The notes under the pieces: generated by a model
The model's database searches: none
Seen by the model: only the letters and a program-made list of their open reading frames with translations
What the model was told of the DNA's origin: nothing
Shown: positions 1 to 64,000 of the stretch, one piece after another
How positions within the stretch are numbered: position 1 is the first letter of the stretch
How the letters are laid out: the number at the start of each line of letters is the position of its first letter
Assembly: GCF_000299415.1 (NCBI RefSeq)
Contig: NZ_AMPG01000002.1
Coordinates: 1 to 64,000, forward strand
Source of the DNA: Candidatus Microthrix parvicella Bio17-1
GTDB taxonomy: Bacteria > Actinomycetota > Acidimicrobiia > Acidimicrobiales > Microtrichaceae
Reading direction: 5' to 3'
DNA length: 64,000 nt
Made by a program: the position numbers and the translations under genes

Positions 1-90
1 CACGCCCCACCACCACACGCCCCACCACCACACGCCCCACCACCACACGCCCCACCACCACACGCCCCACAACCACACGCCCCACAACAA
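1..90. repeat. 15-bp tandem repeat, six copies
   Basis: Unit CACGCCCCACCACCA is repeated exactly four times, followed by two copies with one or two substitutions (bases 61-90). The array runs off the left edge, so the copy number is a minimum. Read in the frame of the downstream gene (first full codon at base 3) each unit encodes Arg-Pro-Thr-Thr-Thr, so this is a coding repeat, not an intergenic one. Confidence 0.95.
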
Positions 91-1013
91 CCACCACCGC
101 GCCTCCGGCCGCCGACTCCACCTACTCGATGGCGAACTGCGCCCCCGGCCTGACCCTTGCCGAGGCGCTGTCGGACTACCAGGGCAACGTCGTCGTCCGG
201 CCGGAGGACGTTCCTGGGATCCAGGTCGAACCACAGCTCGTTGGCTGCTCCACCGCCGACGACGGCATGACCAACGCCATCGGTCTCATTCGGCTGGTTC
301 CGCCCGATCCGATCAGCGCGCCGCCAGTGGTCATCGTGGCCCCCGGATTCTGTCTGAACAACAACCCGGAGGACATGCGAGCCCCGATCGAGAACCTGCT
401 CGCCGAGGGCCGCACGGTCGTCATTGCGTATTACGCCCTTCGGAACTTCTACGAACCGCCGGGCGGCGTGTTCATCCCCGGCACCATGAACGATTCGGTT
501 CCTGGAGTGGCGCCGGCGTTACGAACCTCAGCGCTCAGCCTGGCGACCCTCCTCAACGCCGTCTCCCAAACCGACGCCGACTACAGCCTGATCGGGTCCA
601 GCTGCGGCTCGTTGATCACGCTGAATGCGTTGGCTGCAGGCACGGTCGGCCAGCTTCCAACGGTCGCACTGCTGATCAACGGAGGCTCCCAGCTGGCCGG
701 CATCTCCTGGAACCCACCGACCGGGCTCGGCGGACGACTCCGGGTGATCGCCGGAGGCAACGACTGGGTGTTGCCCGCCACCGCCACCGCCGATGTCGAC
801 GCCGGGCACCCGTTCGTCACGGCCGACGCAACCACCGGCCCCGACCCGCGGCGCCAGGACGCGCGAGGCCGGGTGGTCGGCAACACACAGGATGTCTGCG
901 GCGTACTGAACATTCAGGAATGCACAATCGACCCGACGCTCAGCCACCAGATACCTCCAGAGACGGTCGCCGCCATCATGAGGGGCGCCGGACTCTTGAA
1001 CCAGCAGGGTTAA
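1..1013 (+). CDS. Secreted alpha/beta-hydrolase-like protein, 5' partial
   Basis: The frame of the ATG at 129 is open through to the left edge, so the true start is outside the window and the ATG is not the start. The N-terminal visible part is an RPTTT-repeat linker rich in Thr and Pro, typical of a spacer between a signal peptide or membrane anchor and an extracellular domain. The body (about 280 residues) looks like an alpha/beta hydrolase: a hydrophobic strand ending in VIVAPGF, a nucleophile-elbow GSSCG (Ser about 158 counted from the internal ATG), an Asp in GGNDW and a late His in LSHQIPP. Exact family and substrate are not recognised. Its stop overlaps the uvrA stop by four bases in convergent orientation. 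Confidence 0.75.
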
Positions 1014-3865
1014 GCGGGTTCGAGGCCCAGCATCGGGGCCAGGAATGCGCCGGTGTAGCTCCCGGGCACCTTGGCCACCTGTTCGGGAGTGCCCTCGGCC
1101 ACCAGCGTGCCGCCGCCGTCACCACCCTCGGGACCCAGGTCGATCAGCCAGTCGGCCGACTTGATCACATCCAGGTTGTGCTCGATCACGACGACCGAGT
1201 TTCCGGATTCAACGAGGCGCTTCAGCACGATCAGCAGGCGGCGGGTGTCCTCGAAGTGCAACCCGGTGGTTGGTTCGTCCAGCAGGTACACCGTGTTGCC
1301 GGTGGAGCGTTTGGCCAACTCCGAGGCCAGCTTCACCCGCTGGGCCTCACCACCAGACAGTGTGGTGGCGGGCTGCCCAAGGCGAACGTAACCCAGGCCG
1401 ACGTCCACCAGCGTCTCCAGATGGCGGGCGATCACCGGCTGGGCCTTGAAGAACTCCAGCGCCTCGTCGATGGGCAGGTTCAGCACCTCGGCGATGTTCT
1501 TGCCCTTGTAACGCACCTCGAGGGTGTCGCGGTTGTAACGGGCACCGCCGCACACCTCGCACGGCACGTAGACGTCGGGGAGGAAGTGCATCTCGATCTT
1601 CAAGGTGCCGTCGCCCGAACAGGCCTCGCAGCGGCCACCCTTGACGTTGAAGCTGAAGCGACCCGGCAGGTAGCCGCGCACCTTCGCCTCGGGGGTTCGG
1701 GCGAAAAGCTTACGGATGTGGTCGAACACCCCCGAATAGGTGGCCGGGTTGGACCGGGGGGTGCGCCCGATGGGCGACTGATCGATGTCAATCACCTTGT
1801 CGACGTGTTGCAGGCCCTCCACCTTTCGGTGGTGCCCCGGCGCCACCTTGGAGCCGTAGACGTGTTGCATCAACGAACGCATGAGGATGTCGTTGATCAG
1901 GCTGGATTTACCTGAGCCGGACACCCCGGTGATGCACACGAACGAGCTCAGGGGAATGCCGATGGTGAGGTTCTTCAGGTTGTGCTCGCGGGCGCCGACG
2001 ATGCGCAGCCAACGGTCGCCGGGGGCTCGGCGCCGATCCGGCACCTCGATCATCATGTTGCCGGACAGGTACTGGCCGGTGAGACTCTTCTTGGACTTGA
2101 GGAGGCCCTTGACGGCACCGGCGTACACCACTTCGCCGCCGTGCTCCCCAGCGCCCGGGCCCACATCGACCACGTAGTCGGCCGCTCGGATCGTGTCCTC
2201 GTCGTGCTCGACCACGATCACCGAGTTGCCCAGGCCCCGAAGCCGTTCCAGCGTCTCGATCAACCGATGGTTGTCGCGCTGATGCAAGCCGATCGACGGT
2301 TCGTCCAGCACGTACAGCACACCGACCAGGCCGGAACCGATTTGGCTGGCGAGGCGGATGCGCTGGGCCTCGCCCCCGGACAGCGTGGCCGCCCCCCGGT
2401 GCAGGTTGAGGTAGTCGAGGCCGACGTCCACCAGGAAGCGAAGGCGCGCGTTGATCTCCTTGAGCACACGTTCGGCGATCAGCAGTTGCCGGTCGTCCAG
2501 CTTCATCACCGACAGGCGATCGGCTGCGTCCGAGATCGACATCGACGACAGGTCGTGCACGTTCAGGCCGTCCAGCGTGACCGCCAGCGCCAGCGGGTTC
2601 AGCCGGGCACCGTCACAGTGCGGGCAGGCAACCTGGCGCATGTAACTCTCGGCCTGCTCCCGCGCCCAGTCGCTGTCCGCCTCGCCGTGTCGCCGCCGCA
2701 AATACGGGATGGCCCCTTCGAAGTTCGCCTGGTAGCTGCGAGTGCGCCCATAACGGTTCTTGAACTGCACCTGCACCTTCTTGGTGGTGCCGTGCAACAG
2801 CGTTTTGCGAGCCTTGGCGGGCAGATCCTCCCACGGCGTGTTCAGGTCGATGTCGCGCTCCTCGCCCACCGCTTCCAACAACCGGTGGAAGAACTTGGCG
2901 TGTCCGGATGCCCACGGGGAGATCGCTCCCTGGGCCACCGTCAGCTCGGGGTCGGGCACCACCAGGTCGGCATCCACCTCAAACACCGTGCCCAACCCGT
3001 CACAGTGCTCGCACGCGCCGTAGGGCGAGTTGAACGAGAAGTTGCGCGGCGAGAGTTCCTCGAAGCTCTTGCCGTCGGAGGGACGCGACAGCTTCTCGGA
3101 GAACGTCAGCGTTTCCGGTTTGCCGTCCTTGGGCACCAGTTCGACCATGGCCAGGCCCTCGGCAAGCCGCAACGCGGTCTCCATCGAGTCGGTGAGGCGA
3201 CGCTCGATGCCGTCGCGCAACACCAGACGGTCGACAACGACGTCGATGTGGTGGATCTCGTAGCGAGCCAGGCCGTTGTCAACGCCCAACGCCACCAGGT
3301 CGGCCAGTTCCTTGACCTCGCCGTCCACCCGCACCCGGACGAAGCCCTCCTTGGACAGATCGGCGAAGAGCTGTTCGTAGGTGCCCTTGCGTCCCCGAAC
3401 CACCGGCGCAAGCACCTGGAATCGGGCTCCCTCCTCCAAGGTCAGGACCCGGTCGACGATCTGCTGGGGCGTCTGGCGCACCAGTTCCTCGCCGGTCTCA
3501 GGGTCGTGCGGCACGCCCACGCGGGCAAACAGCAGCCGCAGGTAGTCGTAGACCTCGGTGACCGTGCCCACGGTGGAGCGCGGGTTGCGTGACGCCGACT
3601 TCTGATCGATCGAGATCGCCGGCGACAGGCCCTCGATGAAGTCGACGTCGGGCTTGTCCATCTGGCCGAGGAACTGGCGGGCGTAGGCCGACAGCGACTC
3701 GACGTAGCGGCGCTGACCCTCGGCGTAGATCGTGTCGAATGCCAAAGACGACTTGCCCGAGCCCGACAGTCCGGTGAAGACCACCAGCTTGTCGCGGGGC
3801 AACTCCAGGTCGACATTGTGCAGGTTGTGTTCCCGGGCGCCTCGAATGCGAATGGTGTCTGCCAC
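1010..3865 (-). CDS. uvrA: Excinuclease ABC subunit A
   Basis: UvrA is the damage-recognition ATPase of nucleotide excision repair and loads UvrB. The 951-residue product has both ABC modules: Walker [10 protein letters not shown] near residue 34 and GVSGSGKSS in the second half, two LSGGEAQR signatures, and zinc-binding CxxC pairs (CEHC and CPHC in the first half, CEAC and CEVC in the second). I chose the GTG at 3865 because it gives the family N-terminus [15 protein letters not shown]; the upstream ATG at 3904 would add 13 non-conserved residues. No clear Shine-Dalgarno sequence precedes the GTG. Divergent from the acyl-CoA dehydrogenase gene; uvrB lies 4.6 kb away on the same strand. Confidence 0.97.
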
Positions 3866-3972
3866 GAGGCTGCACACTACTACCGCCACCCAGTCGGGGA
3901 ACACCTGTTCGCAACCGGTTGGGGTTCCATCCGGCGCGATGGCACCACCCGCCCCTACTTCTCAGCCCTACC

Positions 3973-5190
3973 ATGGCCCACATGGACTTCGACCATTCCG
4001 AACGTGCCCACATCGTCATGGAGCAGGTGGAGCGCTTCATCCGCGAACGCGTGGTCCCCAACGAGGCCACCTATCAGGAACAACTGACGGGAAGTCCCGA
4101 CTGGACCCGGTGGCGCGTGCCACCGATCGTCGAACAACTCAAGGGGCAGGCAAAGGAGTTGGGACTGTGGAACCTGTTCCTCCCAGACGAGACCCACGGT
4201 GCCGGGCTGAACAACCGTGACTACGCCCCCGTCGCCGAGTTGACCGGCCGCAGCTTTCTCGCTCCGGAGGTGTTCAACTGCGCCGCACCCGACACCGGCA
4301 ACGCGGAGGTGCTGGTGCAGTATGGATCGGAGCTTCAGAAAGAACAGTGGCTGCTGCCGCTGCTGGACGGCGAGATCCGCTCGGGCTTCTCCATGACCGA
4401 GCCGGCGGTCGCCTCCAGCGACGCCACCAACATGGCGGCGACCGCCGAGGTGGAGGGCGACGAGGTGGTGCTCAACGGCCAAAAGTGGTGGACGAGCGGC
4501 GCCGGCGACCCCCGGTGCGCATTCCTGATCTTCATGGGGGTCACCGACCGGTCGGCCGACCGACATCGTCGACACTCGATGGTGCTGGTGCCCATGGACG
4601 CCCCAGGGGTGAAAATCCTTCGGATGCTGCCGGTGTTTGGCCAACTGGGCGAGCCGCACGGCCACGCCGAGATCCTCTTCGACAACGTCCGGCTGCCGGC
4701 CGAGGCGATCATCGCCGGTCCGGGGCGTGGTTTCGAGATTGCCCAGGGTCGGTTGGGTCCAGGCCGCATCCATCACTGCATGAGGGCGATCGGAGCGGCG
4801 GAACGAGCGCTCGAGCGGCTCTGCGAGCGGGCCGTTGCCCGCGTGGCCTTTGGCAAGCCCCTGATGAACCTGGGGGGCAACCGGGACATCATCGCCAACT
4901 GCCGAATGGCCATCGACCAGGCTCGGCTGCTGACCATGAAGGCCGCCTGGGAGCTGGACACCCAGGGCACCTTCGGCGCCCTGGTGAGCATTTCGGCCAT
5001 CAAGGTGGTGGCCCCCAACGTCCTGCAACAGGTGGTCGATGCGGCCATCCAGATCCATGGCGGCGAGGGCGTGGCAGACCCCGAACTCAGCTACCTGATG
5101 GGTATGGCCCGGGCGCTCCGCCTGGCCGACGGTCCCGACGAGGTGCACCGCGCCATGGTGGCCCGCCTCGAGCTGGGCAAGTACTCCTAA
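3973..5190 (+). CDS. Acyl-CoA dehydrogenase family protein
   Basis: FAD-dependent alpha,beta-dehydrogenation of an acyl-CoA. The 405-residue product has the family architecture: helical N-terminal domain, middle beta domain containing [16 protein letters not shown] and WWTSGAGDP, and a C-terminal helical domain ending in [15 protein letters not shown] and GPDEVHR. The long N-terminus and the GAGDPR segment resemble the ACAD10/11-like subgroup, whose chain-length preference cannot be read from sequence. ATG 3973 ([11 protein letters not shown]) or ATG 3982 are the likely starts; an in-frame codon at 3919 gives an implausible leader. aroC follows after 24 bases, but there is no functional link obvious between the two. 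Confidence 0.9.
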
Positions 5191-5214
5191 CCGGTCCTCG
5201 GCGATACTGGTGCC

Positions 5215-6330
5215 ATGTCCAGCACCACCGGCCGGTTGTTCCGCGTCACCACCTTCGGCGAGTCACACGGCGTGGGTGTCGGCTGCATCGTCGACGGGTG
5301 CCCGCCGCGGCTGGAGTTGGACCTGGCGGCGATCCAGGCCGACCTCGACCGGCGCCGGCCGGGGCAGAGCCGCCTGGTGACCCAACGCCAGGAGGCCGAC
5401 GAGGTTGAGATCCTGTCGGGCGTGGCGATGCCCGGGCCCGAGGACGGTGCCGACCGACCTCCCGTCACGCTGGGCACACCGATCGCCATGCTGGTGCGCA
5501 ACGCCGACCAGCGGCCCGGCGCATACGGACACCTTTCCGACGTGTACCGGCCCAGCCACGCCGACTACACCTACGACGCCAAGTACGGGGTTCAGGCGGC
5601 CTCCGGCGGCGGTCGGGCCTCGGCTCGCGAGACGGTCGGCAGGGTGGCCGCCGCCGCACTCGCCCGCCAACTGTTGGCGCAGGCGGCCGATATCGAGGTA
5701 CTGGGCTGGGTCAGCAGCGTGGGCGACATCGAAGCCGTTGTCGATCCGGAGTCGGTGACGCTCGCCTCGGTCGAGGCCGGTCCAACCCGCTGTCCCGACC
5801 CCGACGCCGCACGACGCATCGAGACGGCGATCGATCAGGCCCGCCGCGCCGGCGACAGCCTGGGCGGCGTGGTCACCTGCGTCGCCCGCCGCGTACCGGC
5901 CGGGTTGGGAGATCCGGTGTTCGACAAGTTGGATGCCACGCTGGCGACCGCGTGCATGTCGCTACCGGCAGCCAAGGGGTTCGAGGTGGGTTCGGGCTTC
6001 GGGGGCACCGCGATGACCGGCAGCAGCCATAACGATCCGTTCGTTCCAGGGGCCCATGGCCGGCCCGACGTCACCGCCAACCGCTCGGGCGGTATCCAGG
6101 GTGGCATCTCCAACGGTGCCCCGGTCATCTGCCGAGTGGCATTCAAGCCCACTGCCACCATCGGAAGCGAGCAGGACACCGTCAATCGGGGCAACGAGGC
6201 GGTGAAGCTGGCGGCCAAGGGTCGCCACGACCCGTGCGTGCTGCCCCGCGCCGTGCCCCTGGTCGAGGCCGCCATGCTGCTGTGTCTGGCCGATGCCTGG
6301 CTGGCCCAGCGCGCCGTCGACGTTCTGTAA
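5215..6330 (+). CDS. aroC: Chorismate synthase
   Basis: Last step of the shikimate pathway: converts 5-enolpyruvylshikimate-3-phosphate to chorismate using reduced FMN. The 371-residue protein begins with the signature region [14 protein letters not shown], contains [14 protein letters not shown] and the [15 protein letters not shown] segment, and later [10 protein letters not shown] and the family-typical [10 protein letters not shown]. Length is normal. Starts 24 bases after the acyl-CoA dehydrogenase stop and ends at a hairpin shared with the convergent acyltransferase gene. Confidence 0.97.
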
Positions 6331-6336
6331 CGCGGC

Positions 6337-6354
6337 GCGGGGGAGCCGCCCCGC
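6337..6354. terminator. Hairpin between convergent aroC and acyltransferase
   Basis: GCGGGG at 6337-6342 pairs perfectly with CCCCGC at 6349-6354 across a six-base loop. It fills the 24-base gap between the two convergent stop codons, so it could terminate both transcripts. There is no T tract, as is common in high-GC actinobacteria. Confidence 0.5.
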
Positions 6355-8325
6355 TCACAAGGACGGGTTATCGGTGCTCTGTTCGTCCAGCGCCCGGCTT
6401 TGGGCGTCGGTCAGCACCGGCCCGAAGTAGGCGTCGATCCAGCCGACGCCCAGATCCATGTTGGGGTGCACTCCGTCCGGGCGCAGATTCAATTGTTGCT
6501 CGGCCAGTTGCACGGCGCCGGCGTAGTCCAGCACCACGGTGCCCACGCGCTCGTTGGCCAGCTCGGTGATGATCTCGTCGGTTACCTCCACACGCTGCGG
6601 GAAGTCGGTCCCGATCCGAACACCGTTGGCGTCAACCGGTGCGGTCGGTGGCACGTTGCCCACCAGGACGGTGGCACCCTCCGAGCCGACGGCGTCCAGC
6701 TTGGCGGCCAGCGTCTTGGTGTACAGGTCGCGAAACCCGGGATCGAGGATCGAGGTCCACTCGCCGTCGATCTCGTGGTCGTACAGATCGATGCCCTCCG
6801 ACATGTAGATCACCACGTCGGGCTTGGCCTCCTTGACGAGCCCCGCCATGTCCTCGGCGGTGAGGCAGCCGGGCGGGAACGCCATCCTTGACTGACCCGG
6901 GGCGACTTGCAGCGCCACCTCGGTAACCGTGCCACAGCCAAGAGCGGCATGGCCGGTGAAGTCGGCGTTGGTGTTGTTCTGCAACCACAGGTCGGTGTTG
7001 AACGCCGTGGTGAACCCCACCGAGTCGCCAAAGCCCAACACCTTCGCGCCGAAGTTGACGTCCGCCGGGTCCTGCACCTTCTCGCCGCTGGGCAACGTGA
7101 CGATTGGTGCACCCAGGTCCTCCACCGTGGCCTCGGCCGACGGCAACGGGATCATCACCAGGCCGGCCACCACGGCCGTACCGGCCAGCCATGCCAGCGG
7201 CACCACGGCGGGCACTTTGGGGCGCCATTTGCGAATCGGTTGCTCAATCCAGAACGTGATCGCCGAGGCGACCCCCACCGAGACGCCGACCTGAATGATC
7301 ACGGTGGCGAGCCTGCCCGTTCCCAGACGTGGCTGAGAGAGCACCTGCAGGATGGGCCAGTGCACCAGGTAGAGCGAGTAGCTGATGCGCCCCAGGTAGG
7401 GCAGCGGTTCAGCGGCAAGGGTGCCGGCCAGCCCGATGCGGGCCTTCGGTCCGACGTGCGCCACCCCCACGATCAGCACGGCCCACACCGCACCGCCGAC
7501 GATCAGGATCCCGTGGGACACCAACGGGCTCTCCGGCGGCAGGGTGACGACCGCGACGACAAAGGTGATCAACGCAGGCAGCGACAGGCTCGCAGCCCAC
7601 TTCCCAAGCCGCGCTCCAAACCGTTGGTGCAGCGCCCCAAACAGCACGCCGAAGAGGATCTCGGCCATCCGGGTGTCGGTGCCGAGGTAGACCCGCTCGG
7701 GGTCCGCTGACAGCAGCAGTGTCATCACCACTGAAACTGCAATGCCCGCCGCCGCTACCGGAATCAGCCGGTCGATGCGTTTGCGCTGCCGCCCAATCAG
7801 CACCAACACCACCAGCGGGAACACCAAATAGAACTGCTCCTCGATGGCGAGCGACCAGTAGTGGCGCACCGGCGAGGCCACGCCCAGCAGATCGAAGTAC
7901 CCGGCGCCCGAGATCAGCGACTGCCAGTTGGCGACGTTGAACAGCGCCCCCAACATCGACCCTCGAAACCCGTTGGTGGACCAGATCGTGGGGTCGAGGT
8001 GCTCCAGCACCGCAATCGCAGTCAGGGTGACCAGGGAGGCCGGCGCAAGACGCTTGATGCGACGGCGCCAGAAGGCCGGCGTATCCACCCCACCGGTCGC
8101 CTCCACCTCGGCGACCATCAATCGACTGATCAGGTAGCCCGACAGTGTGAAGAACAGGGACACCCCCAGGTAGCCGCCCTTCGCCCAGCCAAAGTCGAGG
8201 TGGTAGGCGATCACTGCGGCCACCGCGATGCCACGCAGTCCGTCGAGGGCGGGCAGATGGTCCATCCGTGGACGCGGAGTGACAGCCGTGGACGGAGTCT
8301 GGGGAATCGTCTCGGGTGCGCTCAT
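6355..8325 (-). CDS. OafA/YrhL-type membrane acyltransferase with SGNH domain
   Basis: Acyltransferase-3 family protein of 656 residues that likely O-acylates a cell-surface glycan. The N-terminal two thirds carry about ten membrane helices with the family motif around YHLDFGWAKGGYLGVSLFF and LSGYLISR. After a loop comes an extracytoplasmic SGNH hydrolase-like domain: GFGDSVGFT (block I, Ser) and DGVHPN (block V, Asp and His). This two-domain layout matches acetyltransferases that modify peptidoglycan or polysaccharide. Start ATG 8325 has a good ribosome binding site (TAGGGAAC); an in-frame codon at 8373 does not. The gene is convergent with aroC and monocistronic by position. Confidence 0.9.
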   Translation of the reverse strand: MSAPETIPQTPSTAVTPRPRMDHLPALDGLRGIAVAAVIAYHLDFGWAKGGYLGVSLFFTLSGYLISRLMVAEVEATGGVDTPAFWRRRIKRLAPASLVTLTAIAVLEHLDPTIWSTNGFRGSMLGALFNVANWQSLISGAGYFDLLGVASPVRHYWSLAIEEQFYLVFPLVVLVLIGRQRKRIDRLIPVAAAGIAVSVVMTLLLSADPERVYLGTDTRMAEILFGVLFGALHQRFGARLGKWAASLSLPALITFVVAVVTLPPESPLVSHGILIVGGAVWAVLIVGVAHVGPKARIGLAGTLAAEPLPYLGRISYSLYLVHWPILQVLSQPRLGTGRLATVIIQVGVSVGVASAITFWIEQPIRKWRPKVPAVVPLAWLAGTAVVAGLVMIPLPSAEATVEDLGAPIVTLPSGEKVQDPADVNFGAKVLGFGDSVGFTTAFNTDLWLQNNTNADFTGHAALGCGTVTEVALQVAPGQSRMAFPPGCLTAEDMAGLVKEAKPDVVIYMSEGIDLYDHEIDGEWTSILDPGFRDLYTKTLAAKLDAVGSEGATVLVGNVPPTAPVDANGVRIGTDFPQRVEVTDEIITELANERVGTVVLDYAGAVQLAEQQLNLRPDGVHPNMDLGVGWIDAYFGPVLTDAQSRALDEQSTDNPSL

Positions 8326-8424
8326 CAGTTCCCTAGCCTGACCGCCACGCCGGCACCGGGCCACTTGCCCCAAAACCAGCGGGGCCGTTGCGTGCTGCGC
8401 TCGGGCACCATCACCATCACCCGA

Positions 8425-10476
8425 CTACTTCGACAGTCCGGCCGAGCGGGCCTCCCGCTCGAGTTCCTTCACCTCGTCCCGCAGGCGGGCGGCCTCCTCA
8501 AAGCGCAGGTCTGCGGAGGCCTCCTCCATCTCGATGCGCAGCGCCTGGATCAGGCGGCCAAGGTCCTCGGGTGGAAGATCGGCATAGGCCTCGGCGCGGG
8601 CTTTTTCGCCCGGCCGCTGCCTGCGGCGGCCGCCGCCGGGGATGGGTGTGCCACCGCCGGCGCCGCGCAGATCGGCAAGAATGTCGGTGACGGCCTTGCG
8701 CACCGAGGTGGGGTCGATGCCGTGCTTCAGGTTGTGGGCCTGCTGCAAACCACGGCGCCGGTTGGTCTCGGACAGCGCCCGCTGCATCGAGTCGGTGATG
8801 TTGTCGGCGTACATCACCACCCGGCCCTCGACGTTGCGGGCAGCGCGGCCGATCATTTGGATCAACGACGTCTCCGAGCGCAGGAAGCCTTCCTTATCGG
8901 CATCCAGGATGGCCATCAGCGACACCTCGGGGATATCGAGGCCCTCCCGCAGCAGGTTGATGCCGACGAGCACGTCGAACTCGCCCAGGCGCAGGTCGCG
9001 GACCAACTCGATGCGTTGCAGCGTGTCCACCTCCGAGTGCAGGTAACGCACCCTCACCCCCATTTCCAAGAGATAGTCGGTGAGGTCCTCGGCCATCTTC
9101 TTGGTGAGCGTCGTGACCAGCACACGCTCGCCCTTGGTCACCCGCTCGTCGATGCGGGCCATCAGGTCGTCGATCTGCCCCTTGGTGGGGCGCACCTCCA
9201 CCTCGGGGTCGATCAGGCCGGTGGGGCGCACAATCTGCTCGACCACGCTGTCGGAGTGCTCGATCTCCCACTTCGACGGCGTCGCCGACAGCAGCACGCA
9301 CTGGTTGACGCGTTGCTCCCACTCCTCGAACCGGAGGGGCCGGTTGTCGGCGGCCGATGGCAGCCGAAACCCGTGCTCGATCAGGTTCGCCTTGCGAGAC
9401 CGGTCGCCGGCGTACTGCCCGTGGATCTGGGGAATGGTGACGTGACTCTCGTCGATGACCATCAGAAAGTCGTCGGGAAAGAAGTCGAGCAGTGTGTTGG
9501 GCGGCATCCCCGCCGCCCGTCCCTCCATGGGCGCCGAGTAGTTCTCGATGCCGTTGCAGAAGCCCATTTCGGCGAGCATCTCCAGGTCGTACTCGGTGCG
9601 CATGCGCAGCCGCTGCGCCTCCAACAACTTCTGCTCCCGCTCGAACAGTTGCAGTTGTGACGCCAGTTCGGTTTCGATGCGCCCGATCGCCGCCCGCATC
9701 TTGTCTTCCGGTGTGGCGTAGTGAGTGGCCGGGAAGATCTCCAGCTCCTCCTGGGTGCGCACGCGTTCGCCGGTCAGCGGGTCGACGATCGAGATCGTCT
9801 CGATCTCGTCGCCAAACAGCTCGATACGCACCGCCGTCTCCTCGTAGGCCGGGTGGATCTCGATCACATCGCCCCGCACCCGAAACTTGCCCCGCACCAG
9901 GTTGAGGTCGTTGCGCTCGTACTGCATGTCCACCAGGCGACCCAGCAGCTCGCGCTGGTCGACCGACTCCCCCACCCGCAGCGCCAGCAGCTGCCGCGCG
10001 TAGTCCTCGGGCGAACCCAGCCCGTAGATGCAGCTGACGGAGGCCACCACGATCACATCGCGGCGGGTCAGCAGGGCCGAGGTGGCCGAGTGGCGCAACC
10101 GATCGATGTCGTCGTTGACCGATGAATCCTTCTCGATGAAGGTATCGCTGGAGGCGATATAGGCCTCGGGTTGGTAATAGTCGTAGTAGCTGACGAAGTA
10201 CTCAACCCGGTTGTCGGGGAAGAACTCGCGATACTCATTGGCGAGCTGGGCGGCGAGGCTCTTGTTTGGCGCCAACACCAGCGTTGGCCGCTGCACCTGC
10301 TCGATCATCCACGCCACCGTGGCCGACTTGCCCGAGCCGGTGATGCCCAGCAGCGTCTGGTAGCGCTCCCCCGCGTTGATGCCCTTTGCCAGAGCAGCGA
10401 TGGCTTCTGGCTGATCCCCCGCCGGTTCAAACGCTGCGTGCACTTTGAACGGCCGCACCATCTTGGGCGCAGCCAT
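8425..10476 (-). CDS. uvrB: Excinuclease ABC subunit B
   Basis: UvrB is the DNA-verifying helicase-like subunit that recruits UvrC for incision. Visible features: [14 protein letters not shown] (Walker A), the beta-hairpin region [16 protein letters not shown], the helicase motif [22 protein letters not shown] and a C-terminal UVR domain ([16 protein letters not shown]). ATG 10476 gives [16 protein letters not shown] and a 683-residue product; an in-frame GTG at 10524 would add 16 Pro/Ser-rich residues. Neither has a strong ribosome binding site. Divergent from cobS. Confidence 0.96.
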
Positions 10477-10608
10477 CGCCTGGCGCAGCGGTGGCGGGGT
10501 TGGCGGGGCACTGGATTTGGGCACGGCGACAGACTACGACGGCACTGGGACATTCAAGCGGCGAGCGATTGCCGGACCGACGGGCGGATGTGGCACCTTC
10601 TCGTGTCG

Positions 10609-11406
10609 ATGATGCCTCCCGCAGCGAGCCCGACGGTGAGCCCCACCGGCCCCCGGCGCTGGGCGCACCTCGCTGCGGTGGCGATGCAGTTCCTCACCCG
10701 CATCCCGGTTCGGCTCACCTCGGTGAGCGACGATGACCTACGCGGCTCGCAGGCCTTCTTCCCGCTCGTCGGGGCGGTCGTTGCGGCGGTCGGCATCGCC
10801 GTCCGGGCCGGGCTTCAACCCCTGGTGGGCGCAGCACCCGCCACGGTGACCGCGGTCGCTGCGGCCGTCGTCGTCACCGGGGCGTTTCACGAGGACGGAC
10901 TGGCCGACACCGCCGACGGCCTGTGGGGCGGCTGGACCCCGGAGCGCCGGATCGAGATCATGCGCGACAGCCGGGTGGGGACCTACGGCGCCGTCACGCT
11001 GATCGCCTCGCTGCTCTACCAGGTGATGCTGCTGGCGCAACTCCCCCTGGCGACGTTTGCGACGGTGATGCTGGCCGGCCACGTCATCGGCCGGGCGGCG
11101 GGCGTGGCGCTGGCAGCGTCGCTGGCGCCGGTGTCCGATCAGGGGCTGGGCGCCAAGGTCGCCGGACGTGGCGGCACCGCAACCGCCGTGCTGTGCTCGA
11201 GCGCAGCCGTCGCCGCCGCCGTGCTCGCCGCAGGGTGGTGGTTCTGGGCGCCGCTCGTCGCCGGGGCCGTCGTCATCGTCGCCACCCGTGCGCTGGCCCG
11301 AGCCAAGCTCGGCGGGCTGACCGGCGACGTGCTGGGCGCAGTCACCCAGGCGACGATGCTGGCGGTGATGACCGTGCTCGTCGCGCTGTGGCGCCACGGC
11401 TGGTGA
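10609..11406 (+). CDS. cobS: Adenosylcobinamide-GDP ribazoletransferase
   Basis: Joins adenosylcobinamide-GDP and alpha-ribazole (phosphate) to form the lower ligand loop of cobalamin, in the membrane. The product (about 265 residues) has the family start QFLTRIPV, the metal-binding-like HEDGLADTADGLWGG motif near residue 90, RDSRVGTYG, and several hydrophobic segments. ATG at 10588, 10609 and 10612 are all possible; I used 10609 because the family normally begins about 20-30 residues before QFLTRIPV. First gene of a cobS-phosphatase-cobT run. Confidence 0.93.
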   Translation: MMPPAASPTVSPTGPRRWAHLAAVAMQFLTRIPVRLTSVSDDDLRGSQAFFPLVGAVVAAVGIAVRAGLQPLVGAAPATVTAVAAAVVVTGAFHEDGLADTADGLWGGWTPERRIEIMRDSRVGTYGAVTLIASLLYQVMLLAQLPLATFATVMLAGHVIGRAAGVALAASLAPVSDQGLGAKVAGRGGTATAVLCSSAAVAAAVLAAGWWFWAPLVAGAVVIVATRALARAKLGGLTGDVLGAVTQATMLAVMTVLVALWRHGW

Positions 11407-11414
11407 GGCCGCCC

Positions 11415-12032
11415 ATGGGCCCCACGACAGTGACGCTCGTGCGGCATCTCGCCGTCTCGTCCGAGGTGGAGGGCCGCTGCTACGGCCAGCGGCTGGACCC
11501 GGGCCTGGCCGACGACGCCGCTCCCCCGGCGCCGCAGCTGAGTGCACTGGCCCAAGTCGCCCTTCGCCGCACCTCGCCGGCCACCCGGGCACGAGCGACC
11601 GCAGCGCTGATCGACGGCGGCCCCTGGACGGAGGACGCCGCCTGGGCCGAGCGCGACTTCGGCGAGTGGGAGGGTCGCCGCTGGGACGCGTGCTGGGCCG
11701 ACGTTCCCGCCGCAGCGCTCGACAGCGCTGAGGCCTACCTCGGCTTCGACCCGCCCGGAGCTGAGCGGTACGACGCGGTCGCTGTGAGGGTGAGCGGCGC
11801 TCTCGATGCATTAGCGGCCGGCCGCCATCTGATCATCACCCACGCCGGGCCGATTCGCGCAGCCCTCAGCGCCACCTGCGGCTGGGGCCCCGACCAGGTG
11901 TTTGCCGCCACCATCGGCCATGGTGGCGTCGTCGTTCTCAACCATGGGCAGGACGGATGGACCGCACGGATCGGCCTGCCCGGCACCGACGATCGGGAGG
12001 AACACCCCAACCCCGCCAAAGGACCGACTTGA
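11415..12032 (+). CDS. cobC: Histidine phosphatase, probable alpha-ribazole phosphatase
   Basis: 205-residue histidine phosphatase superfamily member. The catalytic set is visible: LVRH near the N-terminus, the second Arg in TSPATRARATA, the acidic ERDFGEWEG, and the second His in ITHAGPIRA. In this context it most likely removes the phosphate from alpha-ribazole 5'-phosphate for CobS/CobT chemistry; a general phosphoglycerate-mutase-like role cannot be excluded from sequence alone. Starts eight bases after cobS and its TGA overlaps the TTG start of cobT, so the three genes are translationally linked. Confidence 0.8.
   Translation: MGPTTVTLVRHLAVSSEVEGRCYGQRLDPGLADDAAPPAPQLSALAQVALRRTSPATRARATAALIDGGPWTEDAAWAERDFGEWEGRRWDACWADVPAAALDSAEAYLGFDPPGAERYDAVAVRVSGALDALAAGRHLIITHAGPIRAALSATCGWGPDQVFAATIGHGGVVVLNHGQDGWTARIGLPGTDDREEHPNPAKGPT
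12018..12031 (+). promoter_or_regulatory. Ribosome binding site fixing a TTG start of cobT
   Basis: AAAGGA at 12018-12023 lies five bases before TTG at 12029-12031, and the TTG overlaps the TGA of the preceding phosphatase gene. No ATG or GTG in this frame gives a better start. Confidence 0.65.
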
Positions 12033-13081
12033 GCTTTTCCGCAGCAGATCTCGCCGAGCTGGCACGGTCGGTTCCCCCGCCCGACTCCGATGCCGGCCGC
12101 TCCGCCAGCGCCCGGGTGGATGCGCTGGCCACTCCCCCAGGGGCCCTCGGCCGGCTGGCCGACCTGGCGATTGCGCTCGCCGCCGCCACCGGCGTGTGCC
12201 CGCCCGTCGCACCCGTTCGGCCGACGCTGTTGATCGCCGCTGCCGACCACGGGGTGCACCGGCAGGGCGTCACCATGTGGCCCCAAAGCGTGACCGCAGC
12301 GATCGCCGACGCTGCCGTCCGCGGCGACGCCGCCTCGGCGGTGCTGGCCGCCGGCGCGGGCGCCGAGTTGGTCGTGCTCGACGTCGGGATCATCGAGCCG
12401 ACGGTCGCTCATCCCCGGCTGCTGCGAGCACAAGTGGCGCCCGGCACGGCCGACCTCACCACCGGACCGGCGATGACCTCCGACCAGGCGCTGGCCGCCG
12501 TCGGAGCCGGGGCCGACGCGGCCCGCAACCTGATCGCCGGCGGCGCCGACCTGCTGGCGGTGGGCGACATCGGCATCGCCAACACCACCTCGACCGCCGC
12601 CCTCACCGCCGCGTTCACCGGTCGCTCCGCTGCCGAGGCCACCGGCCGGGGTGCCGGAGCCGACGACCCAACCCTTGAGCGCAAACGCAACGCCGTGGCA
12701 ACGGCGGTCCGGCGCGTCGGTTCCGAGACCGACCCGTTTGTGCTGCTCTGCCAGCTGGGCGGGCTGGAGCACGCCGCTCTGGTCGGGGCCGTGCTCTCCG
12801 CCGCCGCCAAGCGCGTCCCGGTCGTGCTCGATGGTGCGATCACCTTGTCGGCCGCCCTCGTCGCCGTCGCCCTGGCACCGTCGCTGAGCGAGCACCTGAT
12901 CGCTTCGCATGCCCCGGCCGAACCGGCAGGTCCGATCGCTCTGGCCCACCTGGGGCTCGTGCCGATCATCGACCTTCAGCTGCGGCTCGGCGAGGGCTCG
13001 GGCGCACTGCTCGCCGTGCCGATCATCCGGGCCGCAGCCGCCGTGGTTCAGCGCACGGCCAGGCTGGACCAGCTCGGCTGA
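12029..13081 (+). CDS. cobT: Nicotinate-nucleotide--dimethylbenzimidazole phosphoribosyltransferase
   Basis: Activates the lower ligand base of cobalamin by transferring phosphoribose from nicotinate mononucleotide. The 350-residue protein has the family pattern: ATPPGALGRLADLA near the N-terminus, AADHGVHRQGVT, the nucleotide-binding GDIGIANTTSTAAL, and the C-terminal GEGSGALLAVPIIRAA that holds the catalytic Glu. TTG start as above. Convergent with cobO, four bases apart. Confidence 0.95.
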   Translation: MSFSAADLAELARSVPPPDSDAGRSASARVDALATPPGALGRLADLAIALAAATGVCPPVAPVRPTLLIAAADHGVHRQGVTMWPQSVTAAIADAAVRGDAASAVLAAGAGAELVVLDVGIIEPTVAHPRLLRAQVAPGTADLTTGPAMTSDQALAAVGAGADAARNLIAGGADLLAVGDIGIANTTSTAALTAAFTGRSAAEATGRGAGADDPTLERKRNAVATAVRRVGSETDPFVLLCQLGGLEHAALVGAVLSAAAKRVPVVLDGAITLSAALVAVALAPSLSEHLIASHAPAEPAGPIALAHLGLVPIIDLQLRLGEGSGALLAVPIIRAAAAVVQRTARLDQLG

Positions 13082-13085
13082 CGCC

Positions 13086-13664
13086 TCAGAAGTCGATGCC
13101 CTTCTTGGCCGAGATGCCCGCCTGATAGGCGTGCTTGGTCTCGGCCATCTCGGTCACGGTGTCGGCCAGGTCGATCAGCGCCTGCGGGGCGTCGCGCCCG
13201 GTGATCACCAGGTTGACGTGGTCGGGGCGTGTCAGGATCGTCTCGACCACGTCGCCGACGTCGATCCACTCCCAGTTGACCGGATAGGTCACTTCGTCGA
13301 GCACCACCAGCGAGTGGTCCCCGGCCGAGATCAGCGCCTTGGCCTGGCCCCAGGCGCTGACCGCCCGTGCCCGGTCGACCGTCAGGTCGGTGGAGTCCCA
13401 GGTGAACCCCTCCCCCTCGGTCAACCAGTCGACGCCCAGCTGCCGACAGACCTTCTCCTCCCCGCTGTGCCACGTGTCCGACTTGAGGAACTGCACCACC
13501 GCCACCCGCCAGCCGCGGGCCACGCCCCGGATCACCACCCCGATCGCAGCGCTGGTCTTGCCCTTGCCCGGTCCGGTGTTCACCAGCACCAGCGAGGTGG
13601 CTCTGGTCAGCTTGGCCGGGCGCGGGTCGGCGGTGGGGACATCGGTCGGATCCTGGTCGTTCAT
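13086..13664 (-). CDS. cobO: Cob(I)yrinic acid a,c-diamide adenosyltransferase
   Basis: Transfers the adenosyl group of ATP to Co(I) corrinoids. The 192-residue protein is a typical CobO/BtuR: P-loop NTGPGKGKTSAAIG near residue 30, VQFLKSDTWHSGE, the Walker B-like LVVLDEVTYPVNW and VITGRDAPQALIDLAD, ending in KHAYQAGISAKKGIDF. It lies 12 bases after the carboxymuconolactone decarboxylase-like gene on the minus strand, so the corrin block is split between two convergent transcripts. Confidence 0.95.
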   Translation of the reverse strand: MNDQDPTDVPTADPRPAKLTRATSLVLVNTGPGKGKTSAAIGVVIRGVARGWRVAVVQFLKSDTWHSGEEKVCRQLGVDWLTEGEGFTWDSTDLTVDRARAVSAWGQAKALISAGDHSLVVLDEVTYPVNWEWIDVGDVVETILTRPDHVNLVITGRDAPQALIDLADTVTEMAETKHAYQAGISAKKGIDF

Positions 13665-13676
13665 CGATGCGCCCGA

Positions 13677-14024
13677 CTACAGGTCGATGCCGGCAAACTC
13701 GTGGAACGCAGCCCAGGCCCGGGGGCCGTACACCGTCGCCGGCCCGCCGTCCATCAGCAGGGCGACCCCGAGTGCGTCCGCCACCTCCTCGGCGGTGGCG
13801 CCCTGGGCGGCAACCGCCTTGGCGTGGGTGGCGATGCAACCGTCGCACTGCTTCACCACCGAGATGGCCAGGGCTATCAACTCCTTGGTCTTCGCAGAGA
13901 TGGCGCCGTCGCCCGTCGTCGCCTGATGAAGCGCCCCAAACGCGCTGTACGCCTCGGGCATGGCGGCGCGCAGCGATTTGGATGGCTCGCGCAGCTTGGC
14001 GGCGACGTCTCGGTACTCACCCAT
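13677..14024 (-). CDS. Carboxymuconolactone decarboxylase / AhpD-like protein
   Basis: Small all-helical 115-residue protein. It has the AhpD-type redox pair in CDGCIATHAKA preceded by the conserved Lys/Glu segment SAKTKELIALAIS. Such proteins are peroxidase-like or redox partners; a true gamma-carboxymuconolactone decarboxylase role is unlikely with CxxC present. ATG 14024 has GAGGA upstream; an in-frame codon at 14102 has none and gives an implausible leader. Sits between a patatin gene (seven bases upstream) and cobO, all on the minus strand. Confidence 0.85.
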   Translation of the reverse strand: MGEYRDVAAKLREPSKSLRAAMPEAYSAFGALHQATTGDGAISAKTKELIALAISVVKQCDGCIATHAKAVAAQGATAEEVADALGVALLMDGGPATVYGPRAWAAFHEFAGIDL

Positions 14025-14031
14025 CGTGTCC

Positions 14032-14961
14032 TCATTCCTCGGTCTTGGCGGGTCGCCCGACCATATCCGGCCGCCCCGACAACCCGGCCTGACCGGTGCC
14101 ATGGTGATGCCCGTGATGATGGAGAGCGAGGAAACGTGCCTGGTGGGGCAGACGGTCGTTGCCAGCCTCGAGCCAAGCGTGAGTGTTGGCGTGGGCGCGG
14201 TCGATCAGCTCGCCTGCGTGACCGAAGTCGACCGCGTTCACGCTGAGGGGGCAGAGCGGGGGCGCAACGATGATCTCGACCTCGTCGGCGAAGTGGGCAA
14301 CCTCGATCACCAGGCGCTGTTCGAGCAGCAGGGTGATCGCATGTGCCGCTGCGTCCAACGGCGTCGAGGGCGGTTCGGACAGGTCGCAGGCAAAGCCGGC
14401 GGGCACCACCACCACCCGATCGGCACCCAGCGCCACCGCCTGCCCGACGGCGGTGTTGTTGGAGACGCCCCCGTCGATCAGCAGCCGGCCCTCGTGGTCG
14501 ACCGGTCGAAACACCGCAGGGATGGCGGCACTCGCCAAAACGGCGGTGGCGGCATCGCCGCTGGAGAGCGCCACCTCCTCCCCGCTGAGCGCGTCGGTGG
14601 CGATGATGTGCAGGGGCAGCTGCGCATCTCGCAGGTCGTCGATGGGCAAATGCGTCTCGACCAACCGCCGAAGCGGTCGCATCGAACACAGCGAGGCCCG
14701 CTTCCCCGCAAACGCCAGCATCGATCGCAGCGGGTCGAGCGGAAAGACATCCTGGCGGCGCAGGCCCCGCCACAGCTCCGCCAGGTCGGCGATCGACTCG
14801 GCGGAGTAACCGTGGGCGCCCAGATAGGCGGCGTTGAGTGCCCCCGCCGAGGTTCCGATCAGCAGGTCGGGCCGCAGGCCTTGCTCCTCGATGGCGGCAA
14901 GCATGCCCGCCTGAACCGCTCCGAGGCTTCCGCCTCCCGAAAGGACGAACGCTGTGGTCAT
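14032..14961 (-). CDS. Patatin-like phospholipase family protein
   Basis: Serine lipid acyl hydrolase with a Ser-Asp dyad. The 309-residue product begins MTTAFVLSGGGSLGA (oxyanion hole), followed by GTSAGALNAAYL (catalytic Ser) and LLIDGGVSNN (catalytic Asp, DGG). The C-terminus has a His-rich stretch (HHHGHHHG). Start ATG 14961 has the ribosome binding site AGAGGT. The first gene of a patatin-AhpD-cobO minus-strand run, divergent from the regulator at 15056, with a promoter overlapped by repeated sites for a probable regulator. Confidence 0.9.
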   Translation of the reverse strand: MTTAFVLSGGGSLGAVQAGMLAAIEEQGLRPDLLIGTSAGALNAAYLGAHGYSAESIADLAELWRGLRRQDVFPLDPLRSMLAFAGKRASLCSMRPLRRLVETHLPIDDLRDAQLPLHIIATDALSGEEVALSSGDAATAVLASAAIPAVFRPVDHEGRLLIDGGVSNNTAVGQAVALGADRVVVVPAGFACDLSEPPSTPLDAAAHAITLLLEQRLVIEVAHFADEVEIIVAPPLCPLSVNAVDFGHAGELIDRAHANTHAWLEAGNDRLPHQARFLALHHHGHHHGTGQAGLSGRPDMVGRPAKTEE

Positions 14962-14993
14962 CGCTGCACCTCTATCGTCAACCTGCGTTATTG

Positions 14994-15022
14994 ATAGTAG
15001 GCCGTCGTTGGTTCTATCGCAA
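14994..15022 (-). promoter_or_regulatory. Patatin promoter overlapped by repeated CTATC-type sites
   Basis: On the minus strand, -35 TTGCGA (15022-15017) and -10 TACTAT (14999-14994) are 17 bases apart. Three related elements surround it: CTATCGTCAA at 14972-14981, CTATCAAT read on the minus strand at 14997-14990 (over the -10), and CTATCGCAAT at 15014-15023 (over the -35). This arrangement fits repression by the divergently encoded SufR-like regulator. The link is inference. Confidence 0.5.
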
Positions 15023-15055
15023 TCGAATCTTGCACATAGAGGTACGCTGGCAGTC

Positions 15056-15772
15056 ATGACTGCGAAGCAGCCGCCCACGATCGACCAGATCGCTGCCCTC
15101 AGCGTTTTGGGTGAGCCCAGCCGACGCGCGCTCTACGACTACATCGTGTTGGCGGGTGACTGGGTCGGGCGGGACGAGGCCGCCGACGCTGCGGGCATCC
15201 AGCGCGGCGTCGCCGCCCACCACCTCGACCGGTTGGCCGAGGACGGCCTCCTCGATGTCGACTACCAGCGTCTCAGCGGCCGCACCGGCCCGGGCGCCGG
15301 CCGACCCGCCAAGGTGTACCGCCGTTCGGCGCTCGAGTTCGACATCGCCCTGCCGCCTCGCGACTACGAGTTGGCCGGGCGGCTGCTCGCCGATGCGGTC
15401 GTCGACGCCCAATCGAGCGGTGGCGACATCTCCGAGGCGGTCGACCGTGCCGCAGGATTCGCCGGACGGCAACTCGGTGAGGCGATGCGTGCCCGCCGGG
15501 GCCGAGCGCGTTCGGCCGCCTCAGCCCGGGCCGCAACCCTGGACGTGTTGCAGGAGCAGGGCTACGAGCCCCTCGAGCAGCCCGACGGAACCGTCGTGCT
15601 GCGCAACTGCCCGTTCCACGTCCTGGCAACGACCCACACCGAGTTGGTGTGCGGGTTGAACCACGGCCTCATCAAGGCGGCGGTCGCCCAGGTCGACGAC
15701 AGCGGCTTCGACGTGCGGCTGGAGCCGGATTCCAACCTGTGCTGCGTCCGCCTGCGGCGAAGCCAGCAGTAG
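15056..15772 (+). CDS. SufR-like Fe-S winged-helix regulator
   Basis: 238-residue transcription factor. Residues 8-60 form a winged helix (SVLGEPSRRALYDYI, GVAAHHLDRLAEDGLL). The C-terminal third has conserved cysteines spaced as in SufR-type regulators: NCPFHVLA, ELVCGLNHGL and NLCCVRL, which in that family ligate a [4Fe-4S] cluster. Predicted to sense redox or Fe-S status; it is not beside suf genes but beside a patatin-AhpD run, which would make that operon a target. ATG 15056 starts the conserved part; upstream in-frame extension crosses the promoter region. Confidence 0.75.
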   Translation: MTAKQPPTIDQIAALSVLGEPSRRALYDYIVLAGDWVGRDEAADAAGIQRGVAAHHLDRLAEDGLLDVDYQRLSGRTGPGAGRPAKVYRRSALEFDIALPPRDYELAGRLLADAVVDAQSSGGDISEAVDRAAGFAGRQLGEAMRARRGRARSAASARAATLDVLQEQGYEPLEQPDGTVVLRNCPFHVLATTHTELVCGLNHGLIKAAVAQVDDSGFDVRLEPDSNLCCVRLRRSQQ

Positions 15773-15776
15773 GGCG

Positions 15777-16595
15777 CTACGACCCGACCCGGGAAATCGC
15801 AGCGAACGCGATCGCTGCTGCATGGCCGACGTTGAGCGAGTCGACCGCAGCGCTGATGGGGATCCTCACCCTCTTGGTGGCGGCGCTCAGAACCTCGGGG
15901 GTCAGTCCCGGGCCCTCTGCTCCGAGCATGATCGCAACGCGCTGCGGCACATCGGCACCCCACAGGTCCTCGGCCTTGGGGTCAGGCGTCATCGCCCACG
16001 TCTCGAACTCGTGCGAGTGCAACGTGTCGAGCGCTCCTGGCCAGCCATCGGCGGAGGCTCGGGCAACCCGCATGTGCAGGATCTCCCCCATGGAAACCCG
16101 CACGGTGCGGCGATGGTACGGGTCGGTGCAGGTTGGGCTGAGCACCATGCCATCGATGTCGAACGCCCGTGCCGCTCGTGCGATCGCCCCGACGTTCTCG
16201 TCATCGTTCAAGGCCTCGAGCACGATCAAACGTTTCGACGTCGCTGCGAGCTGCTCGACCGACCACAACGGCTTGCGAAACGCCGACACCAGAACCGCCC
16301 GCGGCAGGTCGAACCCGACGATGTCTCCCATCACGTCCCGTTCGGCCACGTACACCGGCACGCGCGCCAGCTCGGGACGCTCCATGAACGGCCGGAACCG
16401 GTTCACCCGGGACGGCGACAACAGCACCGACCGAAAGACGTGGCCCGAGTCGAGCAGCCGGTCGATCGACACCCACCCCTCCGACAGAAAGAACTCGTCG
16501 CCTTCCAACTTCCGACGAGCGGCCTGATCGTTGAGCCGACGAAAGTCCGATAACCGGGCATCGTCGGCCTCACCGACCAGGATCGTCTCGCTCAC
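15777..16595 (-). CDS. TrmH-family RNA 2'-O-ribose methyltransferase
   Basis: SpoU-type methyltransferase of 272 residues. An N-terminal L30e-like substrate domain (DEFFLSEGWVSIDRLL) is followed by the trefoil-knot SPOUT domain with RRTVRVSMGEIL, IMLGAEGPGLT (motif 2) and RIPISAAVDSLNVGHAAAI (motif 3, SAM binding). Target rRNA or tRNA nucleotide cannot be told. GTG 16595 is chosen; the frame stays open to 16877 but that part overlaps the RelE-like gene and has no family similarity. Four bases separate its stop from the SufR-like gene. Confidence 0.88.
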   Translation of the reverse strand: MSETILVGEADDARLSDFRRLNDQAARRKLEGDEFFLSEGWVSIDRLLDSGHVFRSVLLSPSRVNRFRPFMERPELARVPVYVAERDVMGDIVGFDLPRAVLVSAFRKPLWSVEQLAATSKRLIVLEALNDDENVGAIARAARAFDIDGMVLSPTCTDPYHRRTVRVSMGEILHMRVARASADGWPGALDTLHSHEFETWAMTPDPKAEDLWGADVPQRVAIMLGAEGPGLTPEVLSAATKRVRIPISAAVDSLNVGHAAAIAFAAISRVGS

Positions 16596-16650
16596 CGGGC
16601 CGACAGTAGGCCATGTCGAACCGGGATGAGGCGGCTGCACCTCGGCGGGA

Positions 16651-16932
16651 TCAGCGACGACGGTAGGCAACGGCACGATGGCCGATGTCGAGCACGATGA
16701 CCGATCTTCTGTCGTCGTTGATCTCATACAGAACCCGCCAATCTCGTCCCAGCCGAGCGCTGTAGATGCCGGCCATGTCGTCTCGTAGCCGTTTACCGAC
16801 CCGCTGTGGATTGTCGAGAAGCGGCCCTGTGATGAACTCGGCGGCAGCAAGGGCAACGTCGTGCGGAAGCCGGTCACTCAACGCCCGCCGAGCCTGCGGC
16901 GACGTGCCCAGCTCGTAGGGCACAAGGCTCAC
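16651..16932 (-). CDS. RelE/ParE-family toxin
   Basis: 93-residue RelE-type fold: ARRALSDRLPHDVALAAAEFI in helix 1-2, then LRDDMAGIYSARLGRDWRVLYEI and a C-terminal VLDIGHRAVAYRRR, the conserved RelE core with basic residues. Expected to cleave mRNA on the ribosome. Overlaps the antitoxin gene by four bases (ATGA), antitoxin first. Confidence 0.88.
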   Translation of the reverse strand: MSLVPYELGTSPQARRALSDRLPHDVALAAAEFITGPLLDNPQRVGKRLRDDMAGIYSARLGRDWRVLYEINDDRRSVIVLDIGHRAVAYRRR

Positions 16933-17186
16933 GAAGCCTGTCGCCGCTGAACCAGAGCGTGGACCGCGTCCGTGCCGTATTCGACGTCACCCGATGCGAC
17001 CGCGTCGCGCGCATCGGCCAACGCCCGCAGGGTTTCGGCGTCGGCCATGATCTCGTCGGTCTCTCGGTCGGCGAGGTAGGTCTCGATCGCCACGATCACC
17101 GCCTGATGAACGCTCCGCCGGTCCTCCTCGGCCACCATTCGCAGCTCAGCGAGCAGTTCGTCCGAAAGTCGCAGTGTCATGGCCAC
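16929..17186 (-). CDS. Ribbon-helix-helix antitoxin
   Basis: 85-residue antitoxin. The N-terminus MTLRLSDELLAELRMVAEE is a ribbon-helix-helix DNA-binding fold; the acidic, Ala-rich C-terminus (EIMADAETLRALADARDAV) would wrap the toxin. The start is GTG 17186 or ATG 17180. An inverted repeat just upstream is a probable autoregulatory operator. Confidence 0.85.
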   Translation of the reverse strand: MAMTLRLSDELLAELRMVAEEDRRSVHQAVIVAIETYLADRETDEIMADAETLRALADARDAVASGDVEYGTDAVHALVQRRQAS

Positions 17187-17195
17187 ATCGCAATG

Positions 17196-17220
17196 ATACC
17201 ACCATGCACCAATCTGGTAT
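17196..17220. promoter_or_regulatory. Inverted repeat upstream of the RelE/RHH pair
   Basis: ATACCA at 17196-17201 and TGGTAT at 17215-17220 are exact inverted repeats separated by 13 bases, 10 bases upstream of the antitoxin GTG. Ribbon-helix-helix antitoxins bind such symmetric sites; this is a candidate operator. Confidence 0.5.
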
Positions 17221-17365
17221 CCCGACGCCGGGGTGAGACAACCGTCGCTGCTGCCTCAACCCAGTCATTCGAGGACGGTATCCGCCAAGGGTCGCCGCGT
17301 GCCATGATCCAGCGAGTGGCAGGCCTGACACGGCGCCGCCGGAAGTTCGACCGAGGGGAGACACC

Positions 17366-18682
17366 ATGACCGACGACACCAAGCCGAGGATCGACTTCGA
17401 TCCGAGCATCCGAACTCCGGAGATGGAGATGGCCGAGGTGGGGGCCGGGGTGCCCGACGCCGCCGACCTCAAGCTGACCGACATCAACCCGGCCAACCCG
17501 CACCTGTTCAAGGAGGACCGTTGGCACGACCATTTCGCCCGCCTCCGCGCCGAGGACCCGGTGCACCTCAACGAGATCGAGACGGCCGGGCGTTACTGGT
17601 CAATCACGAAATACGACGACGTTCGGGCGGTGGACGGTGACTGGCAAACCTTCTCCTCGGCGCAGGGCATGACCCTTGGTCTCCGCCCCGACCCAGACCG
17701 CCCCAACCCGCTGGTCCAGATCACCCCGTTCATCGCCATGGATCCGCCCGAGCACACCGCCCAGCGCAAAACAGTGCGGTCGGTGTCGGCGCCCAGCAAC
17801 CTCCGCAACCTCGAACCCCTCATCCGCGAACGCACCGTCGCCGTACTCGATTCGCTCCCGGAGGGTGAGACGCTCGACTGGGTCGACACGGTCTCGATCG
17901 AACTCACCACCCTGCTGCTGGCGACGCTCTTCGATTTTCCACTGGAGGACCGGCGCAAGCTGACCCGCTGGTCCGACATCGTGTTCGCCGTTCCGGGCTC
18001 CGGCGGCGTCGTCGAGACCCAGCAGCAGAAGATCGAGGAGCTGATGGAGTGCGTGACCTACTTCGAGGGGCTGTGGGAGGAGCGCCGCGGCGGTGACGGC
18101 ACCGATCTGGTTTCGATGCTGGCCAACGGCGAGGCCACCAAGGACATGCCCACCATCTCGCACCTCGGCAACCTGTTGCTGCTGATCGTCGGCGGCAACG
18201 ACACCACCCGCAACACGATGACCGGCAGCGTCTACGGGCTCAACAAGTACCCCGACCAGTACGACAAGCTGACCGCCGACCCCGGGCTGATCTCCACGTT
18301 CGTTCCGGAGATCATCCGCTGGCAGACGCCGCTGTCCTACATGCGACGCACCGCCACGAAGGACTGCACGATTCGCGACAAGCAGATCCTCGAAGGCGAC
18401 CAGGTGCTGATGTGGTACATCTCGGCCAACCGCGATGAGGACGTCTTCGTCGACGCCGAGCGCATCGATCTCGATCGCTCCAACGCCGACCGGCAGCTGG
18501 CGTTCGGCTACGGAATCCACTTCTGCATGGGCAGCCGGCTTGCGGAGCTGCAACTGCGGATCCTGTGGGAGGAGGTGCTCGCTCGCTTTGAGCGCATCGA
18601 GATCCAGGCGGAGCCGGAGCGCACCCTGTCGTCATTCGTGCACGGCTACACGAAGCTGCCGGTCACCGTCACACGACGCTGA
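17366..18682 (+). CDS. Cytochrome P450
   Basis: Heme mono-oxygenase of 438 residues. The heme-binding loop FGYGIHFCMGSRLAELQ places the thiolate Cys at residue 387; the I-helix oxygen-activation motif is GGNDTTRN and the K-helix ExxR is PEIIRW. The N-terminus has no membrane anchor, as usual in bacteria. The overall style resembles actinobacterial CYP124/125/142-type enzymes acting on sterol or branched lipid chains, but substrate is not determinable. Good ribosome binding site GAGGGGAG before ATG 17366. No ferredoxin gene is adjacent. Confidence 0.93.
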   Translation: MTDDTKPRIDFDPSIRTPEMEMAEVGAGVPDAADLKLTDINPANPHLFKEDRWHDHFARLRAEDPVHLNEIETAGRYWSITKYDDVRAVDGDWQTFSSAQGMTLGLRPDPDRPNPLVQITPFIAMDPPEHTAQRKTVRSVSAPSNLRNLEPLIRERTVAVLDSLPEGETLDWVDTVSIELTTLLLATLFDFPLEDRRKLTRWSDIVFAVPGSGGVVETQQQKIEELMECVTYFEGLWEERRGGDGTDLVSMLANGEATKDMPTISHLGNLLLLIVGGNDTTRNTMTGSVYGLNKYPDQYDKLTADPGLISTFVPEIIRWQTPLSYMRRTATKDCTIRDKQILEGDQVLMWYISANRDEDVFVDAERIDLDRSNADRQLAFGYGIHFCMGSRLAELQLRILWEEVLARFERIEIQAEPERTLSSFVHGYTKLPVTVTRR

Positions 18683-18771
18683 TACCGGCACGTTCACACA
18701 CGCGCTGCCGTCCGGCATCTTGGTCGCCCGGGTCGCTGCTGGCTGACCTCCAACGTGTTCCAAAAACCCTT

Positions 18772-18794
18772 CTGTTTCACGGATGGTGAAACGG
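18772..18794. terminator. Hairpin downstream of the P450 gene
   Basis: GTTTCAC at 18774-18780 pairs perfectly with GTGAAAC at 18786-18792 around a five-base loop; one G-T and one C-G pair extend it outward. Ninety bases after the P450 stop, it may be a terminator without T tract, or an operator for the next operon. Confidence 0.4.
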
Positions 18795-18844
18795 GTGGCC
18801 GTCCGGGTCGGATTCCGAGCAACCTGCGTACATGCCCCTCAGGC

Positions 18845-18874
18845 CAACTTGCCTATGTCAAGCAACTTGCCTAT
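18845..18874. repeat. Direct repeat CAACTTGCCTAT, two copies
   Basis: Exact 12-base copies at 18845-18856 and 18863-18874, 18 bases apart. The second copy includes the proposed -35 box of the following operon, so these are probable operator half-sites. Confidence 0.7.
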
Positions 18875-18894
18875 CCAGGCACCTCAGGTAGAAT
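18867..18894 (+). promoter_or_regulatory. Promoter of the AbiE-like operon
   Basis: -35 TTGCCT (18867-18872), 16-base spacer, -10 TAGAAT (18889-18894). This would place the transcription start near 18901, about 36 bases before the GTG at 18937. The overlap with the 12-base direct repeats suggests autoregulation by the first gene product. Confidence 0.5.
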
Positions 18895-18936
18895 GGCCGA
18901 CGGGCATTCCAAGCTGCCCAGATTGGCGGTTCAAGG

Positions 18937-20001
18937 GTGACTTCCGGGAACGACTCATACGCAGACAAGCAACTCAAAGCCCAAGCATCGGCTCTGCTCA
19001 ACTCGCTCGCCCCGGCAGGGTGGCTAGTCGCTGCCGAACAGCCTGCACGCAACGGGGCGGTCCGGGTGACCTCGCCCGACTCCGAGACGCGGTCCATCGA
19101 CGTCATCCCTTGCGATGGGCTGCGCCCCCGAGACGTCGTCGGTCTTCCCGACCCCACCCGGCCAACCGTTGTCGCTGCGACGTGGCTGAGCCCCCGCACC
19201 CGAGAGCTCTTGGCCGTCCGCCAGATCGGATATGTCGACCTGAGCGGCAACGTGTACCTGTCCATCGACCGACCGGGTTTGGCGATTCGAGCCCAAGGCG
19301 CTCAACGCAACCCGTCCCCGGAACCCGTACAGGGCCCCAACCTACGCGGACCCCGTGCCTGGGCACTTCAGCGGACGTTGGCCGAGGTTCTCCCTCCCTA
19401 TGGGGTGACCGAACTCGCTGCGGCCATCAAAGCCGATGCCGGGTACGTCTCGCGCCTGGTGGGCGCCTTGAGTGACGAGCTGCTCATCGGCCGCGTCGGA
19501 CGAGGTCCAATCGACAAGGTCGATTGGGAACCACTGCTCCGCCAGATGACGTCGACGTATTCACTGCTCAACAGCAACGCGACGACCGGCTGGATCGCGT
19601 CCGCCGGACCCGAGCAGTTCTTGAAAGACGTCGCAACCCAGTCGGAGGCAAGTTTCGCGATCACGGGATCGTTTGCCGCTGCGGAACTGACCTCGGTGGC
19701 GCCGCCCGAGATTGCGGTCGTTTTCGTCGAGGACCCCGAACTGCTGGCATCGCTCACCAACCTGCGTCCGGCAAGAAATGGGGGGAACGTTGTCACAGCT
19801 CGCCCGTACGATGATCTCGTGTTCGATCGCACCTGGACCCGGAACGGCATGACCTTCGCCTCCCCGGCACAGGTTGCCGTCGACTGCCTGACCGGCCCCG
19901 GGCGTCTACCCGCCCAGGGCGAGGCCATGGTCGAGTGGCTTCGGACGAACGCTCCGACTTGGCAGGCCGACTCGCTGACTGAGCAGCCAGGCCTGCCATG
20001 A
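18937..20001 (+). CDS. AbiEi-like winged-helix antitoxin/regulator
   Basis: 354-residue protein with no membrane segment. Around residues 140-185 (RAWALQRTLAEVLPPYGVTELAAAI, VSRLVGALSDEL) is a winged-helix motif; the remainder resembles the C-terminal portion of AbiEi-type partners. It directly precedes and overlaps by four bases a nucleotidyltransferase gene, the arrangement of type IV AbiE toxin-antitoxin modules, where the first protein represses the operon and neutralises the second. Assignment rests on gene pairing and HTH, so moderate confidence. GTG start. Confidence 0.6.
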   Translation: MTSGNDSYADKQLKAQASALLNSLAPAGWLVAAEQPARNGAVRVTSPDSETRSIDVIPCDGLRPRDVVGLPDPTRPTVVAATWLSPRTRELLAVRQIGYVDLSGNVYLSIDRPGLAIRAQGAQRNPSPEPVQGPNLRGPRAWALQRTLAEVLPPYGVTELAAAIKADAGYVSRLVGALSDELLIGRVGRGPIDKVDWEPLLRQMTSTYSLLNSNATTGWIASAGPEQFLKDVATQSEASFAITGSFAAAELTSVAPPEIAVVFVEDPELLASLTNLRPARNGGNVVTARPYDDLVFDRTWTRNGMTFASPAQVAVDCLTGPGRLPAQGEAMVEWLRTNAPTWQADSLTEQPGLP

Positions 20002-20892
20002 ACATTCAGCCGCGCGTCGAGTACCTCGAAGCGCGCGGCGTCCTGCTGGATGCGCTGACGGCGCTCCAGCCGCATCTCGACGCAATCGTGCTCATCGGCG
20101 CCCAAGCGGTCTATTTGCGAACCGCTTCCCGGCTGCCCACGTACCAGCCGTTCACGACCGATGCGGACCTCGTCGTCGACCCAGCCCGTCTCGCCGACAC
20201 TCCCCTACTTGGCGACGCGATGACCAGCGCCGGATTCGCCTACACGGGTGAGCCAGGTATCTGGGAGCGGACGGTGGTGCGTCCTGGTTTCGAGGGCGAC
20301 ATCACGGTTCCAGTCGACCTGATCGTCCCAGCGGCGGTAGCTCCAAAGGCCGGACGTCGGGGAGCTCGTCTTCCCGGCGACCACGGCAAGTCAGCCGCCC
20401 GCAAGAGCGACGGCGTCGAGGGGGCATTGGTCGACTATGGCCAGATCGAGATTGCCGCCCTCGATCCAGCCGACGACCGCCAGATCGGTGTGAACGTGGC
20501 AGGGCCGGCTGCGCTCCTGGTTGCGAAGGCCCACAAGTTGGGTGAGCGCCTCGCGACCCCTCAGCGGCTCCTGGGCAAAGACGCCGGCGACGTGTACCGG
20601 CTCTTCGACGCCTACTCGGTCACCGACCTGGCGACAACGCTCGGCCACTTTGATGGAGGACGAACGGTCGCAAGCAACTACCGAACTGGCCCTGACGTAC
20701 CTTCGACGACTGTTTGCCACCCCGAGAAGCCCCGGCGTACTTCTGGCAGTTCAAGCGCTCGGCGGCATCGTTGACCGAGCAACGGTCGAGACGTTCATGA
20801 GCGACTTCACGCGCGGCTTGTTGGACCGGTTCCAACGGCTGGGAACCCGCCGAGCCCAAGTCCGAACATCGCCCCAGCGGGGCAGGAGGTGA
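19998..20892 (+). pseudogene. AbiEii-like nucleotidyltransferase toxin, frameshifted
   Basis: The first frame (19998-20774) encodes a nucleotidyltransferase fold: VLIGAQAVYLRTAS followed by TTDADLVVDP, where the DxD pair would bind metal, and a later Lys-rich helix (LVAKAHKLGERL). Near 20650 coding similarity leaves this frame: the expected C-terminus (MEDERSQATTELALTYLRRLF onward, ending 20892) is in the +1 frame. Removing one T from the TTT at 20649-20651 joins both halves into a protein of about 297 residues. So there is a one-base insertion, a sequencing error, or a slippage site; as read, the last third is replaced by nonsense. Confidence 0.7.
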
Positions 20893-21071
20893 AATCACGC
20901 CTTTCGCCAACCAAGGATGTATGTCAAACTGGCTTCATGGTGGATCGTAGACCGCCGGGAACTGGGCGCGACGCAATGCGCGATTGGAAGTGCCCTGGAT
21001 GCGAGAGGACCAAGCGCGACTCCATTGCTCCCACCTGCAAACAGTGCGATCGTTTGATGCATAAGGCCTAA
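20889..21071 (+). CDS. Small zinc-ribbon protein
   Basis: 60 codons from a GTG that overlaps the TGA of the frameshifted gene, or 44 from ATG 20937. The end WKCPGCERTKRDSIAP followed by TCKQCDRLMHKA has two CxxC pairs 13 residues apart, a convincing zinc ribbon. Function unknown. AGGAGG at 20884-20889 overlaps the GTG itself and so cannot serve it. Could be a small accessory of the AbiE-like module or an independent gene. Confidence 0.5.
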   Translation: MKSRLSPTKDVCQTGFMVDRRPPGTGRDAMRDWKCPGCERTKRDSIAPTCKQCDRLMHKA

Positions 21072-22111
21072 ACCGCTTCTCCGTCATCCCAAACGGTGGT
21101 GCTAACCAACTCTGCGACGGTTTCCAGCAGGTCGCCGTAGGCTTCGGCGCTACCGAAGGTAGCCCGGTAGAAGAGCGCCATGAGGAGTAGATGACTCGCC
21201 GAAATGAATGCGGCAGACGCCAACCCGGTGTTGAACAGCAAAACCGCGGATGCGACAGCCACCACAAACTCCGTGACCACTAGCGACGCGTAGAGCCCCA
21301 GACGATTGCGAAACTGGTCGATCTCGACCTGCAAGTGTCCCGGTACCAGGTGGTAGGTGCGGTGGACCATCCCTTGGACCGAACCGGGTATTTCCTCGTT
21401 TGCTCGATCCTCACTAGCCCGAAGGAGGTTGCCCAAGCGAGTCGGCATGATCCGACTGGACCGTGGAAACCGATTCATACGCTTCTCATGCGCCTCTAGC
21501 CGGCGCATCGTTCTTGCAGATGCGTAATCCCGCCAATCGAGCTCGTTAAGGAGCTCCTCCTGGTCTGAGCTGAGTTTCGGAACGCTGGCGACATCCAGGA
21601 GGTCGGCGTGCACGTGCCTGACCACGTCGATGTCGTCTATTGCATTTGCATACCTTCGCTCAGCCGACCGGAACGCTTCGAGCTGGAGTTCCTCGCGACG
21701 TCCGCGTGCCTCCTTCTCCCACCGCTCCCATCGTCCAGCGAAAAGATCAGCCACCCACTGAGGCAGCCTTGCTGTGCCCCAGTACCCCTCCAGGAACCGG
21801 ATCGAGCCAAACTCGAAGGCCTGAGTCACGGTTGTAAGGAGCACGACCGCTCCAAGTAGAACCAGCAGCTGCTCGATGCTTGTTCCACCAACGGCTTCCA
21901 GCGCATCCTTCACGTCGCCGTCAGCGATGCTCATCCGAATCGCGAAGAAGATCCCAGCAATCGCTAACGCCGCAGGCAACCACGCGCTGATGCTGAGTTG
22001 ATCTAGCACCCTGGCGACGAATGCCGACAGCCCTTCTGGCAACTTGGGTGAAGGAGACCCATCTTTAGTCTTCAGTGACGGGTTGGGCGATCCGACCCCT
22101 GGTGCGTTCAC
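21068..22111 (-). CDS. Unrecognised four-helix membrane protein after McrC
   Basis: 347 residues. Two N-terminal membrane helices (LPAALAIAGIFFAIRM, IEQLLVLLGAVVLLTTV), a charged cytoplasmic region of about 150 residues with predicted long helices (WERWEKEARGRREELQLEAF), and two C-terminal helices (LVVTEFVVAVASAVLLF, SHLLLMALFYRATFG). The GTG at 22111 overlaps the mcrC TGA (GTGA), the same junction type as the three upstream gene boundaries, so it belongs to the same operon. No family is recognised. By analogy with other defence operons a terminal membrane protein could be an abortive-infection effector; that is inference. Confidence 0.75.
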   Translation of the reverse strand: MNAPGVGSPNPSLKTKDGSPSPKLPEGLSAFVARVLDQLSISAWLPAALAIAGIFFAIRMSIADGDVKDALEAVGGTSIEQLLVLLGAVVLLTTVTQAFEFGSIRFLEGYWGTARLPQWVADLFAGRWERWEKEARGRREELQLEAFRSAERRYANAIDDIDVVRHVHADLLDVASVPKLSSDQEELLNELDWRDYASARTMRRLEAHEKRMNRFPRSSRIMPTRLGNLLRASEDRANEEIPGSVQGMVHRTYHLVPGHLQVEIDQFRNRLGLYASLVVTEFVVAVASAVLLFNTGLASAAFISASHLLLMALFYRATFGSAEAYGDLLETVAELVSTTVWDDGEAV

Positions 22112-23418
22112 TGAACCATTCTCTCCTCCCTGACGTCGGAGGTGGTTGACCCTCCCCACCCCCTGTCGAGAGTCCGTGACACGGACTCGATGACGGACGA
22201 GTCAGGCCGCAGGTCGATCCAATCAGCCAGATTCTTGAGCGCAGACTCGACGCTGGTGTTGGAGCCGCTCAGCGGCAGTCGGTAGGTGTGGATGACCTTG
22301 CCAGAATTGCGGACTGCGATCGAGTGGACGTGCGAGCCTGAGCCAGCTGCTGGGTCATCTGGATCCTGTGCGTAGATGAGTACGCCCTCGTGGAGGTTCA
22401 TGGCAGTTGCGTAAGCCAGCAACTGGTAATAGTCCCGCAGCCTGGCCGGACCGGTCGACATCTTGTACTTGGTATCCCCCACGTAAAGGTTTTGGTCAGC
22501 CTGGCGGAACACGAGGTCTGGGCGCATGGTCTGCCCCGAGGTCGTGGCCAGGGGCACATTGGGCTCGGTGACCACCAGCAGATGCCGCAAGTGCTTAGAG
22601 AGGCGATCAGCCACGAACGCTTCGAACAGATCGTTCATGTCGACGGTGAACGAAGCCGCCGCGGTCGCAGCTGTGCGGTGGGTCAGCGTGAGGTTGCGCA
22701 GGATCAATCCAGCCAGGCGCATGGCCACCTCGTAGTGGGCATCAACTCGGCTGGGCGTCCAACGGTCGACGGCCGCTGGGTCAACAACGACCCGGGCGAC
22801 CTCCGCAAAGCGGGGCGCGAGTCGGTTGAGGCCGATGCGCAGGCCCAGGTCCAGGCCGGGCACACGTCCCAGGCGGTCGAGGGCCGCCACCAACGCTCGG
22901 TTTGGGAAATGATCGGCGGTGTACTCGTCGAACCGGCATGCCATCGGGCTCACCAGCGCCGGACGACGGACCTGCCGAACCAGGTCGATTCGTCCCCGGG
23001 GCGACCCCAGCCGCTCCTCGGTGGGACGGTACCCCCGGTGCACTCCCCTGGCTGTCGCCCGGTCAACGGCTGTGGTGAACACGGCCGCCATCACCGACAG
23101 CAGGTCGGCGTCCTGGTCGAAGCCAAACAACGTTTCGTCGAACTCTGGCGGCTTCACTCCCAACAGCAGGAACAGGTTGTGCAGTGGCACCTTCGGCCGG
23201 ATCGCCACCGAGACGTTGCCGGTCACGATGGCGCCCACGTGCTGGGTGGCCGTCAGCTCGTAGTGGCCCTCCTTGCTTGAGACCCCAACCGACAGCCGGT
23301 TGCCCGCTGCCTGTTGGATGGCGGAAGCGTCGGCGCCAGAAAGTGCGACGGTGCGCTTCTCGTACTCGGCCAACTCGACCACCGAATGGCCGAGCACAGA
23401 AGTGGCGGTTAGGTTCAC
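22108..23418 (-). CDS. mcrC: McrC, nuclease subunit of McrBC
   Basis: 436 residues. McrC is the PD-(D/E)xK subunit that works with the McrB GTPase to cut modified DNA. The C-terminal nuclease core is visible: MRPDLVF, then LYVGDTKYKM (catalytic D-x-K), followed by YYQLLAYATAM. The N-terminal half has the family-typical beta-rich segment GHYELTATQHVGAIV and IRPKVPLHNLFLLLG. Starts at GTG 23418 within a four-base overlap with mcrB. Confidence 0.9.
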   Translation of the reverse strand: MNLTATSVLGHSVVELAEYEKRTVALSGADASAIQQAAGNRLSVGVSSKEGHYELTATQHVGAIVTGNVSVAIRPKVPLHNLFLLLGVKPPEFDETLFGFDQDADLLSVMAAVFTTAVDRATARGVHRGYRPTEERLGSPRGRIDLVRQVRRPALVSPMACRFDEYTADHFPNRALVAALDRLGRVPGLDLGLRIGLNRLAPRFAEVARVVVDPAAVDRWTPSRVDAHYEVAMRLAGLILRNLTLTHRTAATAAASFTVDMNDLFEAFVADRLSKHLRHLLVVTEPNVPLATTSGQTMRPDLVFRQADQNLYVGDTKYKMSTGPARLRDYYQLLAYATAMNLHEGVLIYAQDPDDPAAGSGSHVHSIAVRNSGKVIHTYRLPLSGSNTSVESALKNLADWIDLRPDSSVIESVSRTLDRGWGGSTTSDVREERMVQ

Positions 23419-25721
23419 ACCGTGGCCGCCGCCTCGGCGCCACCCGCTGGGCTCTTCTGGAATCGGTTGAGCACCTGAGCCCACTTGAACGAGCGGATGG
23501 CATCGCTATCGCCATAGAACAGGTCGTCGATCAGCGGCTCGACGTTGTACTCCCAGATGCGCTTCATATGAGCCTCGTCGAGGTCGCTTCGCATGAAGTG
23601 GCTGGGTCCGATCAGCTGGTCACCATTACCCATGCGGTCCCGCAGGTCGGTGTTGACCATCTCCAGCAGGCTGGCCCAGGCAACCTCTCCGCCCTCACGC
23701 TTCAAGTAGCGCCCCAAGACGCCCGAGATGGGCTCGGTGTCGGGGAACACTGGCACGAAGTGGAAACGGCGCCGCAGCGCCGCGTCCAGCATGGCGATCG
23801 AGCGGTCGGCCGTGTTCATGGTGGCGATCACCCAGACGTTCTCGGGCACCGAGAACCCGTCCGGCCGATACAACGGAACCACCGACTCGTTGCGGTACTC
23901 CAGTAGAAACAACAGCTCGCCGAACACCTTGGGGACGTTGGCCCGGTTGAGTTCGTCGATGGTCAGCAGATGGCGACGCTCACCGTCTTCTGTTGCATGT
24001 TCAACCAGCGAGGCGAACGGCCCCTGCTCCAGCGTGTAGCTGAGATTGCCACCGGAGTCGGTCGACGGCCGATAACCCTCGAAGAAGTCTTCGTATGAGG
24101 TCGACGGGTGGAACTGCACGAACCGACGGCGATCAACTGACGGCGCCAGCGCCTCGGCCAGCTTGCGGGCGATGTAGGTCTTGCCGGTGCCCGGCGGTCC
24201 GTAGAGCACGATCTGGCGCTTGTCGCGCAGCAACGCCACCAGATCATCGACAAACGACCGGCCATCGAGATGGCATTCCTCGACGACCGAATCGAGACGC
24301 TCCTCCAACTCGGCCCCTTCGTCCGCGGGTTCGGCGTCTTCGTCCGTCATGCCGAGATCACTCGGCTTCTCGCCGGTCGCGTCGGATTGGGCAGTCGCCT
24401 CGTCGGCGCTGCCTGCCAAGGCCATGATTCGGTCGAACACCGGTTGCAGCGCGGCTGCGACCCGTTCGATCTCGTGGGCAACGTCCGGGGAACCTACGGC
24501 TTGGTCCATCGGAATCAGCGTGCCGACGAGAAAGTCTCTTCTGGCCTGTCCGGCGCCCTCCACCGCGTACACCGCAAACGGGTCGCCGTAGTTTTCGACG
24601 ACCTGTAGGCCAGCTGGCAACAGCGCCACCAGTTCGTCCCGGATCGAAAGGGACCAGCCAGACTGGCGGCGGCCCGGGGTCACGCCAATAGCGATCCCAT
24701 CGGACGTCGCCGACACGATCATCGAGCACACTTCGTTCCAGCCGGTGACGTTCTTTGGCTTCCACTTCACCCAGGCGTTAGCTCGGATGATTGGGGGATT
24801 CTTCATCCAATATTCGTTAGCCACGTGGCGGCGTAGGTCGCGACCCAGCGCATTGCCGACCGCGGTCTCGCTGTGATCACCAAGGGTCCTCATCTCAGCG
24901 AGCACCGCCGCAATGTTGGTGCGGGCCACCTCAAACGAGTCGTCTGGGTACTCCCCATCGACTCGCTGTTCGTAGAGTTCGTGAGCCCATTGGAGCCGGT
25001 CGCCCAACGCGCTATCAAGGCCAATCCACTGGTTGTCCCTAAACCAGGTGAGAGCTGCATCCACATTGGCCAAGGTGATCGTTTCGGTACTGGCTGGCAC
25101 CATGACTTCCGAGAGGGGCCGTCCGACGGCGATGTCGCTGCTGAGTGAACGAATCAGCGTCCGGTATCGACGATAGCGATCGACCGGGTCAAGGTCCTTC
25201 GGCAGCCAGCCCAGAGCCTCAACCGCCTCCTCGCTTGCGGGCCCCAGGAAGGGCCAGGTCTCTGGGGCCTGGAACCACCAAAAGAACGAACAGAAGATGG
25301 CAGCGCTCTTTGGGGCAGGGTGCCCACCCTCTCGAACTAGTTCAACCTGCCGTAGCAACGAGGCCAACTTCTCGTCTGCCTGCTGATCGTTTGCTGGCAC
25401 CGCGATGGTCTCGATCAACAGCGCAGCCAGGTCGGACGGCTCGCCCGACTTCTTGACCAGCGAGTTGAGGAACATCGCTACGCCGAAGTTGAATCCGTAG
25501 AATAACTCGCTGAAGCCAGCCCCTCGCGAGTTCGCATCCAACTTCTGTCGGAACGCTTCGAGGTCGAGGGTGGAACGAAACTCGTCCAGCGCGTCAACGA
25601 GGGCCTGCCGATGCGGCGCAGCGGCGCCGTCAGCTTGACTGACCGGTGCGGCAGCAACCATCGCCTCGCGTATCTGGGCGAACTTTCGTCGACGAAACTC
25701 GGTCTCGCGTTCGTGGATCAC
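23415..25721 (-). CDS. mcrB: McrB-type AAA+ GTPase
   Basis: 768 residues. The C-terminal AAA+ domain has Walker A LYGPPGTGKTYIARKLAEA, Walker B LLTIDELNRANVPKVFGEL and the McrB GTPase signature ATMNTADRSIAMLDAALRRRF. The long N-terminal part (about 480 residues) is not a compact DNA-binding DUF3578-only type: it carries a first helical region (residues 20-260) and a second domain with WNEVCSMIVSATSDGIAIGV that probably reads DNA. An acidic linker (DEDAEPADEGAELEE) separates them. GTG 25721 overlaps the GIY-YIG stop by four bases. Confidence 0.92.
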   Translation of the reverse strand: MIHERETEFRRRKFAQIREAMVAAAPVSQADGAAAPHRQALVDALDEFRSTLDLEAFRQKLDANSRGAGFSELFYGFNFGVAMFLNSLVKKSGEPSDLAALLIETIAVPANDQQADEKLASLLRQVELVREGGHPAPKSAAIFCSFFWWFQAPETWPFLGPASEEAVEALGWLPKDLDPVDRYRRYRTLIRSLSSDIAVGRPLSEVMVPASTETITLANVDAALTWFRDNQWIGLDSALGDRLQWAHELYEQRVDGEYPDDSFEVARTNIAAVLAEMRTLGDHSETAVGNALGRDLRRHVANEYWMKNPPIIRANAWVKWKPKNVTGWNEVCSMIVSATSDGIAIGVTPGRRQSGWSLSIRDELVALLPAGLQVVENYGDPFAVYAVEGAGQARRDFLVGTLIPMDQAVGSPDVAHEIERVAAALQPVFDRIMALAGSADEATAQSDATGEKPSDLGMTDEDAEPADEGAELEERLDSVVEECHLDGRSFVDDLVALLRDKRQIVLYGPPGTGKTYIARKLAEALAPSVDRRRFVQFHPSTSYEDFFEGYRPSTDSGGNLSYTLEQGPFASLVEHATEDGERRHLLTIDELNRANVPKVFGELLFLLEYRNESVVPLYRPDGFSVPENVWVIATMNTADRSIAMLDAALRRRFHFVPVFPDTEPISGVLGRYLKREGGEVAWASLLEMVNTDLRDRMGNGDQLIGPSHFMRSDLDEAHMKRIWEYNVEPLIDDLFYGDSDAIRSFKWAQVLNRFQKSPAGGAEAAATV

Positions 25722-26632
25722 TGTTCGCTCCCTGGCCGGCCATTCGACTGTCCTCCGGACTGGGCATCCTGGAGATCCTTCAGGGTCTTGCCCCCTGCCG
25801 CCTTCCACTCAACCCGGCCGTTGGACGTCCGGCCCAGCATCACCATCGCCGCGGTTGACGGGGAGCTGAAGACATAGTCCTCGGTCAGTCGTAGGTACTT
25901 TCCGTCTTCGACCAGCAGCCCTTTATCCCGAAGCGCAGCTCGGAGTTGTGTCCCATATGCGTGGATGGAGGGAACCTCGATGGGGCGTGCAAGCGAACCT
26001 GCGTGAACGACAAACCCGTCAGCGGTCTCCGTGCCCTCGGCCTTCGTGTCCCTCCCAACCAGCTTGAGGCGCTCGGAACTGGAGGGTTGCTCCTCGGCCT
26101 TCTGGAACACCTGCACCCCAAGGACCGGGTAGATCAGGAGCATCTCCGCAAGGAACGCCTCCGCTTCCGCAGTGTCAGGCTCGGACAATGGCGGCGACGA
26201 ACCGAGGTTCCCGTTGTCCAACTCGGCGCGTTTGGCCACAGTCGCCAGACCGATCAGCCTTGCTTCTAGATATCTAATGTGGGCTTTGTTGAGGTTGGCG
26301 TCCTTGCTGGTGAAGACGATTGCCCGATTCCAGAACTCCTTGTTCTTGTTGTGGCTATCGAGTCGGCCGGGAAGATCGTCCGTTTCGCCGATATACACCC
26401 GATTGGCCAGCAGTCCTGACTCTGTCGGGCCGATCAGCAAGTAGACCCCCGGCCCATCGAGGTCAGACCGGGCTCGTAGGTCACCAAACCGGGTGCGAGG
26501 CGCCATTAAGGCCTTGCCAGTCCAGTTGCTCTTCTCTACGACCCAGACGCCGTCTGCGCCTCCGTCGGCCAGGAAGATCCGGATCGACGTGCCAAGGGGC
26601 TTGGGTGTCATAGGCACACTTCCCACCTTCAT
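25718..26632 (-). CDS. GIY-YIG nuclease with C-terminal DUF4357
   Basis: 304 residues. The nuclease motif is GVYLLIG followed by VYIGETDDLPGRL (Gly-x-Tyr and Tyr-Ile-Gly with the downstream Arg), and the catalytic Glu in YLEARLIGLA. The C-terminal 70 residues (VFSSPSTAAMVMLGRTSNG, WKAAGGKTLKDLQ) match the DUF4357 domain, which in other proteins follows GIY-YIG nucleases near type I restriction genes. ATG 26632 overlaps the hsdM stop (ATGA); ATG 26611 is an alternative with a better upstream GGTGGGA. Local GC is visibly lower than in core genes. Confidence 0.85.
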   Translation of the reverse strand: MKVGSVPMTPKPLGTSIRIFLADGGADGVWVVEKSNWTGKALMAPRTRFGDLRARSDLDGPGVYLLIGPTESGLLANRVYIGETDDLPGRLDSHNKNKEFWNRAIVFTSKDANLNKAHIRYLEARLIGLATVAKRAELDNGNLGSSPPLSEPDTAEAEAFLAEMLLIYPVLGVQVFQKAEEQPSSSERLKLVGRDTKAEGTETADGFVVHAGSLARPIEVPSIHAYGTQLRAALRDKGLLVEDGKYLRLTEDYVFSSPSTAAMVMLGRTSNGRVEWKAAGGKTLKDLQDAQSGGQSNGRPGSEQ

Positions 26633-28113
26633 TCGGTGTCCTCGATGTTGATTCCGATTCCTTCGAGGCTCTCGGCCAGCGCCCTGAACTCCTCCAGCGC
26701 CGACTGGAGATCCTCCACGATCTCGGCGGCGATAATGCCCGGCGGCGGGAGGTTGTCGGTGTCCTCAAGGCTCTCGTCACGTAGCCAGAAAATGTCCAGG
26801 CTGGCCTTGTCCCGGGCCACCAAGTCGTCGTAGGAGAAGCGCTTGAACCGGTCGCTCTCCTCCCGCTTACCGAGTTCGCCGGGCCGGTAGCTCTCAACGA
26901 AGTCGTCGAGGTCGGCCCTCGCAAGCGGGTTCTGCTTCAGAGTGAAGTGCTGGTTCGTGCGCAGGTCGTAAATCCAGAGATCTTTGGTCCACGGGGTCTC
27001 CGAGCCTGGCTTCCGCTCGAAGAACAACACATTGGCCTTCACCCCTTGGGCGTAGAAGATGCCGGTGGGCAGGCGCAGCAGGGTGTGCACGTTGCACTCG
27101 TGCAGCAGCTTGCGGCGCACCGTCTCCCCGGCGCCGCCCTCGAACAACACGTTGTCCGGCACCACGACGGCGCAATTGCCGCCGATCTTCAACAGCGTGC
27201 GCATGTGCTGCACAAAGTTGAGCTGCTTGTTCGATGTCGAGGCCCAGAAGTCCTCGCGCACCACCGTCATGTCCTGCTTGTCGATCTTGCCTTCGGCGTT
27301 GACGATGGTCACCGACGACTTCTTTCCAAACGGCGGGTTGGCGAGCACCAGGTCGAACCGCTGACCCGGGTCCGCCCGCAACGCGTCATCGAGGTGGACC
27401 GGACTATCGCTCTCCGGTGTCTCGATGCCGTGCAGCAACATGTTCATGGCGCACAAACGGGCGGTGTTCTCGACGATCTCCCACCCCGTGAAGGCCCCGG
27501 ATCGCAGGTGCTGCTTCTGGGCGCGGTCCAGGTGCGGGTTGTGCTTGACGATGTAGTCGTAGGCAGCCAGGAAGAATCCCCCGGTCCCACACGCCGGATC
27601 GCAAATACGCATGTCCGGCGTCGGCTGCATCACGTCGACCATCGCCGAGATCAGTGGCCTCGGCGTGAAGTACTGGCCTGCGCCCGACTTGGTGTCGGCT
27701 GCGTTCCGCTCCAGCAGGCCTTCGTAGGCGTCGCCCTTCACGTCGACGTCCAGGCCCATCCATGTCTCGCCGTTGATCAGGTCGTGAATCAGCCGCTGAA
27801 GCTTGGCCGGGTCTTGGATGCGATTCTGCGCTTTGCGGAAGACGACTCCGAGCATGTCGTCGGTGGTACCGAGCTGGCTGAGGATGTTGATGTAGTGCGC
27901 TTCCAGTTTTTCGCCGGAGAGCTTCAGCAGTGACGGCCAGTCCAACCCGTCCGGGACGATGTCGGGCAGCCCGAGCTCGCGCTGCTCCTCGGACATCTTG
28001 AGGAAAAGCAGGTAGGTGAGCTGCTCGACGTAGTCGCCGTAGGACAAGCCGTCGTCGCGCAGGACGTTGCAGTAGTTCCACAGCTTGTCGACCAGTGCCT
28101 TCGAGTCGGTCAC
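26629..28113 (-). CDS. hsdM: Type I restriction enzyme M subunit (N6-adenine methylase)
   Basis: 494 residues. Class N-6 methylase with motif I DPACGTGGFFLA, motif IV NPPFGKK and the N-terminal HsdM_N helical domain starting VTDSKALVDKLWNYCNVLRDDG. The GTG at 28113 is chosen because it gives this typical N-terminus and has GGGAG five to six bases upstream; longer frames (to 28221) overlap the three-Cys gene. Works with HsdS for specificity. Unusually, hsdS is not adjacent but two genes away. Confidence 0.93.
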   Translation of the reverse strand: MTDSKALVDKLWNYCNVLRDDGLSYGDYVEQLTYLLFLKMSEEQRELGLPDIVPDGLDWPSLLKLSGEKLEAHYINILSQLGTTDDMLGVVFRKAQNRIQDPAKLQRLIHDLINGETWMGLDVDVKGDAYEGLLERNAADTKSGAGQYFTPRPLISAMVDVMQPTPDMRICDPACGTGGFFLAAYDYIVKHNPHLDRAQKQHLRSGAFTGWEIVENTARLCAMNMLLHGIETPESDSPVHLDDALRADPGQRFDLVLANPPFGKKSSVTIVNAEGKIDKQDMTVVREDFWASTSNKQLNFVQHMRTLLKIGGNCAVVVPDNVLFEGGAGETVRRKLLHECNVHTLLRLPTGIFYAQGVKANVLFFERKPGSETPWTKDLWIYDLRTNQHFTLKQNPLARADLDDFVESYRPGELGKREESDRFKRFSYDDLVARDKASLDIFWLRDESLEDTDNLPPPGIIAAEIVEDLQSALEEFRALAESLEGIGINIEDTE

Positions 28114-28132
28114 GTCGTCTCCCACTTCGTCG

Positions 28133-28882
28133 TCATACGCCAGCACCGACGGTGGCGGCCGGGTACTCATCCCACGTGCGCCCATCAAGCAAACGGCCAT
28201 GCGTCTTGGGCGTCCGCCCACCCCACTGCTTGAAGAAGAACGGCGTACCGCTCTCTACGCAGGCATCTCGGATGTGCCGAACGTGCACTGGGTCGACGGG
28301 CCGACACGAAGGACCGCTCTCGCCACCCACGATCACCCAATCGATGCCGTCGAGATCTACGGATACAGGACCGAGCAGCGGTTCGATCGACAGGAAGCGC
28401 ACCGAGGACGGCACGGTCCGAAGGTGGTCGACTCGAAATCCGTAGGTCTGGGTCTCGACAGACACGCCGACCCACAGGTTTGGCGGCCAGTCGAGGACCT
28501 CGGCAAGACGACTCAGACGCTTCGACCGCTTGGTCAGGAGCTGGTACGTGTGGCGAGGCGTATCCGCCATGACTGCGAAGACGTCTCGGATGAACTCGAC
28601 AGGCACGTCGTGGTGGAAGAGGTCGCTCATCGAGTTCACAAAGATCATTCTCGGTTTGGACCATCGGCGAGGGATCGACAGCGTGTAGGGATGGACGGTC
28701 AGAGCGAACCCGGGCCCGCTGGTGCGAGGGTCGCCATCAGCTTGGTACTTCTCCTGCCCCATTGCTTTGAGGCGCGCCGCCATGGTGAGCGCATAGCAGT
28801 TGTCGCAACCCGGTGAGGTTTGGTCGCACCCGGTCGTCGGGTTCCATGTTGCATCAGTCCATTCGATAGTTGATTCAGCCAT
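28133..28882 (-). CDS. Gp37/Gp68 (DUF5131) three-Cys-motif protein
   Basis: 249 residues. Starts with the family pattern IEWTDATWNPTTGC, then CDQTSPGCDNCYA, giving Cys19, Cys26 and Cys29 (CX6CX2C), followed by NSMSDLFH, LLTKRSKRL, WVGVSVETQ, RFLSIEPLLG and VIVGGESG. The barrel-like repeat of short motifs and the Cys triad resemble radical-SAM chemistry with altered spacing; the reaction is unknown. Its known genomic partner family, TcmP, is the next gene upstream (15 bases). Ribosome binding site GGAAGGG. Confidence 0.85.
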   Translation of the reverse strand: MAESTIEWTDATWNPTTGCDQTSPGCDNCYALTMAARLKAMGQEKYQADGDPRTSGPGFALTVHPYTLSIPRRWSKPRMIFVNSMSDLFHHDVPVEFIRDVFAVMADTPRHTYQLLTKRSKRLSRLAEVLDWPPNLWVGVSVETQTYGFRVDHLRTVPSSVRFLSIEPLLGPVSVDLDGIDWVIVGGESGPSCRPVDPVHVRHIRDACVESGTPFFFKQWGGRTPKTHGRLLDGRTWDEYPAATVGAGV

Positions 28883-28897
28883 CAGCCCTTCCCCGCG

Positions 28898-29818
28898 TCA
28901 TGCCAACTCGGTCCAAGTTGGCAGTTCGATTGGAAACTCGTTCCGCCACCCAGTGTGCAGATCTTCATAGGCTGGCCGCGGTTCGGGAACATCGAAAAGC
29001 GTGTCGGCTCGTGGGCGCACGCGGTCCCGTTCCTGTGCCCACTGCATGATGTTGGCTCCGGCCGGGTGGTCCGATGCGAACACCATGGCGTACAGCTCGC
29101 CTCGCGAACCGTGGATAGGGCGCACGAGTAAATGCTGGTAGCCGAGGTCGGCCAAACGGTCCATGTAGAGAAAGAGGTAGGCCTTCTGAGCCTCGCCTCC
29201 GGTGATCTCGCCTGCGAGTTTGGCCTCCCACACGCGCTCCAACGGCCCGCTCGCGCCGTAGAGTCGGGCCGCCTTGTCGAGCAGCCGATTCTCACCGACG
29301 GCTTCACGGTTCTTGCCAAGCATTCGGACCATGCCCGAGGTGGAGAACAAGATCCACATCTCTACCTTGGACTTGTCGAATTCTTCGGCATAGGCACGCT
29401 TGTGGTCCGCCAGCGCCCTGACCGTCGCCCAGTCCAACTCCATCCCGTCGGGATCGAGGAACGCAAACGTTGGGGCCTTCATGGGAAGGGACGTCAAAGC
29501 TGCCGGAATCGTTACGTTGCAGTCTCCATGCACGACGCGAGCATTCGGTCGGTCGGCCACCAATTCCGACAGCTCCCCCACCCGCTTCCGGGCCAACTCG
29601 AAGAGCCGAACATGGGTGAACGGCGGCTTGACCTCCAGCGCCGTCTCCGCCGAACCAGGGAACGTGCGATCCGTGCCCGCTATCCGGTTGAGCGTCTCGC
29701 CTGCGAACGCGTCGAGGTACACGCGGTTCGCGGCGCTGCTGCTTGCCTTGGCGAACACCTCCAGGTAGTCCGTCAGGATCGAGAGCTTCTCGTACGAATG
29801 CGACTTCCACGCCCTCAT
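28898..29818 (-). CDS. tcmP: Three-Cys-motif partner protein TcmP
   Basis: 306 residues. Matches the TcmP family: N-terminal YEKLSILTDYLEVFA, VYLDAFAGETLNR (methyltransferase-like motif I), RVVHGDCNVTIPAAL and FAFLDPDGMELDW (motif IV-like), KVEMWILFS. The Rossmann-like pattern suggests a SAM-binding or nucleic-acid-modifying enzyme, but function is unproven in the family. ATG 29818 has GAGGAG upstream. With the downstream three-Cys gene it forms a two-gene cassette inserted between hsdS and hsdM. Confidence 0.85.
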   Translation of the reverse strand: MRAWKSHSYEKLSILTDYLEVFAKASSSAANRVYLDAFAGETLNRIAGTDRTFPGSAETALEVKPPFTHVRLFELARKRVGELSELVADRPNARVVHGDCNVTIPAALTSLPMKAPTFAFLDPDGMELDWATVRALADHKRAYAEEFDKSKVEMWILFSTSGMVRMLGKNREAVGENRLLDKAARLYGASGPLERVWEAKLAGEITGGEAQKAYLFLYMDRLADLGYQHLLVRPIHGSRGELYAMVFASDHPAGANIMQWAQERDRVRPRADTLFDVPEPRPAYEDLHTGWRNEFPIELPTWTELA

Positions 29819-29955
29819 CAGCGCTCCTCGGGGCCATCAGCCGATTCCGGGCTGGAACTCGATGGTATGGAGGACCAGTGACAATCTGGCCGAGGTGCTC
29901 ATGTGTCGCCGCCATGGCACAAATCTGCCAACAGCTACAGGGCCCTCGGCCATGA

Positions 29956-31311
29956 TCACGCTGTCACCCGCTTGCGACGAGGTGGTTTGGCCGCCGCTCG
30001 TTCCGCAGCGATCCGTTCGAGCAGCACCGACGCCGGTTCGTCAGCAGGGTCCTGCGGGACAAGCTGCCCTGAGAACGCGGCGGCAAGAACCGCCCGGCGA
30101 AGACCAGATGAACGCCTCGCTGCTACATCAATCGCAGCGCCGACGCTGTCCGCTAGATCCGAAAAACGATCGATCTCATTGCACCGTCGAATCTGCTCCT
30201 CGATAGGTGGCACCGCGATTTCTACCGACTTGAGTTGACGGCCGGAGATGCCAACCTGGCCAGCTGTCGTCTTGAGGCGCGATTCAATCGAAGCCCTACC
30301 CGCTCCCACCGAGACATAGGAACTGATCCAGCGGGGGTCGGCCTGCGCTTCGTCCACGACACCCCTGATCAGCTTGTCGGGGTGCAACAGTCCGGCAGCG
30401 TCGGGCGGAACAACTGCACATGCACCCACGTACTTTGGATTGCCGCTGTACCTAGTGAACAGCAGATCACCGGGGTCCACCTGGTAACGATCTGCTCCAG
30501 CTGGCGCCGGTGTTGCGTACCGAACGTCCGTCTGATCGAGCCTTCGCTGTCGCACCGCACTAATTCGGAGAATTGGCATGCCAGGTGGGTCAGCTGAGGG
30601 TCGAGAGACGAAAGCACCATTCCTCAATGAGGTCAGTAGGTCGGTCAGCTCAACGACCCGCCAGGACCCGTCGTTGGTCAGCGCTGAGCATGCAGCGTCC
30701 GGGAGACGCGCAGCCCTTTTCGCCGCACTCCCCAAACAGGCCTCGGCGGCGTCGAGGCGGGAGAAGTGCTCTTCGATCGCTGCCACGATCCGTTGTTGTT
30801 CGGGGAGCGGCGGGACAGGGATCGGGAGAGTTCGTATCCTGCCCTGTGTCAAATTGAGACCGCTATCGCTCACACCCGTCTTCATCTCATCAATGGCTGA
30901 CCATGCCTCGCCGCTCAGCAGGTAGTACTCCATGAACTGCGGTTCGAGGTACCGATTATCGAAACGAAATCGGTACATCTTCCCCGAGATCATCAACTTT
31001 GGTCGCGTTTCGCTTACGAGGCAGGCGACGCCGCACCTGGACCGAGGCCCGGCACAAGTGAGCAAGACGTCGTCGGGCTTCACCTCAAGACCTGGCTTCG
31101 GCTGCTTGTCGACCGGTAGGCGCTTGTTGTGCTCCGGAAGGAAGTGCCCAGGCTGTATCGCTGTGGTCTTGAGCGCTCCCCACTCTGAATCGCCGGCCGG
31201 AGACTTCTCGCACTGCGGGCTCCACCCTTGGTGGATGGTACGTCCATCTGCCTGCGGAGCCAGCAGGGCGTCGAGGGGCGCCACGACCCAGCCGTGAGGT
31301 ACGTCGCTCAT
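29956..31311 (-). CDS. hsdS: Type I restriction enzyme specificity subunit
   Basis: 451 residues with two target-recognition halves, each ending in the conserved helical spacer: PPLPEQQRIVAAIEEHFSRLD near residue 170 and PPIEEQIRRCNEID near 370, then RRAVLAAAFSGQLVPQDP at the C-terminus. It sets the bipartite DNA target for both HsdM and HsdR. ATG 31311 overlaps the hsdR TGA. A 137-base gap without a gene separates its stop from tcmP, the largest break in this operon. Confidence 0.92.
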   Translation of the reverse strand: MSDVPHGWVVAPLDALLAPQADGRTIHQGWSPQCEKSPAGDSEWGALKTTAIQPGHFLPEHNKRLPVDKQPKPGLEVKPDDVLLTCAGPRSRCGVACLVSETRPKLMISGKMYRFRFDNRYLEPQFMEYYLLSGEAWSAIDEMKTGVSDSGLNLTQGRIRTLPIPVPPLPEQQRIVAAIEEHFSRLDAAEACLGSAAKRAARLPDAACSALTNDGSWRVVELTDLLTSLRNGAFVSRPSADPPGMPILRISAVRQRRLDQTDVRYATPAPAGADRYQVDPGDLLFTRYSGNPKYVGACAVVPPDAAGLLHPDKLIRGVVDEAQADPRWISSYVSVGAGRASIESRLKTTAGQVGISGRQLKSVEIAVPPIEEQIRRCNEIDRFSDLADSVGAAIDVAARRSSGLRRAVLAAAFSGQLVPQDPADEPASVLLERIAAERAAAKPPRRKRVTA

Positions 31312-34148
31312 GCGGCGAGGGTTTCGGTGAGGTCGGCGAGGATGTCGTCGAGGTCGTGGCCGAACAGCTCTCTGGCCTTGAAGAGGCCGCCGTGTTGGCT
31401 GAACGGCGGGTCCTGCAATTCGACCAACTCGATACTGAGGCTGGCGGCCAAGTGGTCACGGATGAGGGCGAGCCATTCGGCTTGGTCGGCAGTGAAGGTG
31501 CGCCCAGCCTGCTGCTGTTGGGCCATCCACCCATCGAACCGCTCGCGTACCCGCTGGGGCCACGGCTCTAGTTGGTCATCGACTCCGAGAGCAAACCTGA
31601 CCAACGACACCAGGTTGGTCAGCACGGTGCCGGCGGACCCACGGACTTTCGACTCGTCGAGCGTCCCGTAGGCCTCCCACAACTTTTCGGGGGTCCAGCG
31701 ACGAGGCGGCTTGCCGATGGCGTCCGCCAACGCCTTGATATCGGCGTAGGTGGGCCGTTGGGTGTAGGGCTTCGAGAAGTACGCCTGGAACCCGGTGATC
31801 TCATCCTGATTGTCCTCGAGGTACTGGCGAAACGACTCGACGGTCTCCTTTGCCCGAGACTCGGCATCGACGACGAAATCGGCTCGGACGATCGTGTCCT
31901 TGCTGATTTCGTCAATCAGCTGCTCGACGCTGCGCTGAACATTCTCCAGCTCTTCGCACAGTTCCGGGTTGGAGGCGATCGGCAGAAGCGCCTGCTCGAA
32001 CATCCTGTTCTTGGTGGCTTCCACCGCCGCCTCGTCCGGTTCGGTATCGCCGCTGTCCATCTGCGCCGCTGCCAGTTGGCGGTCGGGATCGATAGCGTCG
32101 ACCATCTGGTGAGCCAGATCGCTGAGCGATGTCTCTGCAATCACTTCCAGGCGCTCCCGATCATCGGCGGCGATTCGGCCGTCCAGCCGGGCCAAGCGTG
32201 AGGCCAGCGAAGACACGAGGTCTTCGCTGACATGCCCCAGACGAGCCTGATGCAGAAGCTTGGCCAGAGGTACACCCCGCTTGCGTTCCAACGGCGTCGA
32301 GTCGCTGAGCTTCGTTTCGGTGACGCCGACGGCATCGATCAGGACGAACCGGTCCTTCGTGACCGCGTCGGGGGTGACCGCCTGGAGTGCATCGGGATCG
32401 ATCGTCCGGACCCCGCGCCCTTTCATCTGCTCGAAGAAGTTGCGTGACCGCACCATGCGCATAAACAGCACGGCCTCGATCGGCTTCACATCGGTGCCGG
32501 TGGCGATCATGTCGACCGTGACAGCGATGCGCGGGTTGTAGCTGGTGCGGAACGACTGGAGTAAGTCTTCGGGCTTGTTGCCGTCGGACGACTTGTAGGT
32601 GATCTTGGCGATCACGTCGTTGCCCTTGCCGAACTCCTCCCGGGCGATGCGCACGATGTCTTCGGCGTGGGAGTCGTCCTTGGCGAAGATCAGCGTCTTG
32701 GGGATGTTGGCGAGGCGACCGTGGTCGTCGATGTCCCGGTTAGGGAACATCGCCGGCAGGTTGTCCCGGAACGCCTTCACGACGGTGCGGATCTGATCCT
32801 TCGAGACCACCTTGCGATCGAGTGCCCGCTGGTCGTAGGTGAGATCCTCGTCGACCGCCTCCAACCTCTCCTGACGGGTCTCCCGGTTGCGGAAGGACGT
32901 GACGTACCCCTGGCCACCTTCGATGGTCGACCCGCTCTCGGTGATCGCCGTCGACAGCCGAAACACGTCGAAGTCGACGTTGACCCCGTCGGCGACAGCC
33001 TGGGGAAATCCGTACTCCATCACCAGGTTCTGATTGAAGAACCCGAATGTCTGCTTGCCGGGGGTGGCGGTGAGGCCGATGAGGAAGGCGTCGAAGTACT
33101 CGAGCACCTGGCGCCACACGCCGTAGATCGAGCGATGGCACTCGTCGACGATGATCACATCGAAGGCTTCGATCGGGAGATGCTCGTTGTAGTCGACCTC
33201 CACGGTGCGCTGGGGCTCGTGGTCGAAGGTGGAGTGTTCGTCGAGGTCCTCGTCGAAGGTGTCGTCGCCGCGCAGGATCGAATACACCCGCTGGATGGTG
33301 CTGATGCACACCTTCGACACCGGGTCGACGACGTTCGACGTCAGATGTTGCACGTTGTAGAGCTCGTTGAACTTGCGACCCGTGCCGGGGACGTCGAAGC
33401 CGTGGAACTCCTTGAGCGTCTGCTTGCCCAGGTTGCCGCGGTCGACCAGGAACAGGATGCGCTTCGCTCCGCCCTGGGTGATCAACCGCTCGGCGATGTT
33501 GGCCGCAGCGAACGTCTTGCCAGAACCGGTTGCCATCTGGATGAGAGCCCGCGGGCGGTTGTTCTGGAGCGAGGTCTCGAGGTTGGTGATCGCCTCGTGC
33601 TGGGCATCGCGCAGCCACGGGGTCTGCTCCTTGGGAGGCAGCGGCTCGATGTCGTGCACACCTGCACGCAACGATCCGTGGCGGTGGTAACGGTCGTTCT
33701 CGACCATGTCGTCGAGCGATTCGGGCCGATGGAACCAGAACACCCGGCGTGCGGTGGGTTCAGGATCGAAGCGACAGGTGAACCACGTCTCGTCGCCCGT
33801 CGACTCATATCCGAACGGGAGGTGCCCGTTGATCAGGTGCGTCTGCAACTCCTCGGGGATGCTCGACTGATACTTGACCGTCTGCCACTCGACGCCAGCC
33901 AGTGTCGTGCCCTGCTTCTTGGCCTCGATCACGCCCACGGCCTGGCGATTGATGAACAACACGTAGTCGGCTGGGCCGGCGTTGGTGACCAGTTCCCGTA
34001 CCGCCACCCCGACGCCTGCGTACAGGTTGACGCTCTTGTAGTCCTGCACCACCCAGCCGGCGCGCTGCAGCATCTCGTCGATGCGGGCGCGTGCCTTGTT
34101 CTCGGGGGCGATGTAGTCGTCCAGTTCGGCGGGAACCATCGATGGCAA
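31308..34148 (-). CDS. hsdR: Type I restriction enzyme R subunit
   Basis: 946 residues. N-terminal nuclease core (ADYVLFINRQAVGVIEAKK, PD-(D/E)xK), then a superfamily 2 translocase: QMATGSGKTFAAANIAERL (Walker A), IIVDECHRS (DEAD-like box), IGLTATPGKQT (motif III), and MKGRGVRTI (motif VI region). The C-terminal EcoEI-type helical domain contacts the methylase. Start at ATG 34148 or ATG 34139. First gene of the nine-gene minus-strand run. Confidence 0.94.
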   Translation of the reverse strand: MPSMVPAELDDYIAPENKARARIDEMLQRAGWVVQDYKSVNLYAGVGVAVRELVTNAGPADYVLFINRQAVGVIEAKKQGTTLAGVEWQTVKYQSSIPEELQTHLINGHLPFGYESTGDETWFTCRFDPEPTARRVFWFHRPESLDDMVENDRYHRHGSLRAGVHDIEPLPPKEQTPWLRDAQHEAITNLETSLQNNRPRALIQMATGSGKTFAAANIAERLITQGGAKRILFLVDRGNLGKQTLKEFHGFDVPGTGRKFNELYNVQHLTSNVVDPVSKVCISTIQRVYSILRGDDTFDEDLDEHSTFDHEPQRTVEVDYNEHLPIEAFDVIIVDECHRSIYGVWRQVLEYFDAFLIGLTATPGKQTFGFFNQNLVMEYGFPQAVADGVNVDFDVFRLSTAITESGSTIEGGQGYVTSFRNRETRQERLEAVDEDLTYDQRALDRKVVSKDQIRTVVKAFRDNLPAMFPNRDIDDHGRLANIPKTLIFAKDDSHAEDIVRIAREEFGKGNDVIAKITYKSSDGNKPEDLLQSFRTSYNPRIAVTVDMIATGTDVKPIEAVLFMRMVRSRNFFEQMKGRGVRTIDPDALQAVTPDAVTKDRFVLIDAVGVTETKLSDSTPLERKRGVPLAKLLHQARLGHVSEDLVSSLASRLARLDGRIAADDRERLEVIAETSLSDLAHQMVDAIDPDRQLAAAQMDSGDTEPDEAAVEATKNRMFEQALLPIASNPELCEELENVQRSVEQLIDEISKDTIVRADFVVDAESRAKETVESFRQYLEDNQDEITGFQAYFSKPYTQRPTYADIKALADAIGKPPRRWTPEKLWEAYGTLDESKVRGSAGTVLTNLVSLVRFALGVDDQLEPWPQRVRERFDGWMAQQQQAGRTFTADQAEWLALIRDHLAASLSIELVELQDPPFSQHGGLFKARELFGHDLDDILADLTETLAA

Positions 34149-34159
34149 CCCTACGAGGT

Positions 34160-34187
34160 CGACCCGAACCGAGCCGGATCGGGTTCA
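34160..34187 (-). terminator. Imperfect hairpin before hsdR
   Basis: Between the coiled-coil gene stop (34230) and the hsdR start, CCCGAACC near 34163 and GGGTTC near 34181 can pair imperfectly around GAGCCGGAT. It may separate the upstream gene from the restriction operon. Weak evidence: one base bulges and there is no T tract. Confidence 0.3.
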
Positions 34188-34229
34188 GGCCTCTGAAGCA
34201 ACGACAGATCGCGAGACCCGAGGTACGCG

Positions 34230-34547
34230 TCAGCTCGGCCCGTAGACCGACAAGGCAATCATCAGGCCCGCGATCGACACCATCGCGCTGAGCAAAACGG
34301 TGAGTTGGTGCCGCATGGCCTTCTCAAGTTCGCCTCTGACTCGATCGACCTTGGCGCTCACCTCAGCGACCTCGGCGCGCACCATGAACTCGAGCTTCTC
34401 CGTCTGATGGTCGAGGTCCCGCTTGGTGGCGACATCGGCCCAGCCCACGGGAGGGAGTAGCTCCATCATGGTGGTGGCCCCCTTCTCGCCAACGGCATCG
34501 TCGAGTTGCTGGTGGAGATGATATCGGGATTCTTCGGTGACGGTCAT
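34230..34547 (-). CDS. Small coiled-coil membrane protein, paralogue A
   Basis: 105 residues. Starts MTVTEESRYHLHQQLDD, then GATTMMELLPPVGWADVATK, a heptad-like charged helix (AEVSAKVDRVRGELEKAMRH) and a C-terminal membrane helix (LLSAMVSIAGLMIALSVYG). ATG 34547 has a strong AAGGAG ribosome binding site. A paralogue lies at 40814-41095 and a decayed copy directly upstream at about 34690-34834. The WADVATKRDLD pattern recurs in many actinobacterial short proteins of unknown function. Confidence 0.8.
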   Translation of the reverse strand: MTVTEESRYHLHQQLDDAVGEKGATTMMELLPPVGWADVATKRDLDHQTEKLEFMVRAEVAEVSAKVDRVRGELEKAMRHQLTVLLSAMVSIAGLMIALSVYGPS

Positions 34548-34689
34548 GACATGGCTCCTTGATCGAGGTGGCATCCGAACAAGGAGGACGTCGGGTCCTC
34601 TGACCGAGCGACCATCCATCAGCGGGCGGTCCGCGTCTCACGTTTCCCAACGTACGCCGGGGCTGTGACATCCAAGGAGAGCGGGTGGT

Positions 34690-34834
34690 GCGCCAGCCCG
34701 CGCCGAAGACCGACAAGCCGTTCGCCAGACCAGCGAGTAGCACCATCGCAGCAGTTCCATCATGACGGTGACCCCTTCTCGCCCACGGCTCCATCGAGTT
34801 ACTGATGGAGGTGCTCCCTGGCCTTTTCGATCAT
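34690..34834 (-). pseudogene. Decayed tandem copy of the coiled-coil membrane protein
   Basis: The minus strand from 34834 reads MIEKAREHLHQ, then TAA (34801-34799), then LDGAVGEKG, then a frameshift into VTVMMELL, then, after loss of the middle, another frame reads VLLAGLANGLSVFGAG, matching the C-terminal helix of the intact 105-residue gene. DNA identity is obvious around GGCGAGAAGGGG and ATGATGGA. Stop codon, frameshift and internal deletion make it a pseudogene. It abuts the Fic stop codon. Confidence 0.7.
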
Positions 34835-35952
34835 GGTCGTCGTATTGGAGAGGCGTCATCGGTCGCCATCCGATTCTGAGGCCGATGCATCGTTGCCATA
34901 AACGCAGCCATCCGGTCCACACATGCCTGGTGGGTCGCTTTCGCACCGCGCCGCTTCCGGACGAGGCCTGCCTCGATCAGCCGGTTGAGGTCCCGCGGCA
35001 CCATCCGATCCCCCGCCCGAGCGTATGTTTGGGCCACCGCGGGCGTGATCAGCTTGATCTCGTCCTGGGTCAGCCATCCCAGGGTGGTCATCGCAAGCAC
35101 CACCTCCCGTTGACGGTCGGCAGCCTTGCCTGACGGATAGCGGCTCATCACCTCGTTGACGTAGTTGATCCAGGCAACACCCAACTGCTGTTGGCGAACA
35201 GTGTCGATCTCATCACGGATTCCGTCGACAAACCCCTCGGTTGCGTAGGCCACGAAGTCGACGATGCTGCTGGTCTTACTGGCCCGATCGAGTTCTCGGT
35301 AGTACTGGTCGCAAGTCAGGTTGTAGTGATTGGAAAGCAGGTGGGCTGCGGGCAGCGGCACTTTGCCCGACCTGGCGAGGATCAGGAACTCAACCAGGCG
35401 GGCGGTGCGGCCGTTGCCGTCGCCGAACGGGTGAATCCACGCCAGGTAGGGGTGGGCCATCATCGCCCGCACCAACATCAGCGAGAAGTCGATCGATGCG
35501 TCCTCGTTCTTGAAGTCCGGGCCTTCCAGCCACTCGCAGAGCCGTTGGAGGAGAAACTCGCAGTCGTCCGCCGGTGCACCCCGGTACGGCCCGACGACAA
35601 CGGAATGCTCGCGGAGTTCGCCGGGCACGGCACCGTCATTGAGCTGGTCGTCGAGGCCGTGCAGAACCTTGCTGTTGTAGTCGCGGATCAGGTCGACGGT
35701 GAGCCTCGGGTACTTCCCTCCCTGCACCTCAGCATCGATCGCCCCCTCGATTGCCGTAGTGGCCTGGGCCCCCCTGATCAGCGTCACACGGTTGAGCTCT
35801 TCAGCCAGAGCTGGTTGGAGCGGTACTCCAGCGAGGTGCTGGCACTTGGACCTCGCCTCCCCCATCAGTAGCCAGGACCTCGGGCCCATGTCGTTGATCT
35901 GTTTCAAGTTGAAGGTAAGCCACGGATGGGACTGCTCATAGGGCCTCGGCAT
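34831..35952 (-). CDS. Fic family protein (class II)
   Basis: 373 residues. The Fic active site HPFGDGNGRTARL is intact (catalytic His, phosphate-binding GDGNGR). An N-terminal inhibitory motif TTAIEG fits (S/T)xxxE(G/N), placing it in the class II self-inhibited group. A C-terminal winged-helix-like region (LTQDEIKLITPAVAQTYARAGDRMV) follows, as in many Fic proteins with a DNA-binding tail. Expected to AMPylate a protein; target unknown. ATG 35952 chosen; the codon before is TTG. Its stop overlaps the start of the decayed coiled-coil copy. Confidence 0.9.
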   Translation of the reverse strand: MPRPYEQSHPWLTFNLKQINDMGPRSWLLMGEARSKCQHLAGVPLQPALAEELNRVTLIRGAQATTAIEGAIDAEVQGGKYPRLTVDLIRDYNSKVLHGLDDQLNDGAVPGELREHSVVVGPYRGAPADDCEFLLQRLCEWLEGPDFKNEDASIDFSLMLVRAMMAHPYLAWIHPFGDGNGRTARLVEFLILARSGKVPLPAAHLLSNHYNLTCDQYYRELDRASKTSSIVDFVAYATEGFVDGIRDEIDTVRQQQLGVAWINYVNEVMSRYPSGKAADRQREVVLAMTTLGWLTQDEIKLITPAVAQTYARAGDRMVPRDLNRLIEAGLVRKRRGAKATHQACVDRMAAFMATMHRPQNRMATDDASPIRRP

Positions 35953-35997
35953 CAACCCGCCCTACCCAACCTGCCCCCTGTTTTGTCCATCGCCTTG

Positions 35998-37401
35998 TCA
36001 CTTCGTTCGACTCGCCGCTTGACCGGTCAGAGTGACGCTTTGGTTGATACGGGGAAGGTAGACCTCCACCAGCAGCCCGCCGCCGGGTCGGTCGGCCAGG
36101 CTGAGTCCGCCACCAGAGGCCTCGGCCAACCCGAGCGCAATCGGCAGTCCCAGGCCGGTGCCCGGCGTGGCCTGGCCACCCCGCCAGAACCGTTCGAGGG
36201 CCCGAACCTTGTGTTCGTCGTCCAGGCCGGGGCCCCGGTCGGCCACCGTCAACCGAACCCGACCCTCGGCCCGCCCCAACGTCACGGTCACCTCGCCGCC
36301 GGCCGGGCTGACCGCCAGCGCATTGTCCAACAAGTTGTCGAGGATCTGCTCGACCGAACCGGGCACCGCCGAGGCCCACACGGCCCCATCGGGGCGATCG
36401 AGGCGCAACGCCACATCGGCGCCGTCGGCCATCGCCGACCAGGTGTCGATGCGGTCGGTGGCGATGACGCCCACGTCGGTGCGTTCGGCGGGAGGCGGCT
36501 GATCGGCACGGGCCAGCTTCAGCAGATCGCTCACCAGGTCGGAGAGGCGCCGGGTCTCGTCGATCGCCGCCTCCACCTCGGCGCCCTGGCCGCTCTCCCC
36601 CAGCTCGGCGGCCAGGTTCTCCAACCGCAGCCGTAGCGCTGTCAACGGGCTGCGCAGCTGGTGGGACGCATCGCCGACGAAGGCCCGCTGGGCGCTCAGC
36701 AGTTCGTCGAGACGGGTGGCCATCACCCCCATCGCGTCGGCCAGCGCAACGATCTCCTCCGGTGAATCGGCGGGAATGGGCTCCACGCTCAGATCGCCAT
36801 CGGCGAACCGGCGGGCCGAGGCCTGCAGCTCACGAAGCGGCCTGGTGACCGAGCGGGCCACCGCCCAACCGATCACCCCCACCGCGCCCAGCACCACGGC
36901 GGCAACCGCCGCCAACGACAGCCAGAACCGGTGGACGCGCTCGGCCACCTCGTGGGCATCCAACGTCAGGCGCAGCATGCCGTGCACGCTGCCGCCCGAA
37001 GCGATGGGCACCGCCACGTAGAGCAGGTCGGTGTTGAGCGTCTTGGAGTGTCGGATGCCCGAGGCCCGCTCGCCGCGCAGCGCCTGTGCGACCTCCGGGC
37101 GGGTGGAGAAGTCGCGATCGACCGCCGCGGCGGTGTCCAACACCGAAATGCCGTTGCTGTCGGTGACCACCACCCGTGCCCCGGTGCGCTCGGCGAACCG
37201 CTCGGCCTGGGAGGGGTCGATGGGTGCGCCGCCGTCCAGAACGTCCTCGTAGTACGAGGCGAGCACGACGGCGTCGCCCTCGGCAGCGGCGGTGAAGCGA
37301 TCCTCCTCACGTTGGGAATAGAAGAACGCGAGCGGAAGCTCCAACGCCAACAGCACCACCACCGTCACGGCGAGATAGCCCAGCAGCAACCGGCGGGTCA
37401 A
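35998..37401 (-). CDS. Sensor histidine kinase (HAMP, EnvZ/PhoR type)
   Basis: 467 residues. N-terminal membrane helix (LLLGYLAVTVVVLLALELPL), an extracytoplasmic sensor of about 130 residues (PAS/dCache-like, no clear family), second helix (LSLAAVAAVVLGAVGVIGW), HAMP, H-box DASHQLRSPLTALRLRLENL, N-box DNLLDNALAVSP, G boxes DRGPGLDD and GTGLGLPIA. TTG 37401 overlaps the regulator TGA (TTGA); no ATG or GTG lies nearby in frame. Paired with the preceding response regulator. Confidence 0.88.
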   Translation of the reverse strand: MTRRLLLGYLAVTVVVLLALELPLAFFYSQREEDRFTAAAEGDAVVLASYYEDVLDGGAPIDPSQAERFAERTGARVVVTDSNGISVLDTAAAVDRDFSTRPEVAQALRGERASGIRHSKTLNTDLLYVAVPIASGGSVHGMLRLTLDAHEVAERVHRFWLSLAAVAAVVLGAVGVIGWAVARSVTRPLRELQASARRFADGDLSVEPIPADSPEEIVALADAMGVMATRLDELLSAQRAFVGDASHQLRSPLTALRLRLENLAAELGESGQGAEVEAAIDETRRLSDLVSDLLKLARADQPPPAERTDVGVIATDRIDTWSAMADGADVALRLDRPDGAVWASAVPGSVEQILDNLLDNALAVSPAGGEVTVTLGRAEGRVRLTVADRGPGLDDEHKVRALERFWRGGQATPGTGLGLPIALGLAEASGGGLSLADRPGGGLLVEVYLPRINQSVTLTGQAASRTK

Positions 37402-38069
37402 CGGTCGTCGCCCAGGTCGACCAACCGAAACCCCACGCCCCGGACCGTCTCGATCAGCTCCGGCGCCAACTTTTTGCGCAGCGACGCCATGTGCACGTCC
37501 AGGGTTTTGGTCGAACCCCACCAGTGCTCGTCCCACACCGAGTCGATGAGGTGTTCGCGGGTGAGCACCGCCCCGGGGTCGGAGGCCAATTCGACCAGCA
37601 GTTCGTACTCCTTGGGGGTGAGCGACACGTTGGCGCCTCCATAGGTGACCTCCCGGGTGCGCTGATCGAGCGTCAGGGGGCCCAGCAGCACCCGACTGTC
37701 GGTCCGTACCTCCGCCTCGCCGCCGGTGCGGCGAAGCACCGCGCGAATACGGGCCACCAGCTCGCGAAAGCCGAACGGCTTGACCACGTAGTCGTCGGCG
37801 CCGAGCTCCAGAAGCAGCACCCGGTCGATCTCCTCACCGCGGGCCGACACCACGATGATCGGCACGGCCGACTCGGCCCGAAGGCGACGACAAACCTCCC
37901 GCCCATCCAGGTCGGGCAACCCCAGGTCCAACAGCACCAGGTCGGCGGCGGGAGCAGCCAGGGCGTCGGCGCCGTTGGTCACCAGGCGCACGTCGAAGCC
38001 CTCGCGCTCCAAGCCGGACCGCAGCGGCTCGCCGATGGCAGGGTCGTCCTCGACGACCAGCAGGTTCAC
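37398..38069 (-). CDS. OmpR/PhoB-family response regulator
   Basis: 223 residues. Receiver domain with the acidic pair VVEDD, phospho-acceptor in LVLLDLGLPDLDG and the conserved Lys in YVVKPFG; C-terminal winged helix with LTPKEYELLVELA and VDVHMASLRKKL-like TLDVHMASLRKKLAPE. GTG 38069 start. Divergent from the secreted Asp/His protein operon, which is therefore its most likely target; the intergenic region has TTTGTCAAACCTTTACC near 38108 that could hold regulator sites. Confidence 0.92.
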   Translation of the reverse strand: MNLLVVEDDPAIGEPLRSGLEREGFDVRLVTNGADALAAPAADLVLLDLGLPDLDGREVCRRLRAESAVPIIVVSARGEEIDRVLLLELGADDYVVKPFGFRELVARIRAVLRRTGGEAEVRTDSRVLLGPLTLDQRTREVTYGGANVSLTPKEYELLVELASDPGAVLTREHLIDSVWDEHWWGSTKTLDVHMASLRKKLAPELIETVRGVGFRLVDLGDDR

Positions 38070-38224
38070 CCCGTCACCCTGCCACGCACGGCGGCCGCCC
38101 TGGCGATCTTTGTCAAACCTTTACCTTCGCCTGGGCCGACGCTGTCGATCCGATCTCTACGTTGATGCCCGAACCCGGGACGGCACGACCGCCGCTCCGG
38201 TTGTGGCTCCCGAAAGGACCTGCT

Positions 38225-38833
38225 GTGTTGAAGAAGCGCACCGTCGTCACCTCGTTATCGATCGCCGCCATCGTCCTCGCAGGCGGCGCAGCGGTCGCCG
38301 CCAACGTCGGCATCCTCAGCGCCGCCGACGACACCCCGATCGGCACCCTGTCCGCTCAGGCCGACATGGCCGGTGTGGCGCCTACGTCACCGCCCAGCAC
38401 CTCCACCGCCACGTCGGCCGACGCCCCGCAGCGATTTGCGGTAGAAAACGCCGGGCAGGTCGAGGTGCTGCGCAACGGGTCCAAGCTGACGCTGGGCGAG
38501 GTGGTGCCGTCGGCTGGATGGCAGGCCCGGCCCGGGACCGTCACCTCCAACTCGGTCGACGTGACCTTCACCTCGGGGGCCGACCAGCTGGTGTTCACCG
38601 CCACGTTGGCCGGCGATGGCACCATCACCGGCGCGGCGAAGCGCCCGGGGCAAACATCCGAGCCAATCCCCCAGGCCACCGCAGCCCCGACGGCCCAAGG
38701 CCACGATGACGATCACGCCGACTCCGACCACGACCAGGCCGACCACGACGACGATCATTCCAAGAGTGACCACGACAAGTCCGGCCACGACAGCAAGAAC
38801 GACGACCACGACGGGAAAGACGACGATGACTGA
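38225..38833 (+). CDS. Secreted protein with Asp/His-rich metal-binding tail
   Basis: 202 residues from GTG 38225 (AAAGGA upstream). Signal peptide KKRTVVTSLSIAAIVLAGGA with likely cleavage after AVAA. A central beta-rich region of about 70 residues (VEVLRNGSKLTLGEVVPSAG, VDVTFTSGADQLVFTATL) is not recognised. The last 45 residues are almost only Asp, His, Ser and Lys (DHDDDHSKSDHDKSGHD), a pattern that can bind divalent metals. First gene of an operon with ApbE and a ferric-reductase-like protein, which suggests a role in extracytoplasmic metal or electron handling. Confidence 0.7.
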   Translation: MLKKRTVVTSLSIAAIVLAGGAAVAANVGILSAADDTPIGTLSAQADMAGVAPTSPPSTSTATSADAPQRFAVENAGQVEVLRNGSKLTLGEVVPSAGWQARPGTVTSNSVDVTFTSGADQLVFTATLAGDGTITGAAKRPGQTSEPIPQATAAPTAQGHDDDHADSDHDQADHDDDHSKSDHDKSGHDSKNDDHDGKDDDD

Positions 38834-39299
38834 CCCCGGAAACCCGACAGCTCAACAGCGACGCCTTGCCGAGCTACAGGCCCGACGGCCGAAGGCCAAG
38901 CGACGCCACCCCGCCCGTGCCAGCCGCATCGCAGTGCTCGGCCTGAGCACCACCGCAATGTTTGGCATCGTGGCCAAGCTGGGCGTCGATGCCAACAGCC
39001 AGACGGTCGCCACCACCGGCACGCCAAGCGCCCAGGCTGCGACGGTGCCGGCCGGCAATGCCGCGGCGACGCTCACCGACCGGTCGGCCGAGGCCGCCAT
39101 CGACGCCGAGCTGGCAAACGCCACGGTGGTCACCGCTCCCCCCATCCGGGTGACCGTCCCGCCGGCCGGGGACGCCGGAACGCTCAGCCCCTCGAGCTCG
39201 TCGTCTGCGTACGACCCAAGCTCCTACAGGCCCACCCCTGTTGGTGCTGCCATGCCACGTCCCGCTCCAGCACCGGTCCGGACCAGTGGCAGCAACTGA
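38826..39299 (+). CDS. Small membrane-anchored protein of unknown function
   Basis: 157 residues starting at ATG 38826, overlapping the preceding stop by eight bases. A basic N-terminus (LQARRPKAKRRHPARASR) precedes one membrane helix (IAVLGLSTTAMFGIVAKLG); the rest is Ala, Thr, Pro and Ser rich and probably outside the cell. No FMN-binding or cupredoxin motif is seen. Position between the secreted Asp/His protein and ApbE suggests a structural or linker role. Confidence 0.6.
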   Translation: MTDPGNPTAQQRRLAELQARRPKAKRRHPARASRIAVLGLSTTAMFGIVAKLGVDANSQTVATTGTPSAQAATVPAGNAAATLTDRSAEAAIDAELANATVVTAPPIRVTVPPAGDAGTLSPSSSSSAYDPSSYRPTPVGAAMPRPAPAPVRTSGSN

Positions 39300-40251
39300 G
39301 ACCACGTTCCGTGCCATGGCCAGCTCGGTCGTGATCATCACGCTCGACGGTCCGGCATCGGCGGGCCGGGACGCTCGCCTCCGGCTAATCGAGTTGGAGG
39401 CGCTCTGGAGCCGCTTCGCTCCGGGCAGCGACATCGACCGGCTCAACACGGCGGCGGGCTCACCAGTTCCGGTCAGCCGCTCGACGATCACGTTGCTGCA
39501 GACGATGGTTGCGGCGGCCAACGCGACGGGAGGCCGCTACGACCCCACGGTGCTGCCTGCGCTGCTCGAGGCCGGCTACCGGGCCAGCATCGACGACGCC
39601 GACCGCATCACCACGCTGCCGTCGGGGCCCCATCGAAGCTGCGTCGGGATGAGCGAGGTGCACATCGATGGCGATGCGAGCACGGTGACGCTTCCACCGG
39701 ACGTGGCCATCGACCCCGGAGGCATCGGGAAGGGCCTCGCCGCCGACCTGGTCGCCGAGCAACTGGTGCTCGACGGAGCGGCCGGGGCACTCGTCAGCAT
39801 CGGCGGGGACCTGGCGGTCGCCGGCGAGTCACCCCAGGGGCACGGATGGGAGGTGGAGGTGGAGGATCCCCACAGGCCCGTCGATGCGCTGGCGCACCTG
39901 GCAGTGCCCGCCGGCGGCGTGGCCACCTCGTCCACGATCAGCCGACGCTGGTGCGTGGACGGCACGATCACCCACCATGTGATCGACCCTCGCACCGGCG
40001 TCGCCTCGACCACCGACCTGGTTGCGGTCACCGTCGTTGCGCCCCGGGCCTGGCTGGCCGAGGCCCACGCCACCGGTGCGTTGCTCGGCGGGCGCGGCCA
40101 GGTGCTGGAGTACGCCAGGGAGCACCGCCTGGAAGCACTGGCCGTCGATGTGGAGGGCCGGGTATTGACCACCGACGGTCTTGAGCCCACCCTGACCCGT
40201 CCGACCCTGAGCCGTCCCATCCCATCGTTGCGCGAGAAGGTTCGGTCATGA
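39286..40251 (+). CDS. apbE: FAD:protein FMN transferase
   Basis: 321 residues from GTG 39286 (14-base overlap with the previous gene). ApbE attaches FMN from FAD to Thr/Ser of extracytoplasmic proteins. Family landmarks: FRAMASSVVI near the start, LWSRFAPGSDIDRLN, AIDPGGIGKGLAADL, GALVSIGGDLAV, HHVIDPRTGVAS and the C-terminal AHATGALLGG. A typical signal peptide is not evident at the GTG. No FMN-accepting (FMN_bind) protein is encoded next to it. Confidence 0.9.
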   Translation: MAATETTFRAMASSVVIITLDGPASAGRDARLRLIELEALWSRFAPGSDIDRLNTAAGSPVPVSRSTITLLQTMVAAANATGGRYDPTVLPALLEAGYRASIDDADRITTLPSGPHRSCVGMSEVHIDGDASTVTLPPDVAIDPGGIGKGLAADLVAEQLVLDGAAGALVSIGGDLAVAGESPQGHGWEVEVEDPHRPVDALAHLAVPAGGVATSSTISRRWCVDGTITHHVIDPRTGVASTTDLVAVTVVAPRAWLAEAHATGALLGGRGQVLEYAREHRLEALAVDVEGRVLTTDGLEPTLTRPTLSRPIPSLREKVRS

Positions 40252-40817
40252 ACAGTCAGGTGTGGTGGTTCGTCACCCGGGCGTCGGGAATGGTCGCCTG
40301 GGTGCTGCTGACCGCAACCGTGCTGTGGGGCATCCTGCTGCCCGCAAAGATGTTTCCCAAGCAGCGTCCGGCCTGGATCCTGGACCTCCACCGCTGGATG
40401 GCCGGCCTCACCATCGGGTTTCTCGCAGTCCACCTGGGATCGCTGGTCGCCGACAGCTACCTGCACTTCAGCCTCACCGGGCTGTTGGTGCCCGGCCAGT
40501 CCGAGTACCGGACGTGGGCGGTGGCGCTCGGCATCCTCGCCATGTGGCTTCTGCTCATCGTCGAGCTGACATCGCTGGCCAAGAAGCACCTGCCCCGTCG
40601 GGCGTGGCACGCCGTCCACCTGTTCAGCTACGCCGCGTTCATGTTGACGAGCCTGCACGGCGTACTGGCCGGCACCGACGCCGCCAACCCGTTGTTCCTC
40701 GCCACCACGATCGCTGCGGTGGTGGCGGTGGTGTTCGCCACCGTGTACCGGGTGATCACCCGCCGGGAGCGTGGCCGGCGTGTCAGGCGCCTGGATCCAA
40801 CGGCAGCGGCCCGTTAG
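40248..40817 (+). CDS. Ferric-reductase-like transmembrane heme protein
   Basis: 189 residues, five or so membrane helices. Candidate heme-ligating histidines sit in LDLHRWMAGL, FLAVHLGSL, WHAVHLFSY and MLTSLHGVLAG, the pattern of the ferric reductase/MsrQ-type heme b domain. ATG 40248 overlaps the apbE stop by four bases. Likely passes electrons across the membrane, possibly to a flavinylated partner made by ApbE. Confidence 0.85.
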   Translation: MNSQVWWFVTRASGMVAWVLLTATVLWGILLPAKMFPKQRPAWILDLHRWMAGLTIGFLAVHLGSLVADSYLHFSLTGLLVPGQSEYRTWAVALGILAMWLLLIVELTSLAKKHLPRRAWHAVHLFSYAAFMLTSLHGVLAGTDAANPLFLATTIAAVVAVVFATVYRVITRRERGRRVRRLDPTAAAR

Positions 40818-41095
40818 TGAGGACCGAAGATCGACAGCGCGATCAGGATGCCTGCCACCGAGAACAGGGCGCTGAGCAGCACGGCGAGCGGTCGCCGCAT
40901 GGCCGACTCGAAATCAGCCCGGACTCGAAGGCCGGAATTCTCGATCTTGTGCTCCAGCAGCTCGCGAAGTTGATCAAGATCCCGCTTGGTGGCGACGTCA
41001 GCCGAACCCACAGGCGGAAGCATCTCCATCATCGTGCTGGCCCCCCTTTCACCTACGACATCATCCAGCTGTTGGTGTAAACGGTACCGCTGCAA
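40814..41095 (-). CDS. Small coiled-coil membrane protein, paralogue B
   Basis: 93 residues, clearly related to the gene at 34230-34547: RYRLHQQLDDVVGERGAST, MMEMLPPVGSADVATKRDLD, then a charged helix and the membrane segment LLSALFSVAGILIALSIFG. TTG 41095 is the only plausible start and lies inside the 3' end of the TetR gene (35-base overlap), preceded by AGGCGG. Convergent with the ferric-reductase-like gene, overlapping its stop by four bases. Confidence 0.7.
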   Translation of the reverse strand: MQRYRLHQQLDDVVGERGASTMMEMLPPVGSADVATKRDLDQLRELLEHKIENSGLRVRADFESAMRRPLAVLLSALFSVAGILIALSIFGPH

Positions 41096-41678
41096 GTCCG
41101 CCTGCCAGACGGTCGAAGGAGGCTTTGACCAGATCGGGCAGCGGTTCCTGGTGGCCGGTCAGGATCCAGTGGCTGATTGACGATCGCATGCAGGCCAACG
41201 CGGTCGCGGCCATGAGCCGGGGCGTGACGTCGTCGGCGCCGGCGCCGCTTCGTCGGGACAGGACATCGGCCACGGCGCTTTCCCACCCTGCTTGAAGTTG
41301 GAGGCTGCGGGCCTGGACCGACGGGTTGACGGCCATAATCGCGAAGCGGCGGATGAGCTGAACGCGTTCGGCCTCGTAATCGGCGGCGACCGTTGCGAAC
41401 GAGGTGCTCAGCGCCAGCCAGGGAGGTTCGGCCGGCGGGCGGCGGGCGAGTTCGTTCGTGGTGCGTTCAAGCCGATCGGCGTAATCGGCCAGCACCACGT
41501 CCTCCTTGGTCGGGAAATAGGCAAAGAACGTGCGCGGCGCAATGTCGGCCGCAGCGGCGATGTCGTCGATGGTGGTGGCATCAAACCCGTTGGCTTCGAA
41601 TCGGTCGATTGCCACCGCCTCGATGCGTTGTCGCCGTTCCCGCTTCTTGCGTTCTCGCAATCCCAGTTCACCTTGCAC
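41061..41678 (-). CDS. TetR-family transcriptional regulator
   Basis: 205 residues. N-terminal helix-turn-helix: RERKKRERRQRIEAVAIDRF, TTIDDIAAAADIAPRTFFAYF with PTKEDVV. The C-terminal ligand-binding domain is divergent. GTG 41678 has GGAGG directly against it, so initiation a little downstream is possible. Divergent from the MMPL transporter gene with a palindromic site between them; expected to repress that transporter and itself. Confidence 0.9.
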   Translation of the reverse strand: MQGELGLRERKKRERRQRIEAVAIDRFEANGFDATTIDDIAAAADIAPRTFFAYFPTKEDVVLADYADRLERTTNELARRPPAEPPWLALSTSFATVAADYEAERVQLIRRFAIMAVNPSVQARSLQLQAGWESAVADVLSRRSGAGADDVTPRLMAATALACMRSSISHWILTGHQEPLPDLVKASFDRLAGGLAAVPFTPTAG

Positions 41679-41687
41679 CCTCCGATC

Positions 41688-41717
41688 TTGACATTTCGAC
41701 GCAGCTCCCGCAATACT
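41688..41717 (+). promoter_or_regulatory. Promoter of the MMPL transporter gene
   Basis: Consensus -35 TTGACA (41688-41693), 18-base spacer, -10 AATACT (41712-41717). It predicts a start near 41724 and a leader of about 54 bases to ATG 41778. Confidence 0.55.
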
Positions 41718-41729
41718 GCAGTCACTGCA
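41717..41729. promoter_or_regulatory. Palindromic TetR-type operator
   Basis: TGCAGTCACTGCA is a perfect palindrome with one central base. It overlaps the last base of the -10 box and the predicted transcription start of the MMPL gene, the position expected for TetR repression. Binding by the adjacent TetR is inference. Confidence 0.55.
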
Positions 41730-41740
41730 CTTTTATTGAC

Positions 41741-41758
41741 GCTCGCTCGCTCGCTCGC
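41741..41758. repeat. GCTC tetranucleotide repeat in the MMPL leader
   Basis: Four GCTC units plus GC lie between the operator and the ribosome binding site AAGAGGAG. Being in the untranslated leader, a slippage here would change spacing but not reading frame. Confidence 0.7.
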
Positions 41759-41777
41759 CACTTCAAGAGGAGTCACC

Positions 41778-43982
41778 ATGTCAACCTGGCTGTACCGAAT
41801 TGGGCGGTTCGCTGATCGGCGGAGGTTCTGGGTCATCGGTGCGTGGCTGATCCTCGCCGTGACCGCAGTGGGCATCAATCGGGTCGGAGGCGGCGGAACC
41901 GTCGACAACTTCGAGGTTCCGGGCGTCGAATCCCAGGCGGCGATCGACCTGCTGAAGGCGCGTTTCCCCGAGCGGGCCGGGGCCACCGCCATGTTGGTGT
42001 TTCATGTATCCGACGGGGTGGTCACCGACCCGAAGAATGCTGCCGGGATCGAGCAGACCATGGCCGAGGTTCGCTCCCTGGACCACGTGCTGACAGCGAC
42101 CGATCCGCTGGCCGGACCGATGTCGAAGTCGCCCGACGGCGCCACCGCGTTTGCGGCGGTCCAATACGACCGCTCGACCGCCGACTTGGGTCATCCGGCC
42201 GTGGAGGCGCTGACCAAGACCGCCACTCCGGCCACAACGGCCGGAGTCCAGGTGGAGTTTGGAGGCGAACTGCCGACGGTGCTGAAGGAGCGGACGACCG
42301 GACCTGCCGAGATGATCGGCATGATCGCCGCCCTGATCATTCTGTTTGTGACCTTCCGCAGCGTCATTGCCTCGGTCATGCCCCTCGGTGCAGCCGTCGC
42401 AGGCCTGGTCGTCGGGTTGTCGCTGGTCGGATTGCTCGGCGCCTGGATCAATATTCCATCGGTGGCGCCGCGGCTGGGCACGATGATCGGCCTCGGGGTC
42501 GGGATCGACTACGCGTTGTTCATCCTGAGCCGCCATCGCGACAACCTTGACGCCGGCCTTTCCAATTCGGAATCGATTGGGCAGACCAACGCCACCGCCG
42601 GCGAGGCGGTCGTCGTGGCAGGAGGCACCGTCGTGGTGGCCATTCTCGGACTGCAGCTCGCCGGAATCCCCTTTGTGGCTGCACTCGGCTACTCGGCGTC
42701 CCTGGTGGTGGCCGTAGCCGTGGCGGTGGCCATTACGTTGCTGCCGGCAGTGCTCGGCGTGGTCGGCCGGCGGGTGCTGCCAAGGTCGCACCGCCAGGTC
42801 GAGGTTCGTCGGCCCGTCGGCACCAAGCCGGTCGACACGACCGGGACCGACGGAACACACAGCGGTTGGGTGCGATGGGCCCACTGGGTGGCCTATCACC
42901 CCTGGCGATCGGCGATCACCGCCACCTTCGTGTTACTGCTCCTGGCGGTGCCGATGCTCGATATGCGGCTCGGCCAGGCCGACGCCGGCACCGATCCTGT
43001 CAGCACCACGCACCGGCGGGCGTACGATCTGCTCGCCAACGGATTCGGCGCCGGGTTCAACGGACCGCTCTTGGTGGTGGTCGACCTCGGCACCTCGGCC
43101 GACGCGTCGGCCGACGCGTTGGTGCTCGACCGCATCGCCACCGCCATCAGAAACGATTCCGGCGTTCGGGTGGCCTCGCCGGCATCGGTCAACGAAGCAG
43201 GCGACACAGCCCTGATCACCGCCATCCCCACGACCAAACCCCAGGATCAGGCAACCAGCGGCCTGGTGCACCGCCTCCGGCGCACCACGTTGCCCACGGC
43301 GACCGCCGGCACCGACGCCAAGGCCCTGGTCGGGGGTCCGACCGCAGGTTTCATCGACCAGTCCGACAAGATCTCGGCACGGCTCCCTTGGTTCATCCTC
43401 GCCGTCGTCTCGCTGTCGTTTCTGCTGCTGATGGCGGTGTTCAGGTCGGTGTTGGTGCCGTTGAAGGCGGCGCTGCTGAACCTGCTGTCAATCGGCGCCG
43501 CCTACGGCGTGGTGGTCGCCGTGTTCCAGTGGGGCTGGGGCAGGTCGCTGATCGGGTTGGATGAGGCGGTGCCGATCGCCTCGTTCGTGCCGATGATGAT
43601 GTTCGCCATCCTGTTCGGGCTGTCGATGGACTACGAGGTCTTCATCCTGTCCCGCATCCGGGAGGAGTACCACGGGGGGCACAGCAACATCGACAGCGTG
43701 GTCGAGGGCCTCGGCGCCACTGCCAAGGTGATCAGCGCCGCCGCCTTGATCATGATCAGCGTGTTCCTCGGGTTCGTCGCCGGCGACGATCCGGTGGTCA
43801 AGATGATGGGCGTCGGGCTCGCAACCGCCGTTGCGGTCGACGCCACGATCGTTCGCATGGTGCTCGTGCCTGCCACGATGACGCTGGTGGGCGACGCCAA
43901 CTGGTGGTTGCCCAAGTGGCTCGACCGGCTCCTTCCACGCCTCGAACTCGATCGACCGCCAAGCCACGAGGCCACCGACTGA
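41778..43982 (+). CDS. MMPL/RND-family membrane transporter
   Basis: 734 residues in two tandem halves, each one membrane helix, an extracytoplasmic loop and five clustered helices. First half: WVIGAWLILAVTAVGINRV and LGTMIGLGVGIDYALFILSRHRD; second half: FVPMMMFAILFGLSMDYEVFILSRIREE, the paired GxxxDY motifs that carry protons in MMPL proteins. Such actinobacterial pumps export lipids or drugs. ATG 41778 has AAGAGGAG. The frame is open upstream to 41292 but that stretch lies opposite the TetR gene and is not coding. Confidence 0.93.
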   Translation: MSTWLYRIGRFADRRRFWVIGAWLILAVTAVGINRVGGGGTVDNFEVPGVESQAAIDLLKARFPERAGATAMLVFHVSDGVVTDPKNAAGIEQTMAEVRSLDHVLTATDPLAGPMSKSPDGATAFAAVQYDRSTADLGHPAVEALTKTATPATTAGVQVEFGGELPTVLKERTTGPAEMIGMIAALIILFVTFRSVIASVMPLGAAVAGLVVGLSLVGLLGAWINIPSVAPRLGTMIGLGVGIDYALFILSRHRDNLDAGLSNSESIGQTNATAGEAVVVAGGTVVVAILGLQLAGIPFVAALGYSASLVVAVAVAVAITLLPAVLGVVGRRVLPRSHRQVEVRRPVGTKPVDTTGTDGTHSGWVRWAHWVAYHPWRSAITATFVLLLLAVPMLDMRLGQADAGTDPVSTTHRRAYDLLANGFGAGFNGPLLVVVDLGTSADASADALVLDRIATAIRNDSGVRVASPASVNEAGDTALITAIPTTKPQDQATSGLVHRLRRTTLPTATAGTDAKALVGGPTAGFIDQSDKISARLPWFILAVVSLSFLLLMAVFRSVLVPLKAALLNLLSIGAAYGVVVAVFQWGWGRSLIGLDEAVPIASFVPMMMFAILFGLSMDYEVFILSRIREEYHGGHSNIDSVVEGLGATAKVISAAALIMISVFLGFVAGDDPVVKMMGVGLATAVAVDATIVRMVLVPATMTLVGDANWWLPKWLDRLLPRLELDRPPSHEATD

Positions 43983-43983
43983 C

Positions 43984-44000
43984 CGGACGAACGAAGTCCG
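43984..44000. terminator. Hairpin between convergent MMPL and coaE genes
   Basis: CGGAC (43984-43988) and GTCCG (43996-44000) pair around a seven-base loop, one base after the MMPL stop. Short stem, no T tract. Confidence 0.4.
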
Positions 44001-44006
44001 CCGCAG

Positions 44007-44645
44007 CTACTTCGAGCCGTAGCGCAAGGTGGCGTCGGAACGCTCGCCACCGTCGCGCCGAGCCTTGAGGTCGGCCCAAAGTTCGTCGACGGCCTCGACG
44101 AGCGCCGAGTGATCCCCCGAGTTGTCGATCACCCAGTCGGCCAGCTTGCGCCGCTCCTCGCGGGAGGCCTGAGCCGCGACGCGTTTGCGAGCGTCGGTCT
44201 CGTCAAAGTCGCGATGACGAACCAGACGATCGACGGCCGCCTCGGGGTCGACGTCCACCACGACAACCCCGGCCAAACCGGCGAGGCCCGACTCGGTGAG
44301 CAGCGGCACGTCCATGATCACCACGTGGTCGGTTTCGGCCTGCGCCAGCACGCGGTTTGCCAGTTCGGTGCGCACGGCAGGATGGACGATGGCGTTCAGG
44401 TCGGCAAGCGCCGCCTCATCACCGAACACCTCGTTGGCCACCGCCGCACGGTCGAGGCTGCCGTCCTCGTTGAGGATCTCCTCACCGAAGCGCTCCACCA
44501 TGGCAACCAGTACCGGCTGCCCTGGGGCCTGCAACTCGTGCACCACAGCGTCAGCATCGACCAGCACCGCCCCCCGCTCCACCAGCAGCCCCGCCACCGT
44601 CGACTTGCCCGACCCGATTCCGCCCGTCAATCCAACCAACAACAT
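44007..44645 (-). CDS. coaE: Dephospho-CoA kinase
   Basis: Final step of coenzyme A synthesis: phosphorylates the 3'-hydroxyl of dephospho-CoA. The 212-residue protein has the P-loop LTGGIGSGKSTVAGLL, DADAVVHELQAPG, HPAVRTELAN, IMDVPLLTESG and DNSGD near the C-terminus. ATG 44645 gives the standard N-terminus MLLVGLTGGIGSGK; the open frame to 44888 is antisense to the kinase gene start and is not used. Confidence 0.95.
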   Translation of the reverse strand: MLLVGLTGGIGSGKSTVAGLLVERGAVLVDADAVVHELQAPGQPVLVAMVERFGEEILNEDGSLDRAAVANEVFGDEAALADLNAIVHPAVRTELANRVLAQAETDHVVIMDVPLLTESGLAGLAGVVVVDVDPEAAVDRLVRHRDFDETDARKRVAAQASREERRKLADWVIDNSGDHSALVEAVDELWADLKARRDGGERSDATLRYGSK

Positions 44646-44834
44646 GGCGGGCGACGGTAGCAGCCACACCACTGTTGACCTCAGATGTGGCGCTCCCCTG
44701 CCGATGGACTCCCGGGCAGGTTGTCCGGCCTGCATCTCGCCACCTCCGTCGTGGTCGACGGCATCTCCCAAACGAGGCCCATGGGAACCAACTGGTCCAC
44801 AGCCGACCCCGAACCGCCTTACCAGGAGTGCCCC

Positions 44835-45662
44835 GTGGCGGTACCTGATCATCTGGTGCTGGCAGCGCTCAATTCGCTGGAGCGCCAAGCCGCAGTCTTG
44901 CCTGAGCCCGCCAACGTCCGCCTGCGCTCCAACCCCCTAGTCTCAGCTGCAGGGGAGATCGACAACGCACGCCTCTGCAGGCTGCTGCGAAACGAGGGCG
45001 CTGACGAAGAGCGCAGCCGCATCGCCCGAGACCTGCACGACCGCATGGGCGAGGCACTGGCACTGCTGGGCTTCGAGATGGACCTCGTGCTGGCTCAGGC
45101 GTCACCAGACAGCGATGCGCCTGGCACACTTGCTGACGACCTCAGACGGTTGCGCGGCCGCCAGCGCGAGGTGGTGCAGGAACTGCGCAACATCTTGCAC
45201 GACGCGCGAGCCGAAACCTCCGCCGGGGATGGACCGGCCGCGGCCGTGGCCCAGTATGCCGAACGGATGACCGAACGGACAGGCCTGCGCTTCGACCTCG
45301 AACTGGATGCCCGGCTACGCCTGCCTGCCCAGCAGGAACGCGAGGTGTGTCGCATCGCCCAGGAGGCCATGACCAATGTGGAGCGCCACGCTCGAGCCAC
45401 CTCCGTGAAGGTTTCGTGGGTGAAGCGGGACGGTTGTGCGGAACTACGCGTGCTCGATGACGGCCGGGGCTTCACTCCCGGGCAATCCGGCCGAAGGAAC
45501 ACGTACGGCCTGCTCGGCATGAGGGAACGCGCTTCAGTCATCGGAGCAACGCTTTCAGTCGAGCAAGGATCGGGCCAGGGAACCCTGGTGCGGTGCTCGT
45601 TGCCGGTCCTATCCCCCGAGACGGGCTCGGGGGCACCAACACCAAAAGGTAGGCCCACATGA
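44835..45662 (+). CDS. Soluble NarL-type sensor histidine kinase
   Basis: 275 residues from GTG 44835, with AGGAG six bases upstream. HisKA_3 dimerisation box SRIARDLHDRMGEALALLGF (phospho-His), then HATPase motifs AQEAMTNVERHA, LDDGRGF and GLLGMRERA. No membrane helix and only about 70 residues before the H box, so any signal must be cytoplasmic or come through a partner. Overlaps the response regulator by four bases. Confidence 0.88.
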   Translation: MAVPDHLVLAALNSLERQAAVLPEPANVRLRSNPLVSAAGEIDNARLCRLLRNEGADEERSRIARDLHDRMGEALALLGFEMDLVLAQASPDSDAPGTLADDLRRLRGRQREVVQELRNILHDARAETSAGDGPAAAVAQYAERMTERTGLRFDLELDARLRLPAQQEREVCRIAQEAMTNVERHARATSVKVSWVKRDGCAELRVLDDGRGFTPGQSGRRNTYGLLGMRERASVIGATLSVEQGSGQGTLVRCSLPVLSPETGSGAPTPKGRPT

Positions 45663-46309
45663 CCATCCGACTCATACTGGCGGACGACCATCGAATGCTT
45701 CGAGAAGGACTGACCCATTCGATGGTCGACGCAGGTTTCGATGTCGTCGCCCAGGCCGGCGATGGGGCCGAAGCGGTTCGCCTGGCGGAACGTTATGCGC
45801 CCGATGTGGTGTTGATGGACGTGTCGATGTCGACAACCGACGGGGTGGAGGCATGCCGGCAGATGCGCTCGATCGTGCCCAACACCCGCGTGGTCATGCT
45901 GACGATGCACACGGATCCGGAGACGCTCAGCGCCGCGCTGCGCGCCGGAGCCGTTGGATATCTCGTCAAGGACTGCACCACCGATGAGGTCGCCGAAGCC
46001 GTGCGTCTGGCCGCCAACGGCGACACCGTGTTGTCTCCGCAGCTGGCAGAGTCGCTCTTGGCCGAGGTTCGCAGGCTGAACGAGCCCCAACACCCGGTTT
46101 CCGAGGAGCGCATCGTCAGCGAGCGTGAGGAGGAGGTGCTCCAATTGATCACAGATGGAGGCTCCACCCCCGAGGTGGCCGCCAAGATGTACATCTCTCA
46201 AAAGACGGTGAAGAACCACCTCGCCTCCATCTACCAGAAGCTTGGCGCCCGGGATCGCACGCAGGCCGTGCTCGCCGCCATGCGGTTGGGCATCGTGACG
46301 TTGAATTAG
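45659..46309 (+). CDS. NarL/LuxR-family response regulator
   Basis: 216 residues. Receiver: LADDHRMLREGL, phospho-acceptor in VVLMDVSMSTTDG, GYLVKDCT. Output: LuxR helix-turn-helix EREEEVLQLITDGGSTPEVA and SQKTVKNHLASIYQKLGARDRTQAV. Translationally coupled to the kinase. Targets unknown; aconitase lies 200 bases downstream on the same strand but with its own ribosome binding site and spacing. Confidence 0.93.
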   Translation: MTIRLILADDHRMLREGLTHSMVDAGFDVVAQAGDGAEAVRLAERYAPDVVLMDVSMSTTDGVEACRQMRSIVPNTRVVMLTMHTDPETLSAALRAGAVGYLVKDCTTDEVAEAVRLAANGDTVLSPQLAESLLAEVRRLNEPQHPVSEERIVSEREEEVLQLITDGGSTPEVAAKMYISQKTVKNHLASIYQKLGARDRTQAVLAAMRLGIVTLN

Positions 46310-46517
46310 CAAACTCAGCAATGACGCCTCTACCCGCAGCTCCACGGGCACCAGGTGCGTCGTCGTGCCATGGGTTCCACCAGCAGCGGGTTGTTGCAGA
46401 CCAACAGCGGCCCGGGCGCCCCACCACCTGGGAGCTGCCATTCGGCTCGACGGCGTAGGATGATCCCGTCGCCCCCGTGCGACGCACCTGCCGAAACACT
46501 TCACCTGAGGGGATCAC

Positions 46518-48794
46518 ATGGCCGTCACCGCCAGCACGCCGATCGAACTTGTCAACGCCGCCTACGCCCGTTTCGACGAGCGGATCGATGCCGCCCGCAC
46601 CCGGCTCGGCCACCCGCTGACACTGGCCGAGAAGATCCTGATCGCGCACCTGGCAGACCCCGACGCGGAGATCGAACGCGGGGGCACCTACAACGACCTG
46701 AATCCCGACCGGGTGGCGATGCAGGACGCCACCGCCCAGATGGCGCTCCTCCAGTTCGTCACCGCGGGCCTCCCCCAGGTGGCAGTGCCCTCCACCGTGC
46801 ACTGTGACCACCTGATCCAGGCCAAGGAGAACGCCCACGTCGACCTGCTCGCCGCTGAGGAGACCAACGCCGAGGTCTACGACTTCCTCGAGTCGGTGTC
46901 CGCCAAGTACGGCCTGGGCTTTTGGAAGCCGGGCGCCGGCATCATCCACCAGGTGGTGCTCGAGAACTACGCCTTTCCCGGCGGCATGATGATCGGCACC
47001 GACAGCCACACTCCCAACGCCGGCGGCCTGGGCATGGTGGCCATCGGCGTCGGCGGCGCCGACGCCGTGGACGTCATGACCGGCTTCCCCTTCAACGTGC
47101 GCTGGCCCCGCCTGATCGGTGTGCACCTCACCGGAGAGCTCAACGGCTGGGCCTCCCCCAAGGACATCATCTTGAAGGTGGCAGACATCCTCACCGTCAA
47201 GGGCGGCACCGGCGCCATCGTGGAGTATTTCGGTCCTGGCGCCGCCAGCATCTCCGCCACCGGCAAGGGCACGATCTGCAACATGGGCGCAGAGATTGGC
47301 GCCACCACCTCCTTGTTCGGCTACGACGACGCCATGGCCCGTTACCTGAAGGCCACCGGACGCGAGGCCATCGCCGATGCCGCCAACGCCGTCGCGCATC
47401 ACCTGCGCTCCGACGACGAGGTGCTCGCCAACCCTGCCGATCACTTTGACGAGGTGGTCGAGATCGACCTCAGCACGTTGCAGCCCCACATCAACGGGCC
47501 CTTCACCCCCGACCTGGCCCGCGAGGTGGGCGAGTTGGGCGCCGAGGCGCGCGAAAACGGTTGGCCACTCGAGGTTTCCTCCGCCTTGGTTGGCTCGTGC
47601 ACCAACTCCTCGTACGAGGACATCACCCGGGCGGCGTCGATCCTGCGGCACGCTGCTGAAAACGGCTTGAGGGTCAAGACCGAACTGATGATCACGCCGG
47701 GCTCCGAGCAGGTGCGTGCCACGATCGAACGCGACGGCCTGCTTGAGACCTTCGAGGCCGCCGGAGCCACCGTGTTGGCCAACGCGTGCGGCCCCTGCAT
47801 CGGTCAGTGGAACCGAACCGCGGTGTCCGAAGGCGAGAAGAACACCATCGTCAACAGTTACAACCGCAACTTCCCGAAGCGTAACGACGGCATCTCCACC
47901 ACCCATGCATTCGTCACCAGCCCCGAGACCACCGTGGCGCTGGCTCTTGCCGGCACGTTGGACTTCAACCCGTTGACCGACACCCTCACCAACGACCAGG
48001 GTGAGGAGATCACGCTGGCCGTGCCTGTCGGCGAGGAACTGCCGGCCCGGGGGTTCGACCCCGGCGAGGCCGGTTTCATCGCACCTCCCGAGAACGCATC
48101 CGACATCGAGATCGTTGTCAGCCCCGACTCCGACCGCCTGCAGTTGCTGACGCCTTTCGAACCGTGGGACGGCCAGGACTTCGCCAAGCTGCCCGTGCTG
48201 CTGAAGGCTCAGGGAAAGGCCACCACCGACCACATTTCCATGGCGGGCAAATGGCTGAAGTACCGGGGACACCTTGAGAACATCTCCGGCAACCTGTTCA
48301 ACGGCATCATCAACGCCTTCACCGGCGAGGCGGGCACCGGCAAGGATCCGCTTGACGGCGAGACCAAGACCTACCCCGACATCGCCAAGCACCTGGGCGA
48401 GTCCGGGGTGCGCTGGGTAGCCGTCGGCGATGAGAACTGGGGCGAGGGCTCGTCGCGCGAGCACGCCGCCATGGAGCCTCGATTTCGGGGTGCCGCCGCC
48501 ATCCTGGTGCGCAGCTTCGCACGCATCCACGAGACCAACCTGAAGAAGCAGGGTGTGTTGGCGCTCACCTTCGACGACCCTGCCACCTACGACGCCATCG
48601 GCGAGGACGACACGATCTCGATCACCGGTCTGGCCGACCTGACGCCCGGCAGCAAGGTGCGTTGCGTGCTCAACCACCCGGATGGCTCAACCGAGGAGTT
48701 CCTCACCAATCAGACGATGTCTCCCGAGCACATCGCCTGGTTCAAGGCCGGGTCGGCACTCAACCTGATCCGCCAGGAGCTTGGCGGCGAGTAG
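46518..48794 (+). CDS. acn: Aconitate hydratase, mitochondrial type
   Basis: 758 residues. Isomerises citrate to isocitrate through a [4Fe-4S] cluster. Cluster cysteines are in [12 protein letters not shown] and [10 protein letters not shown]; other landmarks are [14 protein letters not shown], the swivel-domain WLKYRGHL and [16 protein letters not shown]. Length and motifs match the ACO2-like branch rather than the longer AcnA/IRP type. ATG 46518 has GAGGGGA five bases upstream. The 208 bases before it hold no gene. Confidence 0.95.
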
Positions 48795-48812
48795 CCGGCC
48801 GAGCGAGCCGGC
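48794..48812. terminator. Hairpin after aconitase
   Basis: GCCGGC at 48794-48799 (starting with the last base of the stop codon) and GCCGGC at 48807-48812 pair around a seven-base loop, between convergent genes. Confidence 0.5.
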
Positions 48813-48833
48813 GGGCTCCACTCAGGGTGGGGG

Positions 48834-50261
48834 CTACCTGGCGATGACCACCATGCGTTCCTCGGTCATTTCCCGGACCGCCCAGGCAGGACCCTCTTTG
48901 GTGTTGCCGGAGTCGCGGACGCCGCCGTAGGGCATTTGGTCGGTGCGATAGGTGGGCACTTCGTTGACGCACACCCCCCCGTAGTCCAAGCGGTGGGCGG
49001 CCTCGATGCCGAGCGACAGGTCGTTGGTGAAAATGCCCGCCTGCAGCCCATACCGGGTGTCATTGGCCCAGGCGAACGCGTCGTTCACGTCGCTGTAGCG
49101 GGCCACACCCACCACCGGACCAAACACCTCGGTGCGGCTGACCGCCATCTCCACGTTGACATCCGTGAGCACGGTGGGCTTCAGCAGGCCGTCCGAAACA
49201 TCGTCGCCGCCGATGACCGCTGTGGCACCTTCTGCGATCGCTTCGGTGACCGCACCGGCCACGCGGTTGGTCTCATCGCTGTCGATCAGGGCACTCACGT
49301 TGGTGGCATCGTCTGCCGGGTCGCCCACCACCAGCTCGGACACCTGCGCTTGGAATGCATCCAGAAACTCGTCGGCGACGTCCTGGTGGACGTAGACCCG
49401 TTGCACCGAGATGCAGGTCTGGCCGGAGTAGCCGTAGCCACCCGCGGTGATCCGCTTCGCGGCCAGCGCCACGTCCGCGTCCCGGTGCACGATGACCGGG
49501 GCGTTGTTGCCCAGCTCAAGCCCAACCCGCTTGCGGGGCGCATCGGCCCGAATGCCCCAGCCGACCTCTGGTGAACCGGTGAAGGTGATGGCCGCCACAT
49601 CATCGTGTGTCACCAAGGCGTTGGCGACACGGCCCGGCACGGTCACCACGTTGAGCCACCCCGGCGGCAGCCCGGCGTCATCCTCGAGCATGGACGCCAG
49701 CAACAGCGCGGTCAACGGCGTGGACGACGCCGGCTTGAGCACCACCGGGCAGCCGGCGGCGATCGCCGGTGCCACCTTGTGACACACCAGGTTGAGCGGG
49801 AAGTTGAACGGTGAGATCGCACCGACCACACCGACGGGCATCCGTAGCGTAAAGCCCAGCTTGCCGAGGCCCGCCGACGATGCATCCATCGGCACCATCT
49901 CGCCGGTGAGGCCGCGGGCGGCGGCCGCCGAGAAGCGAAATGTGTCCACAGCCCGGGCGGCCTCCACGCGTGCGGTTGCGATGGGCTTGGCCGCCTCAGC
50001 ACTGATCGACTGCGCAAACTCTTCGTGCCGCTCGGTCAGCGCAACTGCCGCCCGGTCGAGGATCTCGGCCCGTTCATGCGCCGCAGGAGCGCCGCCCCGG
50101 TGCCGATCAAGCGCCACGGCCACGGCGTTGTTGACGTCGGCCTCCGTGCCTTTGGGTACCCGTCCCAACTCTCGCCCGTCGTAGGGAGAGAAGACCGAGG
50201 TGTGATCATCGGCTTCCACGGCGGCGCCGTCGATCCTCATCGGTGTCACGTTGGTGCTCAT
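48834..50261 (-). CDS. NAD(P)-dependent aldehyde dehydrogenase
   Basis: 475 residues. Catalytic Cys in GYGYSGQTCISVQRVYV, general-base Glu in GLELGNNAPVIV, cofactor-binding FTGSPEVGWGI and SPFNFPLNLVCHKVAPA. The pattern resembles lactaldehyde, phosphonoacetaldehyde or succinate-semialdehyde dehydrogenases; substrate cannot be fixed. Convergent with aconitase, 148 bases downstream of the methylmalonate-semialdehyde-type gene on the same strand. Confidence 0.9.
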   Translation of the reverse strand: MSTNVTPMRIDGAAVEADDHTSVFSPYDGRELGRVPKGTEADVNNAVAVALDRHRGGAPAAHERAEILDRAAVALTERHEEFAQSISAEAAKPIATARVEAARAVDTFRFSAAAARGLTGEMVPMDASSAGLGKLGFTLRMPVGVVGAISPFNFPLNLVCHKVAPAIAAGCPVVLKPASSTPLTALLLASMLEDDAGLPPGWLNVVTVPGRVANALVTHDDVAAITFTGSPEVGWGIRADAPRKRVGLELGNNAPVIVHRDADVALAAKRITAGGYGYSGQTCISVQRVYVHQDVADEFLDAFQAQVSELVVGDPADDATNVSALIDSDETNRVAGAVTEAIAEGATAVIGGDDVSDGLLKPTVLTDVNVEMAVSRTEVFGPVVGVARYSDVNDAFAWANDTRYGLQAGIFTNDLSLGIEAAHRLDYGGVCVNEVPTYRTDQMPYGGVRDSGNTKEGPAWAVREMTEERMVVIAR

Positions 50262-50409
50262 GGTGTGCTCCCTCTACCGGCTGACGGAAGGTTGCTCTCG
50301 TCGAATCCGGGCGATTGTCGGTCTGTGATGGTGAGTTGGTGATACCCGATCTCGAACCTGGTCTACCCGCCGAAGTGGATCGAGTCGAGCCGCGTCGACG
50401 ATGGCCCGC

Positions 50410-51990
50410 TCAGCTGTTGGTTGGGAAGCCCAGGTCGGTACCTCGGGTGGAGGGGTCGGCCCAGCGGGTGGTGACCACCTTGTTGCGGGTATAGAAGGCC
50501 ACCCCTTCAGGCCCATAGATGTGGGTGTCACCAAACAGCGACTCCCCCCAACCACCGAAGGAGTGATAGGCCACCGGCACGGGGATGGCCACGTTCACGC
50601 CGACCATGCCGGCCTCCACCTCGGCGGTGAAGCGGCGGGCGGCCCCGCCATCGCGGGTGAAGATGGCCACTCCGTTGCCATAGCGGTTGGTGTTCACCAA
50701 CTCGATGGCCGCCTCGTAGCTGGGTGCCCGCACGATGCACAGCACCGGACCAAACACCTCGTCGGTGTACACCGACATATGGGCGGCCACGTCGTCGATC
50801 AGCGTCGGGCCCAGCCAGTAGCCGTCGGGACTGCCCGACACCTCGCAGCTCCGACCGTCGACCACCAGCGTCGCCCCATCGGCCTCCGCCGCATCGATGT
50901 AGCCCCGAACCCGGTCGCGATGCATGGCGGTGACCAACGGACCCATCTCGGAGGCCTCGTCCGAGCCAGGCCCGATGACGATGCCGCGCGTGCGTTCGGC
51001 GATCGCCTCCACCAGGTCGTCGCCAACCGGATCGACAGCCACCACCACCGAGATGGCCATGCAACGCTCGCCGGCCGAGCCGTAGCCGGCGTTGACCGCT
51101 GCGTCAGCGGCCGCATCCATGTCTGCGTCAGGCAACACGATCATGTGGTTCTTCGCACCGCCCAGGGCCTGCACCCGCATGCCGGTCACCGAAGCGGTCT
51201 CGTACACGTGTCGGGCAATCGGGGTGGAACCCACGAACGAGACTGCGTCCACCCCCGGATGGTGAAGCAGCGCGTTGACCACGTCGGCAGCGCCGTGCAA
51301 CACGGTGAAGACGCCCTCGGGCAGCCCGGCCTCCGCCCAGCATTCCGCCAGGATCATCGACGCCCCGGGGTCGCGCTCCGATGGCTTGAGGATGAACGCG
51401 TTGCCGCAGGCAATGGCCACCGGGCACATCCACAGCGGAACCATCGCCGGAAAATTAAAGGGCGTTATTCCGACGGTCACCCCAACGCTTTGTCGGATGG
51501 TGGTGACGTCGATGTCGGTGGATGCCCCCTCGGTGTGGGCGCCCGCCAACATCGACGGGATGCCACATGCAAACTCCACAACTTCGATGCCCCGCTGCAG
51601 TTCCCCCGCCGCGTCGGAGCGAACCTTGCCGTGCTGGTCGCTGATGACCATCGCCAGGTCGTCGGCCCTGCGCTTCAGTGCCTCGCGAAACGCAAACAGG
51701 ACGGTGCTGCGCTTGGACAACGAAGTTCGACTCCAGGCACCATGCGCCCGCCGAGCGGACGCCACCGCCGTGTCGACGTCCGCCGTCGAGGCCAGCCGAA
51801 CCCGTGCCGCCACGACACCGCGTGCGGGGTCGAACACGTCGCCACATCGTTCGCCGGTACCGGGCCACCGTGTGTCGCCCAACCAATGGTCGATCACCGG
51901 AAGCGCCACGTCACCGGTGGTATCGCCGGCGGGTTGGTTGGTTTCACTCACGATCTTGTCCCCCATCGATGGTTCTGATGTATCAGTCAT
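50410..51990 (-). CDS. mmsA: Methylmalonate-semialdehyde dehydrogenase (CoA-acylating)
   Basis: 526 residues. The CoA-acylating branch is identified by QALGGAKNHMIVLPDADMD, which lacks the usual general-base Glu, and the nucleophile in GYGSAGERCMAISV; also GVTVGITPFNFPAMVPLWM. It oxidises methylmalonate or malonate semialdehyde to propionyl- or acetyl-CoA in valine, thymine, beta-alanine or inositol catabolism. ATG 51990 or 51966 may be the start. Divergent from a PuuB-like oxidase, 83 bases away. Confidence 0.9.
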   Translation of the reverse strand: MTDTSEPSMGDKIVSETNQPAGDTTGDVALPVIDHWLGDTRWPGTGERCGDVFDPARGVVAARVRLASTADVDTAVASARRAHGAWSRTSLSKRSTVLFAFREALKRRADDLAMVISDQHGKVRSDAAGELQRGIEVVEFACGIPSMLAGAHTEGASTDIDVTTIRQSVGVTVGITPFNFPAMVPLWMCPVAIACGNAFILKPSERDPGASMILAECWAEAGLPEGVFTVLHGAADVVNALLHHPGVDAVSFVGSTPIARHVYETASVTGMRVQALGGAKNHMIVLPDADMDAAADAAVNAGYGSAGERCMAISVVVAVDPVGDDLVEAIAERTRGIVIGPGSDEASEMGPLVTAMHRDRVRGYIDAAEADGATLVVDGRSCEVSGSPDGYWLGPTLIDDVAAHMSVYTDEVFGPVLCIVRAPSYEAAIELVNTNRYGNGVAIFTRDGGAARRFTAEVEAGMVGVNVAIPVPVAYHSFGGWGESLFGDTHIYGPEGVAFYTRNKVVTTRWADPSTRGTDLGFPTNS

Positions 51991-52060
51991 CCTGCCACGC
52001 AGTTCGTTTGCCGCGCCCGGGCCGAAGCCGTTTTTCCTTCGTTTCGGAGAGTTGCAGCAC

Positions 52061-52066
52061 TAGATT
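52061..52066 (+). promoter_or_regulatory. -10 box for a leaderless GTG start
   Basis: TAGATT lies seven bases before GTG 52074, the spacing at which transcription would begin at the start codon itself. No Shine-Dalgarno sequence is present, consistent with leaderless translation, which is common in actinobacteria. The -35 is weak. Confidence 0.35.
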
Positions 52067-52073
52067 TCGCTGC

Positions 52074-53363
52074 GTGCCCGCCCTGCTTGCGCCGACCTAC
52101 TCCGAAACCGGATTGTGGCAGGCCCAGATGACGCCGCCCCCAGGTTCCCGTGAGGCGCTTCCCACCAAGGTGGACGTGGCCATCGTCGGCGCCGGGCTGT
52201 GCGGCCTGGCGGCCGCCGACACGCTGGCGGTTGCCGGGCGATCGGTGGTGGTCTTCGACCGCGAGCCGCTTTGCTGGGGTGCTTCCAGCCGCAACGGCGG
52301 CATGGTGATCCCCGAACTCAAGGCAGGTCCGGCATCGCTTGAGCAGCACTATGGCGAGCTGGCGCAGCGCATGTATGCCGAGGCCAACGACGCCTTCGAC
52401 TTCATCGAGGCGACCATCGCCGGCGACGACGGTCGAGGGGGCATCGAGTGCAACTATCAGCGCAGTGGCCAGTTGTACCTGGCCCATACTCGCTCCCACG
52501 TTGGCGAATTGCGCGAGCAGGCTGCTGAGCATGCGGCACTGGGCGAGCCCGTTCGGTTCGTGCCCGCCAGTCGACTCTCGGAGGAGATCGGCAGTGAGGC
52601 GTTCTTCGGCGGCGTCGTGTTCGAGCGGACCGGCGGCCTCCATCCAGCCAGGTTCCACGCCGGGTTGGCCTCCCGGGCCATGACGGCCGGCGCCCAGGTG
52701 ATCGACCGCACCGGTGTCACCGGCCTTTCACGGCGCGGGGTCAGCCACCGGGTGGAGACCACCCGTGGCACCGTCGAGGCCGCCGACGTGATCGTGGCCA
52801 CCAACGCCTACGCCGACGGCGCCACGCCCGCCCTGAAGCGCAAAGTGCTACCCGTGGGCAGCTACATCATCGCCACCGAGGTGCTCCCCGAAGAACTGGC
52901 CCACAGCATCAGCCCCACCGGGAGGATGATGGTGGACACCAAGAATTTCCTGTTTTACTGGCGCCTCACACCGGATCGGCGCCTGGCCTTCGGCGGACGT
53001 CGCAGCCTCGATCCCGTGGACGTACCCGAGGCCCGTGACTTCCTCTACGACGCGATGCTCCGAATCCACCCGCAGCTTGCGGGCACAGCGGTGGAGTACG
53101 CGTGGGGCGGCAACGTGGCGATCACGCTGGACCGGCTCCCCCACGTCGGACGTATTGACGGAGCCTGGTACGCCACCGGCTGCAACGGAAGCGGCGTGGC
53201 GATGAACACCTGGCTTGGTCACCGGCTGGGCGAGGTGCTGACCGGCCAGGCCCCGCCGCCGGCGCTGGCCGAACTGAAACACCGCAACGTGCCCCTGTCG
53301 TCGTGGCGTCATGCCTACCTGCCGCTCGTCAGCCGTTGGTTCGACGTCCAGGACCGGCGCTGA
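52074..53363 (+). CDS. FAD-dependent amine oxidase, PuuB-like
   Basis: 429 residues. DAO-fold oxidoreductase: DVAIVGAGLCGLAAADTLA with the FAD-binding GxGxxG, the conserved WGASSRNGGMV, YQRSGQLYLA, and the C-terminal YAWGGNVAITLDRLPHVG and YATGCNGSGVAMNTWLG. These features match gamma-glutamylputrescine oxidase and related enzymes. It fits the polyamine genes at 57.8-64 kb, though it is not in an operon with them. GTG 52074 keeps the family-like TYSETGLWQAQ leader; ATG 52128 is a shorter alternative. Confidence 0.85.
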   Translation: MPALLAPTYSETGLWQAQMTPPPGSREALPTKVDVAIVGAGLCGLAAADTLAVAGRSVVVFDREPLCWGASSRNGGMVIPELKAGPASLEQHYGELAQRMYAEANDAFDFIEATIAGDDGRGGIECNYQRSGQLYLAHTRSHVGELREQAAEHAALGEPVRFVPASRLSEEIGSEAFFGGVVFERTGGLHPARFHAGLASRAMTAGAQVIDRTGVTGLSRRGVSHRVETTRGTVEAADVIVATNAYADGATPALKRKVLPVGSYIIATEVLPEELAHSISPTGRMMVDTKNFLFYWRLTPDRRLAFGGRRSLDPVDVPEARDFLYDAMLRIHPQLAGTAVEYAWGGNVAITLDRLPHVGRIDGAWYATGCNGSGVAMNTWLGHRLGEVLTGQAPPPALAELKHRNVPLSSWRHAYLPLVSRWFDVQDRR

Positions 53364-53376
53364 ACAATCCGGTCAA

Positions 53377-53407
53377 GGTCCCACGGCGCCGCGGCGCCGG
53401 GTGGACC
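53377..53407. terminator. Strong hairpin between convergent genes
   Basis: GGTCC...CGGCGCC on the left pairs with GGCGCCG...GGACC on the right, a seven-base inner stem plus a five-base outer stem with a small internal loop and a GC apex. It sits between the convergent oxidase and deacetylase stops and should act on both. Confidence 0.6.
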
Positions 53408-53415
53408 CAGGTGGC

Positions 53416-54450
53416 TCAGCTCTTCCCAGGAGCTTTCCCGGTACACAGCTCCACGAAGCGGGCACCCTGTGCCTTGTAGTGGGCGATGATTGCGGGAAGC
53501 GCCTCGACGGTCGCTCTGCGCTCCCCACCCCCGTCATGGGCAAGAATCAGCTGCCGCTTCCCAGGTACGGTTGCCCTGGCAAGGATCCTGCCGCTGTCGC
53601 GAACCTTCCAGTCCTCGGTGTCGACGTCCCACCCCACCAGGCCAAGGCCCTGCTTCTTGGCCGCCCGCAGCGTGTCGTCATTGAACGAGCCGTACGGCGC
53701 CCTGGCGCACTGCACCGTGCCTGCACCAAGCAGATCGTCGATCACCTTGGTCGAGTTGGCCAGCTGTGCCTCCGCCGCAGCGGGAGTCAACGTCTTCAAG
53801 TCTTTGTGGTCCATCGTGTGACTGCCGATCGGGAAGCCGGCATCGGCGACCATCCGGGCATCGGCGGGACGCTCTTGGACGTTCATTCCCAGGAAGAAGA
53901 AGGTGGCAGGTACCTGCTCCTTTTTCAGGATCGCCAGGATCTCGGCGGTGTACTTCGAGGGCCCGTCGTCGAACGTCAGGGCCACCACCGGAGCCTGCTC
54001 CGCTTGGAGCATCGGCATCGTCATAAGGTCATGTACCTCGGAACCGGGCAGCGGGGCCGTTCCGTTCCAGATGCCACGTTCCGGCAGGATGGCCGCCTCG
54101 ATCGCCCGCTTCTTCTCCTCAGCCAAACGTTTTTCCTCGGCCTCCCGTGCCAGCTTCTCGGCCCGAAGGACGAGCGCTTGTGCAACCGGGCCGCCGACGA
54201 GGGCCTGCGACGTCGCTTCGGGGAGCTCGCCGAGCACCGCCGGAGACGTCACCGACGCCAAGGAGGTCAGCACCGGCTCCGGACCGCTGGCCACTTCAGT
54301 GCGAGTGTCCGACTGAGTGACGCCCCGCCATCCCGCGGCGCTCAGCGTCACCACGATGACGCCGACAAGCGCCACTTTGATTGCAAGCAGGGGGCGGTTA
54401 TCGGATCGTCCCAGCTGGGATGGGCTCTCCTCAACGCTCGTCCTGGTCAC
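53416..54450 (-). CDS. Membrane-anchored polysaccharide deacetylase (NodB fold)
   Basis: 344 residues from GTG 54450. An N-terminal helix (LLAIKVALVGVIVVTLSAAG) anchors it outside the cell; an Ala/Glu/Lys-rich coiled coil (AEKLAREAEEKRLAEEKKR) links to the NodB domain: ALTFDDGPSKYT (Asp-Asp), HTMDHKDLKTLTPA (HxxxH zinc site) and RAPYGSFND. Catalyses removal of acetyl from a glycan, probably peptidoglycan or capsule. Ribosome binding site CGAGGT; the open frame continues to 54579 but without support. Confidence 0.88.
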   Translation of the reverse strand: MTRTSVEESPSQLGRSDNRPLLAIKVALVGVIVVTLSAAGWRGVTQSDTRTEVASGPEPVLTSLASVTSPAVLGELPEATSQALVGGPVAQALVLRAEKLAREAEEKRLAEEKKRAIEAAILPERGIWNGTAPLPGSEVHDLMTMPMLQAEQAPVVALTFDDGPSKYTAEILAILKKEQVPATFFFLGMNVQERPADARMVADAGFPIGSHTMDHKDLKTLTPAAAEAQLANSTKVIDDLLGAGTVQCARAPYGSFNDDTLRAAKKQGLGLVGWDVDTEDWKVRDSGRILARATVPGKRQLILAHDGGGERRATVEALPAIIAHYKAQGARFVELCTGKAPGKS

Positions 54451-54681
54451 TCTCTTGTACCTCGGGGGTCGAGACCGGCACAACACGCTGAGCACAACGG
54501 TGTTGCCGGAGGGGTCCAACTCGGTTGCACGTACTCTACTCGCCAGCATGGAGCGCAGAGCGCCATGCCCTGGGGCCACCGGTCACAACAAGCGTCTCCG
54601 CTCATTCCCGGACCTGAGGTGTCCCCACAGACCACGATCGACGTCGCTTTGCACGCCAAGACGGGTGTTCCGGGCGAATAA

Positions 54682-55236
54682 TCAACCCTGAACCTCGATG
54701 TCGATCGCGAACGAGATGTCACCGTCACCCCCATGCTGGACGTTGGCTACCTCGATGGCCGCCCGCAACGTGCATTCCGGTACGGCCGGGTCGCCAATGG
54801 CGCGCCCGGTATCGCAACCCTCTTCCGGAGATCGGGTCCTGCCGTCGCCGGTGGAGTTCACCACCAACTGGACGTTGTGCACCTCGACGGTCTTGGTCGT
54901 GGCGCCGGTCCGTCCCTGCTGGTCGGTCACGACCAGCGAGACCTGATAAGCGCCTGGGCCCTGAAAGCGATGGAACGGATTCTTGGCTGTCGACGTCTTG
55001 TCGGGGTCAACGAAGTGCCAGTAGTACGTCACCGGATCCCCCTCCGGGTCGTAGGACGAGTTGAAAAAGCTCACATCGGTCGTAGAACCGGGCGGCTACG
55101 ACCATGCAAACTCGGCGACCGGGGCCTGGTTCTCTTGAGCGTTCAGTCCGTAGGCGAGCGGGTCGAGCATTTGCGGTGGACCGTCGGCTGCGGCCGGCTG
55201 TGACCCCGCCTGCATCACCACAGCACCGGCTGTCGA
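54682..55236 (-). pseudogene. Broken PKD/CSLREA-domain secreted protein
   Basis: One frame can be read from about 55236 to 54682: a truncated signal-like segment (TAGAVVMQAGSQPAAADG), then NQAPVAEFAWS, an in-frame TAG at 55098-55096, and PPGSTTDVSFFNSSYDPEGD with WHFVDPDKTS, which together form a PKD domain; then CSLREA-type PECTLRAAIEVANVQ. The stop splits the PKD domain, the N-terminus runs into the hepT stop, and the expected repeat domain after CSLREA is missing. The intact part downstream of the TAG begins at 55074. Confidence 0.75.
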
Positions 55237-55238
55237 AC

Positions 55239-55568
55239 TCAGTTCTGCCCGCTCGTCTTCAGGCGTTGGACCGCTGCGATCAGCGGAGGCAGGTCGTACT
55301 CCACCGTTGCCGACACAATCGCATGGTCGGTGTCGAAGTAGCGGTGCGCCAAGTGGTCCCGCATCCGGGCGACGTCGATCCAGGGGATATCGGGCTCGTT
55401 TGCCAGAAGTGTGGGATCGATGTCCTTGACCGCTTCGCCGATCTCGCTGAGTCGCACCCGAACAGCATCGAAGACGAGACCGTCCGCCAAAGTCCCGCGT
55501 GTGAGGTGCGACTCGATCGCTGCTGAGGCCGCCAGCACGTCATCCAGCCGTTGCGTATCGGCTCTCAC
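55239..55568 (-). CDS. hepT: HepT-like HEPN toxin (DUF86)
   Basis: 109 residues, all helical. The HEPN RNase motif RDHLAHRY (Rx4HxY) is intact, preceded by IGEAVKDIDPTLL and IPWIDVARMR as in DUF86 proteins. Partner of the overlapping HTH-nucleotidyltransferase gene: in MntA/HepT systems the Tyr in this motif is AMPylated and silenced by MntA. Confidence 0.88.
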   Translation of the reverse strand: MRADTQRLDDVLAASAAIESHLTRGTLADGLVFDAVRVRLSEIGEAVKDIDPTLLANEPDIPWIDVARMRDHLAHRYFDTDHAIVSATVEYDLPPLIAAVQRLKTSGQN

Positions 55569-56083
55569 AGCGGGATCGCCTCGGCGAGTGCCTGAGACGC
55601 GATGCCGGGCTTCAAGCTCGCTGCAGGAACCACGTCGACCTCGCGCCCGAGGATCTCCGCGATTTTTCGCTCGAGTCCGATCAGGCCGAGGATGCCGACA
55701 GCCGGTGAGAGGTCAACAAGAAGGTCGACATCGCTCGACTCGGTGTCGGTGCCTCTGGCGACGCTGCCGAACACGCAGATGTTCGTCGCTCCGCATCGTT
55801 CGGCAGCCTCGATGATCGCCCGACGTCGGCGACGCAGCTTTCGACCGGTAGGTGTATCCGGTAGTCCACGGGGCCTGTCGGGGTCGGAGACGAGGTCGAG
55901 ACTCACCGAGTGTCCCGATGCCTCGACCAGCCTGGTCAGCATCGACAGGCCGGGCTCGCGGCGACCGCTCTCATAGGCGCTGATCACTGGCTGCGACACA
56001 TGCGCACGCCGAGCCAACTCAGCCTGCGACAGACCAGAGCGACGCCTTGCCTCCCGAATTACCGCGTCTGCTCGACATAGCAT
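55565..56083 (-). CDS. mntA: HTH-MNT fusion antitoxin (MntA-like)
   Basis: 172 residues. Residues 5-55 are an XRE helix-turn-helix (LSQAELARRAHVSQPVISAYE). Residues 95-130 are a minimal nucleotidyltransferase (ICVFGSVARGTDTESSDVDLLVDLS) with the GS and DxD metal-binding residues. The domain fusion would join operator binding and HepT AMPylation in one protein. Overlaps hepT by four bases. Confidence 0.85.
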   Translation of the reverse strand: MLCRADAVIREARRRSGLSQAELARRAHVSQPVISAYESGRREPGLSMLTRLVEASGHSVSLDLVSDPDRPRGLPDTPTGRKLRRRRRAIIEAAERCGATNICVFGSVARGTDTESSDVDLLVDLSPAVGILGLIGLERKIAEILGREVDVVPAASLKPGIASQALAEAIPL

Positions 56084-56106
56084 AGTGCAAGCCTATAGCG
56101 GATCGT

Positions 56107-56565
56107 CTATGAGAACACAGCGTCATTTGCGCCGATCCTCAACCGAACCATCAGGTCCCGCCAACTACACAGACGTTCTGCCACACCCACCATGTCACGC
56201 GCAGGGCCAATCCTTCTGCGCCTGTCAAGAGCGGCGTTTGCGGATCGTGGAACAAGGAAGCAGAGCATGTACGCACCGTCCTTCAGGCATGCGTCCTGGG
56301 CGCTGTACGGTGTGGGAATCCGCCTGGCGGCAGCGACCAACGCTCTGATCTGGGTATCGGTGTAGATGAACGGTTCGACCCGCCGCGACGACCCCGGGAA
56401 CTGATCGGCGGGAGGGACCTCCGTGGCAGGGTCGGTCGCCTGCCGGTGTTTGGCGAACATGCGCACCGCGTTAAGCCGGATCGCCCACCACCGCGGCCGT
56501 GTGCCGGCGGTCAAAGCGCCGACATCAACACTGGGCGAACCCAGAAACAGCTGGGCTGACCGCAA
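56107..56565 (-). pseudogene. Tyrosine-recombinase N-terminal fragment
   Basis: The frame contains the core-binding region and start of the catalytic domain of a phage-type integrase: WWAIRLNAVRMFAKHRQATD, PATEVPPADQFPG, FIYTDTQIRALVAAARRIP. Both ends are lost: the sequence leaves family similarity after DGAYMLCF, so the catalytic R-H-R-Y residues are absent. It is a remnant of a mobile element, close to the TA module and other decayed genes. Confidence 0.7.
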
Positions 56566-56629
56566 ATGCCGTTCGGACCAGGGTGTGTTCTCGTTGCCGC
56601 CCGTTGTCCACCTTTGGGCTCCCGGGTTC

Positions 56630-56905
56630 CTACGGCGTGGGGTGGCCCTCGACTAGCCACAGCAACACGGCTGTCTCGTTTCGGGTGATCGACCTGTTGG
56701 GCGAGTAGGTGCCCGGTCCGGTGCCGCTGATGAAGAATTGCCCTGTGAGCCAGGCGACGGGGGTGTCGTAGTAGCGGTCAGGGGTGACGTCGTCGAAATT
56801 GTGGGGGCGCGTCGCTGCGCCAGTGCAGTTGCCAACTCCCGACGACCAGCAAGCAACCTTGGCGACTCGTCGTCTGCAACGATGCCGCACCTGTCGCCAC
56901 ACCAC
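56630..56905 (-). pseudogene. S-layer-homology domain fragment
   Basis: About 55 residues before the stop match one SLH repeat: FDDVTPDRYYDTPVAWLTGQ, FISGTGPGTYSPNRSITRN, TAVLLWLVEGHP. The upstream part of the frame is not SLH-like. Probably the end of a cell-surface protein whose front was lost. Confidence 0.65.
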
Positions 56906-57095
56906 TTGCCCCGGCGTTCACCGGCTGACCGGCTTCTCGGGGTCCGCGATGGGCTGAGCAAAGGTCAGCGCCCGCCGCAGCAAGGACCCCGCTCCAGACT
57001 GGAGATACTCATCCCTGGCAGAACCCCCACCAAATGACCCAAGCGAAGACAGGAGCGCCCTTGTTTGGCACCCTGCAAGGCATGCGCGGCCTCGG

Positions 57096-57479
57096 TCAGG
57101 AGTTGCGCTTCTTCTGAAGTCGCTTGAGTTCTCTGCGATCGGTCAGCGTGTGGCGCCGTCGTGCCCGGTAGACCAATCCAGCGAGTTCGTCGAGGACCAC
57201 GCCGGCCAGCAGCACCACCAGGATGACCGCGATCAGGGGCGTCGAATACTCCCAGGCCAGGAAGTTGATCGTCACCTTGTCGGTGTTTTGGGCGGCAAGA
57301 ATGATCAAGACGGCCGCCAACAACAGACCGACGACGAGCCCCCAGAAGACCCCGGTGCCGATTAACACGCGTTCCGTCTCGGGGGCTGGAGAGGTCTTCG
57401 CCATTGGCTCCGACGTGGGGTCGGGCAGTGATTCGGGCCGTTCCCCCGTGTTGGCGCCGGTGGTCTCGGACTCGTTCAT
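57096..57479 (-). CDS. LapA-like (DUF1049) membrane protein
   Basis: 127 residues. Two membrane helices (GLVVGLLLAAVLIILAAQN and PLIAVILVVLLAGVVLDELAG) with the LapA-type QNTDKVTINFLAWEYSTPL between them; an acidic Pro/Glu-rich cytoplasmic N-terminus and a basic C-terminus (RRRHTLTDRRELKRLQKKR). In other bacteria LapA acts with LapB in envelope quality control, but actinobacterial homologues are poorly known. Good ribosome binding site AAGGA. Confidence 0.85.
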   Translation of the reverse strand: MNESETTGANTGERPESLPDPTSEPMAKTSPAPETERVLIGTGVFWGLVVGLLLAAVLIILAAQNTDKVTINFLAWEYSTPLIAVILVVLLAGVVLDELAGLVYRARRRHTLTDRRELKRLQKKRNS

Positions 57480-57796
57480 GTGGAGGTCCTTCTCGCCCGC
57501 CCCTGGACTGATGGCCGCTCGATGGGATTGAGTCCTGCCAGGATGTGTAGCTCGCTTGTGCGATCCCCGGGTGTCAGGTTCGGGGAGCTGCTTGGTGTGA
57601 GGCTAACAGGGTGCAGAAAATGAGGAACAGGGGGCCGGATTCGGGATGTGAGCGGTGTCAGCCCTGTGCAACGATCGGCGGTCGCCGTTGAGGGGCCGGG
57701 GGTGGTGGGGGTCCACCGGTGATGGCGGTCAGGCAGCAATGGGTGACCCAGCGCCCCGGAGCATCCATGGGAGGGCTCGAACTCCTGATCTGCTCG
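57480..57796. other. 317-base intergenic region
   Basis: Holds the leader of the LapA-like gene at its left end. No supported ORF. Near 57760-57800, read on the minus strand, CAGGAGTTCGAGCCCTCCC resembles the T arm of a tRNA and is preceded by a CTTGTAA that coincides with the end of the nitrilase gene, but no complete cloverleaf can be drawn. Confidence 0.5.
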
Positions 57797-58807
57797 TTAC
57801 AAGTCAGGCAGCCCGACGGCGCCGTCATGTTGGGCGCCGAGCGGTCCGTAGGTGTCGGGGCGACGGGTGGCCAGCAGGGGGAACAGCTCCAACCAGTCGC
57901 GCCGGGCGTCGAGGTCGACATCGGCCACCAGTACTGCGTCGGCGTCGCGCGGCGCTTGGGCCAGGATGCGCCCGTAGGGATCGGAGATGAACGAACTGCC
58001 GTAGAAGGTGATCGAGTCGTCGGAGCGCCCGCGCGGGTCGTCCGGCGAGGCCAGGTCGCTCGCGTATTCGGTGCCGATTCGGTTGACCGCCACCATGGCG
58101 AGCCCGTTGGCAATACCGTTGCCCACGATCACCTGCTGCCACAGAGGTTGAGTGTCGAAATCGGGATGATCGGGCTCCGATCCGATCGCCGTCGGGTAGA
58201 CGACCAGGTCGGCGCCGGCCAGCGAATACAGGCGCGGCGGCTCGGCGAACCACTGGTCCCAGCACGTGGGCAGCCCAACACGAGCCGGGCCGACCTCCAC
58301 AATCGGATAACCGGTGTCACCCGGTGCGAAGTATCGATCCTCGTAATAACCGGCGGTGACGGGGATGTGCAGCTTCCGGGTGCGGGCCAAGAGCTCACCG
58401 CTGGGGTCGACCGCGATGGCGGTGTTATAGCCGGCCGCCGCCACGACGTGCTCTCCATCACGAGGGGCCTCGAACAGCGAGGCATGGACGGTCAGCTCGA
58501 AGCGTGCGGCCAACTCGACGACAAACTGGTGCGTCGGGCCGCCGGGCAGCGGCTCGGGGGTGACCCCCAAAGCCTCAGCACCGTCGGGGACAATGGCGAA
58601 GTACGGCGACAGCGTCAGCTCCTGCAGGCACACCAGCTGCGCTCCCGCCTTGGCCGCCAACTCCACGCCCGTGGTCAGAACGGCCCGGTGCTCGGTGGCG
58701 TCGGCGTGCCATGACGTCTGCACGACGCCCACCCGAAACGTGCCCCTCACCGGCTGACGCCTGCGGGCCGGCGAGTCCAGGCCACCCAACCTGGTGATCA
58801 GCCGCAT
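57797..58807 (-). CDS. aguB: N-carbamoylputrescine amidase (nitrilase superfamily)
   Basis: 336 residues. Nitrilase triad visible: Glu in CLQELTLSPYF, Lys in RKLHIPVTAGYYE, Cys in GLPTCWDQWFAE. The CWDQWFPE-type motif and the adjacent agmatine deiminase gene identify it as the enzyme giving putrescine, CO2 and ammonia. ATG 58807 overlaps the agmatine deiminase stop by ten bases; GTG 58750 (just before FRVGVVQT) is an alternative start. Confidence 0.93.
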   Translation of the reverse strand: MRLITRLGGLDSPARRRQPVRGTFRVGVVQTSWHADATEHRAVLTTGVELAAKAGAQLVCLQELTLSPYFAIVPDGAEALGVTPEPLPGGPTHQFVVELAARFELTVHASLFEAPRDGEHVVAAAGYNTAIAVDPSGELLARTRKLHIPVTAGYYEDRYFAPGDTGYPIVEVGPARVGLPTCWDQWFAEPPRLYSLAGADLVVYPTAIGSEPDHPDFDTQPLWQQVIVGNGIANGLAMVAVNRIGTEYASDLASPDDPRGRSDDSITFYGSSFISDPYGRILAQAPRDADAVLVADVDLDARRDWLELFPLLATRRPDTYGPLGAQHDGAVGLPDL

Positions 58808-59841
58808 GTCGATTCACCGTTGGCTGGGACCTGCTGGGTGATGCAGTGCGGGCCGCCGCCCCCGAACGCGATCATGGCGCCCTCCACCGGCACGACGGTG
58901 CGGCCTGGATAGTGCTCACCGATCAAGCTCAGCGCCTCCTCGTCGTACGGGTGGCCGGTCACCGGAACCCCCACAAACCCGTTGCCCAGACAAAAGTTGA
59001 CATACGGCACCTCGACCACGCGGTCGAAGCACACCGTGCGGGGCAGTACCTCCAGCTGGACCACGTCAAACCCGGCGTGACGCAGGCGTCGTGCGCTCTC
59101 AACCGCAGTCGCATGATCCGGGTCGTCGTGATCGTCGCATCCCTGCAGCAGCGCCAAGCCTGGACGGGGAATGGCAACCACGTTGTCGACGTGCCCGTCA
59201 GTGTCGGTGTCGTCTGCAAGGCCGTCGGCAAGCCACACCACCCGCGTCGCGCCAAGCCAGCGCGCAAGCAGCAGCTCCAAGCCTGCTTTGCTCCGGGGCG
59301 AGCCATCGGGCAATGGGCCCCGATTGGGGTTGAGGAGACAACGCTCGGTGGTGACCAACGTGCCTGCACCGTCAACCGCGATCGAGCCGCCCTCCAACAC
59401 GAACGGGGCCCGCGTCACCGGCAGCCCAAGGTGTTCGGCGACCGCCGTGGCCACCACCGCGTCGTTGTCGAAGGGCTGGACGAGTTCGCCCCATGCGTTG
59501 AACCCAAACTGAATCGCCAGCCGATCGTCCCCCGTCTTGACGCCGCGGTCGCGCACCACGACCGGGCCGGAGTCACGCATCCATGCGTCGTCAATTGCCA
59601 ACTCCACCAGCTCAACTTCGTGGCGCGACGCATTCAACGCCTCGGCCAGCAACGCCTCGGCGCTGCTGCGTTCGCCCGGGTTGACCACCATGGTGACCGG
59701 CTCAAAATCGGCGATGGCCCGTGCCACGCCTGCCCAGGCCCGGCGTGCCGCGGTCAGGTGGCCTCCGAAGAAGCTGCGACGCACTTCGGTGGGCCACGCC
59801 ATGAGCGTGCGTTCGTGCTGGTCTGTCTCCGCCCGCATCAT
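58798..59841 (-). CDS. aguA: Agmatine deiminase
   Basis: 347 residues. Converts agmatine to N-carbamoylputrescine and ammonia. Guanidino-modifying fold: DAWMRDSGPVVV, DTDGHVDNVV, and the nucleophile Cys in FGGGGPHCITQQVP near the C-terminus. ATG 59841 follows an in-frame TTG at 59868; the family begins close to ETDQHERTLMAWP. Second gene of a patD-aguA-aguB minus-strand run. Confidence 0.94.
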   Translation of the reverse strand: MMRAETDQHERTLMAWPTEVRRSFFGGHLTAARRAWAGVARAIADFEPVTMVVNPGERSSAEALLAEALNASRHEVELVELAIDDAWMRDSGPVVVRDRGVKTGDDRLAIQFGFNAWGELVQPFDNDAVVATAVAEHLGLPVTRAPFVLEGGSIAVDGAGTLVTTERCLLNPNRGPLPDGSPRSKAGLELLLARWLGATRVVWLADGLADDTDTDGHVDNVVAIPRPGLALLQGCDDHDDPDHATAVESARRLRHAGFDVVQLEVLPRTVCFDRVVEVPYVNFCLGNGFVGVPVTGHPYDEEALSLIGEHYPGRTVVPVEGAMIAFGGGGPHCITQQVPANGESTCG

Positions 59842-59914
59842 CCGGGTGGGTAGCCGGCCAATCGGCAACTCGGGTGGCGAACCGGTCCCGATCCGCGATG
59901 GCGGCGGTGCGCCT

Positions 59915-61336
59915 TCAGAACTTCACCATGACGTGCTTGAGCTCGGTGTAGTGCTCGACGGCATAGATCGACATGTCCTTGCCGTAGCCCGACTGTTTGA
60001 AGCCCCCGTGGGGCATCTCGGACACGATGGGAATGTGATCGTTGACCCAGACGGTGCCGAACCTGAGGTGCGCGCTCATGCGCATGGCCCGTGACACGTC
60101 GCTGGTCCACACCGATGCTGCCAGGCCGTAGTTGACACCGTTGGCCCAGGCGAGCGCCTGGTCGTCATCGGAGAACCGTTGAACCGAGATGACCGGCCCA
60201 AACACCTCTCGCTGCACGATCTCAGCGTCCTGGGCCGGGTTGGCCACCACCGTCGGCGCATAGAAGAAGCCTGCTCGGTCCAGCGTGTCGCCGCCGACGG
60301 TCACTTCGGCGCCCCCTTCAACGGCCCGACCGACCATGCCGGCCACCCGCGCCTGTTGGCCAGCGGACACCAGCGGCCCCACCGCCGTCGCCTCGTCCAT
60401 GGGGTCGCCCGTCACCAGGTCGCCGACCGCCGAGGACAGCCCGGCAACCAGGTCGTCGTAGATGCGCGGGCCGGCCACCACGCGGCACGGCGCGGTGCAG
60501 TCCTGCCCCGAGTTGTAATACCCGGTCTCGGCCAGGGTGGCCACCAGCGTCTCAAGGTCGGCATCGTCGAACACCACGACGGGCGCTTTGCCGCCCAACT
60601 CCAGGTGGACCCGCTTGAGGCTGTCGGCCGCATTGCGGGCGATCAGCTTGCCGGTGTCGACATCGCCGGTGATGCTCACCATGGCCACGCCGGGGTGCTT
60701 CACCAGCGCGTCACCGGCGGCTTCTCCCTGACCGGTGACCACGTTGAACACGCCGGGCGGGAAGATGTCCGCCGAGATCTCCGCCAACTTCAGCGCCGTC
60801 ATCGGGGTCAGTTCGCTGGGCTTGAGGATGAACGTGTTGCCGGCAGCGAGCGCCGGGCCCAGCTTCCACACCGCCATGTTCAGTGGGTAGTTCCAAGGAG
60901 CGATACCGGCGCACACTCCCAGCGGGTCACGCCTCAACATCGACGTGTGGTCCTCGATGTACTCCCCCGCGGCCTGCGTGTTCATCGTTCGGGCGGCACC
61001 GGCGAAGAACCGCAGGTTGTCCACGGTGAGATCGAACTCAAACTCGATGATGGACGTTGGCTTGCCGACGTTCTCCATCTCCAGACGCTTCAGTTCGTCC
61101 AGGTTGTCCTCGACGGCATCGGCCAGCGCCAGCAGTTTTTCTGAGCGCTCCCGCGGGCTGGTGCGGCCCCAGGAGACGAAGGCGTCGGTGGCGGCGGCCA
61201 CCGCGGCGTCGATATCGTCGGCGTCGCTGGCGGCAACCTCGGTGATGCACTCGCCCGTGGCAGGGTTGAGCACCTCGTCGGTGCCCCTTGATGCGGCGTC
61301 CCGCCACTCGCCGCCGATGTAGTTCTGCATGGCCAT
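59915..61336 (-). CDS. patD: Gamma-aminobutyraldehyde dehydrogenase-like enzyme
   Basis: 473 residues. N-terminus [10 protein letters not shown]; Glu in [18 protein letters not shown]; nucleophile in [15 protein letters not shown]-terminal [19 protein letters not shown], typical of aminobutyraldehyde dehydrogenases. Expected to oxidise 4-aminobutanal from putrescine to GABA. Ribosome binding site GGGGAG. Divergent from potA, with 241 bases between them. Confidence 0.9.
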
Positions 61337-61577
61337 GTGTTGCTGCTCCCCGTGGTGTGTCGTGATCCCCGAGTGCAGATGCTGGGCGCTGGCGCGGAAG
61401 AATGCAAGGGAATCGATTGCCCAGCGGCTCTGGGGGATCGGAATCGCTTGCAGGCGCTGGTGGCAGGTGGCACAGTTGGCCTACACGGAACCGAGCCGGC
61501 GGATCGAGGATTCGATCGTCCAGGGGGCGACGCCGCCGGCGTCAGAGTGGTTCGGCACCGACGAGGGGACGAATGGT

Positions 61578-62732
61578 GTGAGTACTGCTGCGACCGGCGA
61601 CAAGGGTGCGGGCGCTCAGGCCCCCATCATCGAGATCGACCACGTCACCAAGTCGTTTACCGACTTCATCGCCGTCGACGACGCCGACTTCTCCATCGGA
61701 CAGGGCGAGTTCTTCGCCATGCTCGGTCCATCAGGCTGCGGCAAGACCACCACCCTGCGCATGATCGCAGGGTTCGAGACCCCCACCAGTGGGGCGATTC
61801 GTCTCGACGGCGAGGATGTATCCCGCACCCCCCCGCACAAGCGCAACGTCAACACGGTGTTCCAGCACTACGCCCTCTTCCCTCACATGACGGTGTGGAA
61901 CAACGTGGCCTACGGGCCCCGCTCAAAAAAGTGGGACGCCGCCAAGGTCCGCGAGAAGGTCGACGCCGTTATCGAGGTGGTGCGCCTCGGCGAGTTCGCC
62001 GAACGCAAGCCCTCGCAGCTCTCCGGTGGCCAGCAACAGCGGGTGGCCCTGGCCCGTGCGCTGGTGAACGAACCAGCGGCGCTCCTGCTGGACGAGCCGC
62101 TTGGCGCGCTCGACCTGAAGTTGCGCCAGGTGATGCAGTTCGAGCTGAAGCGCATCCAACGCGAGATCGACATCAGCTTCGTTCACGTCACCCACGACCA
62201 GGAGGAGGCCCTCACCATGGCCGATCGCATGGCCGTGATGAACGCAGGCCGGGTGGAGCAGATCGGAACACCGACCGACGTCTACGAACGTCCCGCTTCG
62301 GTGTTCGTCGCCGGGTTCATCGGGCAGGCCAATTTGTGGCCCGGCACGGTCGAGTCCTTGGCAGACGGCCATGCCACGGCGGCCACACTGGGCTCCACCG
62401 TGGGTGCCAGGTGCTTCTCACCGGAGGTGCGGCCCGGCAAGGTGGTGGTGATGGTGCGCCCCGAACGCCTCTCCGTGGCCATCGAGCGCCCCGACGACAC
62501 CTCCGCCGTGCAGGGAACGGTCACCGACCTCACCTTCCAGGGCCCGGTGGTTCGCCTGTCGATGCGGGCGGCCGATGGCCACAGCGTCATCGCCCACCTC
62601 GGCCCGGAGGACCATCTGCCCGGCCTGCGGCCCGGCGACCGGGTGTGGGCGCACTGGCCCGATGACGCCGCCTGTGTGCTGCCCGACGCACCACTCCCCG
62701 CAGTCGACGACCCCGACGCGGTCGACGAATAG
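61578..62732 (+). CDS. potA: Spermidine/putrescine ABC transporter ATPase
   Basis: 384 residues from GTG 61578 (GAGGGGAC upstream). Walker [20 protein letters not shown], signature [15 protein letters not shown], Walker [16 protein letters not shown], His-switch [14 protein letters not shown], and a C-terminal TOBE domain. The upstream open frame to 61329 is not coding-like. Placed between the putrescine catabolic genes and potD, which supports polyamine uptake. Confidence 0.93.
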
Positions 62733-62775
62733 CCCGCGACACGCCAGCCGTTCACAGAACCTCAGAGGAGCAACC

Positions 62776-63951
62776 ATGACCGACGACTCGACCAACGCCA
62801 CCCGGCAGTTCGCACAAGCGAACTGGTCGCGACGGCGATTTCTGGGGGGCGGCGCCGCCCTGAGCGGCGGGCTGATGTTGGGCCCAACCCTGCTCGCCGG
62901 ATGCGGTGGCGACTCCAAGACCACCGCTTCCGGCGCCGACCAGAACTCGGGCGGGAAGACGCTGCGTATCTCCAACTGGCCGCTGTACATGGCCGAGGGC
63001 TTCAACGCGAAGTTCGAGAAGGAGACCGGCTACAAGGTCAGCTACAAGGAGAACTTTCAGGACAACGAGGTTTGGTTTGCAGCCAACAAGGACGCCCTCG
63101 CAGCGAACCAGGACATCGGCGCCGACCTGGTGATCCCCACCAACTTCATGACCGCCCGGCTGATCAATCTGGGATGGCTGACCAAGCTCGACCATGCCGC
63201 AATCCCCAATATGGCCAATGTTCGCCCGGAACTCATCGACGGTGCATGGGATCCGGGCGCCGTCTACTCCATGCCGTACTTCAGCGGGTTTGTCGGTATG
63301 GCCTACAACAAGGCCGAGACCGGCCGGAAGATCACCTCGGTTGATGATCTTTGGGACCCCAAGTTCAAGGGCCGCGTCTCGATGTTCTCCGATATGCAGG
63401 ACGGACTCGGCATGATTTTGAAGAGCCAGGGCATCGACCTGACCGACGTCACGCTCGATCAGGTGCAGGCCGCCGCCGACCTGGTGGCCGAGAAGAACCA
63501 GGGCGGCCAGATCCGCCGCTTCACCGGCAACGACTTTCAAGACGATCTCACCAGCGGCAACGTGATCGTCGCCCAGGTGTACTCCGGTGACGTTGCACAG
63601 TTGCAGGAGGACAACCCCGACATTGAGTTCCTGGTGCCCGAGGGCGGCTGCTCCATGTTCGTCGACACGATGGTGGCGCCCATCACCACGCACAACCTCA
63701 AGGGGGCCGAGGCGTGGATGAACTTTGTTTACGACAGGGACAACTACGCCTCGCTCACCGACTTCGTGCAGTACATCCCGGTGCTCACCGACATGGACGA
63801 CGCCCTGGCGAAGGTCAACCCGGAGCTCGTCGACAACCCGCTGGTCAATCCCTCCCCCGAGATGCTGGCCAAGGCACAGGAGTGGGGCCCCCTCAAGGAG
63901 GCCGAAGAGGCCGCGATGATCAAGGCGTACGCCGAAGTCACCGGAGGTTGA
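62776..63951 (+). CDS. potD: Polyamine ABC transporter substrate-binding lipoprotein
   Basis: 391 residues. Twin-arginine signal SRRRFLGGGAALSGGLMLG followed by a lipobox LLAGC, so exported folded by Tat and lipid-anchored. The PotD/PotF-like body includes LRISNWPLYMAEGF, GADLVIPTNFMTARLI, YFSGFVGMAYNKAE and FVYDRDNYASLTDFVQYIP. ATG 62776 has AGAGGAG. 43 bases after potA. Confidence 0.92.
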   Translation: MTDDSTNATRQFAQANWSRRRFLGGGAALSGGLMLGPTLLAGCGGDSKTTASGADQNSGGKTLRISNWPLYMAEGFNAKFEKETGYKVSYKENFQDNEVWFAANKDALAANQDIGADLVIPTNFMTARLINLGWLTKLDHAAIPNMANVRPELIDGAWDPGAVYSMPYFSGFVGMAYNKAETGRKITSVDDLWDPKFKGRVSMFSDMQDGLGMILKSQGIDLTDVTLDQVQAAADLVAEKNQGGQIRRFTGNDFQDDLTSGNVIVAQVYSGDVAQLQEDNPDIEFLVPEGGCSMFVDTMVAPITTHNLKGAEAWMNFVYDRDNYASLTDFVQYIPVLTDMDDALAKVNPELVDNPLVNPSPEMLAKAQEWGPLKEAEEAAMIKAYAEVTGG

Positions 63952-63993
63952 GTCGGTGAGGCTTGACGAAGCGACCCGGACGAAAGGGAGCTG

Positions 63994-64000
63994 ATGGCCG
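63994..64000 (+). CDS. Start of next transporter gene (partial)
   Basis: ATG GCC G at the right edge preceded by AAAGGGAG (63983-63990). In a potA-potD operon the next gene should be a permease, but only seven bases are visible. The spacing to the ATG is rather short. Confidence 0.3.

Follow-up and report, generated by a model that had tools for sequence, protein, structure and literature searches.

TcmP (NCBIfam TIGR04474) and a DUF5131 (Gp37/Gp68) protein (Pfam PF07505) form a gene pair to which NCBIfam already gives a name and which PADLOC lists as candidate PDC-M41; the pairing as such is therefore already known. DUF5131 is the 'three-Cys motif' protein and TcmP its 'partner', roles that an earlier note on the DNA analysed here had described correctly. 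The PADLOC model list states no mechanism. The earlier note had also called the function of the pair unknown, and we likewise found no functional study of TcmP-DUF5131 in the open-licence PMC literature (preprints and subscription papers lay outside this search). In the sections of four articles available to us (PMC12445080, PMC12429752, PMC7387457 and PMC5463345), TcmP, the three-Cys-motif partner domain or Gp37Gp68 is only named in a table. One example is a table in PMC12445080 that places TcmP next to Hna, a defence helicase of Sinorhizobium meliloti. A table label of Gp37Gp68 as an 'ssDNA-annealing protein' (PMC5463345, available section) is one that nothing in the present analysis supports.

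Other described systems resemble individual parts of this locus. Spore photoproduct lyase and its kin (PF20903; the TIGR04470/04471 radical SAM mobile pair; the PA0069 and Rv2578c families) share with DUF5131 a predicted fold and a Cys-rich loop ending in CX2C-Tyr. However, DUF5131 has CX6CX2C rather than CX3CX2C, is shorter, is accompanied by a methyltransferase-fold partner and, in the case of the protein encoded in the DNA analysed here, gives no match to the SPL model. RlmJ, the 23S rRNA m6A2030 methyltransferase, resembles the predicted fold of TcmP, and the YxDxxAG and GSP blocks of the two proteins align, but the DPPY of RlmJ is replaced in TcmP by a motif IV that reads DPDG in the DNA analysed here and chiefly DPFG or DPYG elsewhere. 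Type I restriction-modification operons with extra genes likewise have complete R, S and M genes on one strand with tight spacing, and differ in what lies between S and M, which can be the TcmP-DUF5131 pair, nothing or an AAA ATPase.

Here we analyse the pair in a 64,000-nucleotide stretch of Candidatus Microthrix parvicella Bio17-1 (contig NZ_AMPG01000002.1, positions 1 to 64,000), hereafter the window. The reading that we hold to be probable is that the pair is a composite module, a radical SAM enzyme together with a methyltransferase-fold protein, that acts on nucleic acid and is carried as cargo in a type I operon. To what is already catalogued we add a radical SAM reading of the CX6CX2C motif, an RlmJ reading of TcmP, an alternative TcmP neighbour and a link with one type I subfamily that is seen repeatedly. 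None of these was found in searches of the open-licence PMC literature, and family database descriptions may already note the radical SAM likeness.

Gene organization of the locus

The minus strand of the window carries, in order, hsdR (31308-34148; PF04851 and PF08463 EcoEI_R_C), hsdS (29956-31311; PF01420 at 44.9 bits and PADLOC Specificity_I models), TcmP (28898-29818), DUF5131 (28133-28882) and hsdM (26629-28113; PF02384 at 226 bits). This is a complete type I operon in which the pair lies between the specificity and modification genes, just as the earlier note had claimed for its cassette. The hsdM product, an N6-adenine methyltransferase, keeps both motif I (DPACGTG) and motif IV (NPPF), and the GTG start of its gene at 28113 was inferred from homologues. 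Both cassette proteins score above the curated cut-offs of their families, TcmP with 153 bits against TIGR04474 (cut-off 53) and DUF5131 with 325 bits against PF07505 (cut-off 28.9). They also match both subunit models of PDC-M41 (PDC-M41A at 75 bits and PDC-M41B at 347 bits, respectively), and DUF5131 additionally matches PDC-M30B (328 bits).

The intergenic gaps are 137 nt between hsdS and TcmP, 15 nt between TcmP and DUF5131 and 19 nt between DUF5131 and hsdM, and purine-rich stretches that by eye resemble ribosome sites precede the starts of the last three genes. This tight spacing makes a single transcript likely. A promoter scan of 7 kb, which may not suit this organism, returned one site, the same number as in shuffled sequence.

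The operon lies within a defence island that spans 22108-35955. Next in the run, downstream and on the same strand, is a GIY-YIG/DUF4357 gene (25718-26632; PF14267 at 71 bits) that is itself a PADLOC candidate (PDC-S14, 339 bits) and whose GIY-YIG domain scores 21.5 bits, slightly under the cut-off. It is followed by genes for an McrB-like AAA protein (23415-25808; PF07728, and PRK11331 McrB at 130 bits, well short of the 637 required by that model) and an McrC-like protein (22108-23484; PF10117 McrBC at 159 bits). A Fic gene is situated upstream of the type I operon.

DUF5131 is predicted to resemble radical SAM enzymes

The cysteine triad that the earlier note placed near the N-terminus of DUF5131 consists of C19, C26 and C29 (C-X6-C-X2-C) and is followed by Tyr30, and this motif with its Tyr is intact in 188 of the 194 DUF5131 loci. 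An AlphaFold2 model built on 71 of the 144 parsed alignment rows (pLDDT 93.6) contains a partial TIM-barrel. Among the matches listed, the closest fold is spore photoproduct lyase (VIA Z 13.7, rmsd 2.9, 194 residues), which is also the best Foldseek match (E 3.5e-3), and the next are viperin-like enzymes (Z 11.4), SuiB, the lipoyl synthase LipA and RlmN. Radical SAM enzymes, judged by entry title, make up 48 of the 50 VIA rows listed, with RlmN and MiaB among them. At the sequence level, DUF5131 reaches TIGR04471 (rSAM_mob_pairA) with E 1.8e-17 and 63.5 bits, under the cut-off of 355. The window protein has no match to PF04055 (Radical_SAM) or PF20903 (SPL) at E 0.01, and searches of PDB sequences with single proteins, and likewise with the DUF5131 profile, returned matches at chance level.

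A separate observation concerns loci in which TcmP is followed by a CX3CX3C radical SAM protein in place of DUF5131 (L300:1483-2313, L299:1270-2127, L023:516-1346 and the partly masked L020:2373-2954). In L299 and L300 these neighbours have 276-285 residues, and L023 and L020 hold close copies of them. The L300 and L299 proteins match PF04055 above its cut-off (9e-12 and 6e-12, respectively), and fall slightly under the cut-off for SPL (3e-6 for both) and for DUF5131 (1e-5 and 9e-5). The TIGR04470/04471, PF20903, PA0069 and Rv2578c models also score on the alternative neighbours, all of them under their curated cut-offs, and an intein-bearing NCBI radical SAM family is among the matches. An intein-like insert is also present in one DUF5131 (L011, a 490 aa ORF on the minus strand), where it ends in HN directly before the third cysteine. 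Inteins favour active sites.

In profile alignments with hhalign, CX6CX2C falls in register with the CX3CX3C of the alternative neighbours (E 1.5e-4, probability 51%) and, against three lyase-family sequences, with CX3CX2C (E 0.022, 14 columns, probability 2%). This alignment weakly suggests that CX6CX2C could be CX3CX2C with three extra residues in its first spacer. Where its barrel begins, DUF5131 thus has three cysteines suited to holding a [4Fe-4S] cluster, as judged from the conserved motif and the weak alignment with CX3CX2C. The canonical CX3CX2C spacing is absent from the window protein, which lowers the case for membership in the radical SAM superfamily. Unusual cysteine spacings are known in other radical SAM enzymes, and we therefore limit our claim to DUF5131 working like one. 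Within that limit, a radical-SAM-like nature of the CX6CX2C partner is supported by prediction, and with it the half of the earlier interpretation that proposed an Fe-S cluster and SAM cleavage.

The likeness to spore photoproduct lyase raises the alternative that DUF5131 is a DNA repair enzyme that reverses a base lesion recognised by TcmP, with phages, plasmids and islands carrying the pair for protection of their DNA. Among the matches listed, the lyase stands clearly ahead of every other solved fold (Z 13.7 versus 11.4 for the next), the short profile register is with lyase sequences, and in phage early regions DUF5131 occurs without annotated TcmP near RecT, SSB and resolvase genes. Nevertheless, we regard repair as unlikely. 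The window DUF5131 gives no match to the SPL model, and its neighbours elsewhere include restriction, Abi and DISARM-like proteins (a scan run without a control set). Spore lyase repair, moreover, is not known to involve a methyltransferase-fold partner.

TcmP has an RlmJ-like predicted fold and a divergent motif IV

The DAFAG and LDPDG motifs that the earlier note described as methyltransferase-like lie at residues 36-40 (motif I) and 121-125 (motif IV) of TcmP, and a methyltransferase-like nature of the protein is borne out by prediction. The AlphaFold2 model of TcmP, which used 65 of 66 parsed rows (pLDDT 88), has RlmJ as its best structural match (Foldseek E 1.4e-8; Z 17.1, rmsd 3.2, 220 residues) and Trm1 as the next, and the TcmP profile also reaches RlmJ by sequence (E 3e-4). 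D36 and G40 are invariant across the 65 rows, in keeping with a class I fold with SAM motif I. TcmP nonetheless lacks the catalytic DPPY of RlmJ, and with DPDG in its place it may not be an active methyltransferase. The TcmP sequence model matched 37 of 296 genomes of the phylum; a match in E. coli, which falls under the TIGR04474 cut-off, is presumably the RlmJ of that organism.

TcmP varies far more than its neighbour: across 65 loci that hold both proteins, the median identity is 20% for TcmP and 56% for DUF5131. Such rapid divergence fits a variable, selecting partner, though weaker constraint could also account for it. A mirror-tree comparison of the 65 loci with both proteins parsed gave r 0.33 (p 0.0005 by permutation), with r 0.38 (p 0.0005) for the 40 genome loci and r 0.20 (p 0.0085) for the 25 viral loci; these correlations are weak though above permutation, and the statistics ignore shared ancestry.

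The folds of the two proteins point to different substrates, as the closest DUF5131 fold acts on DNA and the nearest TcmP folds act on RNA, to judge in part by the entry titles. TcmP might bind tRNA or rRNA as RlmJ and Trm1 do, and the pair would then change an RNA base so as to block phage takeover or resist an RNA-targeting toxin. The best TcmP folds are indeed RNA methyltransferases, RlmN and MiaB are in the structure list of DUF5131, and a DNA mark might clash with the adjoining McrBC-like genes (22108-25808). This clash is not compelling, since McrBC is known to act on some cytosine marks only. The DNA-acting enzyme closest to DUF5131 speaks for a different target, and likeness of fold proves no substrate. 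We consider RNA modification a possible but doubtful alternative.

The pair recurs in genomes, phages and plasmids

The earlier note had described the pair as recurrent, and this holds in two sets of loci found with the DUF5131 alignment, each made up of top-scoring matches and therefore leaning to close relatives. In the genome set (the best 80 of 583 confirmed matches) TcmP is present in 72 loci, and in all but one of these (71) the distance to DUF5131, counted on stop-to-stop frames, is at most 600 nt. The two genes are in tandem in one order in 32 of the 72 loci and in the other order in 16, convergent in 23 and divergent in one. In the viral set (the best 80 of 596) 35 DUF5131 loci have TcmP, likewise at no more than 600 nt, and no TcmP was found in the other 45, which indicates that the pairing is not obligatory. 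Taken together, the conservation of the cysteine motif and the frequency of TcmP in both sets are not due to chance.

Within the class, DUF5131 is sporadic, being found in 32 of a draw of 296 genomes at E 0.001. Six further genomes listed there belong to the family from which the window comes, and none of them has a match at that threshold. Among 34 loci fetched from this class, with the window excluded, 26 have TcmP. One DUF5131 without TcmP (L033:1909-2976, plus strand) groups with the window DUF5131 in the tree and adjoins a gene with a weak match to the HSDR_N nuclease domain (22.6 bits, below cut-off).

DUF5131 matches are also present in 161 records of phages and 368 of plasmids, and 146 of these plasmid records are predicted conjugative. 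For example, in Gordonia phage Jablanski DUF5131 has integrase and repressor genes nearby and a gene annotated 'methyltransferase' convergent to it, and in four of the five plasmid regions read DUF5131 is annotated beside tcmP, once near the DISARM gene drmC. Two annotated actinobacterial phages (L285 and L286) and the archaeal virus PhiCh1 (L287) carry DUF5131 without annotated TcmP in replication or early regions, where RecT, SSB, resolvase or PCNA genes are neighbours. In these viruses DUF5131 may be put to another use.

We scanned 116 neighbouring proteins (58 + 58), hand-picked for length from 297 machine-picked ORFs, for a fixed third gene, and no Pfam family occurred in more than 4 of the 58 neighbours of either set. 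With no constant third gene, a defence role would have no visible effector. The PADLOC matches of neighbours are diverse (type I, IIG, III, AbiEii, DISARM-like, Hma, Drt9 and MADS-like); they cover the best 25 families per set and were obtained without a control set, so an enrichment for defence cannot be read from them. A damage-responsive ImmA/IrrE neighbour was dropped as a candidate. A quick search found it in at least 3 loci, a lower bound because that search missed a copy in locus L248 that is seen by Pfam.

Repeated residence in one type I subfamily

The class draw contains 18 hsdM genes of the window's subfamily in 17 genomes, and DUF5131 is directly adjacent to six of them (the window, L226, L230, L235, L248 and L251), five of the six with TcmP. 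These six include one locus with broken frames (L251) and one with a decayed DUF5131 and no TcmP (L248). With one DUF5131 copy per 3 Mb and random placement assumed, a rough expectation is ~0.01; excluding the window, the adjacency is 5 of 17. In a seventh genome (G482) hsdM and DUF5131 are both at contig ends, which makes their adjacency unreadable. DUF5131 occurs in 11 of the 17 genomes with this hsdM versus 21 of the 279 others (Fisher p 3e-8), a test that treats both class searches as covering the same 296 genomes, on which the listed handles agree. In the genome set (the best 80 of 583), an hsdM of this kind precedes the pair in L059, L061 and L063, L082 carries the pair near a more distant hsdM, and L043, L051 and L101 have weak hsdM-like matches only. 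Most pairs are located away from type I genes.

Two arrangements are found in the linked operons. The order S-TcmP-DUF5131-M is that of the window, L235 and the frame-broken L251, while M-DUF5131-TcmP is that of L226, L230, L059, L061 and L063, with L248 having DUF5131 alone in this position. At L248 (9492-11353), the DUF5131 downstream of hsdM has its first Cys changed to Arg and stands beside an HTH and M78 peptidase gene. The slot between hsdS and hsdM varies in content. In L272, whose HsdM is 81% identical to that of the window, S and M overlap with nothing between them, and in L273, with an HsdM of 80% identity, the slot holds an AAA ATPase (10644-11801, minus strand; PF13191). It is possible that this position receives cargo more generally.

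The hsdM tree does not resolve the branching among the window and the four relatives nearest to it, a set in which pair, empty-slot and ATPase forms all occur, and it places five of the six downstream forms in another supported group. In the DUF5131 tree (100 of 104 rows; excessive length or a start motif that could not be located led to the omission of some loci, including L251), there are seven changes of the type I label in all, at least four of which are forced by supported branches. This scatter on the trees indicates several separate captures or losses.

These operons bear directly on the proposal of the earlier note, in which a DNA or tRNA modification made by the pair feeds into adenine methylation or takes its place. 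In its broader form, the proposal is that the pair adds to or replaces the DNA modification of the type I system, so that the sites chosen by HsdS bear a mark that is non-adenine or modified further. The S-M position of the pair in three operons, its adjacency to six of the 18 class hsdM genes and the co-occurrence with this hsdM are all in its favour, as is the NAPF of L235 (6951-8435, plus strand), where motif IV departs from NPPF in a gene order like that of the window. This is the sole favourable sign among the linked HsdM motifs and is possibly a loss of methylation or a sequence error. However, NPPF is retained in eight of the nine DUF5131-linked HsdMs (the window, L226, L230, L248, L251, L059, L061 and L063), even in L248 where DUF5131 has decayed, the slot of relatives is empty or holds an ATPase, other operons have the pair downstream of M, and most pairs have no nearby type I genes. 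Additionally, in a comparison of the window with L235, HsdS is only 37% identical, whereas TcmP (65%), HsdR (70%), DUF5131 (74%) and HsdM (80%) are better conserved. In this one comparison HsdS has turned over while the pair was kept, which argues that the pair does not follow DNA specificity. We thus reject replacement of adenine methylation on the strength of the retained NPPF and the existence of cassette-free relatives, and regard a type I modification role in the broader sense as very improbable.

Another alternative is that the pair is an anti-restriction mark that hides phage and plasmid DNA from restriction and that was captured by type I operons by chance. This would fit the many phage and plasmid records, including the predicted conjugative plasmids, and the type I label on the DUF5131 tree, which shows no clustering in excess of chance (as low a value arose in 99 of 500 shuffles). 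On the other hand, adjacency to one hsdM subfamily far exceeds chance, which argues for selected co-residence, and we consider chance capture of an anti-restriction mark to be rather unlikely.

A proposed cargo module and its significance

We return to the composite reading, which overlaps with these rivals on chemistry, so that the probabilities given to the several readings do not sum to one. The view of the pair as a cargo module draws on gene order, protein families, motifs, predicted folds, recurrence, presence in phages and plasmids, and the empty and alternative slots of related operons. The TcmP-DUF5131 pair would be a self-contained, horizontally moving module of two enzymes that modifies a nucleic-acid base. 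DUF5131 would be a radical SAM enzyme akin to spore photoproduct lyase whose three cysteines hold a [4Fe-4S] cluster, and which would cleave SAM and start radical chemistry on the base. TcmP would most likely bind and select the nucleic acid, and would either methylate the base itself or present it to the radical enzyme. In the window, where R, S and M are all present and the motifs of M are intact, the pair would be cargo that is produced together with these subunits as a putative extra layer of defence, and HsdM would not be replaced.

A more specific version of this scheme, which we put forward tentatively, is that DUF5131, with its CX6CX2C cluster, and a substrate-selecting RlmJ-fold partner install an undescribed carbon-centred base modification. 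Such a modification would serve as a defence or counter-defence mark of bacteria, phages and plasmids that has been repeatedly recruited into one type I subfamily.

The pair is common, as the class genomes and the phage and plasmid records indicate, yet the literature found, as far as its available sections extend, gives annotation only. The fold and the CX6CX2C reading offer direct tests of DUF5131 chemistry. Should DUF5131 prove to be a radical SAM enzyme that works together with TcmP on nucleic acid, a widespread gene of unknown function would turn into a well-defined question for biochemistry, and the chemistry of bases in restriction islands would go further than simple methylation.
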